A model generated the notes under the pieces. It saw only the letters and a list, made by a program, of their open reading frames with translations, was not told the DNA's origin and made no database searches. Below, one piece after another: positions 1 to 64,000 of a DNA stretch of 64,000 bases; position 1 is the first letter of the stretch, and each line of letters opens with the position of its first letter. The DNA comes from Byssothecium circinans (taxonomy: Eukaryota > Ascomycota > Dothideomycetes > Pleosporales > Massarinaceae), in assembly GCA_010015675.1 (NCBI GenBank), contig ML976985.1, positions 400,458 through 464,457 of the forward strand, written 5' to 3'. The translations under genes were made by a program, and so were the position numbers.

Positions 1-225
1 ACGAGCCGTAAGCCCTCCAATATACTCCACGAGTCCCTCCTCTTGTTGTGGGCTGAGTAGTTGTTGCGCGGCGTACCCGGCTGCCCGAGGGCCTGTCTGG
101 TGGTTCCACCTTCGGCTCAGTGTTGAATGCGATACACCATATTTTTTTGCGATACCCCGGAGGCTGAAATTATCGCCAGCTTCACGCGATTCCAAATCTG
201 CAATCGCCTCGTCAATCGGTGCCAT
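1..225 (-). CDS. Fot1/pogo-type transposase, N-terminal part, cut by window edge
   Basis: An ATG at 225 opens a frame that runs unbroken for 75 codons to the left edge. The peptide starts MAPIDEAIADLESREAG and contains a helix-turn-helix of the psq/CENP-B type (IAKKYGVSHSTLSRRW), followed by the usual LLSPQQEEGLVEYI stretch. In this superfamily the N-terminal helices bind the terminal repeats and a DDE nuclease domain follows; that part lies outside the window. Just upstream a 14-base unit, GGTGCACGAGCCCG, occurs twice (283-296 and 300-313) and may belong to the element end. The element lies head to head with the dynein gene, its start only 266 bp from that ATG. No stop is visible in this piece. 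Confidence 0.8.
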   Translation of the reverse strand, partial: MAPIDEAIADLESREAGDNFSLRGIAKKYGVSHSTLSRRWNHQTGPRAAGYAAQQLLSPQQEEGLVEYIGGLTAR

Positions 226-282
226 GGTGGTGCAGTTATCGCGTGTTGAAAAAGTCGAGATGGACGCGTTGTTTGGTGGGGT

Positions 283-313
283 GGTGCACGAGCCCGCGCG
301 GTGCACGAGCCCG
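283..313. repeat. Two direct copies of GGTGCACGAGCCCG near the transposon end
   Basis: Copies lie at 283-296 and 300-313, between the transposase start and the dynein start. They may be subterminal transposase-binding repeats. The exact element boundary cannot be fixed because the other terminus is outside the window. Confidence 0.5.
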
Positions 314-490
314 TCGGGCATGGTATTGCCGGACCGTGTTTGGTTGGCGCGTTTTTGGGACAGGGACGGCAGCTCTGGACATGTTGGCGCCGCTTTCTTC
401 TGAGCAGCGATAATACATAATCTTCTTGAATTCCTTCCCGTCATACGGCACGCACGTTGCACATCAAGCTCTCGGCCACATTCCCCGACC

Positions 491-2726
491 ATGGACTCCA
501 CGCTACAGCAGCGGCGCGATGAGATCCTCGCGAAGAAGGCCAAACTTGCGGAGCTCAAGCAGGCTCGCGCTCTGCGAAAAGAGCAGGCTGCTGCCAGACA
601 GTCGCTTTCAGGCTCTCCATCCGAAGTACAATGTCTCATCCTTTCCAAAAAACCACTCCTACTGACTCGCTACCCAGATACTACAGCCAACACCACGCCG
701 CGGGGGTCCCGAACAAGGACGCGACATTAATGCTATTATCTCCGATATATTCGACAGCCGTCCTGTTTCCACGCAGCCTGGCTCTCCCGCTGGGGGACGA
801 GCAACACGACCAACATCAGTAATCAGTGCGGGCCAGCTTAGCAGCGACAATGAGACGGGGTCAACGCAGTATCAGGTGCCTGTGAGTATGGTGGACCAGG
901 GGATGCAGACGCTCTCCATCGCGCCGTTGGCGACAGTCTTCGAGTACGACGGGCAGCCTGTGGAGGTGCCGAAGAAAGAGAAGGAGGTCATCACATACAG
1001 CAAGGGCGTACAGGCGAGCATAGACTGGAGTCCACCAAGAGACCGAGGAGCAGGGGGGAGTGACTCCGAGCGGGATGAGAGCCCAACAAGGTCGCCCCGA
1101 AGCAAGAGACTGAGCCGGAGGCAGAAAGAGCGGGACGAAGAGATCCGGGCACAATTGCGGAAAGAACTTGAAGAGGAGGTCAAGGCGGCAAATAAGGCTA
1201 CCGAGAATGGAGAAATACAGCCGGGCTCGAAAGAGAACTTTCCCTTCAAGACCCTTACAGATGAGGAGCTGGCAGCAGTGGAGAACTCGGATGTGTTTAT
1301 CGATTTCGTGGAGAGGAGTACAAAGGTGCTGGAGAGAGCACTGGATCAGCAATTGGACTATGATATCCTGGCAGATTACGCACATGGTGGCCCAGATGTC
1401 GACGAAGAGGACGAGGGCTATGGGTCAAGTGGAGGCAAGAAGGGACGGCGAATAAAGGAGGTAGCACAGTTCTGGGACGAGAGATGGAGCAAGAAGAGGA
1501 TGATCTCTGATCTAGGCTTCTCTCCGAAGGTGCGCTGAATGGCGGCATTGAACCCAGGCTTCGCTAACATAACGTAGTTTCCCGAACTGCTGCTCGCTTC
1601 ATATACCAAGAATCCCTCCGCTCCACACGACCCGGACGGTCTCATCCAAGTCTGGAATCTCCACATGCACGACCGCCCTGAATACATCTTTCATGCTCAG
1701 TCCGACATTCTCACCGCCAAATTCTCTCCGTTCCATCCCAATCTCATCATCGGTGGCGCATACTCTGGCCAGGTACTGCTATGGGACACCCGTGCGAAAT
1801 CTTCGCCGGTGCAAAAGACACCCCTTACAGGATCCGGCCACACGCATCCGGTGTACTCAGTGGATATTGTCGGAACGCAAAATGCCAACAACATTATCTC
1901 CGCATCCACAGATGGCGTGATATGCGGCTGGACAGTAGACATGCTCTCGCAACCACAAGAGTTCCTCGAACTTACTTCGCCGCCACCAGCTAAGACCGAT
2001 GACTTGGCAGTCACATCCATGGCCTTCCCACAATCAGATCCTACATACTTCCTCGCAGGCACGGAAGAAGGATCCATCTACCCATGCCACCGCTACGACC
2101 GTGCCGGTGCCAAAGCAGGCGTCGACGGACGTGTCAAATACGGAGGCCATGCAGCTCCGGTGATGAGCTTAGATTTCCATCCTGCAAAGGGACAGATCGA
2201 CCTTGGTGATCTGGTACTCAGCTCCTCCGTAGATTGGAGCGTCAAGCTCTGGAAAGTGCGACCGCCGGCGGCCACCGGACCATCAAACACCCTGGCTCCC
2301 AGCGCACCGCAACAAGTGGCGCCTATCCTCGACATTGCGCGTGAAGATCTCGTATATGACGCACGTTGGTCACCTGTCAAGCCCTCGGTCTTCGGACTTG
2401 TGGATGGCGCCGGCAGTCTCGAGATCTGGGACATCAATGTCGACGTTGAAGTCCCTGTTCAGAAAATATCTCCTAGTGACAGCAAGAGAGGCGCATTTGC
2501 TAATATGGGCGCTGGACTAGGCTATATGAACAGGAGTCTGAATAAGTTGGCTTGGGAGAAGAACGAGGGGAGACGGGTTGCTGTTGGCGGCATGGACGGT
2601 GTAGTCACTGTGTTTGAGGTTGGTGGTGAGCTTGGTGGTATTGAGACGAGAGGGGATGAATGGAGTGGTGTGAAGAGATTGGTTGGGAAGTTGGATGCGA
2701 TTGCTGATGGCGTCAATGGGAAGTAA
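491..2726 (+). CDS. nudI: Cytoplasmic dynein intermediate chain (WD40)
   Basis: Three exons, 491-625, 678-1529 and 1578-2726, join in frame across GT-AG introns of 52 and 48 nt to give 711 residues, normal for the family. The protein is the scaffold of cytoplasmic dynein, binding light chains and dynactin through its N-terminus and the heavy chain through its WD40 propeller. The first ~30 residues form the charged coiled coil (RRDEILAKKAKLAELKQAR) that binds dynactin p150. A linker motif, TYSKGVQAS, sits where the light-chain-binding TYTKETQT motif lies in animals. LTDEELAAVENSDVFIDFV matches the conserved segment before the propeller. The last ~380 residues contain WD repeats (LLWDTRAKS, VKLWKV, LEIWDIN). 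The start is the first ATG of the coiled coil. An identical role in nuclear migration is inferred from homologs. Confidence 0.93.
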
Positions 2727-3024
2727 GGAATCTCTTCGTAGTGAGAGATGAGTTTGAAGTGGGGGACGGTGAAGTGTGGTGAGTAAATCACGTCCCGGAG
2801 TTTGGTTCTGAGTTCAACATACCCCTTGACTGGTTAGTGTACCGTAATTCATTTCTGAAATTTTCATTTCACGTCTACCACAGAGGACTGAACATTTCTT
2901 TCCGTCTGTCGGATACCGAAGAGCCGCCCTGATCAACTTGATATCCTTCGCACCGCGCTGAGTAGCGCCTTGACTTGCACGATCTCTCTATGTTTTTCAA
3001 CAACGTGCTGCCCCTTAGCTCCCT
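2727..3024. other. Intergenic, between convergent genes
   Basis: 3' flanks of the dynein gene and the convergent MFS gene. No ORF or repeat worth reporting was seen. Confidence 0.6.
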
Positions 3025-4697
3025 TTAAAGCTTTACTTGAAACTTCTCACTGGTGCGTAATCGTTCTCCATACTTCATAAGCAGTACAGGTACAGGAATA
3101 ACCACCACACAGATCAGTCCGAGAAGCGTATTACCCCATCCAAGCCCAAGCGAACCGTATAGTTTTCCCCCTGCAAGAGGGATTGTTGCACCGATGAGAT
3201 TCCTTGCGATAGTGTTCGTCGCAATTGCGCTAGCGGAATACAGTTGGAAAGCATCTGCCAAGTACATTTGGACTGGTAGGAACAAAAGCGTTCCGCCATA
3301 TCCCACAAACGACGTACCAATCATGGGCACTATCCAGTGCACTCGGTAGTGGGCAGTCCAACCGTACCATATCAGTCCTGCAGGGAACAGACTGGCACCG
3401 AGAATGACCGGTGGAAGACGGTCTTCGGGTTTCAGCGGCCTGAGTGTTTGGGTTTCCGTGTACTTCTTCGCGTAAAAGCCGACTGAGAAGACTCCGAGTA
3501 CGAGACCTATGCCCATACCAAGGAATGCCAGACCAGCTTCGCCTGTGCTGAATCCATACTGGTTCTCGAATACGGGTGTGAAGGTCGTGAACAAGAAGTA
3601 CAGGTAGCTGTAGTGGACTGATATGAACAATGCTAGTATACCTGCGACAGGAGAGAAAACCATTAGCTTGCTAGGGCGGATAATTGCCTGCAAAAAGAGT
3701 TGAGTGGGCGATCTTTCATAGATAGGCGACACATCGGGAGAGTCCGAACTTTCGTCTTTTCGTGACCGTTTGGCGCTTCTTTGAAGCAGAACAGGTGCGT
3801 AAGTCTCTCGGAGGACCATGAAACTCAAAATGGTAAGAACACCAGACTTTCTCGTCAGCTGCATCATGTCTTCTCTAAAAGAGTGCTTACTAGTATGGTG
3901 AGTAGCCAGAAAATCCATCGCCAGCCTTTCCCCTCCGCTAGATAACCACCTATCACTGGCCCTGTGGAGCTTTTAGCAACCAAACCTCAAGAGAAGCAGA
4001 ACTATGGCCATTTTACCTATGACCGGTCCCTGAGCAATAGTCAGCAAAGTCAGAATCACATTGATATGTCGGATTCCCGTACCAGAATTGGACCCATTCC
4101 CCAAACGCTCATGGCCGCGCCTCGCTTCTCAGGCGGTACGATATCGGCGATGACTCCACCACCAATTGTCACCGGAATGCATCCGGCAATTCCCATCATG
4201 AGCCGGAAAAATATGAACATGCCCAGGTTGGAGCTCACCGCACAAGCAACGCTGGATATGATCATCCCAATATTCGAGCAATGGAGCAATATTGCCCTAC
4301 CCCATAGCTCGCTCATTGGCGCCAGGACGAGAGGGCCGATACCGAAACCTATGATGTAGACTGATACAAGAAAGGCTGCGAGCTCTTGGTTGGTTGATGC
4401 GAACTCGTGCATGAGCAGCGGTACGCCTGGAGCGAAAATGGTGGCTGCCATAGAGCTACACTTTGTGAGATTTGGGTAAACTCTCTTTCGCGGGAAGACC
4501 TACGCAAGGAAAGTTGTCAAAGATATCAGGCTTGTGGTCATTCGTTTCTTGTTATCGGGCCAGTTCATCGGATTGTCGATGTTGTTTGGGTCATCCCAGT
4601 TGTTATTGTTACTTGAGGTCTCCATATTTCGCATGCTGGGCGTTGTGATGAATTCAATGGGCTCTGATCCACTTGCTTGTCCTTTTACAGAGGACAT
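3025..4697 (-). CDS. MFS transporter, DHA1-type drug:H+ antiporter family
   Basis: Five exons on the minus strand (4504-4697, 4083-4455, 4017-4029, 3891-3961, 3025-3846) join in frame to 490 residues. The N-terminus is hydrophilic and ends NPMNWPDNKK, the usual lead into helix 1 in fungal DHA1 proteins. Family marks include ELWGRAILL after helix 2, FRLMMGIAG, GVIADIVPPEKRGAAMSVWG and the loop GPILGPVIGPVIGGYLAE followed by GWRWIFWLLTIL and LRETYAPVLL. About 12 membrane helices are expected in the plasma membrane. Substrate cannot be read from sequence; relatives export drugs, toxins or polyamines. One exon (4017-4029) is only 13 nt but is required to build the conserved GPVIGPVIGG loop. The start is the first ATG of the hydrophilic leader. 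It diverges from the membrane-protein gene at 5305. Confidence 0.88.
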
Positions 4698-5304
4698 GTT
4701 CGTTGCGGGAGAGGATAAAAAGGTAATAGAATGAAGATTGGGAAGGGGCGTTGAGTTCGTCAAGGACTGAGAATCTAGGTATGTGGGGAAGCCGTTTGAC
4801 CCTATCTGACAGAGGAGAGAGAGTTCCCGTGTGTCTTGGTGTCACAAATTTGCCCTTTTTCTTGCCTTTTCTTCGGCTATATTGCTTTGAAAAATGTTTC
4901 CGGCGAAAGGTGAGCTGACCGATAATGTTTGGGGTTTCACGACACATATGAACCTATAAAGGTACGTGTGCGGTGTCATACCGCGGTATGTTATCTAGAA
5001 ATGATGGTGTGCTGCAACAGGGTTCTGCATCTATGCGGCGCGGCGTCCACTGGTGACCTATACGACTTTGGAGCTATGATGAGGCCCGTCTGACCAACAG
5101 AACTAGGCGCATAGACTCGCATGCACGTCAGCTTGCAGAATCAACTTAGAATCCCAGTAGTACGGTCCCCGATAGTGTCCGCCGAAGACACCCCTCGCGA
5201 GGCTGACATCGATCGACTGCACTAAACCTTGGCAACGTCCCTGCATCGGTGCAGCGAATCTGTTAAAGTGCTCTATGGTAGATTCTTAACGGCAAGAGAG
5301 GCGA
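4698..5304. other. Shared divergent promoter region
   Basis: Lies between the MFS gene (leftward) and the DUF1295-like gene (rightward). It holds a perfect 14-bp palindrome at 4977-4990, listed separately. No coding frame was recognised. Confidence 0.5.
4977..4990. promoter_or_regulatory. Perfect palindrome CATACCGCGGTATG, candidate Zn2Cys6 factor site
   Basis: The centre reads CCG-CGG, an everted pair of the CGG triplets recognised by fungal Zn2Cys6 dimers, inside a 14-bp perfect palindrome. It lies 280 bp upstream of the MFS start and 315 bp upstream of the divergent gene. The role is inferred only from symmetry and position. Confidence 0.3.
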
Positions 5305-6146
5305 ATGCGACTCAATCCACAAGCCATGCTCAACTTCGACATTTACTCACGCCAGCGCGGCGCCAGTGGAGCATCAACTGCTTGCAACATCCTCTTCACC
5401 TTCTTCCGTTTATTAGCAATTCCGCTACAATTCTTCCTTCTTTCAAGCACATTTGCACCTCAATTGTTGGAGCATTATTCAGTGGAAGTTCTCAAGGCCC
5501 CTCATCCTGAGACTCCCGTCAACAACGCCTTGACTACTGGACGCTATTATCTGCTTCTGTTCGTCTCGATATCGGCATTCAAACATGTGTTCTGGGCGTG
5601 GTATCTTCTTCAAGCTCCACTTACACTGGCGACGACCATTGTTCTCTGTTGCATCAACTACTTTTTCGACACCGTGAATACGTTCCTCTATCTCGCCGCA
5701 TATACTACGCCAACCGACTATAGAGAAGGGATAACCCAGACGATGTTGATTGGCGGTATCCTGTTTCTGCTCGGTTCAACAATTGAAACATCTTCCGAAT
5801 GGCAGCGCCGGACTTTCAAGGCCAGCCGATATAATGAAGGGAAGCCATTCACGGGAGGATTGTTTCGATATGCGAGGCACATCAACTACACCGGGTTTAC
5901 TATGTACCGTCTAAGTGCTACCCTACTCACTGGGGGCTGGATTGCGGCGATGGGAGTAGCTACATGCCACATGGTGGACTTCTTAGCACGAGCTATCCCC
6001 GTCCTTGATAGGTATTGCCAAATGAAGGTAAGTCTTGACTCCCAGGCACTTTGGATTTAACGAACTCATAAATCATCTAGTATGGCACACAATGGAAAAA
6101 CTACAAGGCGCAGACTCGAGCGGTCTTAATTCCAGGAATCTGTTGA
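5305..6146 (+). CDS. DUF1295 / steroid 5-alpha-reductase-like membrane protein
   Basis: Exons 5305-6027 and 6081-6146 join across a 53-nt GT-AG intron to give 262 residues. The protein has several hydrophobic helices (for example FFRLLAIPLQFFLLSS, YYLLLFVSISAF, TMLIGGILFLLGS). The C-terminal signature TSSEWQRRTFKA, then GKPFTGGLFRYARHINYTGF, matches the DUF1295/ICMT-like fold, in which this region binds a soluble cofactor. The short last exon supplies YGTQWKNYKAQTRAVLIPGIC, resembling the family ending that finishes near IPG(I/L)Y. Substrate is unknown. An alternative start is the second ATG at 5326. It diverges from the MFS transporter, so shared control is possible. Confidence 0.75.
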
Positions 6147-7108
6147 GGAACTTCTTGTTGCCGTTGGAAAATTGATTTGGATGGAATGAGCCAGAGCTTT
6201 TCGTCGGCCCTCTTTCTTTGTGCTCTTTCATTTCACCCTTCTTTCTGCATTCTTCTCCCTCCGTACCGGTGCCATATAGATAGTGTCAAGAAATAGCACA
6301 CGTATGATCACCTCAATCTGCATCGATCCATGTTATCACTTGGACCTCACCATGGTACATTTTGCATCTGTTTGAACGTCCAGGAATACTCAAGGAGAGC
6401 AAAAATCAAATCAAAAACATATACCTCCACTAGAAATGATGAAATCTGACGGTCTGAACTGTCGGAGTGGTCACTCGCAAATCTCCTGCCAAACTTGGCC
6501 CTGTAGGCAACAACATCCTATTACACCATGCAATGGATAACTTCTCAACCCGGCGTTAATATTGATCAGAATCGAGTGATGGACCATCAAAACTGGTTTT
6601 GGAAGCGCTGATCAACGGAAGCATTTGGATAGCAGGACCAACAAGGCCAGGGTACCTTTACCCACTTTAGGTTTCGGGCGGCTTCGACCTCAGATGCTCT
6701 CTCGTCGTCACTCCTGTAGTATTACAGGATCTTCACGGCTTCGGTGCACCGCCGTGTGACAGGGTCTCAGGCATACAGTTGCCTTATGATAACGTTTTAA
6801 TATCTCTCGGACCCCGAACCATGCTGTGTTACTGCGAACTCAACCCACAGGTCAGTAGGTTGCTGAGCTGCAGCAAACGTCTAAAATGCCCCCTTCAGAC
6901 CCAACTGAGCGGTACTCAATAATTGTCTAATCTAAACACCGTATAGACTTCCATGGGCTCTGATGCTAAATATGGCTTGTTACTTCTCGCAAGTATTGGT
7001 CTTAGGTAGAAGCCTTTCAGAGTCTACAGGTTTTCTCTATTCTTATATATCACCCCGAAATTACTACCAACCTCCAATGACGTCAAAGCAGAAGGCCTTC
7101 TTTCCAAG
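6147..7108. other. Intergenic, no gene seen
   Basis: About 960 bp with no recognisable coding frame or repeat. The right part is the promoter of the SDR gene. Confidence 0.6.
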
Positions 7109-8065
7109 ATGACTCAGCTAACTTGGCTTATCACTGGTTGCTCTTCGGGCTTTGGTGAGGCTCTTGTGTTAGCCCTGACTTCTCGTGGAGATCGGGTTAT
7201 TGCTACCGCTCGTAAGCTCGAGGAAATCGAGCACTTGAAAGGCGACAGTGTGCACACGATCAAGCTCGATATCACGAGTCCGCAGAATGAGATTGACGAT
7301 GTGGTTCTAGAAGCTCAAAAGGCTTTCGGCGGAATCGACGTCCTGGTCAACAACGCAGGATACATCTTGGGGGGACCGTTGGAGCAAGTGAGGTATCAAC
7401 ATTCCAGTCCTTCCTACTTCATGTTGAACTAATTCCTTCGTAGTGGTGAGAAGTTTTTGGAGGTTTACCGGAACAATGTTGTTGGAACTGTCAACGTCAT
7501 CCGAGGGATCATGCCTCACTTCCGAACGAAAAAGTCTGGCCTTGTCATATTCATGGGCTCTCAGTCTGGCTGGAAAGGGGACCTTGGTGCTACGCCGTAC
7601 AATGCGACGAAGTTTGCCCTGGAAGGTACCTTATATGTGCCCTGTAATCAATCATGCGATAATTCTAACCTATCAATAGGTATCTATGAGGGGTTCCAAG
7701 AAGAGGCTGAGCTCTTCGGCATACAGACGATCATTATCGAGCCAGGTTACTTCAGAACCAAGATCTTCGACCCTTCGAACATTGTGATTGACGTTCTCCC
7801 CAACGAGGCCTACAAGGAAGTGAACGAAGGTATGCAGAAGCTGGCCCAGGCAGTGAACGGGAACCAACCTGGGGATCCTAAAAAAGCAGCGGAGCGTATC
7901 ATCGATGTAGTTCGCTCCGAGGGAATGGCAGTCGGGAGAACGTTGCCAAAGAGGCTGCCGTTGGGGCAGGATTCCCTTGCTGATATTAGGAAGAAGTGCA
8001 CGGAGACTCTGAAGATCTGTGACGAGTGGGGGGAGTTGATTTCAAGCACCGATTTTGACGCTTGA
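7109..8065 (+). CDS. Short-chain dehydrogenase/reductase (SDR)
   Basis: Exons 7109-7392, 7444-7625 and 7680-8065 join in frame to 283 residues, the usual classical SDR length. The N-terminal nucleotide-binding motif TGCSSGFG spans residues 9-16. NNAG follows in DVLVNNAGYILGGPLEQV. The catalytic set is Ser134 (in FMGSQSGWKG), Tyr147 and Lys151 (YNATK), with the expected 13-residue Ser-Tyr spacing. An Arg in VIATARK after strand 2 suggests NADP(H) preference, which is inference. The sequence IIEPGYFRTKIF is typical of fungal SDRs with broad alcohol/ketone activity; substrate is unknown. Both introns are short GT-AG introns of 51 and 54 nt. The gene is convergent with the rhodopsin-like gene downstream. 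Confidence 0.9.
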
Positions 8066-8505
8066 TGGTCATCAATGTACTGCGATCATGTTCGCACTTC
8101 GGCCATTTCTCAGGTCTTGTCCTCTGTTAGCTTTGAAACATAGTGGTCTTGGAATATATCGGTCCCTACATTCAACTCTCTGATGTTTCCGCAAACACTT
8201 TTCATGCTGCAGCCTGCAAAATGCATGGATTAATATGACATCAAACAGTCCATAACGATCAATAATAGCTACATCTTTATCCTTGTATTCTTCTGCTATA
8301 CCGCTTTAATAGATCACATCAATGCAAACTGACGATGGATGAGAAAGCACGCACTCGCAATATTGCTTCGACATAGAACAAAATAGAATGAATAGATTTG
8401 CACCTCTAAAACACCATATCTAGGAACCACGAGCTTTATCTCCATCCCAAAGCGATCGTCTTGTCAACCAACGCACCATATGTGATAAAAAGAAGCCGAC
8501 ATCTC
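8066..8505. other. Intergenic between convergent genes
   Basis: 3' flanks only. No ORF or repeat recognised. Confidence 0.6.
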
Positions 8506-9744
8506 CTATGTCCGAGTGTTACCATAGGAAACGAGCCGCTCCTCATCGTCGAGCGTCGTCGATTTCAAGTTTCCGGATGACGTTTTGGTTTTCTCTACCT
8601 TGGTCTTATTATCTGAAAGCTCGAAGTCATCGGTTCGTACCACTTGGAGGGACTGTGGTTGACTGTAGAAGCGTGACAGTCCGATGGAGGTTTTGAACAT
8701 GCGGTTGAGAAGTAGCCGGCATGCGGGCAAGCATGCAGCAATAATTCCAATGGTTGGCTCAATGTTGGATATTTCGCCAGCCTCCACATCGTTCCCTGTG
8801 ATTATGATCAGCACTCTCCAACACAAGCTTAGCGATGTACACCTACAGGTTGGATCGGAGGACCCCATCTTGATAACGTAGAAGATCCGAACAACGCTCA
8901 CGATACAGGCACTGTGAGCTGATTAGCACTGGTGAAGGCTCTCAAGGCATTCAGTTTGACTCATGATGCTCCCAGAGATAGCAAGAAACTCAACTGCCAT
9001 TTCCGAGTTCGAGATACCATCAAACCCCATATGGGCTTCACAGGTAACAAAGATATTGCAACGTCTGTGGAAATGTTGATGATTCCCATTACCATCATTT
9101 GAGTCGTGAACGGGTAGCATTTCGCGTCCGTGATTGTAGGATCCCAAAGTGCCGCTAACGGTATGCATTGTAGGAGGTCGCTCACTATGTGTGCAATTGT
9201 GTATGCAGTCACGATGAGACTGATCACGATTCCAGCTTGCTTGATCCATTTGAGAGGAAAGATCTGGACGTAAAGGCAACAGAATGACAGCTTAATTGCC
9301 ATAACAGACAAAGTAAGCGTAGTCTCGGCAACCAACATCCACTAGAAAGTCATGAGTACTTGGAATCTAGTCAGAAAAGTAGAGAAAACGTACGATGGCA
9401 AGCCTTTTGGGGTCTTTCACCAAAATAACGTGCCGACCCATTCCATAAGGAATAGTGCATAGGACTGCAGCCGTATAGACGTATAAGAATATCTATCATT
9501 CCAAAATTATCAACTCTGGAAACGGTTCATGAGGTTTCAAGTGAGAACGTACAAGTGCGATCAATATGAGCCAGTCACTCCAGCGAAGTTTGATCTTTCC
9601 TGAATGGCGAGCCACAAACCGAAGTAACACTGCCAGGCTGGCTGCGACGATGCAAATTACGCTGCATGCAATGAGACCAGGCACCTTTGTGTCCTGCGCA
9701 TGTTCGAACATGTATTGTAGCTGTTCGGGGGTTGGTGTCTTCAT
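8506..9744 (-). CDS. Fungal rhodopsin-like integral membrane protein (Pth11/SAT20-like)
   Basis: Five exons (9553-9744, 9394-9492, 8965-9341, 8847-8911, 8506-8795) give 340 residues in frame. The order of hydrophobic helices and the motifs LRWSDWLILIAL, YGMGRHV, KLSFCCLYVQIF, AALWDPTITDAKCYP and EPTIGIIAACLPACRLLL match the fungal seven-helix rhodopsin-domain family, whose members are mostly uncharacterised surface proteins. The tail is hydrophilic. Three introns are GT-AG. The third (8912-8964) starts ATGAGT and ends CACAG; splicing exactly there restores the family sequence LGASACIVSVVRI, and no GT donor does so because an in-frame TGA follows. The gene is therefore either dependent on an unusual AT-AG intron or recently broken by a donor G-to-A change. 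Confidence 0.8.
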
Positions 9745-11330
9745 GTTGTCGACGACCACAAGTAGGTCAGAATATCTGCTAGCAAACAAGTGGAGAAGTT
9801 TGACGAGACCAAGTTCGAGAGGCTTTAACAGTATAAGGAAATATTAGCGCTGGTCGCGCTCAAGCTGTCTTTTGAGACCGCTTATATCGAATGCATGTGC
9901 TCAAGCACCACTGCGATGCAGTCAGAAACTCTTCATGTTTGGTTGTCAAATCAACCTCTCTGAGACCTGCTTTTAGCTGTAACGAGGAAAGCGGGGATAA
10001 CGCCCCGTCGGTACCAACCTACTGGGCTGTCGCCCATTTACTAAGAAGATCGTATCTAGTGAGTCACCAGCCAGCCTTACGTACTACAAGGGCATGATCC
10101 CAGCGTGCATAATGCGTTTATCCATCAATAATATTGCGAGAGCTCCACCCAGTCTATGTAACAGAAAGCCTTGTTGCATTGTCTTACTGCCTCGTTTAAT
10201 ATCGACGTGCTTGCATGCCACATGCTGACACCTCAAAATGCCTGTTGTACCACACCAAGTTCTCGGATTAGTAAATGATCTCGATCAAATGCGAGAACCG
10301 CGCCACAATAGATTGAACGTGGTTCAAAGTAAGCGACCCGTATGACAGCATTCGGATAGTATTATTTTGTACTCCCCGAGAGTTAGTGAACGCCCTCCCG
10401 TGTTAGACTAGGGGTAGAAGGATCTGCGATGCAGGTAAGCCTTTTTCACAACCTAACTTCAGCTTACCTTGGAAACAACACCGACCACGGAGAGCGACCG
10501 GCTTTTCAGGCACTTTTTTAATCTACAGTGTACTATGAGCTCTCCTGCGCCCCAAGAAGAGCTTTCGTAGGGCTAATACAATTAACCCCTAGTGTAGTTT
10601 GCCTAGATAGGTTCTCTGCCAATAAGCTCGTTCCTTAGGTTTATTCATAGTTCAATGAGTATCCTTGCTGGTACCGATAAGAGGTTCTGTTGGACAGTGG
10701 AGACCCGAGAGCAGCATGAGAAAGTGATGTATTGTGTGTCCGGCTGAGGAGAAGCGGCTATATAAGAAGGAGCCGACGCTAGACCAGAAGGAGAGAGCTG
10801 AACCGTCCGAAATGGTACAGTACTGTTCAATCCAATAGGTTCTTTACGTGATATTTTCGTCATTCACTGTATATGGTGGTAGAGGTTGCCGTGGGGTTGA
10901 TTCGTGATGGAGCCTACATTAGCACATAGAGAGGGCGTAACATTGGAAGTCACCTGGGAATCGTGGTTACTGTAAGCCCTTAACCGTTGAGAGAATCCAT
11001 AGCACCCACGGTTGACCCCAAAGGTTATTGCCCAGGTGCCTGTGCAGGTCAGGTGTATGCAGTGGAGTGAGACATTTTCGTATCAGGAAAGCAAGACGAT
11101 CGCGTGTTCTGCTCTCGTTCCTCGGGGCATATCATCTATGGAGGATGGAGTATCATGGACATGCAGGGTGCCTCACAAATGCTCTCATCTGACTAAGGCA
11201 AAAAACGGGCTGCTTCAGAAATCCTTGAACTGGTGCGACGAAGAGAGTTAGGCAACCTCATGAAATCTTCATAATGGACGTCATTCTGTGAATAGCGCTG
11301 ATACCATTTCCTTCGCGCCAGCAATAACCA
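9745..11330. other. Intergenic, no gene seen
   Basis: About 1.6 kb between the rhodopsin-like gene and the hAT insertion. A 72-codon minus frame at 10645-10863 has no recognisable similarity and was not called. Confidence 0.55.
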
Positions 11331-11338
11331 ATCCTGAA
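11331..11338. repeat. Target-site duplication ATCCTGAA, left copy
   Basis: These eight bases directly precede the hAT 5' terminus CAGTGTAC. The same eight bases follow the hAT end at 16257 (16258-16265). Eight base pairs is the hAT duplication length. Confidence 0.85.
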
Positions 11339-14300
11339 CAGTGTACTTCATGTGTGGGCCAGCCCACTTAGCCCATCCAGCCCATCCAGCCCATACGGCC
11401 CGGGCCAGCCCATGGGCCATATGAAACACGGTGAACGTCGTCTGATTGGCTAGTTAGGTGTTTTACTATAGTTTCGTATAGTTTCAGATAGTCAGGGATT
11501 ACAGTGAGGCATCAAAATCCAACGTCAACTCATCACGGTAATAGCCCTCAACCACCAGTATATACGTATTTGTATCATTTTCAGAAGTCTCCTATTAAAA
11601 TGAGGTTACGAAGCGGGCAACACCCCCTAAATACACCCCCCCCTCCATCAGATGGCCAATTATTGAGCAGCCAGCCCTCTTTGGTGCCCCTAACGTTGCC
11701 CTCGTCGTCGTTTTCCGTCCTATCTACGTCGTTCGAGATTTACGAGGATAATGACGCTGAGGAGGCCCTTACTGAGCTGGAGAGCAAGCAGGTCCCTTGC
11801 CCTACGGAGTTTTAGGTCACTAACGAGGACAGTGAGGTCGTACATGCCAAACTAATAGGCGCCTTTTAAGCCCTATACGACTACTCCTTTGTTGACTAGT
11901 CTTCAAAGCGTATGGAGACTCTCCGTCAGTTATCACGCCCCCACCGAACAACTGCTTGGTGGTGGAGCTATGGGGTTCCATTATTAGGGTTGGTTGGGCA
12001 AGACAGTGGCCTCTGGTTCTTGTGTCGCTCGTGCCACGTTAAAGGCCATAGTAATTGCCTGTATAAAGTGAATACAGGGAGCAGGGCAGTACTAGGCCAC
12101 TTCAGGAAGTCACATACATTAGTTTATATGGCGGCGTTAAACGATCCCGTACCTACGTTTGAAAAAGCGGCCACCCTTGACCTACTGGATAGAACTGACC
12201 CCCGACAACGTGAGGTCTACGTTCGGATGCAAGAGATATTTAAGCCAGAGGTACTTCAAAGGGACATCCTTTAGTGGGTAGTGTACGACAATATCCCTTA
12301 TCGCAAGCTTAAGAGTGTTCACTTTCGTCGGATCGTAGCCCGTATGTTCCTATTTGTTGATTAAGAGGTTATCCCGTCAGCCAACACCCTTTCACGCTGG
12401 ATTCAGAAGGAGTACATAGCCTATAAGAAGGAGATCCGGAGTGTAATAAGCAGGGCTATTAGCAAAATTCACCTATCATTTAACCTTTAGACGAGCTGTA
12501 GGAGGAAGGCTTTGAACGGGATTACAGCACATTTTATAGACGAGAACCTTCGGTGCCAAACCATACTTCTAGCCCTCCCGGAGATGGACGATACCCATAG
12601 TAGCAAGAACATAGCGGCATGTATGCTTGAGGTTATTAAGGACTACGAGTTCAGTAAGAACGTCGGCTACTTTGTACTGGATAATGCCTCTTCAAACGAC
12701 GTAGCCGCTAACGACCTATGCCTTGAGCTTGGTTTAAACAACCAACGGCTCCCTTGTTCTGGCCATATACTCAACCTAGTTGCACAAGCTACGCTGTACG
12801 GCAAGGACTTTGAGGTCTTTGAAAGGGAGGTTGCTCATATAAAGGACTTCAAGAGCGAGGTTGCCCTCTGGAGAAAGAGGGGGCCAGTTGGCATGTGCCA
12901 TTCAATTAGCCTATGGATTAATAGGAGCCCAGGACGAGTTAAGCGCTTTAATCGGGTGCAAGAGAGCGTGTGGAAGGACGAAAATCCTCAATCCTAGGGT
13001 GCCCTAGTACTGTATTCGTTGATTCCGGCCAATGCTATGAGATAGAACTCTACTTTTAACGAAGCTGTATAATTTATACGCCTCCGCAACTCTATTGAGG
13101 AGTTTCTAGACGTAGAAGCGCTTTGATACAGTAATTTGGTCGCTGCTAAGGAGAAAAGACTACTTAACGAGAAACTAGAGGACTTAGTTACCCAAATAAT
13201 ATTCCAGAACCGTATGGGGAGCGACGACTGGGCTATACTTACTAAGATTGTTGAGTTGCTCGAACCTATTAAGGAGAGCACTAAAAGGCTTGAAGGGAGA
13301 CTAGACGAGAGCAGTGCTAAGGGAATTGCAGAGGTGTACCCGTTAATGGCACTCATATTGGCTAATTTTGAAAAGCTGAAGGCTCAATATGAGAAGTCTA
13401 ACACCCCCAACGGAAAAGCTCTCTGGGCGGCAATTGAACAGGGATGGAATAAGGCTAACGAGTATTACAGTAAGCTTGATAACTCCCCAGTATACACGGC
13501 AGCTGTATTTCTAGACCCGCGGCTCAAATCTGAGTACTTAGCAAAGGAGTGGAAAGAGGAGGAAGCTACGCGGCAAGTACAGAAGGTGCGAGAGCTATGG
13601 GAGAGTAATTACCGTTAACTATCTCTACCTAAACTAGCCACTGTACTCTAGGAGACGTCTGCTAACGTTCAGCGGCATAAGAAGCGTAAGTACAGCTCTA
13701 TGGCTGAGGCTCTTGATCAGTCCTATAGTTTTCCCCTCCCAAAGAAGGCTATGGATGAGTTTGCCGTATACATGGCAAGTGCGCGAGATACAGATAGGGA
13801 CCTTGTGCTATCACAGTACTGGAGACGGCCCAACGTACGTGCAACGTACCCTACGCTTTCCTATATGGCTATCGACGTCCTAGCTATCCCAGCCATGAGC
13901 TCCGAACCAGAGAGAATTTTCAGTCAAGCTGGAAATACACTCACTGCCCGTCAAAACCGCCTCTCCGAACAATCCGTAGAGGCTGCCCTTTGTTTATCAA
14001 GCTAGGGCAACTCAGGGCTCATTCAAATGGGGCTCCATAACCAGGAGCTCCGTGGCAGTAGAAGCGCTAATTCAAACTCCCTAATCAACACCAGTGAGGG
14101 CAACGTTGACGGCGAGGTTCTTTTTCAAGAGAATTGGGCGGAGGTACTACAGGGCATGAGGGACAAACAACAGTAGTAAACGGAGCGTGAAATATATACT
14201 ATAGGGCAGAGTATCAAATTATTAGTGACAACTTTCAACTCTCTGAAAACAGCCCCGCAAACACTTTCACCAACACCAAGCTCAACACCAAGGGCCTCCA

Positions 14301-14459
14301 GGGACCTGATATTGCTGTACGTTTAAGCTTTCTACTACGTGTGACCCTTTGCCCATACAAGTTAGTACTACAGGGGGGTCGGTTTCAGTTGGCCCATGGA
14401 TTGGCCCGGGCCGCCCGGGCCAAATGGATGGGCGGCCCATCCATCCATGGAGTTCGCTG
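11339..14459 (+). mobile_element. hAT-superfamily DNA transposon, about 3.1 kb
   Basis: The left end reads CAGTGTACTTCATG and the right end, on the other strand, CAGCGAACTCCATG: imperfect terminal inverted repeats opening with CAG as in hAT elements. Inside both ends are many GGCCCA/GGCCCG words, including GGCCCGGGCC blocks (11351-11420 and 14390-14445), typical of subterminal transposase-binding repeats. Between them lies a single transposase frame. The base after the right end starts CATGCGTG, which does not match the left duplication ATCCTGAA; the match is found instead after a second copy of this right end at 16257. The element boundary on the right is therefore ambiguous. Confidence 0.85.
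11600..14176 (+). pseudogene. hAT transposase with 13 in-frame stops
   Basis: From the ATG at 11600 one frame reads through to TAG at 14174 with no frameshift, but is interrupted by stops at 11813, 11867, 11897, 12272, 12362, 12488, 12995, 13043, 13070, 13124, 13616, 13649 and 14003 (eight TAG, four TAA, one TGA). Domains in order: low-complexity N-terminus; BED-type zinc finger (LCRSCHVKG ... LGHFRKSH) near 12015-12120; the catalytic RNase H-like part with DNASSND, SGHILNLVA and FLDPRLKSEYL; and the hAT dimerisation end YPTLSYMAIDVLAIPAMSSE then ERIFSQAGNTLT. Several stops fall where relatives carry Trp or Gln, for instance before TSCRRKAL and NSTFNEAV. That fits C-to-T change on either strand, as RIP produces. 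The copy is not expected to make active transposase, though it may be mobilised in trans. Confidence 0.88.
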
Positions 14460-15297
14460 CATGCGTGAGATTGAACCTGAGAACATTGAGCTTGAGTTCG
14501 TCCGGCAGCTTGGTCCATTCCTCTCAAAAGGTTGGGTTGAGTTGAATTTGAAGAATCAACCACATAGAACCCCAGTTTTGCAACAATACCGGCAGTTTAC
14601 ACACTATTTCCTCCATGTTGGGATCACCTTCCCGAGGTCGTTGACTATCGCGACTGGGTAAGGGTACGTCGCCCACATGTCTGCGTGGGCCTGAAGGAGA
14701 GAAGGCGTGGTCAAAACGAGCGGCGTAGCGCTTGACTTCTCCAGTTTCGCAACGTCGTCACGCAAGCCAGGATCCGTAGTCACATCCATACCTAGGTATC
14801 GAAGGACGTAGACCAAGAGAATAAAGGCATCGTGATTGAGCTTCCGTTGTGAAGGTTGTCGATGTGGTGGACAAGGAAGCATACACACAAGTTGTGTTGG
14901 AAACAAGCGGAGTTGCTTAGCACACTGACATGTCGGGAAAGCTTCCAAGGTTGCTTGATCCACACGTGACGTATGATCACATGATGGTTCCTGCACTACT
15001 CCTGAACTATTCTGCACTATGTTCCCGTGAGCCTTATTAGCTGCTGAATACGGTATGGAGGCCAGTTGCCGTCATTTTAGAGCCTTACAAATTTTCAACA
15101 CATTCACGGAGTCAGACGTCTAGATGCACAGAACGAACGACTTGAGCATGGTATGCAGAGATTTTCGAACGATGAGAATTATGTATGTTGAATTTAGCCT
15201 AGCTCCAATACAGAGGAAGGGTAGTGAGCGTAATTAACGCCCGTATTATCGAATGAGCCCCCTCATCGCATTTCGCGAGGTAAATATCGTATCGTGA
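14460..15297. other. DNA between two hAT 3' ends; unrecognised frame
   Basis: Starts immediately after the hAT terminus at 14459. A minus frame at 14604-15017 (137 codons) has a coding-like C-terminal half (LLVYVLRYLGMDVTTD, ATYPYPVAIVNDLGKV) but no family I recognise; it could be a gene fragment. Confidence 0.35.
14604..15017 (-). CDS. Hypothetical protein or gene fragment
   Basis: An open frame of 137 codons from an ATG at 15017. The first half is low-quality sequence rich in Cys and Gln; the second half, from about RKLNHDAFILL on, looks protein-like. No domain was recognised. It lies inside the segment bracketed by two copies of the hAT right end, so it may be captured or misplaced DNA. 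Confidence 0.25.
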   Translation of the reverse strand: MQNSSGVVQEPSCDHTSRVDQATLEAFPTCQCAKQLRLFPTQLVCMLPCPPHRQPSQRKLNHDAFILLVYVLRYLGMDVTTDPGLRDDVAKLEKSSATPLVLTTPSLLQAHADMWATYPYPVAIVNDLGKVIPTWRK

Positions 15298-15990
15298 TTA
15301 TTCAAGCTTTCCGAACTGGAACTTGGCCCTCACCATTTCCTCCACAGCACCATTATAGTGATCGTTCAGAGTCTTCGACAAATCCCTCCCAAACACCACT
15401 TTCCCTTTCACCGGAAGCACAACATCATATTTAAATCCAGTGAGCTGCAAGAGCTCCTGAAAATTGGCGGGACGAGATCGAGTACAATTCAGAAAATGCC
15501 ATGTGACAAACACCGTAACATGTTTCAAGCCGGTGAGACCATAATCCCCCTGCATCAGTCGATAGAACATGTCCCAATCTGGCCACCTGAAGTAGAAGTT
15601 GTACTCAAGTCGGAAGATCAGAGGGCGAACGGTAGGACCCGGGAGTGGAAGATGGAACTCCGTGTACCTATAGTAGTTTCTATTAATGTCAGCCGTCAAT
15701 TCGAATGTGTTCGTCTTGTAAAACACTTCTCGCGCCAGAGATGCAATCTCGGAAGTCGTATGCATGTGGTGACGTAGCATGAATATCTCGTTCAGACCTG
15801 AATTCGCTCTCGCATCTTCGAGCCTGACGGGGCTGGAGGATGTGAGGTTATGACCAAGGACCTGGCGTTTCAACTCATCGGGTAGGCTCATCCAGCCTGA
15901 CACAAAGGAGGCTGGATTCGGGATGATGGGAAGTAGTACAGTGTCGAAATCCGCCTTCACCAGTCGTGGGCGTCTTGATGTGGAACTCAT
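15298..15990 (-). CDS. F-box-like fungal hypothetical protein
   Basis: An uninterrupted frame of 230 residues from the ATG at 15990 (MSSTSRRPRLVKADF). The stretch SGWMSLPDELKRQVLGHNL at residues ~35-53 resembles the start of an F-box-like motif found in many fungal proteins of unknown function. The rest (EIASLAREVFYKTNTFEL, ending GAVEEMVRAKFQFGKLE) follows the pattern of those proteins, which predict structural features rather than catalysis. The frame also stays open upstream to the N gap, so an earlier start cannot be excluded. It sits between two hAT ends and may have been carried there. Confidence 0.5.
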   Translation of the reverse strand: MSSTSRRPRLVKADFDTVLLPIIPNPASFVSGWMSLPDELKRQVLGHNLTSSSPVRLEDARANSGLNEIFMLRHHMHTTSEIASLAREVFYKTNTFELTADINRNYYRYTEFHLPLPGPTVRPLIFRLEYNFYFRWPDWDMFYRLMQGDYGLTGLKHVTVFVTWHFLNCTRSRPANFQELLQLTGFKYDVVLPVKGKVVFGRDLSKTLNDHYNGAVEEMVRAKFQFGKLE

Positions 15991-16118
15991 CTCCTGCGTT
16001 TGGTTGACGCCGACTATTGAGCGGACTGGATATTGGGAGACAATCCAGAGCTCTTGTTTCTCCCGCAGAAAGTAGGAAGTGCTCAAGGTGAGTGGATTCA
16101 ATTTGCTAGTGCCCAGCT

Positions 16119-16128
16119 NNNNNNNNNN
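16119..16128. other. Assembly gap (10 N)
   Basis: A run of ten N marks a scaffold join of unknown true length. It directly precedes the second copy of the hAT right end. Confidence 0.95.
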
Positions 16129-16257
16129 TCTACTACGTGTGACCCTTTGCCCATACAAGTTAGTACTACAGGGGGGTCGGTTTCAGTTGGCCCATGGATT
16201 GGCCCGGGCCGCCCGGGCCAAATAGATGGGCGGCCCATCCATCCATGGAGTTCGCTG
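16129..16257 (+). mobile_element. Second copy of the hAT right end, 129 bp
   Basis: Matches 14331-14459 over all 129 bases with one difference (G at 14426, A at 16224). It ends in the same terminus TTCGCTG and is followed by ATCCTGAA, the exact duplicate of the eight bases left of the hAT element at 11339. Its own left part is missing in the N gap. Confidence 0.9.
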
Positions 16258-16265
16258 ATCCTGAA
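16258..16265. repeat. Target-site duplication ATCCTGAA, right copy
   Basis: Identical to 11331-11338 and placed directly after the hAT terminus. The pair defines one insertion event spanning 11339-16257 in the present assembly. Confidence 0.85.
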
Positions 16266-16274
16266 AATCGTAAA

Positions 16275-17277
16275 ATGCATCAAGCCAACGACAGTCTCTC
16301 TTATCTGCGGAGAAATGTATTTTCATTGGTGAGTTTTTCACAAAGAGAAACGTTAAAGCCTGTGCGACTTACAATTGGGGTAATAGGCTCTACTTACTCC
16401 ATCGTTCGTTAAAACACTGTGGCTATTCACTCTGCGCGATATTCCTGCACTTATCATACCGCAAACGACCTTCGGCATCACAATCGCATTATCTGGGAAC
16501 ATCACCACTAATATACCTCAGCATTATTTATGGATCATTAAACGAATTCCACTGGTGGCTTTCTGGAATTGGATCAACGTCCTCCTCTTCTCCATCTCCA
16601 ACCAGCGGCTACCCGATTCTCTTCTCGAAGACACTTTGAACAAGCCCTGGCGCCCATTGCCATCACATCGAATAAGTCCGGCTCAAGCAAGAAGACTGCT
16701 TCTGGTGGTCATCCCTCTCGCACTCCTTGCAGCAGCGTTCCTCGGTGGATTACCTGAGCCCTTGCTTCTCATGGTCATGACTTGGATGTACAACGACCTA
16801 GGTGGTGCTGATGAAAGCCCTGTCATCCGAAATTTACTCAACGCTTTGGGAATTGCCTGTTACAGCTCCGCATCTGCCATTGTTGCTTCGGGGCATGATC
16901 GGCAGAACCTGAAAAGCGATACACAACTCTGGTTGCTTGTTGTCGCTGGTATTGTGTTCACAACTCTCCAAATTATGGACCTTGCGGATATGGCTGGCGA
17001 CGCCAGTCGTGGTCGAAACACCCTACCACTCCTTTATGGAAAAGATACTACGAGGTCTACAATCATCTTTTTTGTTCTTGGATGGTCGATCATCTGCCCT
17101 CTCATGTGGGGAGTAGGAGTTGTTGGAAAAGCTGTTTGTGTTGTCGCAGGATGCTGGCTTTCTTTGAGAACTCATCTTCGAAGGGGGATTGCAGAGGATA
17201 AAGTAAACTTTAAGATTTGGAGTGTTTGGACGATGGTTTTGTATCTTCTACCTCTGATGAAAAGATTGGGGCTCTGA
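16275..17277 (+). CDS. UbiA-type prenyltransferase family membrane protein
   Basis: Exons 16275-16328 and 16387-17277 join across a 58-nt GT-AG intron to give 314 residues. The first Asp-rich motif is NQRLPDSLLED starting at Asn90, and the second is DLADMAGDASRGRNTLP starting at Asp216; in UbiA enzymes these bind the Mg-diphosphate of the prenyl donor. Around them are hydrophobic helices (for example LLLVVIPLALLAAAFLGG, STIIFFVLGWSIICPLMWG). The sequence KPWRPLPSHRISPAQARRLL is a hallmark of the fungal subgroup often found in secondary-metabolite clusters. The acceptor substrate is unknown. The ATG lies 10 bp beyond the hAT duplication, so the transposon insertion has replaced or moved its promoter. 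A P450 follows 0.8 kb downstream. Confidence 0.83.
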
Positions 17278-18093
17278 AGGTATCTCTTCACTGATTGTAC
17301 GGCGGCTGCACTTGCGATAACTCACCATTTTCTTCGAATTTGGAATCCTTAGGCTTGAAGGCTACCTTTTAAAATCGAGTTAGAATATTTTATGGGAGTC
17401 CAATAGTCCTGTGGAGGGAAACGAATCCATAAACCCCTACTTCGACAACTACACACTTCCAGAAGGCTCGTGGATTGCGTAATCACGAGAATGAATCAGC
17501 GTAGTAGCTGCTAATCTCACCCGTCCAACTACTACATAATTTTACACTACCAAATAGGGCCATGAATCCAATGAACGGGCCATATGTGCCACCTAGCAGC
17601 TTCCAACGATGTTCACGCTGTGGCACCGAGAGCGTCTTTGAACCCAAACGTGAGTTTGCCAATCGCGATCCCTCTCGGGATTGTGCGAGGTTATCAGCTC
17701 AGCATAGTTAGGCAAACGTTCAGTAAATTAACGTGCATATGCTGGTCAGACAATTGAGGACCTTCCCTTTTTCGCCGTTCAGCTGCTATGGAACGAAAAG
17801 GCACCTCGAAAAAAGGCTCAACTGACAGGCATTCAAGTTCGTACATGCATATGTAGGTTGAAGCAGGAAAGGCAAGACTGTTGTGGAAAGCCGACCGGGC
17901 TTGGAGAATTTTTTGACCATTTTGGCGCTTACACCCATTTGATGGATCCTTCTAATGTGGGAGTGTGGCAAAGCGAATATTGAGTGCCCAGAAACCTATA
18001 CTTTTGTATCTCAAGATTACAAGAATTGACCACCAAAAAGCACCTTGACTCCTACGAATCCATACAGACACGCTCTAAACAGATTAGATCAAG
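17278..18093. other. Intergenic with a possible small zinc-ribbon fragment
   Basis: An ATG at 17562 begins a short frame containing FQRCSRCGTESVF, with a CxxC pair, and a possible GT donor follows (GTGAGT near 17651), but no convincing second exon was found. Probably a remnant or chance. Confidence 0.25.
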
Positions 18094-19879
18094 ATGTATA
18101 CCCCTTTGTATAGTATCGTGTGTGGAGTTTTATGTCTTTCTCTTGCATACCAAATCATTTGGTCGTTCAGCACACCATCGCCAGTGGCAGCAAAACTTTT
18201 GGCTGCTGTTATCGTTTTCATTGAATGGGTAAGTCAAGTGGTTGTTTGTTCATTCCAATAGAACGATGTTAACTTGGTACGGTAGCTATCATTGGTCGTT
18301 ACATACAGACTCATGCTCCACCCGCTCTCCAAATTCCCTGGGCCTTTTTTCGGGAAGATCACTGACTGGTATTCCATATATCACTGCATCCAAGGTGATA
18401 GGCATCTCAATTTTCATCGACTACATCTCAAACATGGTCAGTTAGAACTCTGCAGCAGGTTGTCGCTTAACTAATTGAGATGCCTAGGCCCGGTCGTACG
18501 TTACGGCCCCAACCGTATATCGATCAACTCAGTCTCCGCCCTCCAAGCCATCTACGGCCTCCAAGCGAACACACAAAAAGCAGAATGGTACACCGTTTGG
18601 AAGCAATTCTTCAAGACAGACATGTCCATGTCTACGATTGATAGGAAGAGACATGCAGTGAAGAGAAGGATTGTGACGCGAGCTATCAAAAGCATCTCAA
18701 TGAAGGAAATCGAGGGGAAAATCTTGAAGAATGTTCGGACTTTGTGTGATCAATTAGCGGCTGAAGACAGTGGGAGTGACTGGAGCCAAGCCAGAGATAT
18801 GACAAAGCATGTGGCATACTGTACTTCCGACATCATGGGTGATACAACTTTCAGCAAAAGTTGGAACCTGTTACATAGTGAAGAGAATCGGGATATGTAC
18901 TACATCCTTCCTCGTGGTATAGGTGGTCTCTCACTTGTAAGTCGACATGCAACCTCCATCAACATGTGGGAGAGACATTGTGCTAATCATCGCAGGTTGG
19001 TCATATGCCAGCGCTGATAAAGCTTCGCATAGTCCAAATCTTTCGGCCTGACCTCGTCCGTGATACGTATCGTTACGAAACGCTCAGCAACCAGACATCC
19101 GACTGGCGGACGGCACAAGACAACGACAAGTACCACGACTTCTACGGTTCACTCCTCAAGGCTCGTGATCCAGAAACGGGTAACAAACTTACTCGAGACG
19201 AGCGCGTTGCCGAGGCTGCTCTTCTCATTGTTGCTGGGTCAGATACTATGGCCACGGCGGTGACGTCGGCTATCTTCTATCTGCTTCATTATGCAGACAC
19301 TTTATCACGGCTACAAAAAGAAATCCGGGACACTTTCGAGACCGTTGAAGACATAACTATTGGTCCCGTACTATCGGGTTGCCAGTACTTGGTCGCGTGT
19401 ATTGATGAGGCTATGCGACTGTCTCCAGGGGTGGATCCGTGCTACAACGCGAGGTTCTTCCTGGTGGTTTGAACGTTGACGGCCAGTGGTACCCGCCTGG
19501 TACTGACATTGCGGTTCCCCACTATGCCTTGCATCATAATGAGGCTTACCATATCGAACCCTTCAAGTTCATACCAGAGCGTTGGATAAAGGGAGGGCTG
19601 TGGTCGGAGGCAGACATTTCGACAACACGATCGGCATTCATCCCATTTGGAGTAGGTCGTACCAGTTGCGTTGGGAAAGAACTGTCATACCAAGAGATGA
19701 CTATAATCATGGCCCGGATTGTGTGGCTGTACGATATGCGCCTTGCACCGGGAAGTCTAGTTGGTGGTGGCCACGAAAGCATGGGCTATGGGAGGACGCG
19801 CAGCAATGAATTTCAAACGTGGGACTCCTTTGTCAGTACACACGAAGGCCCGATGGTCCAATTCCGGCTGAGGAAGTGA
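18094..19879 (+). pseudogene. Cytochrome P450 with one frameshift
   Basis: Exons 18094-18228, 18286-18436, 18488-18936 and 18996 onward join in frame. They encode an N-terminal anchor (LYSIVCGVLCLSLAYQIIW), the PGP region LSKFPGPFFGKIT, the family start GPVVRYGPNRISIN, the I-helix AALLIVAGSDTMAT and the K-helix EAMR. At 19437-19438 one base is missing: SPGVDP reads into a short dead end, while the next frame gives VLQREVLPGGLNVDG, the PERW motif and the heme loop FIPFGVGRTSCVGKE. All catalytic motifs are intact on both sides, and no GT-AG intron can bridge the shift. This is either a recent null mutation or a single-base assembly error. The enzyme would be an ER-bound monooxygenase; pairing with the UbiA gene suggests a shared pathway. 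Confidence 0.8.
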
Positions 19880-20605
19880 AATCTAGGATTGTTGACCAGA
19901 GTCTTTGAGTGCATGGCGGAACACAACTTTCTTTTGGACATATCTGCGCAATAAAGAAACGAGACGTTAAAAAAACTGCCGTCATTACCCTCACTATTCC
20001 ACGAAGAGCACATATGACCAGAAGATAAAGGGGCATCTTTTAGAAACATTCCTGATACAGTTGCTCAGGATTGGTTCTAATCTTCTAGAACTCATTTTCC
20101 AGTTGATTCTGTTGTCATTCGAACACAAACACACTCGCCGCTGATCCTTTGAAAGTACACAGTAACTATCTCTTGTCGGTGTCTCCATTAAGCCTAATGC
20201 TGTTGTTGCGGTCGCTATAGTTGCAGGTTAGCCTTCGACATGCTACCGTGGGAGGAAGTGGGAGTGAGGGGCTCAACGGGAGTCTCAGTTCGTGCCTGCT
20301 CTTATCCCAAAAAAAAAAAAAGAGGTTATATGACACAATGCGGTTACTGATTATCATTACCATTAACTAAAAACATTGGACATGCACTAGACGATATGAA
20401 GCAGAAGGATCTGAGTTCGTGGCGATGATGAGAAAGTTTCGGGCGACGGGGAAGCTCGATCTAACCATTATCAGACTAGCGTCCCACTGTCACGTTTTTT
20501 CGCGACACCCTTCGAAACGAGCTAGACGTCATCCACACCAACGACGTGTTACTCATCCCTTGCATCCAATTGCTTACGAGAACAATCTTCCTCCCAGTTC
20601 ATAAA
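19880..20605. other. Intergenic, no gene seen
   Basis: About 730 bp including a 13-A run near 20310. No coding frame recognised. The right side is the promoter of the SET/MYND gene. Confidence 0.55.
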
Positions 20606-22259
20606 ATGTCTAGCGAAGCCAGGCACCCAGGAGCAAAGACGGCACCCTTTTACATAGCACAATCCAAAATCTGTGTAAATGCGGCCGGTCAATGCATCGG
20701 AGATGGGCTCTTCTCTGGGCACGACTTCAAGGCTGGTGAATTCATGGGCGCGAGAAAACGACCCATGATTGCATCTCTTGAGACGGAGCGGTTGAGGGAC
20801 ACCTGCGCGAATTGCTACATCTGGACAGAGGGATCCTCGCTTGGTTCCAGATTATATGTGAAAGAGGGGACGAAGGTACAGGCCTGTGCAGGCTGTAAAC
20901 GCTTCAGATACTGTAGCAAGGTATGAGTTTATTTCACATTTCTTCGCCACTCGCTGACAAAATTAGGCATGTCAGAAGGAAGCATGGACTCGTGGCCACA
21001 AGCACGAGTGCAAGAACCTCCGGTCCGTTGGTGATCGAGAGCTCCCCAAAGCCGTCCTCGGTTGCATGGAGCTTCTAGTCCGAAAGAAACACGGGTTGAT
21101 ATCTGAGCAAGAATGGGACATATTATGTCGCCTCGACACGCATGCCGAAGACTTCCAGCGGAATGGCAAGTACGGCGGGATCGAGCTGATGGCCCTCGGA
21201 ACGAGCGAGTTCTCTTTCACACAAGACACTTTCGACAAGAAATTTGTGGCTGCCATGTACGCAAGGATTCTCTCGAACTCGTTAACGCTGATAACGCCAA
21301 CCTTCGATCCTCTCGGCATTATGGTCGATCCTATTTTTTGCCATCTCAATCATTCATGCGATCCTAACGCTTATCTAGTCATGGATGGGCCTGAGATTGA
21401 GCTTCATGCACTCAAAGATATCAAGATGGATGAAGAAATCTACATCTCCTACGTTGACCCTACAAACCCTTTCGCGCGAAGGCAAAGTGAGCTGAAAGAA
21501 CGGTGGTTCTTCAACTGCAAATGCAGCAAGTGCAAGAAGGGCCCAAAACAACAAGAGGATCTGTTCCTTGTCGACCCACAAGACGCGCCTGAGAACTGCA
21601 AAGAGTATGCAGATTCTCTGCTAAAGCGAGCGGAGTCGCCAGCGAATGATCCAACAAACTACATTGGAGACTCGCTGGACGAGCGAAGGATGGCTGCTCT
21701 TCAGGGTGAACTGTTCAACGCCTACGAGGAACAGCAACGAACAGACGATGTGAAGCATGCGATCAAGATATGTCAGAATGCCGTTGAACTCTGCTCCTCG
21801 TCCGGTCTATGGCCTCAACACCGCCAACCGTTACCAGCTCTCAGGGACGATCTCATCGTACATCTTCTGGCGGACGGACAGTTCGAGCTGGCGTGGTCTC
21901 ACTGTATGAAACGACATCAATATGTCACGCCAACATTGTATCCCCAGACCCATCATCCCATCCGCGTTGTGCAAACATGGCAGATGGCGATGCTGGCACA
22001 ATATCTGGCGAGCGCGAGTAAACAACTCGCACCAGGGATAGATATGGCGGTAATCACGGCCATGCTGGTTGACGCTGTGCACACTGCGGCGAAAAGCAGT
22101 CACGGGGAGTACAGTGCCTTCTTCAAGAGCGTTCAGGGCAAATTTGCCGAGGTTGAAAGCGAGGTGCTGGCAAAATTTGAATCGAAGGATGCTCTGAAGG
22201 CGGCTACTAAGATGCAAGAGAAGCATTTGTGGGAGATGGGCGATTGGGCAAAGTATTGA
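20606..22259 (+). CDS. SET and MYND domain protein (SMYD-like lysine methyltransferase)
   Basis: Exons 20606-20920 and 20967-22259 join across a 46-nt intron to give 535 residues. A split SET domain encloses a MYND zinc finger: CANC at the start, then CAGCKRFRYCSKACQ and HKHEC at about residues 70-125. The SET core follows with NHSCDPNAYLVMDG and EEIYISYVDPTNPFARRQ, and the post-SET cysteines FNCKCSKC. In the SMYD family these bind S-adenosylmethionine and methylate lysine on histone or other proteins; the target here is unknown. The remaining ~250 residues are helical, like the SMYD TPR-like C-terminus. The ATG chosen (20606) precedes MSSEARHPGAK; the frame upstream is not protein-like. Confidence 0.88.
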
Positions 22260-22640
22260 CACAGTCCGGCATCCGACCGCTTCAACACAGAATCGAGTCT
22301 CTTTCTAAGCTGCTCCACGGCAGATCTTGCAATGCCTCTCTCGCTGGCCATTTCTGCCGCTTTACAGCCCCAGCGCAAAATACAGTCTGTGTGGGAGCGA
22401 GGTGAGAGCGGATTTGACTCTCACCTTCCCCGCCTGGTTACACATCTTGCCTCGCCGCAACTTGACCCCCCGCTCGCCTTCACTCTCAGCGCACAGCTAC
22501 CCCACTGTTTATAAAAGGTTGCCTGCCACCCTATCCGCTCCATCTCTTCTCTACCACACTTCTCAACGTCCTCGCGAATCGCCCTCCTTAAACGCCAAGC
22601 ACCACCACCCTCAACCCTTCCGATCAATCAATCAACTGCC
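22260..22640. other. Promoter region, pyrimidine-rich
   Basis: Between the SET/MYND stop and the next start. It is C/T-rich near the start codon, as in strongly expressed fungal genes, and holds a TATA-like box. Confidence 0.5.
22510..22517 (+). promoter_or_regulatory. TATA box (TATAAAAG)
   Basis: A clean TATAAAAG 124 bp upstream of the ATG at 22641, followed by a C/T-rich leader. This suggests a well-expressed gene. Confidence 0.5.
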
Positions 22641-23174
22641 ATGGCTAAGAATACCGACAACGCCACTGTTGGCGCTAAGGTCGTGCCCGCCGACTGCGTT
22701 TCAGTTCTCCTCATGGCTATCGGTAGCACCTCCATCAGCAAGGCCCAGTATGATATGATGTCGGCACTTGACGGCACTCGTACCGCCTCCTCATTTGAGC
22801 ACCAATTCCGCTCCATCACAGCCAAGGCTAAAGGTATGTCAGAAGTCTGGCAAAGTCAACAGTTCTGGTTACTCACCTCATACAGACCTCAAGACTCGCG
22901 TCGATAGCGGCGAAACCTTCGTCCCCGTTGCCCCATCCAAGAAGCGAGGTATGCCCACTACCCTTCAATGAAGACGATAGCTGACCATTGTCATCTAGGT
23001 GCAATTGACAACACCCTCACTCCACCCATTACCCCAAAGAAGCCCAAGCTTACGCCAAAGCCGCGCGCCAAGAAGAGCAAGGTCATGGACAGGGTGGAGT
23101 CGCAGTCGCCTAGCAACGACGTCGGCAACTTCGTCAAGCAGGAGAAGATCGAGGTCGATAATGAGGCTTTTTGA
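22641..23174 (+). CDS. Small basic protein of unknown function
   Basis: Exons 22641-22833, 22886-22948 and 22999-23174 join in frame to 143 residues. The N-terminal half (ADCVSVLLMAIGSTSISKAQ, then YDMMSALDGTRTASSFEHQF) looks like a small helical domain. The C-terminal half is rich in Pro and Lys (TPPITPKKPKLTPKPRAKK), suggesting a nuclear localisation signal or nucleic-acid contact. No catalytic motif is visible. The TATA box and pyrimidine-rich leader suggest high expression. The family is not one I can name. Confidence 0.75.
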
Positions 23175-24858
23175 GTGTTTACGACGCCCTCCTCGTTGAA
23201 GCACTCTTGGATGAGGTTTACGGAGTTCAGAGACGATAGGAAAGGTCATGGAGTTGAGGTCATGGTCCGGTCTTGACCATTGGGTTATTTGGACGGGTCG
23301 GCCATTTGTCGATCCACCCATGGCGTTACCTATTTGCTTCTTACCAGTCACCGGTTTGTGATTCAGAGTGACAGACACAGTCTGTATACGAAATTTCAAG
23401 CACATACATACATCGCATTCCCCATCTTCTGGCGTGCCCAATTCCGTTCGAAGTGTGTTGTTAGAACAGTAGCTGACATTTCTCAAGTTTATTCGTGAGA
23501 TCTTGGCAGTGATCTCTTCACGCAAACCTTGATACTGGTGCATCACATTCTCCATCTCTTGCATGCCGGATCCGACTCTGCGCTCGTTCAGAGGTTTCAT
23601 GGTCGGCATGCAGCCTAAACGCCTTTCACAAGGAGAATATTCGGTCGATTGAGTACCGCCGAAGATGTCGCTCCGTAACGTTCCGCACCCGTTGGATCCT
23701 TAACATCGCCATTAACATTCACCTCACCCCAATCACCCGCCCGCCAAACAGTGCTGCAGTCACTCTAACCGCCACACAATGAGGCTCTTCAAAGAATCTA
23801 TCAAAACGCGCGAGATCCAGATTCAGCCTGTCTGCCGCCCGATTATCCATCATTTTCGATGGTTTTTCCGCCGGAAAGGAAGAAAGAAAAGCGAGGTTGC
23901 GCCTTCGTTGGTAGCCGCCAAGGTTACTACCGCGCCGGTAGCAGCCGGGGTCATATGCGGATGCCGCCATCAATTGGTGATTCATCTCCGGTCGCACAAT
24001 GTTGATCACACAGGCTTTTCGGCCTTGCGAGGCGGCGTGGGAAGGGAGTGGTGTCGGGAGTCCCAGCATTCACCTTTATGTACGCCGATGACGGCATTTG
24101 GGCGGTTGGCTCGATAGTCCGCAGGGCGTTCAGGCGCTGACCGGATTGGGAAGGCATGTTTGAGTCGCGGTTGCCAAGGGTGAAGTGGAATGTGGAAACA
24201 ACATTCACTTGATGAGAAGCGTTGCAATCGTCGCCATTTCATCATCGTGCAGCTGATCTTACCGATATACCACTGCGTGCACGAAAGCTCTTCACATCGT
24301 GGTCGCGCGGTGACCGTCTACCCATCCTGTACCTGCACCCCCTGAATTTCCCCGGATATTGGGTGGACACGATGCTAATCTCGATGCGGCTTGGCGGGCT
24401 GCACGCACATCACCGCTGGTGTCCGTACAGGCATAGCGCTGCCAGCCAAGCTCTCGCGCGTGAATGCACGTCCGCCTCCCAGCGCCCAAGGAACAGGAGG
24501 TGCAAAAGGGGCCGGGTCGAGTTGCAAAGCAGCACGACGCGATTGGGTGCGTGAAGCCATCGTATTCATCCCAGCCGGTGATATGCGCTCTCAATGGACA
24601 AAGGCCCCGAGCCAGGCTCTTTGCGGCTAAGTGAGCAATTTACATTCCTTGTTCGTTGCTCTGGGGGCCCGTCGTTCGCTCCTAAACAGTCAGCTGCCGT
24701 CTTTCTTAAACTCACCGGAGTCTCGTTTTTCTTCTGACCTTTACTCTCACTCCGTCCCTCGCTACCTATTCTCGCTGTACAGCACCCACACTCGTTCCCT
24801 CCACCGAATATACTCATACCCAAGTAATACTTTTTAATACACCACCTTAGTCTCCACC
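23175..24858. other. Intergenic, no gene seen
   Basis: About 1.7 kb. Several short frames exist on both strands but none looks protein-like. The last ~200 bp, C/T-rich, lead into the GPI wall protein. Confidence 0.5.
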
Positions 24859-25600
24859 ATGCGTTTCTTCGAAGTCGTCATCTCGGGCGCTGCCCTGATT
24901 GCCGCTGCTTTCGCCGTCGAGTTCAACGACGTGCCCAAGAACATTGAGGCAGGAAAGACGTACACCATCACGTACTCCCCCAAGGACAACACTCCCACCA
25001 CCCTCAAGCTTCGTCAGGGTGACCCCGGCAACCTGGCCACCCTCCAGACCATTACCAGTACGTTCCCTCCACAGAATGCGCAGAAGACGCGGCAAATGCT
25101 AACATGATCGTGTAGCCACTGCGACTGGCGGTTCCTTCCAATGGACTGTCCCGAACTCGCTCCCCAACGCCCCCAACTACGCGCTTGAGATCGTCCAAGG
25201 CACCGGCACCCCCAACTACAGCGGCCTGATCCCGCTCACTGGCAGCACCGTCTCGTCCTCGGCCTCTCCTTCGTCTTCTGCCAGCGCCAGCGCTAGCTCC
25301 TCTTCCGCGTCCAAGAGCTCCTCTTCATCCGCCTCCAGCGCCAGCTCTGCCAGCTCCGCTAGCTCCTCCAGCACTGTTTCCCCCTCCCTGACCGCCTCTC
25401 CCTCTGTATCGGGCATCCCCACACCCTCCTCCGGCTCCAACAGCACTCTTTCCAGCACCAGCCGCACGCCCACTGCCTCTAGCTCCCCTGCGCCCAGCAG
25501 CTCAGGCCCGCCCCAGAACAACGGTGCTACAAGCCTGCTTGCCTCTAGCCCGATTGCGCTGATCCTCGGCGCTGTCGCAGCCATGGCTTACCTCAACTAA
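24859..25600 (+). CDS. Ser-rich GPI-anchored cell-wall protein (Kre9/Knh1-like N-terminus)
   Basis: Exons 24859-25057 and 25116-25600 join across a 58-nt intron to give 227 residues. A signal peptide occupies about residues 1-19 (MRFFEVVISGAALIAAAFA). It is followed by a ~90-residue beta-sandwich with VEFNDVPKNIEAGKTYTITY and GSFQWTVPNSL, characteristic of the fungal Ser-Thr-rich GPI-anchored family. The middle is an almost pure Ser/Ala stretch, likely O-mannosylated. The C-terminus has a small-residue site and a hydrophobic tail (SSPIALILGAVAAMAYLN) typical of GPI attachment. It should sit at the plasma membrane or wall. No enzymatic residues are evident. Confidence 0.88.
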
Positions 25601-26746
25601 ATCTGTCTTTCAATGACATTCTCTGTTTATGCTTTTCTTTTCTACGATACTATTGAGGGCATTGGATAATGTGCGGGATGGAGGTGCTACTCTTATGGTG
25701 TTTTACTTTTAATGCATGAGCCTATGAACGCGACAGGCGTTGGTTGGTTGGTGCCTTTGCGGAAGAAAGGTTGGAGAGGTGGGGAGAGGGTATGGCGGCT
25801 GTATAGTTTGCCTGGATTGGTCGAGTAGACGGATGACCCGTCGATAAAAATGAAAACGTATGAAAAATCACTGTTCCTCACTTTGATTTTGCCATGGTGA
25901 TGCGCGTCCCCTCAGCTCCGTGTCTCATTGAGACAAATCCTGCGTCGATAATTTAGGTTTTATGAGATGCTGTCTCACAATGAGTTCTAAGGTTCCCTTG
26001 CTTGCATCCGCCTGATGCCGGTCCGGCTTGGACTGCTACTCTACGGAGTACGCAGTCGCACATATCCTGCCATCAAGGTCACGACATGCAGGTATCACTG
26101 CATTGACATACAAACCATTCATGCGTGTTGTATGTCGTGTGATGCATTCCCACTCCCCGCGATGCACAGCAGAGCAGACCCCGTTGGTACTCCGTTTATT
26201 CTCCGCGCGCTCTCCGCGCGCGTCGTCCTCTTCAGCCGAACTCGACCATAGTCGAGCTGCTCGAGCTGACGATAGACAGCGCCACATGCAGTTTAACCTT
26301 CCCACCAAAGTTTGAAAAAAATAACCCTGGAGCTATTATTATTCCGAAACGCGCGATGCAACGGTCTACCCAACCCAGCCCATCTGTTCGCGTCAGCAAC
26401 CGGCCCGCCTTTCTCCACTCCTCAACGGGAGGTTCCGCGTTCGTTGGTCAAACAAGGACAACCACCACCACCGACGTCGCTTCGATTCGATTCGATGAAG
26501 ATTATTCGGTTCGCGCTTTATCGATTTCCAGTGGCGAGGAAGATGGTTCCACGGTTGTGTGAGGGGGGTGGGCGTTGTGTTAGTCATGCGCCCCCAGATT
26601 CCATGCCCTGCATTTTGGGGATGCAGTGCGAGGCGCTGAGCGTGCAGGTGTTGCCACTTTGTGTTGCGTAACACTGTACTATACTGTAGGTGCAGGTTGC
26701 GTGAGGGATTCAAAGGCAGAGGTTTTCTTTTTGTTAAGGGGTATCA

Positions 26747-26772
26747 ATTATTATTATTATTATTATTATTAT
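26747..26772. repeat. (ATT)n microsatellite
   Basis: Between eight and nine uninterrupted ATT units in non-coding DNA. Confidence 0.9.
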
Positions 26773-27152
26773 GGATGGGGACGTCATGATTCATGATTTG
26801 AGGTTTGCCCGGAGCAAAGGTGTGGAAATAATACACGCTTTCCGTTTCCGGTTTCTGCATTCAGCATTTAGGGACAGACGCTATGCATGCATGCATGTAT
26901 TTCTCACATGTCATTGTAATATCTCGACCGTCTCTTCCCAAACAACAGATACACATCAAGCTCCAGCGGGTATCTTGGGGTTTATCATAGACTCGCCCTC
27001 ATTAATCATCGAGATCTCAGCGAGTTTCTAGCATCGGCGCTGCTGTGGCTTCACCGGTGCTTCACCGATGCCCCAACGATCGTATTAGTTAGAACTCGGG
27101 GCCGGAGCGGCGTCAGTACCCCCGCAGTATTCCTACACACCGTTCAGTCTCC

Positions 27153-27803
27153 CTAGACAGCCACGTGACAGCCTATCAAACAATCCACTTGTAAACAAGG
27201 GCATCCATCATCCTCCAAGCCATTAGATCCAAATCCAGAACATGTGAATGGTTCAGCCCTGGCAAATACCTGGCACAGCGTACTGTACGGGCCCGAGTCT
27301 CCACACGGTACTAGAATATGCAAGCCCGGATTTCTCCCGTGGTAATTCTCAGTCCCTTCTCGATTGGTTGAAATCTGCTCGATTCCTTTTTCGTATTTAT
27401 GTGGAGGTTCTGGGCGTGGAAGGCTCAACCTTTCCGGCCCATTCGAGAGCCCTATGGGTCCTCTTCCTGGTCTTGTTGCCTCTTCTAGGGCTTCCACCTC
27501 ACCCCTCTCGTATCACTCCCGTAGTTGGGACAGGCGCTCTAACTCTTTGCGGTCCTGCTCCTTTTGGAACCATTCTCTCAATCCTTCTAGAGTTTGGTTC
27601 GTTGGGGTTAACGTACGGCTATCCATGGTTGGTTCTTCCGGCCTCGTTCGCATCCACACTCTCTTCTGCACCTCAGAATGAGGTTTCATTGGTGGCTGGC
27701 TGGCTGGCTCAGATGGTGCTATTGGCTGACCTCGAGCACGGTCTTCCAGGCCGTTCGCACTTTGGCAAATGCATACCTTCCCTCCTCGCTCCTCTTCGGT
27801 CAT
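27153..27803 (-). pseudogene. Possible decayed coding fragment
   Basis: One minus frame carries coding-like charged sequence (LREWFQKEQDRKELERLSQL), a TGA near 27511, then more of the same kind (YERGEVEALEEATRPGRG) before degenerating. Such a single-frame relic with a stop could be a mutated repeat or gene remnant. No family was recognised. Confidence 0.2.
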
Positions 27804-27975
27804 TTTTCATGGCTGGCTGAAGGGCGATCTAGTTCTTTTTCGCCGTGACTCTGGGATAGCTTGAATACATATAAAATGAAACATGGACCGCTGAGCAGAT
27901 CGGTGCATTTGCCCCCCATCTGTATTGCAAACTCAGCCGGCCAAATATCAGTCTCACAGAGCTATCTAGCGCACC

Positions 27976-30900
27976 ATGACTTGGGATACGAGGATTGTTA
28001 ACAACCACTCCACGGATATTACGGTACTATTTAGTCTTTAGAGGCTGGACTTGGTGCTGACGACGTGCGCAGGTCAATGACACTAATCTGGGTTCTGGTG
28101 CAAGTACCGTGCTTAGCGGTGTCAACGACGTGGTTGTCGCTGTCAGCTCAATTGGCACTGTCCGACTCACAGAACCCGGCGCCGATGATTTCCACCAGTA
28201 CATCTCGACCACATGGGCTGTGAAGGTTGTGGCTTCTGATAATGCCTACGTTCGATACTGGGGCTATGAAGGCCGTCCCACTCTGGTACTTGCTATCAAC
28301 GAGGATGACACGTTCACGTTGCCTGACCAGAACAATACTTCCTTTGACCACATCCCAATCAGTCGACCTCCGCTTGCTCAGTATGCCGGACAATACGACA
28401 CAAATACCCAATGGTGGGGTGGGTTCTTCTCTCCTTTGATTATCAACCAGGATGGCACCGTGTCTGTGGGTCCATCCGGCTTGTCCGGACGTCTGCAGGT
28501 TCAATATGACTCTAAAAGAGCACTGTCTCTCTGGACTGGACGAAATTCAAAGATACCAGTTTCAAGACTTGGTTTTCTCTGACCGGGACCGGCCAGAACA
28601 TATCATTCGCAGGTGATTTAAGCCCCCGACCGCAAGATGGAGGCACGCATTTCACTGGCTCTCTGTCCACAAACCAAGCGGACGCTTTTCATCTCCACGT
28701 ACTCAAGTATGAATTCCCGCTGTACTTCGACGCCTCTGGGAGGCGTCCGCTCTCATTTAGAGGACCTGGCGCTTTGGCCTGCAACACGAACAACAGCCCT
28801 TCCTCGCTCGATTTCTTCCGTCTGGCCCCGCTTGATGCGATGGATCGAATAAAGGGTTATCGGCTTTGGTGCAATGGCTTCTATGCGGGCACAGCGGACA
28901 CAATGTGGCAAGGCGACCGTTGCATCTCAGGCACCAAGGATACTTCGAAGGCGATCGTCTTCAAACCAAATCTAACGTCTTCCAAGCTGTTCAAGCTTGG
29001 CGCGCCTGACTAAATCAGCCCCTGGCCTCGTAATCCACCTCTGACAAGTCCAGTGCTCGCCTGCGAACTCGATTCCAGCGCTAGAACCCTTATCATGAAC
29101 GATGCCCTAGGGCCGTGGTTTTCTACTCTCAGGGTGCCACCTGTGTTCACAGCACGCTCAATATATGACACAGGTACTCGCTATCTGCAGTGCCACTACT
29201 TCTTTCTTGCGGTCGACTTCCCGCTAATGCTCACGAATGGCGCATCACTTCAGCTCTCTGGGGGTACATTCGTCACGCCAGATGGGGATGGCTCAACCCT
29301 CTTCCGCTTCACTCCTTTGGACGAAAATAACTACAAGCAAGGGTACCGTGTTTCTTCTGGGGGCAATTATATTGCTGGAGTCGGTACTTTTCAGGGGAAG
29401 ACCTGCATCAAAACTACCTCGAATTCCCAACAAGCCGATATCCTCAAGCTCAGGATCCTTCCCGATTCCACTTTCATGATTCAGAATACAACAACCCTCA
29501 ATGCTCTGTCCCAACCCATTGACCAAACTGGGCACGGCCAGGCTGACCTGGATTATGAGCTGCCAGGAGATAGAGGCGTGTATTCCGGTGTCAATCAAGT
29601 ATTTCAACTTCCCACTTGGTCAATGCGACTGATGCAGATGGCCTACCTTCCCGCATCGGTTGAATTTAGCCTGGCGTGATCGTCCAACAACAAAATAATC
29701 TATGCTGCTACTGGGTCGCTCAGTCTTGCAGCAGGGGATTCAATTACTGATACTCCCTCTGCGGTCGTTTCAGTAGCACCTCAAGACTCTTCAAAGGCGC
29801 ATTCAGGCTACCTGATGACGGTTGGCGGCTCCAAGTACGTCAAATATGCAGGCAGCGGTGTGTCAGTGAGCCTGGTGGACGATGCTTCTCAAGCTACACC
29901 GCTATGCATCGTGCGCCATGCAGACTCTACTCTATCCTTTTGGCATTGCATGTCGAACCATGTTTTGACGTCTAACGACGGCAACACTGTCGTTTTCACC
30001 GAGCTTAACGACGATGCCTTGGTAGAACCATCCTGGAGCGTAACGGAACCGCTGCAACACAGCCATCCGGCGCTTTTACGTACGGCAGCAGGTGTCTCCA
30101 AGCTCGCGGCCACATTAGGAGACACAGTCCATATCAAACCGATTGTATCAATGCTCAAACGCAATCTCTACGGCAAGAAAGGCATCACCTGGAATGTCTC
30201 GTTTAATAATGCTTTAGCATCGGATTGGTGGATCGCGACTCCAAATCATCCTTTCGTCAATTATGCAGATTTCGAAATGCCGGTGAAGGATGATCGTGCG
30301 ACGAATGATTTCAAACTCAAAGGCCCAATCTCCTGGGGACCCTGTTGATCCCAAACATCCTGCTGTGGCACTCGCCTCGAGCGTCACACAACCAGGTGGT
30401 CAGCCGCTGGTCTTGCATGCCGGCCACTCCCGTCTCATCTACGAACAGATGTATAAAGTCATGATCTCTGCGGACAAGTTCGTTGACGTGATGAGCCTTA
30501 TTCGCCGGGACGCCACCCCAAGCGGACAGTTCCTTGCAGCGTTTCGCAATGCCGTCACTTACTTGAGCAAAAAGCCCACAGCACAAGACATCACAATTCG
30601 CATTCTCTTCGGAATGCCTGGCGGCGATTGGGGAAAACCGGGAGTGATATCTGGCACCGGTCCCTACCAACCTGCGGGAGATGTGCTGCAGGAACTCGTC
30701 CGAGATGTCCAGTCGTCACGAATGAATGTATACATTGGGTATACCACGTCGACATTGGCATGGAATCATGCCAAGATGATTGCAGTGGATGGTGTAAAAG
30801 CTCTTGTCGGAGGACATAATATGTGGGATGGGGCATATCTTTGGGGTAACCCGGTCCAGGACACGTCAATGATTCTCTCCGGCCTGGCCGCAACCGACGC

Positions 30901-32131
30901 TCACCAATTTGCCGACTGCATGTGGGATGCGCAGATGAAGAGGTACTGGGCTCCGTTGCCTGTGACTACTATGTCGGATTATGAGGCCCCCTCATATAAC
31001 AGCAACATCAAATCTTTCTCCATGCCCGACAGGGTAACCAACTCTGGTTTCAAGGCCGTTCCACCAGCATACGCTTTCGCAAAGGTGATTGGTGAGCGGA
31101 AGGATGATCCAAACAGAACATCAGGCAGCGGCATACCCATGGTCTCAGTTGCTCGTGAGCAGAACGACTTCGCGGGTTCGGCAGCAAGCGACAAGGCGCT
31201 CATTGCCTTGCTTGATTCCGCATCTACCAGTATCCACATTTCGGCCCAGGCGATGAAGAACCACTACGGTTTCGGAGACGACTGGAACGAGGATTTCCTC
31301 AAAGCTCTCGCAAGAGCGCTCGTGCGACAGGTTTCTATTAAGCTCTTCATGTCAGATGCCACAAACGAAGGGTCCTACCAAGGGGACCAACCTGGCAACG
31401 TGATGGGCCAAATACAAAACCGCATCGAGGGAAAGACGCCCCAAGAAATCCAGACGCTGGTCACAAGACTCAAGGTGCAGTCTTTCCCTCCTTCCACCTT
31501 CTGGGGATTCAGCAACGGTGCGCCCGGCTGCTCGAACCACGCCAAGGTGATCGTGGTGGATTCCCGCGCGGCAAGCATTGGATCACAGAATTACTATCCC
31601 AGCTCGAGCGCGAAGATGGCCGAGTTTACCTACATCTTTGAGGATATCACCAAGGCCACCCAGCTCATCAATGGATACTTCACACCCTTGGCTGCGTGGT
31701 GTGTGGCTGCTGGCCCGCCCCCAGCACTACCGTCTTCGGCTCCGCCACGGTACACCGTTACCATCACTGGTATCTACTGTCAGAAAATCTCAGGCGGCGG
31801 GTTGGGACGATTTTCCCCTGACCAAGTGTACTTGAAAGGAGCAAGCGGTGGCAAAATCTGGCCCACCGATAATCGGTTTCAGGTCATGAACACCAACAAT
31901 GCCATCTCGTCCTTCAACGTGGCGTTGCCCAGCTTCACTGCATGGGACAATCCCGCCACCGTTGCCGCTTACGAGTGGGACTGGCTCTCGGACGACCATC
32001 TAGGAGACTGGGAGTTCAAGGCGAGCGACTTGCAGGGCAAGGACATGAGCTCGCGTTATAACATGAAGGGCAAGATGGACTCTGACACCGAGGCATCCTA
32101 TTATTTGTATTACACGTTCCAGGTAACATGA
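27976..32131 (+). pseudogene. Phospholipase D-like (HKD) protein gene, broken
   Basis: An ATG at 27976, a 49-nt intron (28024-28072) and then a long frame run to 32131, but with a shift near 28520-28530 in a TCTCTCT tract, TAA at 29011, TGA at 29677 and a second shift near 30335. Conceptually about 1,370 residues. The last ~600 residues carry two HxK(x)4D motifs, HAKMIAVD (about 30767) and HAKVIVVD (about 31538), the paired catalytic halves of the phospholipase D superfamily. A beta-rich C-terminal domain follows (RYTVTITGIYCQK onward). The upstream half has repeated units of the form F(R/F)(L/F)(A/T)PLD...GYR, suggesting beta-trefoil or fascin-like repeats. Each lesion is a small change, so two sequencing errors plus two stops is possible, but decay is more likely. 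Confidence 0.75.
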
Positions 32132-32666
32132 CCCAGAGGTGTGCGCTTGACCAAGCGCTGCGGAACTATCACCTACCGCCACACGGTGGTCCGCCCGGGT
32201 TATTGTCGTTTGATGGCTCCCGGGAACTCGGTTTGTGTTGCTGGTAGATGTAGCATTCGTATGGATCTGCTGGAATAGTCTCACCTAGTATTGGGGCGGA
32301 GTCGAAAAGATATTGTGTCGCAAAGCATGCCGTAGGTTTTGCACATGTACTGTGGGGTGAAACTTCAAACCCCGTCACTTCTTGGAAGGAAACAAGTCCA
32401 TAAGACGTCAGTCGATAAAATTGCATCGTTTGAGTGAAGGCCACTGATTAGAATCCACATGTAGGAAGGAAATTGCTTGAACGTATCAACCGAATTTTAC
32501 TAATTACGCTACTAAGGTATCGAAATATGCTGGAAAATGGATACGGGCTTTCTCAAGCACAAAGATCACAAAACAAAACCCAAGAGGCTCAAGTGCCAGC
32601 ACTCCTCCTTCCCATCCTCGCCTCCTCCGCCCCCAACTCAACTTCCACCCGTCGCGTCCAAATTCT
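32132..32666. other. Intergenic between convergent loci
   Basis: 3' flanks of the PLD-like locus and of the IDO fusion gene. No gene recognised. Confidence 0.55.
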
Positions 32667-35600
32667 TCAAACCCTGCCCTGCATCCCCTGATACCTCAAC
32701 TGCTCCACACCAACACTCCCCGCCAACTTAAGCGCCCTCAATCCCGGCGCCCCATGCGCATCCCCACTGAACTTCCTCCTACCACTACTGTTGCTACTGC
32801 TACTACTACTCAGAGCCAGCGAGGCACGTGGCGAGGCCGGCAGTGGCGTGCCACTTCGCGGCGGTTGGCGGCGATTCAAATGCAACGTCGCTGCATTCAT
32901 TGCATCTGCTGGACTTGCCCGGGTCAAAGCAGATGTTATGGAAAGAGCCGGCGAATGCAGAGGAGTCAGAGTCGGGGTGTTCTTAGGCGGTAGAGCGGGT
33001 AGGAGATGCGCGTGTGCTTGGAGCTGGCGATGGTTTAGCTGTGAGATGTTCTTTTCGAGCGAGGGAGTTCGGGCTCTGACGCGGAGCGGAGCGGGTGCTG
33101 GTAGTGGCGATATTGAACCGGGGCTGGCGTTACCGCGGAAGCGGAGATTGTTGTTGCTGCTACTTGAGATGGAGCTTGGTGTCTTTGTGTGAGTCTGTGG
33201 GGCGAAAGAGGGCGCCTGTTGGGGATGCTTCCCGTATGTCGCCATTAAACTAGCGAAGTCGTATTCGGCGGGCAACTTGCTCAATCTCCGGATGGTGGAC
33301 ATGTTGTCGTTGATGAATGTTGACATGCGTCGAAGCGCACCGCCTTGTGTAGACATGTCGAATGTACTCGGTGCTTGTGAAGTGTTCGCAGCCCGGGCAG
33401 TGTGCATGTCTGCTAGCCTTCGTGGTTGTTGTATTTCGGAGCTGGGTGAGGTCATGATTTGAGAGTTAGATTGTAAAGTATGCTGCGCGCTGGCGAATAT
33501 GGAGGCAAAGTCGACGTTCAACTCATTCTGTCCTGGGCGTGACCGAAGTCCAAGCGACGTCCCATCACTCGCAGACATTGACGGAGGTTGCGCTAAGACG
33601 AAGAACGACCCATCTATAATCTTTCTGCGAACGTTGTTCCATCGAGTGCGAGCAGGATTGCTTTCGATCTCTGGTCGGTAGATGGATTCCTGGGAAAGGG
33701 CGGCATAGTAGGCTTCCAGACGCGCGGCGATGCGTTCGAGGACAGTGAGAAGATACGAAGCTAGTTTCACCTGAAAGCGTAAGCGAGGGATTCTCCACAT
33801 GCATGCTAGAGCGACTTACATGCTTAGAAGCTGCGGGCTCATCCATTGCAGCGACTAGATCGAAAGCGTCCATTCCCTGTGCAGCCTCGTCCCTGATCTG
33901 CTCGAGAAAAGAAACGTCCAGCTCCGTTACTGTCTGAGCGTACCGCAGGATTCCGTTCTCATGGAAACGTGCCGACTTGCTGTTGTTGGAGACGAATTGC
34001 CCGATGTGGGAGACTTCTTGCATAGCCTTGCTCGCATCTGGAGAGGAGTGCGCTCGAGTGATCATCCCGATGATATCGGGAAGCCTAACAGTTGGCGCCA
34101 GAGCATTCGCCATCGCAAAGGAGAGCTTCAGGTATATCTCCTGGAGCTTGGCCTGTGTTCTGTTAGCGAAGAAAGTGATTGTAATCCGATATTACTTACT
34201 CCGAACAAAGTTGAGAAGCCATTCTGCATCAAGCGACTTTGGAATTGATAGAACTTTCTCACCCCGCCGATATTGAAGAGCCCCCCAGAGAACCACACTT
34301 TCGAATCCTCGAGAATGTTATTGGCTTCAAAATAGAGTGTAGTCAAGCTTTCTACACTGGTTCGCAAGTAGAGGTTCCACATGTCATAAAGCAGGCTGAT
34401 CTCGGTTGAGCGAAAGTCGGGTTTCCTGGATAGGTGGCCGATGAAGTATTTGGAGAGAAGCGATGAAACCTCAGGGTTGGTCTATAGAAGTCAGCGTGGT
34501 GAATGTACTTTGGGTGAGGGATGCGTACATCGTGAGCGAGTTCATGAAACGTCTTCGTGGCATCTAGGCCGGCGCTGGCTGCAACAATCAAAGTACCACC
34601 TGGATGCATGGGCAGAAAGTCTGTCACGTCGTATACTCCACCATGCACGCCAATCCACATGCGTGAGCCTTTCCGGTGGCCTGTATGTGCCGCCAGCTTC
34701 GACATTGCAATAGTCGGGGTCGAGCTCGAAATTGCCCTAGGTGTCATGAAGATATCTAGGGAAGAATATTAGTAAGGCATTCCACCACAGCACATGGAGG
34801 CACTCACCAAGCATGAACCTCCGTTCTGCAAAAGCCGTGGCCAACAGCGAATCAGCCGTCGACTGTGTAGAAGCTTGGTACTTGTATATAGCCCGCTTGA
34901 TGCCCGACATAACAGTCTCGTACACAGACACAGAACCGCAGATGTACATATAACCACCCAGGCCGCCTTGTGTCTTTGACATGACCAATTCAGAAACAAG
35001 ACGACCTTGTTCGACGATAGTCGAATCGATGTAGCTCGGCTCCATATCTTGCTCCACAAGCTCCCTCATTGTTGGGTCATACACCAAGCCTCGGCGATCG
35101 CGTGAAAACGCAGTGTGAAGCTCCAACGACCCGTACTGTACCAGACCACGCAACTCAGCCTCGTGGAGGAACTTGTCGCGCGATTGAACGCCAAGAAAGA
35201 GTATGTTCCTTCCGATGCCTTGTTGGACTCGCTTCTGCCAGAAACCACGGAAAGGAGCAATACCTGACCCACCTGCGAACATGGCTACCGGAACTGTTGT
35301 CGATGGTGGTAACTGGAACTGAATGGGACGCGATACTCCAATGAGGACGGATTGGTCGTCCGAGCCGTCACAGGGAATATGTTCGACGGCAGGGGCTGGG
35401 TTGAGAAACCCGCTCGATACCCCGTACAGAGGAAGGGACGGTTGTATGTTCTGGAAGATTGGATCGCGTGCGGATTCTGTACGCGACACTGTAAGGTCGA
35501 TGAGGCTCGGTAGTAATTCATTGGAAGAATTGGAAATGGAGTATGTCCGCGGTACTTCCAAGGAGATCAGCTTCGGTAGCCACGCAAGGTTGGAAAGATC

Positions 35601-37965
35601 GAAAGCACGGTCCCAGATATCTTGTGGTACCTCCGCAATAGCAGATTGAAGAAGGTCCCCCACGCTTCCCTTGATGGGCCATTCATTCGCGGCGAGAAGC
35701 TTGAGTGTGATTTGGGAAGAGGCACGGAGCACTTGATGGATCTGACATGTGTTAGTCTGTTGAAAAAAGAGTAACAGAGCGACCATACTGAGATAACGAG
35801 GTCCTTTGTCAGAGGGGCGAGATGACCGCGCCTGAGGACCTCCTTGACAGTCAAGCCAGCGCTGGGAACCTTGGAAACCAGTTCAAGATGCTTGGAAAAC
35901 CGTGCCCACTCAGAGCCTTGCTCGACGGGAACAACTGCATCCCACATGTCTTCGAGACCTAGAGCAGCTGCGACCTTGGCGGTCTCATAAGAAGGGTTAC
36001 ATGGCATGACTGCCAAACGGTCACCTGGAGTTGTTAGTATAATAGGGTAAAGATAGAGACTTGCAGTAGGCTTACCAGGCTGGAAGGTGATACCAGTATC
36101 GTGCAAGTCGAACGTTACCATACCAGTCGACCTATTAGGATCTTGGTCTATGATTTGTCGTTCCAAAATCCGAGCCTGGAAGCGACATTCTTCAAAGCTG
36201 CCGCGCATCTGGTGGGGTTGAACCTTGACCTCACCTCGATAAGGATCTAAACGCTCCTTCATTGAATCAGATAGGGTTCGGTGAACCTCTTCCCAAGCTC
36301 GACCTTCCTGATCACCGCCACCAGCATTTCCGTTAGTTTCTGCCCGGCCAGTCTTGGCTACGACTTCAAGGAAGCCATAAACCTTGTACCTATGTGTTCC
36401 CATGAATCCACGTTCTCCAGCATACGACTCGATGATGCCTTCCAAAACCCCAGCAAGTCTGGGGTCACCACTGGCTTTTACAAATTCCGGAATGCGATAG
36501 TGGTTTTCAATCGCCGTGATGAACGCTCGGATGTTAAGCGGTAACCATCGTCGCAGGTGGACGGCTTCAATACCGAGGACTGTAGGTTGGATAAAGTCAG
36601 TTGATGTCTCACCTGTGACTCAATCATTGGCCTGACCTACAAGACGTATACTTTGTTCTACCAATGAAGGCATCCATGAGTAAAAATAACGGAAGAGCAA
36701 GTCCAGACAGAGCTGGGACGCGTTTTGAGAGTGGAGCGCTGAACTTTGCATATCTTTGGCCCCACTCGACGGGATTCGCGAACTGCTCACCAGCGTTCGG
36801 ATTGACACTGATTTTGTGAAAGACGTAGGCTAGCTGGTCGACTAGCTCCTTCAGTGCGACGAGCTCATGAAGAAGAGCTTCTGGGTTGCGGTTCATTACA
36901 GATTCCTGGCATCGAGTGATGGTCTCGACACCAGTCTGAAAGCAGCCGTGTACCTCAGCCATGCAAAGAAGGAACATCGCTTCGCCGCGGTCGTTGAAAA
37001 CCTGTAGTGGTTAGCCTAGCATCGAGCATGTTCTATGAAATGCCTACCGGCCACCTCAGATCCATGTTCTCTGTACGAGCAACGTAGGGCTGTACACTGG
37101 TCGGATCCCGAAACTTAAAATTATAGATTGACACGTCGAATTGTGTTAAATGTGGCAAAGCTCTTCCCATCCTTGTGCAGATTTGTCGAAGGGGAATGGC
37201 AATGTTCCTTGGGATGCCCTTAGTCTCCTCCTCTTCATCGTCGTCACCTTGGATATTCTTGAACGTGCCCTGTGGTGGTACTACTGCAACACCTTCATTA
37301 CCATCGTTCATTTCCTCATATCTGTAGACGCTGGCTAGGATTCCTAGGCATACTGTTGCAGCCCACAATGCTCGGTCGGGAATCACGTCGGGCGTGCCAT
37401 ATACGAGTGGCAAGGCGAGGATCGAGTTGCGCATGTTTCCTCGAGCGACTACACCAGGCATACGTTCGCACAAATCTGACCATATACGGCCCGGCGACGC
37501 GCGTAGAGCAACAGGCGCATCGCTTGGGTCAGGTGGGAGGAAACCGTATGCGGAGGAAAGGTAGCCATCCTTCCATCCTGTCTGCGGTCCGATCTCTTCC
37601 GCCCGCATGAGTACCCTTCTCGCAGGAGCACCGAGGGCGAAAGCGAGGAGGTCGTCATCCTCCGGCTGGAGAATATCTGCGTTTTTCAGGCCCTTGGTGA
37701 CTTGGCGAGCAGGAGCTTCGGGCATAAGCATCTCATTCAAGGCTTTACGCTCTTTTTCGTGGAGTGTATGGGTATCTCCCGAGCCCTGTAAGGTGTTAGA
37801 AAAGCCTTATTTATTGCTGTGGGCACTCACATCAGAGTAGACAGTCGGTGCTCCCATGTTCGGTTGGAAAGCAGCGAACGCACATCCACGAGGTCCAACA
37901 CGACCTGCTGGACATCCACTGGACACTGAGCCGGTTCGATGGCTGACAGGACATGTCTGCTCCAT
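32667..37965 (-). CDS. IDO-like dioxygenase / FAD-NADPH reductase / cytochrome b5 fusion, 1,617 aa
   Basis: Ten exons (37831-37965, 37048-37785, 36641-37001, 36076-36579, 35789-36024, 34808-35741, 34529-34755, 34200-34481, 33820-34152, 32667-33770) join in frame across nine GT-AG introns of 45-61 nt. Residues ~50-500 are an indoleamine 2,3-dioxygenase-type heme domain: LALPLVYGTPDVIPDRALW, RTENMDLRWPVFNDRGEAMF, EVHGCFQTGVETI and His474 in GTHRYKVYGF, the expected proximal heme ligand. Residues ~510-960 are a reductase of the P450-reductase FAD/NADPH type without an FMN domain: GDRLAVMPCNP, RTYSIS (723-728), GGSGIAPFRGFW (815 on) and YICGS. Residues ~1000-1060 are cytochrome b5 with HPGG His1020 and second ligand His1044, the canonical 24 apart. 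Residues 1060-1330 are helical and unknown; the rest is disordered. Electron flow NADPH-FAD-b5-heme is inferred. Confidence 0.87.
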
Positions 37966-40741
37966 TCTGCGGCAGTTCGAAATTATATTATTGAAAGCAC
38001 GTCTCGCGACCGGCGCCGGATTAGAATTTAACAAGTATGGCACCGGGCCTAGAAATTAGCATATAGCAAGAGGAGAATTAGAGGTAGAAGCCGAGCATGT
38101 GAGAGAATCACGGTGACTTGGAGATGCACATGTTTTTGACAGTCGCAGACAGGCATTAAGCTCTGACCTGCTTGTGCCCCCTTTCCACTACAAGTGGAGA
38201 TCATGATGATCCTGTTCATCCCCCGGGGAGGCTCAAAAAGGACGAGTCCACACACTCCTCAGGCTGCCGAGGACTGGGAGCGACTAAGTTACGGGCTCGT
38301 ACTGGCCAAACCCAGTGTACGTGGAGCCACGCAGGGGTCATTTTGCTGGAAAGAATCTGAAGGCGCTTGCAAAGGATATTCAGGATGCTCGATGCACGGT
38401 GTTGCGGCAGTGGTCCAAACAGCCAAGATGTGAGAAAACGGCAACAAGCGAAGACAGGCAGTGCCACGACGTCGAAAACCTTGAAGTAGCGAACAGGAAG
38501 GAGCGGCCACGTCGGTGATGCCTGTTTCGACCTCAGGCACAAGTCTGTGCGAACGTGAATTGGTAGCGGGATCTGGGGTCTTCTGAAACCAGGCGGCACG
38601 AGCGTTCTCTCGTGAAGCTCAGCCAAGAGCTAAGAAGCATCAGAGCTGCATGAGGCGCTTCCTTCATAGAAACTTCCGACTTTATATCGCTCCATGCCTT
38701 CGATTTGTTTCTGTGACAGTGTTGGTGAGTGGCTGGCCTGGAATTTGTGAGGCATTCGTGCAGCTTGGGAGTGCTTGTGGCAGATGATTCGGCATTTGGC
38801 ATTACGAAATATAAACATTCACAAGAGAAATGGACGCGCGTCCACGGGAGATAATAATGGAATGACATGAGTGTGAAGGTGACTGACAAGAACGTTGTCA
38901 AGATTGAGGTTGAAGTTCCATTCGATGCGATGTCGCGATTTCCTGAGGATAAGTTGAGGTGATCATTTGACGGCGCGCTAAGGCTACCATGGTACCCCAA
39001 CCTCAACCTACCGTAATAGGAAGATTCTGAAGAAGGATCTGAAAACCATCGATTGCAGAAAGTTTGAAAATCGACGATTGTAATTGGGAATTCAATCATC
39101 CCTACACCTGGTTCATAAACTCGGCATGTGTGGGGATGAGCCGAGGTAGATGACGTCTTCCCATCGCACTCGGATGCTGGCGCGCTTCACCATCAAAAAG
39201 CTACCACACGAGTGCACTTTGCCACATTAATCAAATGTTCCAAAGACTTTCATAACTATTTCAGATTCAAACTTTAAGCGTGCGTGCTCAAGTATAGTGC
39301 CCCTTATGTTTTCCACCCTCGTACCTTAAGTCAGTGAGTGAAAGGAGGACAGCAATCACATCCATCCTCCGTGAAAAGAGGGAGAACAGAAAACATAATA
39401 GTCTCCATCATACTTTTCTCTCCTCCAGATCTCAGATACACAACATGGATCTGACCCAACTGGTCTTTTGGTCCCCAAGATCCACCAAGTCCAAACCCTC
39501 ACATTTATCTCCGCTAATGCGGTTTCTAAACAGGCAACTCCAAGCCGGGCTCCATATAACTTTCAGTGACACGTTTTCGACGCCAAAATGCCGGAAAGCA
39601 CCATGGCGTACTCCTTTTCCGAGTTCAATCCACTATCGATAATATGATATTGAGAGCGGTCCTCTCCGCAAACAAAAGTCATCCATTGCTTTTCTCGGAC
39701 TTTCTAGACAGTCCTCACCACGACAATGTAAACGCATGGGAAAGAAACTCTTCAAGAACAAGGTTTTGTGTCAAGGTTGAAGAAACCGCCAGAGAAAACT
39801 CTCATGGGGGGAAAGACATACGTTTCTGATACCCCCAGGCACCTCAGGAACCGAAGACTCCATTAATTATCATAGGTGAAACTTCCACATTTTTCTCGGA
39901 GACATTTTCCCTACACCTCTCCCTCAAAGGAAAGAGAAGGTAGGTTCCAAGAGTGATTCCAGCACAAAAAAACACCACAAGCTCCCCTCCCATGCTTCGC
40001 CACTCAGTCTCGTTTCCGAACAATCTCCTCTCCACAACATCCGTCACCATCCTCGTCCTTATAATTTCAAGTTTCTTACCCCTTCCCCTTCCCCAACCCA
40101 TAAGAGCCACTCTAATCCTCCCCGTCCCAATCGCTCAATCTCTCCAACATGCCACTCCGCTTTGCTGATTTTCTGGTCTCCCCAGCTCTCCTACCCACGG
40201 CATCCCTCACGCATGTCCTTTATTTTGGAAAAAGGGGGATACACGCTGGATCTCCACGTGTATCTGTACCTTTCAATTTTCTGGGTTTTGGACCACATGC
40301 AATAAAAGCGGCAGGGAAAAACATATTGGTCTAGCAAAATCGTTTTTGAGAGTCGCCAAAGCGAACATGAGTACTCCAATACTGACTTTTTAGAGCCCAG
40401 TGAAGAGAAAAACATGGTTTGGGAGGAAAGAAGAAGATAGAGTGAGGTGGAGAGAAGAGGGGTTTATATACTCGAGTGCAGGAACTTATTTAACATGAGA
40501 TGAGACGAAACTTACGCACGTTTGAAAAGAGTTGTACGGACATATTTGTCAAAAAGCTCGTAGCGCTCTCCATGGTCTAGCGCTGGTTAAGTGTTCGCAG
40601 GGCTTTTGGCTTTGTGTTCAGAAAAATGGAGGTGCAGATAACACGAAGACCAGATATAGAGAAATCAAGATGAACAGTTATTCGTAGCAATGTACTCATA
40701 GGACACCATGAAAGCACTACAGAACCCTTGCACTTGCCCAC
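37966..40741. other. Long intergenic region, no gene seen
   Basis: About 2.8 kb. Frames such as the minus one at 38533-39099 are low in protein character and were rejected. The left part is the promoter of the IDO fusion gene. Confidence 0.5.
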
Positions 40742-42187
40742 TCACAGCTCATCCCGTTTCGTCCTCGCACCCGCATCTCCATGCAAGCTCTTCACATCCC
40801 TCTGCTTCTGGTCCTCAAACTTCCTACTCTCCACGTCCTCCTCCCACATCTTCTTCTTCGGATTCGCAGGTTGCTGTTCGCCTCGATCCGGTAGCACCGT
40901 CCCATCACCCCTGACCACTTGTTCTTTTTGCTCTTGTGCCTCCGGTGCCTCCTGCACCACCTTCTGTTGCTGTTCCTGGTTCTGATTTTGTTCCGCCATT
41001 TTCCCTACCGACTGTGAGAGCGACTGTGGTGGACTAGGATCCTGCTGTGCGTGACCACGACCGCCACCACCGACACGAACGTAGTTCTTGTTGTTCTGGC
41101 CGGGGCTTTTGGGTCGGCTGGGGATATTGCCCGAGGCACTGGGTTGAACAATGAGGCTTGTAGAGGGTTGTGACGAGGCGGTAGCGAGACTAGAACTCGC
41201 TACGGAGGAAGTGCCGATCGGTACGACGGCAAATAGGATACGGAAGACGACTTTGAGCGGCCAGATGAGGAACCAGGATATGGGACCGTACAACCACCTT
41301 CGGAAGACAAGCCAGATGACCGTTGTGATAAGGATGTAAAATGTAGTCTCAAGATACCATGTATCGCTCTTCTGGCTCTTGAGCAGTGTCGAAACTAGGG
41401 TCCTGCTGTTCGCCAACAGCGACGTCAGGTCCGAGTACTTCTCGCCTAGGTCCGCAAGAGCAGCCGTAGATTGTTCGAGTGTTTCTTGTGCAAATTGTGA
41501 GCGCGAAAGCTCGCTTTGCATCAACTGATGCGTTCGTCTAAGGGCGCCTGTTACGTCTGCAGAGGCTTGGGCGATGATCTCGCCTTCGGACAGTTGGGGG
41601 TTATTGCGGCGTCGATGGGTGGAAGATGGGGTTGAGGATCCGGATTGGAGATTTGAGAAGAGAAGTTCGCGCTCTCTGAGTTTGGCGCGATCGGCGTTGT
41701 GTTTGGCGGCTAGTTGGGCTTTTCGGAACTGTGAGCGTGTTCTGCAAAGATATTAGCATGGAGGAAAGCAGAGATGGATGGGATGTACATACAATCTCAG
41801 ATCCTCCGTTAACCTTGCAAGCAGGACAGCAAGTCTACTCCGCTCACTCTGTTTGTCACTTTCCCTCTCGCTATCCTTTCTTGAATCACTGCGTCTGACA
41901 CCAAATGCGCTGCCCACACTGCCACTATTCCCTGAAGCAGAACCCAAGAAGTCCTCAACCTCCTGTCGAAGAAGCTCCAACTCCTCCTCAAGCCCTTTCA
42001 AGCCCTCGTGTATCTCCGCGCTCAATTCCAACCGGATATCACCCTCTTCGCTATTGAGCGGCTGGCTTCCGGGTTGGAAGTCTAATTTCGCAAGGCGTTG
42101 AACGAGCTGGAGAAGCGCTTTATTTTGATCGGATAGAGAGGTGAGGCGAGATGTCAGAGTGTGCGTGGTGGAGGGGAGTGGTGGCAT
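40742..42187 (-). CDS. sec20: Sec20-type SNARE (Golgi-to-ER retrograde transport)
   Basis: Exons 41793-42187 and 40742-41741 join across a 51-nt intron to give 464 residues. Sec20 is the Qb-like SNARE of the ER membrane that receives COPI vesicles with Ufe1, Use1 and Sec22 and contacts Dsl1/Tip20. The N-terminal ~190 residues are helical and charged. The SNARE-like segment is ADVTGALRRTHQLMQSELSR and onward, followed by the membrane anchor TFYILITTVIWLVFRRWLYG. A luminal, Gln/Pro-rich tail of ~180 residues ends in KRDEL, an ER-retention signal equivalent to the HDEL of yeast Sec20. The gene is divergent from mL53, starts 297 bp apart, so the promoter is probably bidirectional. Confidence 0.88.
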
Positions 42188-42483
42188 GGTGGGACGGTTT
42201 TGGAAATGCGGCCAGAGTGGAGGTAGAGGCTATGACGGAGGTGCGACGGAGAGGTCGGCCTTTCAGCGGTTCCGCGGTGGTCTGTGCGCTTTGAGATTGT
42301 TCTGTGAGATGGTGATGGATCATTAGGAGGGGACGAGAAACAGCTTTTGCTTTGCCACAGATCAGGCAAGGCTTGGTATGCTATTCGGAGCCATTGTGTT
42401 ATTGAGTTGGGTCGCTAACATACAACAGTCATTCCCTCACGCCCACTACCTCCGCCTCCTTCCTCACAACTCCCACCTCTACG
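42188..42483. promoter_or_regulatory. Bidirectional promoter, sec20 / mL53
   Basis: The only 296 bp between the two divergent start codons, so it must hold both promoters and leaders. No specific factor site was identified. Confidence 0.5.
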
Positions 42484-42831
42484 ATGATAACCCGATTCCT
42501 TACCGACGTTCGTGTCAAGTTCAACCCCTTCTCCGTGCGCTCGAAGCCCGCCCGCATATTCCTCTCCCTGATACCACCGAATGCGCGCGCCAATGGTTTG
42601 ACGGTCGCGACACAGATGCTGCCGAGGACGAGCAAGGAGCCTGCAACGTTGGGATTGAAATTCAGTATGGACACTTACGTCGCGCCATGTTAAATCAGAG
42701 CTGACATCGGTGTAGAAGATGGAAAGGAGATGAATCTGGAGCTGGACAAGATGCGGATAACAGAAGTCATGGAGGAAGTGGACAGACATTCACGGCAGCT
42801 TGCGAGGAAAGAAGAGTTGACGGGCAATTGA
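42484..42831 (+). CDS. mrpl44: Mitochondrial large-subunit ribosomal protein mL53 (yeast Mrpl44)
   Basis: Exons 42484-42664 and 42716-42831 join across a 51-nt intron to give 98 residues, the family size. The sequence MITRFLTDVRVKFNPFSVRS, then ARIFLSLIPPNARANG and MLPRTSKEPATLGLKFKDGK, matches the mL53 family, a small thioredoxin-like-fold protein of the mitochondrial 54S subunit. The C-terminal tail is helical (ITEVMEEVDRHSRQLARKEE). The short first frame read without the intron would stop early, so the splice is needed. The N-terminus is basic and may serve as its mitochondrial signal. Confidence 0.85.
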
Positions 42832-43329
42832 ACCAAGGAAGCATTATATAAAGCGAATGTACGACTATTGTGTACGTGAATTACATCAAATGGAGTTTCG
42901 CTATGCTGAGGGTGTGCTCTTTATAACTAACACGTTAATTACTCTCCTTTAACTTTAACAAAACATAGAATTGTAAAGCTAAGCCTGCTCTTTTACAAAG
43001 GAGTAGGAAGAGGTTAAAAGGGCTTCGTTGGGTGTAGGTAAATATGAGCTGAAGATTTTTGGTGTGCGGCGAATTGGTTTAATCGCGTGGGGGTGATATC
43101 ATAAAACTTTTGAACAGCGAGTTCATCGCCTTGTTTCTATTCAAGCCTTTTTGACAATGACTGGCTATGGATGCATCAATTGCTGGTTGCGCTATGGATT
43201 GTGCCGCCTTTTTCGGCATCCCTATAGATGAGATGCCACCAAGAGTCCTGATCTCATTGTGCGCGCTTATGAGTACGCCGCGTCCTTCGTAAAAATAGCC
43301 TTATACAAGCTCCGCTATGTTCCCTACAT
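42832..43329. other. Intergenic between convergent genes, locally AT-rich
   Basis: 3' flanks of mL53 and pyrophosphatase. No gene or repeat recognised. Confidence 0.6.
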
Positions 43330-44452
43330 CTAGCTGGACGGGGCTCCAGAGATGAAGAACCACTTGTCGATGCTGGGGTCGATCGGGGCCGGAGCCCGGT
43401 TCTCGCCAGCGGGGATGCTGAGCTGGGTGGTATCGGTGCGCTCTTGGGAGTGACCGACGGTGCCGTTCACGCTGTCCAGTGGTCAGTACATCGCCAGAAG
43501 ATAGTGACGACGAGCTTTATGCAGGATCGCCCCTACCCGATGTTCGGAGAGGTGTGATGGGATAACTCACATAGAAACATCGCCCTTGTGGGTCTTGCCA
43601 GTAATCAGGCGCTCCCAGGCCTCAGCGCACTCGCGAACAATGTCCATGGCGTACTTCTTATTCTTGCACTCGCCGGAGAAGGCGAACTGGTTCTCAGGCT
43701 TTCCATCAGGGATCTTGTAGATACGGAACCATTCGTTGGTGGCCCTCAAGAGGCCGGGGAGGTGGCGCTCGACATCCTCGACGTCGTTGAGCTTGGGGGC
43801 GAGAGGGTCGTTCACGTTGATCACGATGATCTTCCAGTCGGTCTCCTCCTCGTCGAGCAGAGCCATGACACCAAGAACCTTGACCTGGATGACCTCGCCG
43901 GGCCTGGACACCAGCTCGCCAATCTCGCATACGTCCAATGGGTCGTTGTCACCCTTCGCCTTGGTCTCGGGGTGGACGACATTGGGGTCCTCCCATGTCT
44001 GCAGAAGCAATCAGTGCCATGTCCGATATCGGGTGCGTCGATGGCGTCGTACCTGGGGGAAGGCACCGTAGTTCCAGAGGTAGCCCTTGTGTGGGAAGCA
44101 ATTCCTCACGTAGCGAAGCTTGCCCTTCTTGATGTCTTGCTTGATCGGGTTGAGCGTCTCCTCCTTGGAGATCTGCACCAAGTGTCAGTAGGAAAATGTC
44201 AAGGCGGGGTATCCTCAGGCCGCATTGCTCATTGGAGTACTCCGGGAGGACAGAAGGAAAAGAACACACCTCCATCTTGGCATTGGTCCAGCGGGGCACC
44301 TCGACCACCATGTTCAGGACCGTCTGCTGCTCATTGGCATAGAGAGGGATGTCGTGGAAAGGCGAGACGGGCACGCCATCCTTCTCGATGAAGATGCGGT
44401 GCTCGAGGGTGTTGGCGGCACCGATCCGCCTGGCCGTGTACCCTGATGCCAT
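43330..44452 (-). CDS. IPP1: Inorganic pyrophosphatase (family I)
   Basis: Exons 44270-44452, 44053-44172, 43571-43998 and 43330-43471 join in frame to 290 residues, very close to yeast Ipp1. It hydrolyses pyrophosphate to two phosphates in the cytosol, driving biosynthetic reactions forward. The family signature [11 protein letters not shown] is present with its metal-binding Asp residues, preceded by [20 protein letters not shown] and [12 protein letters not shown] and followed by [18 protein letters not shown]. The eukaryotic N-terminal extension ([20 protein letters not shown]) is complete. The short last exon adds [20 protein letters not shown] to the tail. The start is the ATG before [13 protein letters not shown]; upstream sequence is not protein-like. 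Confidence 0.95.
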
Positions 44453-45031
44453 TGTAGCTGTGGTTGCAAATGGAGTAGAAATATGAGTGGGATGTAAGTG
44501 CGCTGCCACCTGCAGCGTCCGCGAGTTGGTTTTGTTGACCGTTGCGGGATTGGTGGGGTTCGCAGGCGCGGCGGAGGGGCGTGGGCGATGATTAGCCAGT
44601 GTGACGAACGTCACTGACGCAGACGGAGACGCAAACGCAAAAGAAGAAGGCGGTGGGAAGATGCAATATCGGCGGGAGGCAACACGACGGCTGCCCGGAT
44701 TGAGCCGCAGCAGACAAGATGGGCGGCACCTCATGGAATTCAAATAATAGTTCAACACTAGCTCAGACCAAACAACAACTTCGATTGCACTGTGGATGGA
44801 TGCCGAAGCCGAGGGCAAAAAAAAGTTCCCGACCCCTGTTCCGAGCAATTGGGCGCGTCACGTGCATGCACGGATCAGCAATGGAATCCTCAACGTCAAA
44901 AGGAGACAGCGACAAAGGTCTCTATTTTCCTTATGGGTATCGAATTGCGTCGCCAGCTCACCACGCTAATGGCCTTGGAAAGATTCTCATAGCCCTACAA
45001 TGGTATCCTGATGCCGAAGGCTGCTAGGCAT
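44453..45031. other. Promoter of the pyrophosphatase gene and 3' flank of the next gene
   Basis: About 580 bp. No gene recognised. CACGTG near 44858 is a bHLH-type E-box word but may be chance. Confidence 0.5.
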
Positions 45032-47108
45032 CTAATACAACTTATGAGGACGCCAAAACCCCGGTTGAGAGGCCGCGGTGCTTGCCATGTCAGTCCTGCC
45101 ACGCATCTGCTCCTCCTCATAAGCTTCGTCTAGATCAACCGGTAGACCTGTAAAGTCCACCCCGTGGAACATTGCCTCCGTTTCCAGCCCCCAACTCTGT
45201 CCGTCATAGTCCATCTCTTCCGCATCAAAGTACTCATCCTCATCTAGATACGGCTCTTGTAGTACATCGAAGTTACGATTGACCGGCTTCTGATCAAAGA
45301 AATACCCGTGCTTCGGCTGCTCATAGATCACTGGGCCCGAGTAGCTAGGTCGAAGAGGTGGACGTACTTCCTCCACACCAATGAAGCGTACCGTAGGCGT
45401 TCTCTCAACAGCAGAGAGGGGTCCATGGAGCGCTCTTCCACTTCCACGAGCCCTGATGTTTGATGGGGCTGGTTCTGCATTCGTCGCAGCGTTGGTTCTC
45501 CGCATCTCATTGAACTTTGTGTTGCAGTCCAGTATGAGTCTTCCGAGGCTGGAAGATGCCTCTGCATCCCTCTCTTCTGATGTCACATTCATTGCCTTAT
45601 GACCATGGTGATGAGTTCCATGAGGTGCAGTCTCCTGCTGCGGGCTGGGGAGATCTGTGTCCCTTGAGTGCGTGAGAACATCATGGTATGAAGGCTCGAT
45701 GCACTGATCTTGGGGGTTTCCAGGCTCGGGAACAAAAGGTGGCATTGACAAGGGAGAATTGATACTCTCTGTCGTTTGGCGTTTAGCTGCTCGGTCAATG
45801 AGATTGATGCGTTGTGGCGAAGAGGTGTGTTGCGGGAGTGAGTGCGACCGTGAAGGCCGGCTATTTGCTGGAGCCAGCGAAGAAACTTGGAATCGGGCAC
45901 GACTACCATCAGGCATCCGCCTGATCACGCTGGTGGTTGCATCCTGCGAGTCCAACGCTTCCCGACTAGCAAAGGTCCCTTTCGTTTGCTTATCATGTAT
46001 GGAGTCCAGCTGATCAGTATTGGATGTAGACCCCATTCGGCCATGTGCCGGCATATTGCTGGGTGCACGTATCGATTCCGACCACGAAATGTAGCTCCCA
46101 CTTCCATGGCACGGCCCTCTGCTTCTGAAGCCCAGATACGAAGCGTTATCCGTTGATTCGACCGTTGGAATGGTGTTATCAACTGCAGATGTTGACTGCT
46201 GCTTGCGACGATTGTTCTTTGGCCGCCTCTCCCGGGGAGAGCCCTCCTTCGCTTGGGTATTTACGTCCCTTTCTGCTAGCGCTGGTCGTACGGCTGCGAA
46301 GTATGCAGAGATCTCGGCCTCCTTTGCATGCGATCGATCCTTTTGGGCCTTCTTCTTGGACTTCTCTGGCCGAGCGCCAGGTTCTGCTTGAGCTCTTTGA
46401 CTCTGCAAAAACTTCATCTCAGAGAAGACGAGGTCGGGAACTGTGTCCTGTCAGTGATCGGTGTGAAAGGACGCGGGGTACAGAGTGGCTTACGGCCACG
46501 GGCCTTGACAGGCGACGACGCCCTGCCCTTATTGAATAAACCCGGCTTCCCATGGGGCTTCAACTGCGCCAATCATCAGTACACCAGTATGGGGCAGCCG
46601 CAAAGCATCAAGCAGGACGTACGATCAGTCTGTCTTTTGGGACATTCTTGGCATGGAAGTTCTGGGCGATACTACTCTGCTTGTCGGCCTTCTTACGTCT
46701 GTTCTTGCGCTTCGTCTTGGTAGATTCTTCTTTCTGATGCCGGCGGCCATGCATTCCCCGCTCTTTGCCATCCTTAACAGTGGGCTCGTAGCGCTCGGGG
46801 CGCGTCTTGCGTCGGGGCTTGCGTGCGTACGGTTGGCTTGAGCTGCTGCCCCCCGAGCTGGTGGGGTGGGACGCATCGCTTTGGGCGCTATCGTCCGTAC
46901 TTTCTTCGAGTTCGACTGGAGGAGACGTCTTGCGGCGCGACGGAGCGGCGAGGAGGGAACTGTCAGAGGTGCTGAGCTTCCGTTTGCGCTTCTTCCGCGA
47001 GCTCCGTTCAGGCGCCTCTGGACGGGCACGAGGGACACGAGGGGTCTCGATAGGGCTGGGAGGCTGCTGTGGGAGCACCGTTTCGTCCAACCACTTCCGG
47101 ATGTCCAT
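45032..47108 (-). CDS. Low-complexity, probably nuclear fungal protein of unknown function
   Basis: Exons 46623-47108, 46494-46563 and 45032-46440 join in frame to 654 residues. The N-terminus MDIRKWLDETVLP is well formed and may be a short interaction helix. It is followed by dense Lys/Arg clusters (RSSRKKRKRKL, KTKRKNRRKKADK) that look like nuclear localisation signals. The middle is Ser/Pro/Gln-rich and probably disordered. The C-terminus has an acidic, aromatic segment (EPYLDEDEYFDAEEMDYDG) and ends SQPGFWRPHKLY, a motif of the kind conserved in ascomycete orthologs. No enzyme domain was seen. Function cannot be assigned. Confidence 0.7.
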
Positions 47109-48981
47109 GCTAAGGCACTGGGACGGGGCGGGCGACGAGCGTGCCGGGCCGCGGTGAGAAACAGCAATCTAGACTTCAGGATGGTCTCCAGCTGCTGTCG
47201 TACTGCATACAGGCAAGTAGGCGGCAGATGGGTCTATGCCTGTTGGAGGCGTCGGTCGGTGACGAAGATTGGTGCTGTGCAACAGGTGGGTTTGTCCAGA
47301 TGTTACACGTTGATGTGAAGGGCAGCGTCGCGGGAATGATAAGGCCAAGGAGAGGGGGCATTGGCTGCGACATGAGGAAGGGGCGGGTTGGATGTTGATG
47401 TTGCCATTGCTGTTGGAGTGAGGCAGGCACGGGTGAGGCAGCAGTCATCACCCACCCATAACACCTCACATGCAAGTTGATGTGCAATCCAAGATTGATA
47501 CTTCTGGAGAGACGGGGCCAGCAAGACTAATCTTCGGACAGTGTTTGTGGAATGGCGTCACGCATCTGTCTTCGTCTGATTCGCCGTACCGCACTTGAGA
47601 TGCAAACCACCAGCTGATGCATGAGAGATTCAAGGGAGAGGAATGTAATGCTGGATATTCTACGTACGGTACGGGCGATGCAATCCTTCGTGCTGTGTAG
47701 TACCTGGGTAGGCTCGACGTTGAGTACTAGACTACTAGAACATAGTGCAGCACAACAGTCAAAGTCCAATGCACGCACGGGCCCAGGTGAACTCTGAACT
47801 CTCCACACTTCGGCTACGATATGATATATCCATGGCGAGTCGTGATAAGCCCCCGAAAACCCGCCCTCTGCAGCCTTCAATTCGCCAATGGCCCGGCGTG
47901 TGGGCAATGAGAATCCTTTCCTTTCCGTCTGGCTGCGCTGCCGTCTTTGGATATTACGTGTGAAAAGGCTGCGTGGACGCACGTCGGGAACGCTGTCTGT
48001 GAGCCCTCGCAGCGCGCGACCTATCACGAAAAGTCTCACGCTGCTTTCCTGCATAGGCCGAGACGGCAATTCCTTGCAACGCCGTGCCATTGGGCTTGTC
48101 TGCAGTGAGCTAGCGGAGGCTGCATGAAAAGCACATTGGAGGACTGGCACGGGACGGCACTAACTCAAACTGCACACAACCAAGTTGACCCAAGTGTGCG
48201 AGCTTGCAGATATCGACGCAGACACGCATACTGCGGACACCAGACACGCAGACGCGCCCTAGTCGGAAGGATTGATGGATTAATTGAAAAGGCTCGACCG
48301 CGCCTTTGCACCCGCACGCTGAGTGCTCGCCGTGCTGATACCATCTGTCCATTTCCATTGGGGGAACCTGCAAACGACCGCTCCTGCCTCACCCGGCTGC
48401 CGCCTTTACTTTTGCTTTATTGCGCCCGGATCCCCTGTCTCTGCCTGCTGCTCTTACCTCTTGCCAGTGACCAACCGCCCAACGGACGATTGCGTGCGTG
48501 CGTGCGTTCGTTGCTTAGAGCTAGCGCTCTTTATTATCGGAGGGGTATTTCTTTCGTATCCTGCCTTCACTGCCCCGCTCCCACCCTCACCTTCTCACCT
48601 CAACCACTCAACCACTCAACCTCAACCTTGCCTACTCGAGTCGCCTCTTCCATCAACGTGCGCTTACGGCCGGCCTCTTCAACACCACACTCTCTAAACA
48701 CCGACAATTCGTTTGCGCCACCTACTCGTGCTCGCGCAATAGCCCAGATCAAATGTTCGTCCTGTCGTCTTGCTCTTGTGCCACCATGGCCTTACTGCCT
48801 GGCTGCTTCCACTTCTGCTCCTGCTCCTGCTCCTGTCTTGCCGGGGGGTCACCCGTCCGCTCCTTCTCCGTTCCAGTCATGTCATGAAGCCCTCTGTGTT
48901 CTGTACTTTTTCTCCGCGTACCTTTTTTTCCGTGTACGAATGTGCGAGTTGAGACAGTTCAGTGCTACTACCATCGACACC
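47109..48981. other. Long intergenic region and 5' leader of the RRM gene
   Basis: About 1.9 kb. The last ~600 bp are C/T-rich with Pro/Ser-like shadow frames, as expected of a long transcribed leader of a highly expressed fungal gene. No coding frame is supported. Confidence 0.5.
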
Positions 48982-49744
48982 ATGTCCAAACTCTTCGTTG
49001 GGTGAGCCAACTATCCCTCCCTCACTGAAAGCAACAACTGACAGAGAGCAGCGGCCTTGCCTGGCACACCGATGACCAGACCCTGCGCCAGAAGTTCGAG
49101 GAATTCGGCCAGGTCGAAGAAGCCGTGAGTGCCCATTCCAGTGGACTACAGCAACACCACTTTCCCCGCACCCGCCATGGCAAAATTGCCGATAGGCGAA
49201 CCGCCAACTGACCAAGCTCAGGTTGTCGTCAAGGACCGTGATACTGGCCGCAGCCGCGGCTTCGGATTTGTCCGATTTGCTCAGGACGCCGAGGCCGACA
49301 CGGCGATGCAGAACATGAACAACGTCGAGTACGTCCAGACAATGATAACTCTCTGACTCAGACTCTTGCTAACACACGCAGATTCGACGGACGTACCATC
49401 CGCGTTGACAAAGCCTCTGATAGAGCCGGAGGCGGCGCTCCTCGCGGTGGAGGGTACGGAGGTGGAGGCGGTGGTGGATATCAGCGTGGTGGTGGCGGCT
49501 ACGGTGGTGGTAACGGCGGCGGATGTGAGCTCCCTTGATGATCACTCTTGCTTCTCCTTCGCTAACGGTTATTGTAGACGGAGGTGGTCGTGGAGGTGGT
49601 GGCTACGGCGGCGGAGCTTCCTGGGGCCAGGGCGGCAACGGCGGCGGCGGCGGCGGTGGTTACGCTCCCCGAGGCGGCTATGGTGGTCAACAAGGCTACG
49701 GCGGTCAAGATGGCCAAGGTCAAGGCGGCGGCGGTCAGTGGTAG
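48982..49744 (+). CDS. Glycine-rich RNA-binding protein (single RRM)
   Basis: Five exons (48982-49001, 49052-49124, 49222-49328, 49382-49524, 49578-49744) join in frame to 169 residues. Residues 4-80 form one RRM: RNP2 is LFVGGLAW and RNP1 is RGFGFVRF, with DRDTGRSRG between beta-strands 2 and 3. The tail is an RGG/GGY-rich domain (GGGYGGGG repeats, YAPRGGYGG) typical of stress-related glycine-rich RNA chaperones. It likely binds RNA in nucleus and cytoplasm. The first exon is only 20 nt. Dense introns in a small gene of this type are often linked to alternative splicing, which is inference here. Confidence 0.92.
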
Positions 49745-50654
49745 ATGTCCGTCGTCTTGACGCTCGTCTGAGATGCCGACTCGCGGTTTCCAATAGCCGG
49801 AACCGCTCTTTTCCCTTCTCACTCCGATATACTTTAATCGGCGCTGGCGACTATCACCTTCCACGATTCCTCTCATTGTCCTCTGGGCAGGACGGGTTCA
49901 AAGATTGCGATTTGGGATGGTAGCGGATGAGATGATTGATACCCATCAGAGCGAACTGCTACCATATATCTGACTGCCTTGTCTTTTGGAGTTTTAGGCT
50001 CGACACTCGTTACAAAAAAATTGCTGCCTTCGTCCGTAGGTGTTCTGAATGTCCTTGTGTGAGTGTTATAATGTATACTGTTTGGCAGTTGCTCTTTGAT
50101 TCATAGAAGCGCCGGTCATAACGACGTATTGACTTGATCACAGTATGACTTGATTTTGGAGTACCGGAAACTACTCCATCAATTTACGTTTTACTACAGC
50201 GGTATCTAGGCCAAAAAGAGGTAAGATCGTCGGTTCGTTCCGTCCCCAGCGTTCCCCCCGCATCCTCATCGAGCGTGCAACAACCTGAAAAAGCACGGTG
50301 ATCAACTGATTTCAAGAAGAAGCTTCCTACTCGAATGCCTGACCCGAGTCGAGGCTAGCGTGCAAGCAAAAACCAACGAAAATCATGGAGGGGTATGTAT
50401 CAGGCGTCCATTTCAATCAAGCGCCGGCTCAATTGCTGGGTTAGCCCCCAGGCTCAAGCAACAGCTCGCACCGCCACAATGTACGGCGTGCGGTTGCTGC
50501 CTGGAAGGAATCGTGGGCAGCGACGATCGTGCGTTGTGGTTAATGTCAGATCAGATTGTATACTTGCTCAGCCTTGAACCTCACGTCCCAACCTTTCCAC
50601 GTCCTCCATCCCCACCTCTTTCGTCCCTTGCCCCTTTGGTTAAAACAGAACGCG
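49745..50654. other. Intergenic, no gene seen
   Basis: About 900 bp: 3' flank of the RRM gene and promoter of the peptidase gene. No repeat or gene recognised. Confidence 0.55.
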
Positions 50655-52768
50655 ATGAAGGGCTATGACGCTATTGATATGCCGCTGCTGCGCAGCAGAG
50701 GGCCAGAACCTCAACAGAGGAGGCCACACAGCGTAAAAGTTGCCATGATAGCGGCCGCGACGTTCATTGCTTCTCTCTATGCGATTGGGAACATTCCTCC
50801 TGGGATTATGGAGACGAAGTGGTTTGATTCATGGTGGAGGGTGGATGATGAGAGATTGATGAACAATAGGCCGTTTGAATTTTTTGAGGTATGTCTTATT
50901 CATTCTACCATCTGCTCTAGCTGAGATCCTAGATTGACGCAAAAGAAACACTTGAATTCCACCCCTGTTTCGAGGACTTCCAATGCGCGAAGCTCAAGCT
51001 TCCACTTGATTACTTCAACGGCACCTATTCGAACGACACTGTCAGCGTTGCCGTCGTAAAACTCTCAGCTAAGGTACCACTGGATGACCCCAGCTACGGA
51101 GGTCCGGTTCTTATCAATCCGGGAGGCCCCGGAGGCTCAGGCGTTGCTCTTGCGCTGGGAATAGCCTCGCAAATGCAAACCATTATTGGGCCAGGTGATG
51201 GTAAAGGGAAGCATTACGATATCATCGGCTTCGATCCCCGTGGAATCGCATTTACAGAGCCTGCTGCTCGATGCATGCCTAACGCTGCTGCTTCATGGTC
51301 GTGGAGACTCAGACAAGGTACTGAAGGCATGCTTGACAGCTCCAATGCTGCTCTAGGACGTCTTTGGTCAATGACTCATGCTTACGGCGCAACGTGCGGG
51401 AAAGCGTCCGAAGAAGTCGAAGGATCGGACATCAAGCAGTATATGTCGACAGCATCTGTGGCTAGAGACATGCTCGAGATCGCTGAAAAACATGCCGACT
51501 GGGTCAAGGAGAACACGGCTGGATCAACTGTGTCTAAGGAGGTGAGCGATTCCAAGACCGTCAAACTCCAATATTGGGGGTTCTCCTACGGGACCTATCT
51601 CGGAGCTACATTTGCCGCTATGTTTCCCGATCGCGTTGGCCGCGTAGTATTGGACGGTGTCGTCGACATCCACGACTACCACGACGCCCTCGGCCAAGGA
51701 AGTCTGCACGACACAGAGAGGAACATGAACAGCTTCTACACTTTCTGCCACGGAGCTGGCTGGAGACTCTGCCCACTCGCCTCATCCACGGCTAGCGCCG
51801 AAGATGTCAAGCAGCGCGTTGAAAAGATCATCGAATCACTCTACCACCATCCCCTCGCCCTCAATACGTCTGAGCACGGCCCAGAAATCTTCACATACAG
51901 CGACCTGAGGGGAATCATCTTCTCTGCCCTATATCAACCCCAGTTTGCCTTCACGTTCGTCGCTGACATCCTATCGGCTGTGGAGGACCGAGGCGGTGCC
52001 GTCTTGAACTTTCTTTCTTACAGCTTATATCCTTCGCACATCTACCAATGCCCTCTCGGTAACGCCTCCGTTCACATCCCTTATGACCAAGAAGTCCCTA
52101 CTATGGCCGTCCTATGCGGCGACGGTATCGATCAGACATCGACCGATATCGAGCAATTCGAAGAATACTGGCATTTACTCCAGGGCATCTCTCCCGCTGC
52201 AGGCTCGCTATGGGCTATGCTCAAATTGACGTGCGTCGCATGGAACATCCGCCCTCTATTCAATTTCGGCAACGATGAAAACTTCTACGGCAACACAAGC
52301 AACCCAATTCTGTGGGTGTCTACAACCGCCGATCCCGTCACACCGCTTAAGAGCGCAAGAGAAATGCACAGCAGATTCCCCGGAAGTGGGCTTTTAATCC
52401 AAGACAACGCAGGCCATTGCTCCTTGTCGATGCCTACGGCGTGTACTTATGTCCGAATCCGAGAGTATTTCCAGAACGGGAAGCTACCGGATGAAGGCAC
52501 TGTTTGCGTTCCTCCGACTTCGCCGTGGTCGCTCAACTCGACAGATCCTGATTCGCCTTTCTATGACCCCTCGCTGGGTCAGCCTGTGTATCTTGCTGAA
52601 GAGGAGTTTGAAGTCGGGATGGAAGCTGCGAAGGCGCTGGAGGAGTGGGCTGCGGGCCATGATTTCTTGGGCCGGCATTTGGCGGGTCCGAGGGTTAGGG
52701 AGACGATGGCAAAGGCTTTGGTGCGGGACTGGGTTGCGGTTGATGGTGTGGATGGTTTTGGTATGTAA
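50655..52768 (+). CDS. Membrane-anchored alpha/beta-hydrolase, tripeptidyl-aminopeptidase-like (S33)
   Basis: Exons 50655-50888 and 50933-52768 join across a 44-nt intron to give 689 residues. A single hydrophobic segment near residues 27-47 (VKVAMIAAATFIASLYAIGN) after a basic head suggests a type II signal anchor, so the catalytic part is luminal or extracellular. The hydrolase fold shows the oxyanion region INPGGPGGSGV, the strand IIGFDPRGIAFTEP, the nucleophile Ser296 in GFSYGTYLG, Asp545 in TTADPVTPLKSA and His573 in NAGHCSL. A TAP-type C-terminal domain surrounds the last two. Relatives release tripeptides or single residues from peptide N-termini. Substrate is not predictable from sequence. 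Confidence 0.88.
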
Positions 52769-53146
52769 GGGTGAAGAGACCTGTAGAGTACGAGACAGCC
52801 GGTGCGACGCGGAAGGCAGCTTGAAGGCTCATAGATTTTGGCGGGTATGGACAGAGTGAAATCGTGAATAGAGACAGGAGTTGGATACACATTTTGGATA
52901 CACTGTGAAGGAGTTGGGCACGCACTCACTTTCTTCCTATTATTTTCTCCTAAACATTTATATCCTATTGACGAGTCTTCCGCCTCAACTTCCCAGCTTT
53001 AACTGTGCCGTGGCACAGAGTGACCAATAGCTCAACCTATAATCACGGGGTTAGATTAGTATATAGTAGCTAGTTTCAACACTAGCTATAGGTATGTCAT
53101 GTTTACTACGCTCTTTAATTAGTATAGAAAAGAATATAATTAGTTA
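52769..53146. other. Intergenic, becoming AT-rich toward the transposon
   Basis: 3' flank of the peptidase gene, then AT-rich DNA (from about 53040) that forms the left target flank of the Fot1-like element, ending in the target TA at 53145-53146. Confidence 0.6.
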
Positions 53147-54962
53147 ACGTATTCCACCACCGAGCGCGCCAGTTTTCCTTGGCAACACCAACTTACTCAA
53201 CTTCATCCTCATTATCGTCCACATCGCTACTTGACATGATAAACTGAGTACTAGCCTCCGACTCAGAAGAACCCTCTTTATCTGCTCGACATGTTCTCGC
53301 GTTATGCCCAGCCTTACCGCAGTTGCCGCAGTGGCGAACACCTGGTTGTCGCACTTCAGGTTCACCCTCCACCCTCGCCCTCTTACGGTTCTGAACGGTT
53401 CCTAACGGTTTAGAACTGACCTGGTCTGCTGTAGGACCAAACTCCATAGTACCACCCTTCTAAAGATACTTGCGTTTGCGTGTTTTACGCTTAGTTACCG
53501 CCGCAAGTTGCTGTTCAAGCTCTTCAATGCGCGACTTCATGAGCGCAGTATTATGCAGCACTAACTCAGTGCCTTTAACGAGCTGCGAAAGCCCATCCTG
53601 CGCTGTTCGTGGTGACCGAGTAATAGAATCACGTACGAACTTTGACTGTAAGCCAAATTCACGTGTATTACTTGGAGTCCTCGGTAGCCATGGCGTCTCT
53701 AGTGGTGAGGGTCCTGGTGGGGTGCGTATACGCACATTAAGGTGATTAAGTACCACCTGCGCGTTCAGAGGGACTAGCCCTGTTGCCTCAAAGGCCTTTC
53801 GACAGTTCTGAACCGTAAACACGCTTGAAAACGCGTCTTTAAAGGCTGGTAGGAACGCTTCCTTGTTAATGTGAAAGACGCGCTGTTGCGCCAAGCCCCG
53901 AACGATCTTAGAGTACTTGCGCTTGAGCGGCGAGAATAACACCACATCAAGCGGCTGGAGGATGTGTGACGAGTGCGCTGGCATACAGAGCGTAAGGATC
54001 TTATTGTCGTGACAATAATCCTTGAAATCTTGATTTAGGTGGCTTTCGTGGCCATCCAAAATCAGCAACCGATAGACGCCGACAGTTCTCGCCTTTGTAT
54101 GCGCGTTAAAGTGCTTTAACCACGCGAGACCAAGCTCATTGGTCGTCCATCCATTCTCTGAGACCAAGAGCTTCTAATCGCGTAGTATATCGGCTTCCTG
54201 GTACCACGAAGAGATGTGGACGCGTCCTTTGTATATAATGAATGGCGGAGTGAATGTACCATTTGAACATATACTCTGGATGTCTGTCACCCACTCCTTA
54301 TCGCCTGGCTAAACTGTTGTAGGCCTTTCTCGCTTCTCTAAGCCAGTAACCACTTTCATAGAGCCAATAATACCCATCTGAAAGCCGGTCTTATCGAAGT
54401 TGTGTATATCGTCATCGTGTACGCCGTACTTCGCTTTAGTGTCCTCTACAAGCTTAAACCACGCGCTAACCACCTCAGGATCTTCCTGTAGAGCTCTCTG
54501 ACGGTCCTTCGAACGGTTTCAGGCTGTTCGTAACGGTTCTGAACGGTTCACGAACCGTTCTGCCTAGTTATGGCCAACCTTATCTCCACCCCGTTCACCC
54601 AGTAGTTTATTCGCCATATCTGACACTTCGCCCAACGTAGGCGCAAATCCTCGCGAATCAAGGTCAAGGATGTATTTAACAAGCGTGTCCTCTTCGGTCG
54701 AGGATAGTTTTGAACAGTTCGGAACTGTTATAGGTCGAAAGGTGATTCCGCGCGCGCGTCGAGAGAGGGACTGATGACGAACGTTAAAGGCTCCAGCAGC
54801 GCGTCGGAGGCTTTGAAATTGGCCTAAATGGTAAGCTTGAAGGGCAAGCTCAATTCTGCCTTCTTGTTGAATAAGTAACGTGTTTGTTGGTTGAGGCATT
54901 TCGTGATGAGTGTAGTGTTGGTGTTGCCAAGGAAAACTGGCGCGCTCGGTGGTGGAATACGT
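53147..54962 (-). mobile_element. Fot1/pogo-type DNA transposon, 1,816 bp, complete ends
   Basis: Bounded by 46-bp perfect inverted repeats, 53147-53192 and 54917-54962, starting ACGTATTCCACCACCG. TA dinucleotides flank both ends (53145-53146 and 54963-54964), the target duplication of this superfamily. A single minus-strand transposase frame fills nearly the whole interior, starting 17 bp from the right repeat and ending directly at the left one. It lies in AT-rich DNA. Confidence 0.95.
53193..54899 (-). pseudogene. Fot1/pogo transposase with five in-frame stops
   Basis: From ATG at 54899 one frame of 569 codons runs to TAA at 53193 without a frameshift, but stops interrupt it after KVGHN (near 54561), after EPLRTA (near 54522), after RPTTV (near 54312), after ILRD (near 54177) and after KRKYL (near 53460). 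Domains: N-terminal helix-turn-helix (SLRRAAGAFNVRHQSLSRRA); CENP-B-like domain; DDE nuclease with DIHNFDKTGFQMGI, LLILDGHESHLN and MPAHSSHILQPLDV; and a C-terminal CCHC zinc knuckle CGNCGKAGHNARTC. Three stops fall where Trp is usual and at least one where Gln is usual, as C-to-T mutation on either strand would give. The perfect terminal repeats suggest the element is young and could still be moved in trans. Confidence 0.88.
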
Positions 54963-54964
54963 TA

Positions 54965-55362
54965 TTAGTTTCTTAAACTCCTTAATAATAGAGTTAGTTA
55001 CTTATAAATTTCCTAAACTAAAGTGCACTAAATATCTAGATTATTAATAACGCGTTAGGTAGTAAGATTACAAGTAGATTTCTTAAATAAATAGCTAGAC
55101 CTCTTAAAGAATATTTAAGCTTTATAGACATAGTTACATTTAGTACTCTTTAAGAGATAATTAGGCAGGGACCAGTGTTAAGCTGACAGTAGGAAAATGA
55201 TCGAGAGGGTTTCATAGATTTCTTTAATTCCATTACAGTAGGCAGTACAATAAGCAATATGTGCATACATACAAACAGACCTGCCCCAACCCGACCTTAC
55301 CAGGAACACCGTACTCCTACTGAACAGAAAACTCAACACCACACCGCTACTATACAGATATC
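54965..55362. other. AT-rich flank, no gene
   Basis: About 200 bp of strongly AT-rich DNA with many TTTA and TTAA words next to the transposon, possibly an older mutated repeat, then the 3' flank of the DUF3669-like gene. Confidence 0.5.
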
Positions 55363-56523
55363 CTACTCAACATTTCCCTGCTCAAGATTCTGCCGCTGCT
55401 GCATTTTCCTCCGCTGTTCACTGACCACCATCTCAATGAACTTTTTAGGGAGACTTTGATGCTTTTCTCCCGCGAGACGTGCACTTGTCCGAAGATACCT
55501 GTCGCTCCAAACTGCCCAGAGTTCTCGATCCTTACTTAACTCTGCCAGAGGACGCGGAAAGTATGGATCATTCCGGAAGAACGAGTGCACGAGTTGCTCC
55601 AACCCTTCCTCATTGGGGCAGAAGTCTTTGCATCGATTGAAATCGAGCATCCACATATGCGTAATCCTCCTTTTGAAGTCGGCTAGATGTGCGCTCCATG
55701 TGGATGTGTTCGGTGCCATTTTATTCACTTGGGCAGCAGTCAAAGGCTTCGAAATAATTTGGGCAGGATCTGGAATGCGGTTGGGCGCAGATCCAAGCAC
55801 AAATTCGACGTCATTGCCATCAATATGCACAGCCCAGTGCAATATTGCCATCGCATCGGCGATGGACTTTGCGAAGCCGAGAACGTCCAACTCCAGCGCT
55901 TCCATTTGATCCAAGTGGAGGTTGAAGTTCCTGAGCTGGAAGAACCTTAAGTTTCGAGATTGGCGGCGCTTTCCCAGGTAAAGCCTTACAAGGCAGTCTT
56001 GGTTGGAGATGTCGTTTTTGATCACCTCTTGGTGAGACTCTGGACAGTATTGCGCAATCAGGGAGTGACGAATTGGCTTCGCCAGAGGAAGAATACGCTC
56101 CGCGCAGAGAAGGTTGGATGGCGTCTGACTGCCATTTGGGAATCGATACAAATTCTCGGACCAGAAGTCTTCATCGGCGGAGCCGACGAAATATTTGACC
56201 CTTGGAACATGTGTATCGATTTGGTCTCGACCAAATTTATCGAAAACTTCCGAAACCCTCAGATGCATGTTGTAATCGTCCCACAACATATCTGTGGATT
56301 TTCCAGGATGATTTGCAACTTTGAAGATATCCACCGTGCCCGGAATTTCAAAGACTCGCCCACATGTTCCAGCGCCTATGACTCGAAAGTTTGATCTTGT
56401 TCCTACTGCAATTTGCTGTCGCTCTGCGAATGACGAGGAAGTCGAAACCTCGGAGTTGATGGAAAGGAATCTTTTGAGTGTGTTTTTCGCATCCAACTTC
56501 TCCTCAAGCATTATGTTCTCCAT
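55363..56523 (-). CDS. DUF3669-like fungal protein
   Basis: A single uninterrupted frame of 386 residues from the ATG at 56523 (MENIMLEEKLDAKN). It opens with a kinase-like glycine segment, FRVIGAGTCGRVFEIPGT, followed by FKVANHP, in which the lysine sits where a kinase ATP lysine would. Later come QMEALELDVLGFAKSIADAM and WAVHIDGNDVEFVLGSAP, as in the DUF3669 family of ascomycetes. The catalytic HRD and DFG motifs of active kinases are not obvious (HIDGNDVEFV and MLDFNRCKDF lie at about the right places), so activity is uncertain. The family is often expanded in plant-associated fungi. It lies 0.4 kb from the Fot1-like element. Confidence 0.72.
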   Translation of the reverse strand: MENIMLEEKLDAKNTLKRFLSINSEVSTSSSFAERQQIAVGTRSNFRVIGAGTCGRVFEIPGTVDIFKVANHPGKSTDMLWDDYNMHLRVSEVFDKFGRDQIDTHVPRVKYFVGSADEDFWSENLYRFPNGSQTPSNLLCAERILPLAKPIRHSLIAQYCPESHQEVIKNDISNQDCLVRLYLGKRRQSRNLRFFQLRNFNLHLDQMEALELDVLGFAKSIADAMAILHWAVHIDGNDVEFVLGSAPNRIPDPAQIISKPLTAAQVNKMAPNTSTWSAHLADFKRRITHMWMLDFNRCKDFCPNEEGLEQLVHSFFRNDPYFPRPLAELSKDRELWAVWSDRYLRTSARLAGEKHQSLPKKFIEMVVSEQRRKMQQRQNLEQGNVE

Positions 56524-59396
56524 GCCCCAAAAGCCCAAAGCCCATAAAGCGCAACGGAAATTGTGTCAAGTACGGCTTTCTGTAATGTCTCATAAGTGCG
56601 TAGGGGATGCAATTTTATTCTTTTTTCTCGTGGGAAAAGCAGTCGTGTATGTACTCCGCACTCCCGAAATCCTCTGTTTGTGGTTTGGTATCCAAGGTGT
56701 ACTTGTAGGACTAGAGAGAGCACACAACAACTCTCCATGAATGGCATATTCTAGACTTTTTTACTCGAAAGGGTAAGTAAACATTGACAAATTGATTGCG
56801 AGACCATAGCCATGTCGACGAGGCGTTTTTAGTCTGACAGCATGAATAGGTATAGTGTTTCGTTTTGGCAGTGTGGAATTTGGCAGTGCGGGAATACTTT
56901 AAGCGGTGAGGGTAGTTGGGAGCTAAACAGATTCCATAAAGGCAGAAAGGATCTTCTTCTCAACATGTATAGCATTCTGCTCTTTTTTCTGGTCGTTGAA
57001 CGTTCAATATTCTCATTCTCTGCATGCACATGTATCCCTCACCTGCATAATAAGGGGAGGGAGACACAGGAGCGACACCATCGATCACGAACGTTCACCT
57101 TTTAGTTCCATCCTCTCCCGTCACGGCATGCTTCCCTCGTTTTGCGGTAAACTTTGAACTATTACTGGCCCAACAGGCGTAGTTAGTTACCCGCTTTGGT
57201 TGTAGTTTTTTTCCTTTGGAGGAGACGCTTGATTCACGAATCCCACAGACTCCGAACCCTTCCATGCCCAAAGCTTTGGCGCGTTTCTCGTCGTTCCGCA
57301 TCCAAAACATTAACTGGAGTCCAGTTGCCTTCTAGATCCAGAATGTAGACAACAAACATGTCTCTCTGAAGTACTCAAATAAAGTTCAGGGAAACTTTCA
57401 GGCGTACAAGAAGGGGAGAGATGGCATGTTCCAAACTTTCCGGTTTCAACACATATCTGCCCGTGTGTTTAATGGGAGGGAGGAGAGCTCAAAGAGCTCA
57501 TAATGTGGTTGAATTCCTTTTTTTATTATTGCATTTTCCCCGTTTTAGTGAACGATCCGCTGGACGCGCGTCCACATTTTTCCATATTGCAATGTTCTCT
57601 AGTAGAGAATCTTTCCCGGAAAGATATCTATATGCTTACAGAGCCTAGCTTATTTGCACTGGCCATTTATCTTTTGAATTCTTATTTTCGTTCATGTTCT
57701 CAGAAGAGGACGACAAGGGGCATGGATGAAATATATGCTTCCCACACTGTGCCTCACGCATGTGATGCTTCTCCGAAAACCTTTTGTTCTTCCCCGTACC
57801 CGAGATATTTTCACACTTATCAAAGATTTTACCCTCGGACAGACAGATAAACGCATGCAACCAGAGTATATTTACATTTCCACCTCCTCTTTCGTTCATC
57901 AATTCAAGGCCCAAGAAGTCAAGCAAATGAGAGTGAAGACACGCTGCTTATCTCGCACTCATTGCGACGCTGTTTCAAAGTCTTTTATCCTCGTCTCGTA
58001 CTTTAGAAATTTTCGCTCTGGTCTGGTCGTGTTTCTCGCTCTCGACTAAACAATGCGCACAGAGGGCTTTCACACCGGCCATTCACGCTTTCAACTTCTG
58101 TTTTTCTTCCGGAGAGATATAGGAGGGAGTGCGAGTGCGAGTGCCAGTGAATGAAAGATATATAGTGCTCATCCCCCACTCATGATGCCTCATTCCATGC
58201 ATTCTTATTTTTATCCTTATTCTCATTCTCGTCCCCTGGAAATCTTTCGACTCTAGTCGGCTTTCCTGTCCCCCGACAGACAACACAACATGTCCATCCC
58301 GATAACCCTTTTTTGCGCCAAATATGCTTCCTGCTGTGTACTGATTTCTTTCATCACTTTCGAAAAGAGGAGGAAGGACATGAGAATTGGGACACGGTCC
58401 TTGGACCTCCCTCATTGCTTTCATCTTCTCTGTTTTTGTTTTTATTTCTTGACCCCGACCAGAGGGAAGATACAGTGCCCATGTCGTTTCTATGCAGGCC
58501 GTTTTAGTTTTGCTGCGAACGAACCGCGGATGCGTCTGCGTGTGAAAGGGGGAAGACGAAAGGGAAGAAGAAGAAGGGCGGCCAAAAGAGCTTTATATAC
58601 CCTTCGGGGAGTATACTAATTAGTAAGCCGTACCACTCATCTTAACATACCTTGGACCGTTTTCATTGAGAGAAACGAAGCGACAGGTTTTGCCTCTTAC
58701 GTGTCATTTCCCACCCCCAAGTCTCTCTCTTTCCTACCGCCCTGACACAGACAGGGCCACATCCCACATCACCCTCAAAACCCATTACAGCTACGATCAG
58801 CACCTCCACACGAACAGCTATGTATTTCCCCCCAATGCCCAACCTCAACTCGACTCCAGACTCCCACAAGACACAAGATATATCCGAGATCATCCACATA
58901 TAACCCTGTCATACACGCCTGCACATGTTCACCCTCTAACACCAACACAATCAGCAGGAAACAAACCATCGCCGAAGTGATTTTAAAATATATTTATATA
59001 TGTAACTTATACGACGTGACATACAAGATGCAAATGCTGCTGATGAAATGACATCTCCCTGGTATCTCTCCATCGCTCCCTCGTTTATTTCATCCGTTCG
59101 TTCGTTCGTTCATTCATGCTGTAGTAGGAACCACTAAAGAAAAGAAAAGAAAAGAAAAGGAAAAAAATCATCGTCCTTCTACAAAAGAAGAAGAATAGGA
59201 GATTACATGGACAATACAGTTCTGAAAGCGCTCAAATAAAGGGGGTAAAGGGGGAGAAGAAGAAGAAGAGTGAATACCATACCACAAATACTCATCAGAT
59301 AATCCCCCATATTATCCATTCGCCCCCATCATCAACTACCCAGGCGAAGAAAAGAAAAGGGAAAAAAAAAGAAAAAGAAGCATCTACACGCCCCCG
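56524..59396. other. Long intergenic region with simple repeats
   Basis: About 2.9 kb with no recognised gene. It holds short frames that look like chance and, near its right end, two simple repeats at 59095-59115 and 59137-59160. Confidence 0.5.
59095..59160. repeat. (GTTC)n and (AAAAG)n simple repeats
   Basis: A GTTC/ATTC tract at about 59095-59115 and an AAAAG tract at about 59137-59160, in the 3' flank of the WD40 gene. Confidence 0.85.
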
Positions 59397-61349
59397 TCAT
59401 ACGACGAGATCACCAAGCCCAAGTCCCCTTCTCGCCCGTTCATTCCAGCCACCAGAAACCCTCATATCGACATTCATCTCCCCATCGCCAGACCAATCAA
59501 TATACTCCTCGTCATAGAACGCGTCATCCCTCAACTTCGCACACGTCGTTCCTCCCCACTGTGTCCGCTCTAGCTCAATAAGCCCGCCAAACCGCCGCTC
59601 CGTATTCGCGATGAAGAGGGATTGTCCATCAGGCGTCATGCTTACGCCAGCCATAGGACCGAAAAAGTCAAAGACTTGTTTGGAGTCCCACGTCTGCGCG
59701 TTGATGATGTTGACATAGTCGTCTGCTTCGGCGGCGATGAGGACACGCGGGCCGCTGCCGACAGGCGAGAATTTTAGTACCCGTGGGATGGAGAGTTCGG
59801 AGGGCATGACGGTGAGTGGCCTCCGCCAGAACCGTGCATCCCATACGACGATGGTGGAGTCTTGAGCCGCGGTTGCTACGTGGATGCCATCGTCTGCCCA
59901 AGCGCAGGCAAATGCGTCGTCGACGTGCGCGCTGAGTGTCTCGAACGGCAGACCGGTTTCGGCGTTTGTGATGAAGGTTTCTTGAAAGTCGCCGACTACG
60001 ACACGCATGCGGCCGTCGGGACTTGTCGCTGAGCAGTTGACGGCGGAGGGATAAGCGAAGGTGTATCTGAATGTATCCGTCATGCAGTCCAAGACGCGAA
60101 GGCGAGAGTCATTCGAGCAGAGGACGGCCTGCGGGGCGTATGAGCTTCGAGAAGGGAATAGATGTACATGATTCGCAATGTACGACTTCGCATCCGGAGC
60201 CCAGTCCTTGATCAGGCCAAAGTGCGCGCGAGTATCGAGTCCAGAAGTGAGATCTGTGATCATGTAGTCACCCTCAAACCCACCAGCGACTAGTACGTCG
60301 TTCTGGGCGGCAAGAGTAGTGATCTGGCTCTTGTTGCCATTTACCTTTTGCTTGTTCAGGTTGATAATGGGAACAGCTGGCGACCCTTGGGCATCTGTCC
60401 GCAGTAGCGCGTCCCTGGTCGCATAGAACACATCGTTCCTTGAAGTTGCTGTCATGACGTTGCGCAGCTGGAAGTGAGGACAATGCGCCCGATGTGTCGT
60501 ATTCATTCGTCGAAAGGAGAAGAAGTTGTCCCTGTTGCGCAGCTGGTGCGTATGCGACATGCCATGGCCCTCATAGATCTTGGTCTGCAGCCTTGAGCGC
60601 TCATACGCGGCCCTTTTCGACCGTATGTTGGACCGCGACGTACATTCAGTCCAATCCATGCCCTGAAAATCGCACTTCTCGCCGTCCAAGTCTTCCTTGT
60701 TGATGGCGGATTTTTGGTCCGCACGATCCGAAGACAGGAACGCCGTCTTTCTCAGGTGTTGGGCAGGAAAGTATAGGAGGAAGCTCTCAATGTCTTCAAA
60801 AGCAGCGGAATCTTGAATGCTCAGATGGTCGACGAAGCTCGGAGCCCAGCCCTGATGCCCCGAATTCGGCAGCGGCAGCGCAAGGGTGTCTGGTATTGCT
60901 GGAGGGGCTGTCGATAGCGGAGGCGTAGGTAGCTGCTCCATACTGAGATCCTCAAACGCCACAGCGTGAGGATGCAGCGAGATGTGCGTCCCCAGATCCA
61001 TCACCAACTGACTGAACCCCGCGGGTATCCCCGGTGTGTGGTATTGTGCGAATGGCGGGGGCTGCGCGCTAGCCAAAGATATGCCTCCAGTATCGTCGGC
61101 ATCGATGAGCTCCTCCGCATCTTCGCCGTGACTAGTCGGCGGCCTGCTGTCGGATGACAGGGTGGCGAGAGTCGCGGCGGCGGAGATTCCGTTTGGCGAC
61201 GTGGGCTCGCTGTCTGGCGGGGCTGAGTGGGCAGAATCGAGAGGGAAGTAAGAGGGTATGGCGATGCTCGGCGTGCTGCTGTTTGCAGTCGGGGTAGAAG
61301 TGGACGTCGGTGCGGACTGTTGATTGAAGGAGGAGGATTCGCTGGCCAT
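59397..61349 (-). CDS. WD40-repeat protein (DUF2415-like)
   Basis: An intronless frame of 650 residues from ATG at 61349 (MASESSSFNQQ). The first ~210 residues are Ser/Pro/Ala-rich and likely disordered. The rest forms WD40-like blades: VLVAGGFEGDYMITDLTSG, VLCSNDSRLRVLDCMTDTF and the best-formed one, AHVDDAFACAWADDGIHVAT followed by STIVVWDARF. The segment RVLKFSPVGSGPRVLIAAEA resembles the DUF2415 segment of ascomycete WD40 proteins. It probably acts as a scaffold; no partner is evident. GTG at 61370 would add seven residues but the ATG is preferred. Confidence 0.82.
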   Translation of the reverse strand: MASESSSFNQQSAPTSTSTPTANSSTPSIAIPSYFPLDSAHSAPPDSEPTSPNGISAAATLATLSSDSRPPTSHGEDAEELIDADDTGGISLASAQPPPFAQYHTPGIPAGFSQLVMDLGTHISLHPHAVAFEDLSMEQLPTPPLSTAPPAIPDTLALPLPNSGHQGWAPSFVDHLSIQDSAAFEDIESFLLYFPAQHLRKTAFLSSDRADQKSAINKEDLDGEKCDFQGMDWTECTSRSNIRSKRAAYERSRLQTKIYEGHGMSHTHQLRNRDNFFSFRRMNTTHRAHCPHFQLRNVMTATSRNDVFYATRDALLRTDAQGSPAVPIINLNKQKVNGNKSQITTLAAQNDVLVAGGFEGDYMITDLTSGLDTRAHFGLIKDWAPDAKSYIANHVHLFPSRSSYAPQAVLCSNDSRLRVLDCMTDTFRYTFAYPSAVNCSATSPDGRMRVVVGDFQETFITNAETGLPFETLSAHVDDAFACAWADDGIHVATAAQDSTIVVWDARFWRRPLTVMPSELSIPRVLKFSPVGSGPRVLIAAEADDYVNIINAQTWDSKQVFDFFGPMAGVSMTPDGQSLFIANTERRFGGLIELERTQWGGTTCAKLRDDAFYDEEYIDWSGDGEMNVDMRVSGGWNERARRGLGLGDLVV

Positions 61350-62889
61350 GGAGTCCAAACACGCTGCCACTAGAGAGAACGCCCTTCTCTCTAAATATCT
61401 AAATATCTGCCGCGCACAAATTGCCCCCTCCTGCCTGTAGTCGCTCGAATGTGGCCCCCCCAGCTCTTGCAGGTAGTCGACGTACCGCGGCTTCTAGAAT
61501 ACAATCGACGAGGGAGGCGCCGGGAAAGGTGGTAGGCAGGTGACAGACAGCAATGCAGGCACTGCCTGCGCGGGCTACAACATGCGAGGATGCTGTATGG
61601 GATGGGGGAATGTCGATGCAGGCCCCTCGCTGTTCGGGATTGGGAGGGCAGTTTGCGCTGTCGCGGCGCGGCGACTTAATGCTGGGTAACGTCGAGGCCG
61701 CCCGCGGAGACGGGGAGCTGTCAAAGACTTGCCTGGGCCCGCGTCTTGCCGATGCCGATGCCGATGCTGATGCGGATGCTGATGCTGATGGACTCCGATG
61801 GAGGATGGGACACCTTCGGAGGGAAGACGATTTGATTAGTTGTCACTGTAGAGTAGATATGCGACGGCGATGGAGAGTGAGGATGATAGAGCACATGCGG
61901 CGAAGATCCCCCAGACGCCGCAGAACCCGCGGGGCAGCCCATCGCATCGCCAGTGATCAATCATCGCATCCCACCCACTGCCTCACTGTCAGACTGTCAA
62001 GTCCCTACACTATTCCCCCCAAGTGCATGTACATGTACATACATGGCACCACCACGCACCAGCATGCTCAAACAAATGCCACCCCCGTGCCACCACGCAC
62101 AAAACAACCCCCCCAAACCGACCGACTCGCTGGCCCCATTGGCACGTCCCCACCAAGTAGCCCCTCGTCTCGCCATCATATCACTTCGTATCCACTCCAC
62201 ATGGCCGCAATGCCAACTCGCAACGTCCTGCAAAAGCCCCCGTCTGCCGTCGTGCTCAGCTTGTGACCACCGCGGGCTGCGGCAGATGCCTGTACGGCTG
62301 CACAGTCTTCCCTAAACGATGGTTGACAACCCTAGCCTTTCGCTTCTTGAGGCTGCCCCGTCGTACGCGCTGTCTTCGTGGCCCAACCATTTTGCCGCCT
62401 GGCCATGTTCCAGCCCACCCCCGTGAATGGCTTGGTTACCTTACAGCACACGGCCTGGACAGATGGGGAAGCATTGTGCCTCTCCTTTTTGCGGAGGGGG
62501 TTTGGCCTATTCGCAGGCCGCCTGTCCGTGTAACGCTCGTCACCTGCATGGCGTGGCTCACCGCTAGCCCACTGTTCAATGGACGAGGCAAAAGAGTCGC
62601 AGTGCTGAAAAAAGAAGTTGGTGCATAACAGGAATATGCATCATTACCAATAAGACTACAATTACCGGCCGCTATACATGCCGTCGCAAATCCATACATC
62701 TACAGGAATAATCCCTCGCTCGTCAAGAATTATAGACTAAAAAGAGAAACACCCCAGAACAATAAAACGCTCCACGAGAATGCATGCAAGAACCTAGGCG
62801 ATGCATATGGCACAAAAATGCACCGTGCGGGCCGTCATCTTCATCCGGCTGTTCACCCCATGCCGAAATGCCATCGAAACAGCCAAAGT
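61350..62889. other. Intergenic; promoter of the WD40 gene with a GATGCN repeat
   Basis: About 1.5 kb with no recognised gene. Contains the hexamer repeat at 61749-61793 and a short (GTACAT)-type tract near 62025-62042. Confidence 0.5.
61749..61793. repeat. GATGCN hexamer repeat, about seven units
   Basis: GATGCC, GATGCT and GATGCG units in tandem, about 400 bp upstream of the WD40 start. A shadow frame reads them as Asp-Ala repeats but nothing else supports coding. Confidence 0.85.
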
Positions 62890-64000
62890 TTAATCATCAT
62901 ACTGCGGAGTATAATACCCGCCATGCGAGGCTTGCGTCGGTTGCGTCCATGTTGTGGATTGCTGAGCCCAACCTCCGCTTGAATTACCACCGTTCGGCGT
63001 TTTAAGTCGGCGTTCTGCGCGTGCCTCAAGTCAGTCTTTGCTCTGCATCATCATCGGAAAGTTGGAGTCCCTCTAAGGGAGGCATCAAAGGAAGGGATGC
63101 TGAGCGCACAGCGTTACTTACCGGCTTCGAAATCGTGCCATCGTTTCATCGTGATCTTGCTGCTGTCGAACTCGCCCTCATATTCCAGGCCCGCCTTCTT
63201 TGTCTTTTCGCCGGCAGTCTTACGAGTGTCACCCCAGCTGAAGTCGTCAAACTTCCAGAAAGCATACGTCGGGAGTACAAAATTCCAAATGGGCAGGGAG
63301 AGTAAGTAGACCAGCATCCAAGCGACATAGGACCATCGGTGAGCTGTAACAACGATGAGAACGGCTGGCAGACCTAGAATAAGAGCAAGTAGCACAAGCG
63401 GGATAACAGGCACCGTCGTGTGTAGGACGGCTGCTTTGATGGAAATGGCGACTGAGGACAAGAGGTCAGCAAATCCCATTCATCGGAGGAAGACAAGGCT
63501 ACTTACTCAAGTAAAAAGTAAAGGCGATGGCGGCGGGCAGAACCAGGGTGCCAATCAACTCGATGAACACGACAAACTGCATGCTGAAGCAGAAGGTGCC
63601 ACACAAATCTCGTACGAGCACCAGCTCCATCAAGTTGTGGACCGTACTATTAATCCATCGCCTACGCTGCGAGAGTAGAACGCTGAACTGGTCGGGTACC
63701 GTGGTTTTGCAGACGGCCTGAGGGACGAATACCTGTTTGCGCTTGGGAAATGTCTTGAGCATCAGTGTTGACAGGTACCGATCCTCGCCTAGGAGTAGCA
63801 GGTTCTTCTTGTGCAACGTGTCGACCACGTTTTCAGAGTAGTGCTCAACAACGTCAGGGTTCGCCAGAATAGGCACCCAGTAGTTTTGGCCACCTTTGGG
63901 AGCCTTGATGCGATACATGCAGAAACATCCAGGTAGACAAGTCACACCGCCAAAGACCGATTCGAAAGACTTTGCCAAATGATGTGAAATGAAGTACTCA
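62890..64000 (-). CDS. Chitin synthase, class IV (Chs3-like), C-terminal part
   Basis: Three exons in view: 63507 to beyond 64000, 63122-63451 and 62890-63014, joined by 55-nt and 107-nt GT-AG introns. The gene runs off the right edge, so about 310 C-terminal residues are seen. They contain [12 protein letters not shown], then [11 protein letters not shown] and the processive-glycosyltransferase signature [12 protein letters not shown], which binds the growing chitin chain. Membrane helices follow ([40 protein letters not shown]) with the sequence [15 protein letters not shown] typical of class IV enzymes. The tail ends [11 protein letters not shown]. The enzyme polymerises UDP-GlcNAc to chitin at the plasma membrane. 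Confidence 0.92.

Follow-up and report, generated by a model that had tools for sequence, protein, structure and literature searches.

Can an IDO-type heme oxygenase carry its own electron supply on the same polypeptide and, if so, for which reaction? The question is raised by one gene in the window, as we call the whole 64,000-nucleotide stretch of Byssothecium circinans DNA that was analyzed. What keeps the heme of IDO reduced in the cell is still described as unclear, and b5 and P450 reductase are two of the candidates (PMC13142367). A natural protein in which an IDO fold is joined to a reductase and a b5 would make the question of IDO reduction directly testable.

Gene model and distribution of the fusion

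32667..37965, minus strand: whole gene, 10 exons, 1617 residues, spliced translation without internal stop, deposited as protein P0001

The original prediction of ten exons joined in a single frame by nine GT-AG introns was recovered on splicing 37965-32667 of the minus strand. The introns measure 45-61 nt, and the coding part comprises 1617 codons plus the stop, with the frame open across all ten exons. Over the part searched, the translation shows 100% identity to a B. circinans protein already deposited, P0001 (CC80DRAFT_467607, 1613 aa). P0001 lacks the residues VYSD, consistent with an intron 1 donor lying 12 bases upstream (a 57-nt intron); two possible donors for this intron are present in the sequence. 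From the N- to the C-terminus, the protein consists of an IDO fold, an FAD/NADPH reductase, a cytochrome b5, a helical domain and a Ser/Pro-rich tail.

A 51-nt intron (36075-36025) lies where the IDO part meets the reductase and, because its retention would keep the frame open, the joint is independent of this splicing event. A paralogue in the same genome (C17) carries the IDO C-lobe, the reductase, the b5 and the C-terminal domain in one uninterrupted frame of 1183 codons. The IDO fold, reductase, b5 and helical domain occur together in 105 of 120 proteins among the matches listed, which come from Ascomycota, Basidiomycota and one chytrid; one listed relative belongs to Podospora comata. Judged by this distribution, the four-domain architecture is old and spans three fungal phyla. 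The Pfam matches, the conservation across fungi and the paralogue, with most of the chain in one frame, support a single polypeptide that unites the IDO fold with an NADPH/FAD module and a bis-His b5. Two scans of genome contigs and one of viral contigs, each with two peptide patterns, confirmed no bacterial, archaeal or viral relative, a weak negative given so few patterns.

The IDO fold and its heme site

36233..37635, minus strand: IDO-fold domain, residues about 96-527, exons 2-4
36672..36674, minus strand: Asp401, aligned with its IDO counterpart, 109/109
36392..36394, minus strand: His474, putative proximal heme ligand, 109/109, preceded by a 3-residue insert in the alignment to fungal IDOs

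The Pfam IDO profile (PF01231) matches residues 121-356 with 51.2 bits against a cut-off of 26, within the stretch of residues 50-500 where the original prediction stood or fell with such a match. The profile covers only the first part of the domain. Among five sequences including relatives, it scored above the cut-off in three (P0082, 62.9; P0048, 41.9; N-terminal part of the paralogue, 27.4), whereas P0013 and the paralogue's C-lobe frame gave no match. The two-domain fold that characterizes the IDO family is present. Identity between IDO1/IDO2 and the IDO part of a relative that was modelled is 19-20%.

The putative heme ligand had been placed at His474, and this position holds: the histidine is kept in 109/109 full-length proteins, immediately after the 3-residue insert in the alignment with fungal IDOs, and its surroundings are very strongly conserved across phyla. 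We take His474 to be the counterpart of hIDO1 His346, and Asp401 that of hIDO1 Asp274, beside the proximal histidine. The proximal His/Asp pair of the IDO family would therefore be kept in every one of the 109 proteins, with heme ligation putative.

The reductase and cytochrome b5 modules

34739..36196, minus strand: FAD/NADPH reductase module, residues about 540-975 (Pfam, NCBIfam, Foldseek)
34419..34711, minus strand: cytochrome b5 domain, residues about 985-1066 (Pfam Cyt-b5 at 989-1062, E 5.2e-15; PDB matches to cytochromes b5)
34604..34606, minus strand: His1020, first putative b5 heme ligand, 108/109 with one gap
34532..34534, minus strand: His1044, second putative b5 heme ligand, 109/109

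The reductase matches Pfam FAD_binding_1 (42.5 bits, cut-off 32.3) and NAD_binding_1 (30 bits, cut-off 22), and contains the motifs RTYSIS, GSGIAPFR, AFSRD, CGS and MLDIF; GGSGIAPFRGFW, named beforehand together with RTYSIS, occurs as well. Among curated families (NCBIfam), the sulfite reductase alpha subunit matches best (E 9e-23, below the family cut-off); the other NCBIfam matches are likewise below their cut-offs. Foldseek retrieved the FAD domains of P450 reductase, sulfite reductase and P450 BM3. No FMN-binding flavodoxin family appeared among Pfam matches with E up to 1. The description of the module as P450-reductase-type is therefore loose, fitting the FAD and NADPH modules but not an FMN domain, and the closest curated profile is that of the sulfite reductase alpha subunit; by its profile matches, the reductase is the FAD/NADPH half only. 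A NOS oxygenase domain likewise gave no Pfam match with E up to 1, and the NOS names borne by some relatives probably stem from their reductase.

The b5 domain scores 55.7 bits against a Pfam cut-off of 23.7, with His1020 and His1044 at the predicted positions and spacing of 24. With all four Pfam scores above their cut-offs, the domain matches are no product of chance. Taken together, the putative heme ligands of the IDO and b5 domains are kept in 109/109 full-length proteins, bar one gap.

Comparison with known systems

To our knowledge, none of IDO, TDO, PrnB, MarE, TyrH and SfmD carries a fused NADPH reductase or b5. These enzymes form the heme-dependent aromatic oxygenase superfamily, which shares a His-ligated heme oxygenase fold and has diverse chemistry (PMC11791213). 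IDO1/IDO2 and the fungal IDOs (PF01231) are about 20% identical to the fusion protein, in which the Ser167 place is changed, the Phe226/Arg231 places lack a secure counterpart and a reductase, a b5 and a helical domain are fused. P450 BM3 and the fungal P450-reductase fusions (CYP102/505) likewise join a heme oxygenase to an NADPH/FAD reductase with a matching FAD-domain fold; here, however, an IDO fold stands for the P450, and a b5, C-terminal to the reductase, for the FMN domain. Sulfite reductase alpha subunit, NADPH-P450 reductase and NOS reductase have the FAD and NADPH modules in common with the fusion, but it has different partners and no FMN (flavodoxin) domain was found in it. Fusions of cytochrome b5 and b5 reductase, known in fungi, likewise combine b5 with a flavin reductase, but the b5 is N-terminal to the b5 reductase and the accessible text describes no oxygenase domain (PMC4557397).

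What is known of IDO reduction bears on such an arrangement. The original prediction held that IDO1 can be reduced by b5 and P450 reductase. P450 reductase, with or without b5, does support IDO1 in vitro (PMC13142367) and b5 was proposed as the physiological reductant of IDO (PMC4191572); however, the same sources state that the activity of human IDO1 with b5 fell short of that in the methylene blue assay (PMC4191572) and call the in-vivo role unclear (PMC13142367). For PrnB, from the same superfamily, neither b5 nor P450 reductase led to any product (PMC11791213), which counts against the explanation favored below.

No description of the fusion was found in the literature, as judged on titles and abstract openings with most subscription papers beyond reach, and the protein seems uncharacterized.

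Proposed function

At the level of sequence, the domain identities, the putative ligands, the cofactor motifs with their conservation and the linkage in gene models are established. By gene models and conservation, an oxygenase and an NADPH electron chain lie on one polypeptide, the arrangement that defines the P450 BM3 type. The explanation that we favor, with a probability of about 0.5, places the protein in the IDO/TDO or heme-dependent aromatic oxygenase superfamily, as an oxygenase whose NADPH, FAD, b5 and heme sites lie on one chain. NADPH would hand hydride to the FAD of the reductase module, and single electrons would pass from there to the b5 heme at His1020/His1044. Acting as a one-electron shuttle in substitution for the FMN domain of diflavin reductases, b5 would then reduce the IDO-fold heme at His474, which would bind O2 and oxidize a small and probably aromatic molecule. 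Such a constant source of electrons suggests that they are used at each turnover, or that the heme is continually rescued to the ferrous state, whereas classical IDO takes up one electron for priming. Against this explanation, Pfam recognizes only the first part of the IDO domain, and an apparent loss of the Trp-binding set could be a sign that the domain is non-catalytic.

A fuller version, to which we give slightly less than an even chance, makes the protein the first self-sufficient member of the superfamily, ancient and present in three fungal phyla. Its b5 would replace the FMN domain, NADPH would feed electrons continuously to the IDO fold for a non-classical reaction (e.g., aromatic mono-oxygenation or NO dioxygenation), and the helical domain and Cys-Pro tail would be family-specific regulators. 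The fusion would represent an unstudied oxygenase family common to moulds, mushrooms and one chytrid, and a possible single-component biocatalyst.

Is the substrate tryptophan? The original prediction was a self-sufficient L-tryptophan 2,3-dioxygenase, in which the reductase and b5 would merely make and keep the heme ferrous and the product would be N-formylkynurenine. The IDO fold, the retained His/Asp pair and the reports of b5 and P450 reductase as IDO1 reductants all suit this possibility. The substrate site is where it falters. Opposite Ser167, the 109 proteins have Cys (60), Met (47) or Val (2), so that the distal Ser is absent throughout, although Ser167 is not essential in hIDO1. Arg231 of IDO contacts the substrate carboxylate, and Phe226 also belongs to the Trp-site set; in two alignments (one by hhalign in local mode) the Phe226/Arg231 stretch is faced by a gap, and it has no secure counterpart. 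The nearest candidate arginine, R374, is present in 99/109 (Gly in 7/109), and W371 in 109/109. R374 may be a shifted Arg231, which would speak for Trp. Against this, identity to IDO1/IDO2 is about 20%, and the genome holds two other strong canonical IDO genes. The open frames around these two contain no further recognizable domain, and an FAD_binding_1 search of the genome, which missed even the window's own reductase, found none on their contigs. Action on Trp is not supported by these residues, and we consider the Trp dioxygenase unlikely, at something like one chance in four.

Less probable still is an IDO-fold analogue of flavohemoglobin, in which the IDO heme replaces the globin and the protein serves NADPH-driven NO dioxygenation, or other NO/O2 chemistry, under nitrosative stress. 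In flavohemoglobin, a heme domain is followed by FAD/NADPH modules, the same order as here, but b5 and the helical domain have no known counterpart there; a globin domain gave no Pfam match with E up to 1. There is a precedent for an IDO fold turned O2 binder without Trp activity in the IDO-like myoglobin of abalone (PMC4191572).

Alternatively, and a little more doubtful again, the protein could be a heme or redox sensor, or an NADPH oxidase producing ROS by O2 reduction, regulated by heme bound at its Cys-Pro tail. The conserved N-terminal CP motifs, the apparently altered canonical substrate residues and a conserved helical domain without a convincing fold match are in line with this. However, the very strong conservation around His474 across phyla suits catalysis at least equally. 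Two products in vivo, from transcripts stopping or starting between the IDO and reductase parts, are very improbable given the single frame of the paralogue, the frame-neutral intron 36075-36025 and the many fungi with the same architecture among deposited proteins.

Termini and the helical domain

37861..37965, minus strand: N-terminal tail, residues 1-35, with C5-P6, C18-P19 and GPRGC28
33585..34418, minus strand: C-terminal all-helical domain, residues about 1067-1312 (245 residues), NPARxRW motif
32670..33584, minus strand: Ser/Pro-rich tail, residues 1313-1617, poorly conserved by its conservation profile

The conserved helical domain, the Ser/Pro-rich tail and the N-terminal Cys-Pro motif had been missed in the original prediction. 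Counted over non-gap rows of the 109, the N-terminal cysteines are conserved in 69/72 (C5), 65/67 (C18) and 78/78 (C28). Residues 1067-1312 have no Pfam match, and the portion from about 1124 has a predicted helical model, for which no convincing fold match was obtained. The IDO part was not seen free-standing among 120 of 125 matches listed, all of which, judged from their listing, resemble incomplete models of genes from this family. When the C-terminal domain alone was searched, 40/40 matches mapped by script onto residues 812-1617 of the full protein, none of them free-standing. We infer a scaffolding or dimerizing role for the helical domain.

Gene structure and domain linkage

The fusion gene runs from 37965 to 32667 on the minus strand of the window, where the ten exons and nine GT-AG introns (45-61 nt) of the original prediction do join into a single open frame of 1617 codons. 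The deposited B. circinans protein CC80DRAFT_467607 (P0001, 1613 aa) is 100% identical across the searched region and omits four residues (VYSD) of the window model, which fits an intron 1 donor 12 bases upstream. The intron at the IDO/reductase joint is 51 nt long and leaves the frame open if retained, so that the joint is independent of its splicing. Furthermore, a second fusion copy in this genome, on contig C17 (48-55% identity to the window protein), carries the IDO C-lobe (with GAHRYKV), the reductase, the b5 and the C-terminal domain in one uninterrupted frame, demonstrating the linkage without appeal to splicing.

Features of the two fusion genes and the window protein
Window 37861-37965, minus strand: N-terminal Cys-Pro motifs (C5-P6, C18-P19, GPRGC28), conserved within an otherwise variable tail
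Window protein, residues about 1067-1312: helical domain, well conserved in the 109-protein alignment
Contig C17, locus L013, 2519-6067, minus strand: second fusion gene, most of the protein in an open frame of 1183 codons

Distribution of the family

A protein search with residues 100-1330 (E <= 1e-5) returned 370 proteins, and domains were counted in the best 120. All four Pfam domains (IDO, FAD_binding_1, NAD_binding_1 and Cyt-b5) occur together in 105 of these 120, the window's own protein counted; the others lack a match to IDO (10), NAD_binding_1 (2) or Cyt-b5 (3). Nine of the ten without IDO are shorter than 1390 aa, eight of them beginning at residues 292-305; the tenth, P0013 (1428 aa), likewise gave no IDO match in a separate profile run. 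The matches listed include Ascomycota, by their names of the Dothideomycetes, Eurotiomycetes, Leotiomycetes, Sordariomycetes and Pezizomycetes, together with Basidiomycota (Rhizoctonia, Serendipita, Marasmius, Mycena and others) and the chytrid Gaertneriomyces. Two deposited models, P0176 (Didymella, 700 aa; IDO and Cyt-b5, no reductase) and P0177 (Ceratobasidium; IDO and PF04433), have an unusual make-up, possibly through gene-model errors.

A midpoint-rooted tree of the 109 proteins longer than 1390 aa, from which the C17 copy was left out, contains two paralogue groups (47 and 62). Among the matches listed, at least seven organisms have a protein in each: Amniculicola, Lentithecium, Lindgomyces, Periconia, Paraphoma, Leptodontidium and Pseudogymnoascus VKM F-4246. 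Elsewhere, the B. circinans genome holds two strong canonical IDO genes (C43 and C80) and an additional IDO-like gene (C3).

Public databases already contain the fusion proteins, with automatically assigned names such as NADPH--hemoprotein reductase, sulfite reductase flavoprotein or 'related to nitric-oxide synthase'. Searches of an open-access library, which takes in few subscription journals, turned up no paper describing them by title or abstract opening. The IDO part does match its profile, at E 1.1e-13; similar proteins would therefore miss the limit of 1E-30 used in an Aspergillus IDO survey (PMC7448278).

Active site and proposed working

In an alignment of the 109 proteins longer than 1390 aa (11 shorter ones excluded), H474, D401, H1044, R723, Y725, S726, S871, R872, C926, D970 and F972 are invariant; H1020 is present in 108, with a gap in the remaining one, and at position 879 Tyr occurs in 93 rows and Phe in 14. 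A profile-profile comparison of the IDO parts of 108 family members against four other IDO sequences (probability 98.5, E 1.8e-15) has columns that stop short of the proximal His. With MAFFT, H474, the putative heme ligand, aligns with the proximal His of fungal IDOs, preceded by a three-residue insert, and D401 with Asp274 of human IDO1, the human stretch terminating immediately before its His. Two features count against tryptophan as the substrate, which the original prediction implied: the position of human IDO1 Ser167 is taken by Cys in 60 of the 109, by Met in 47 and by Val in 2, and the Phe226/Arg231 stretch faces a gap in both alignments. Close by, R374 (Arg in 99 of 109, Gly in 7) is a candidate that may yet stand for Arg231.

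Why would an IDO-type protein carry its own electron chain? Domain linkage and motifs are established at the sequence level, and from these we infer an order of flow and any chemistry: electrons would pass from NADPH through FAD and the b5 heme to the IDO heme and O2. Classical IDO requires electrons for start or rescue only, so a permanent chain exceeds its need. Together with the altered pocket, this favors, with moderate confidence, a substrate or reaction different from classical Trp dioxygenation. In the literature, b5 is suggested as an IDO reductant (PMC4191572), IDO1 is supported in vitro by P450 reductase with or without b5 (PMC13142367), and the related enzyme PrnB of the same superfamily formed no product with either b5 or P450 reductase (PMC11791213). 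Altered function has precedents in the superfamily, as described there for PrnB, MarE, TyrH and SfmD (PMC11791213) and for abalone IDO-like myoglobin (PMC4191572, section 13).

Terminal regions

The helical domain matched no Pfam family, and a search with it returned 40 proteins, every one part of the fusion family. The model of the relative P0124 (matching part from about residue 1124) is almost entirely helical (pLDDT 76.9); a fold search with it gave no convincing match. About one third of the 109 rows have gaps in the N-terminal tail, but its Cys-Pro motifs are near-constant wherever it is present; they resemble heme regulatory motifs.

Surroundings

An open frame of 614 codons resembling phospholipase D (30287-32131, plus strand) is convergent with the fusion gene, the two 3' ends lying about 0.5 kb apart. 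Pieces of an MFS transporter, a short-chain dehydrogenase, a UbiA prenyltransferase and a P450 lie inside 16 kb (3028-19014), perhaps a secondary-metabolite cluster, with no evident link to the fusion gene. An open frame at 15301-16182 (minus strand) contains undetermined residues (X), where the assembly has a small gap or was masked, and a piece at 53463-54173 (minus strand) resembles a DDE_1 transposase.
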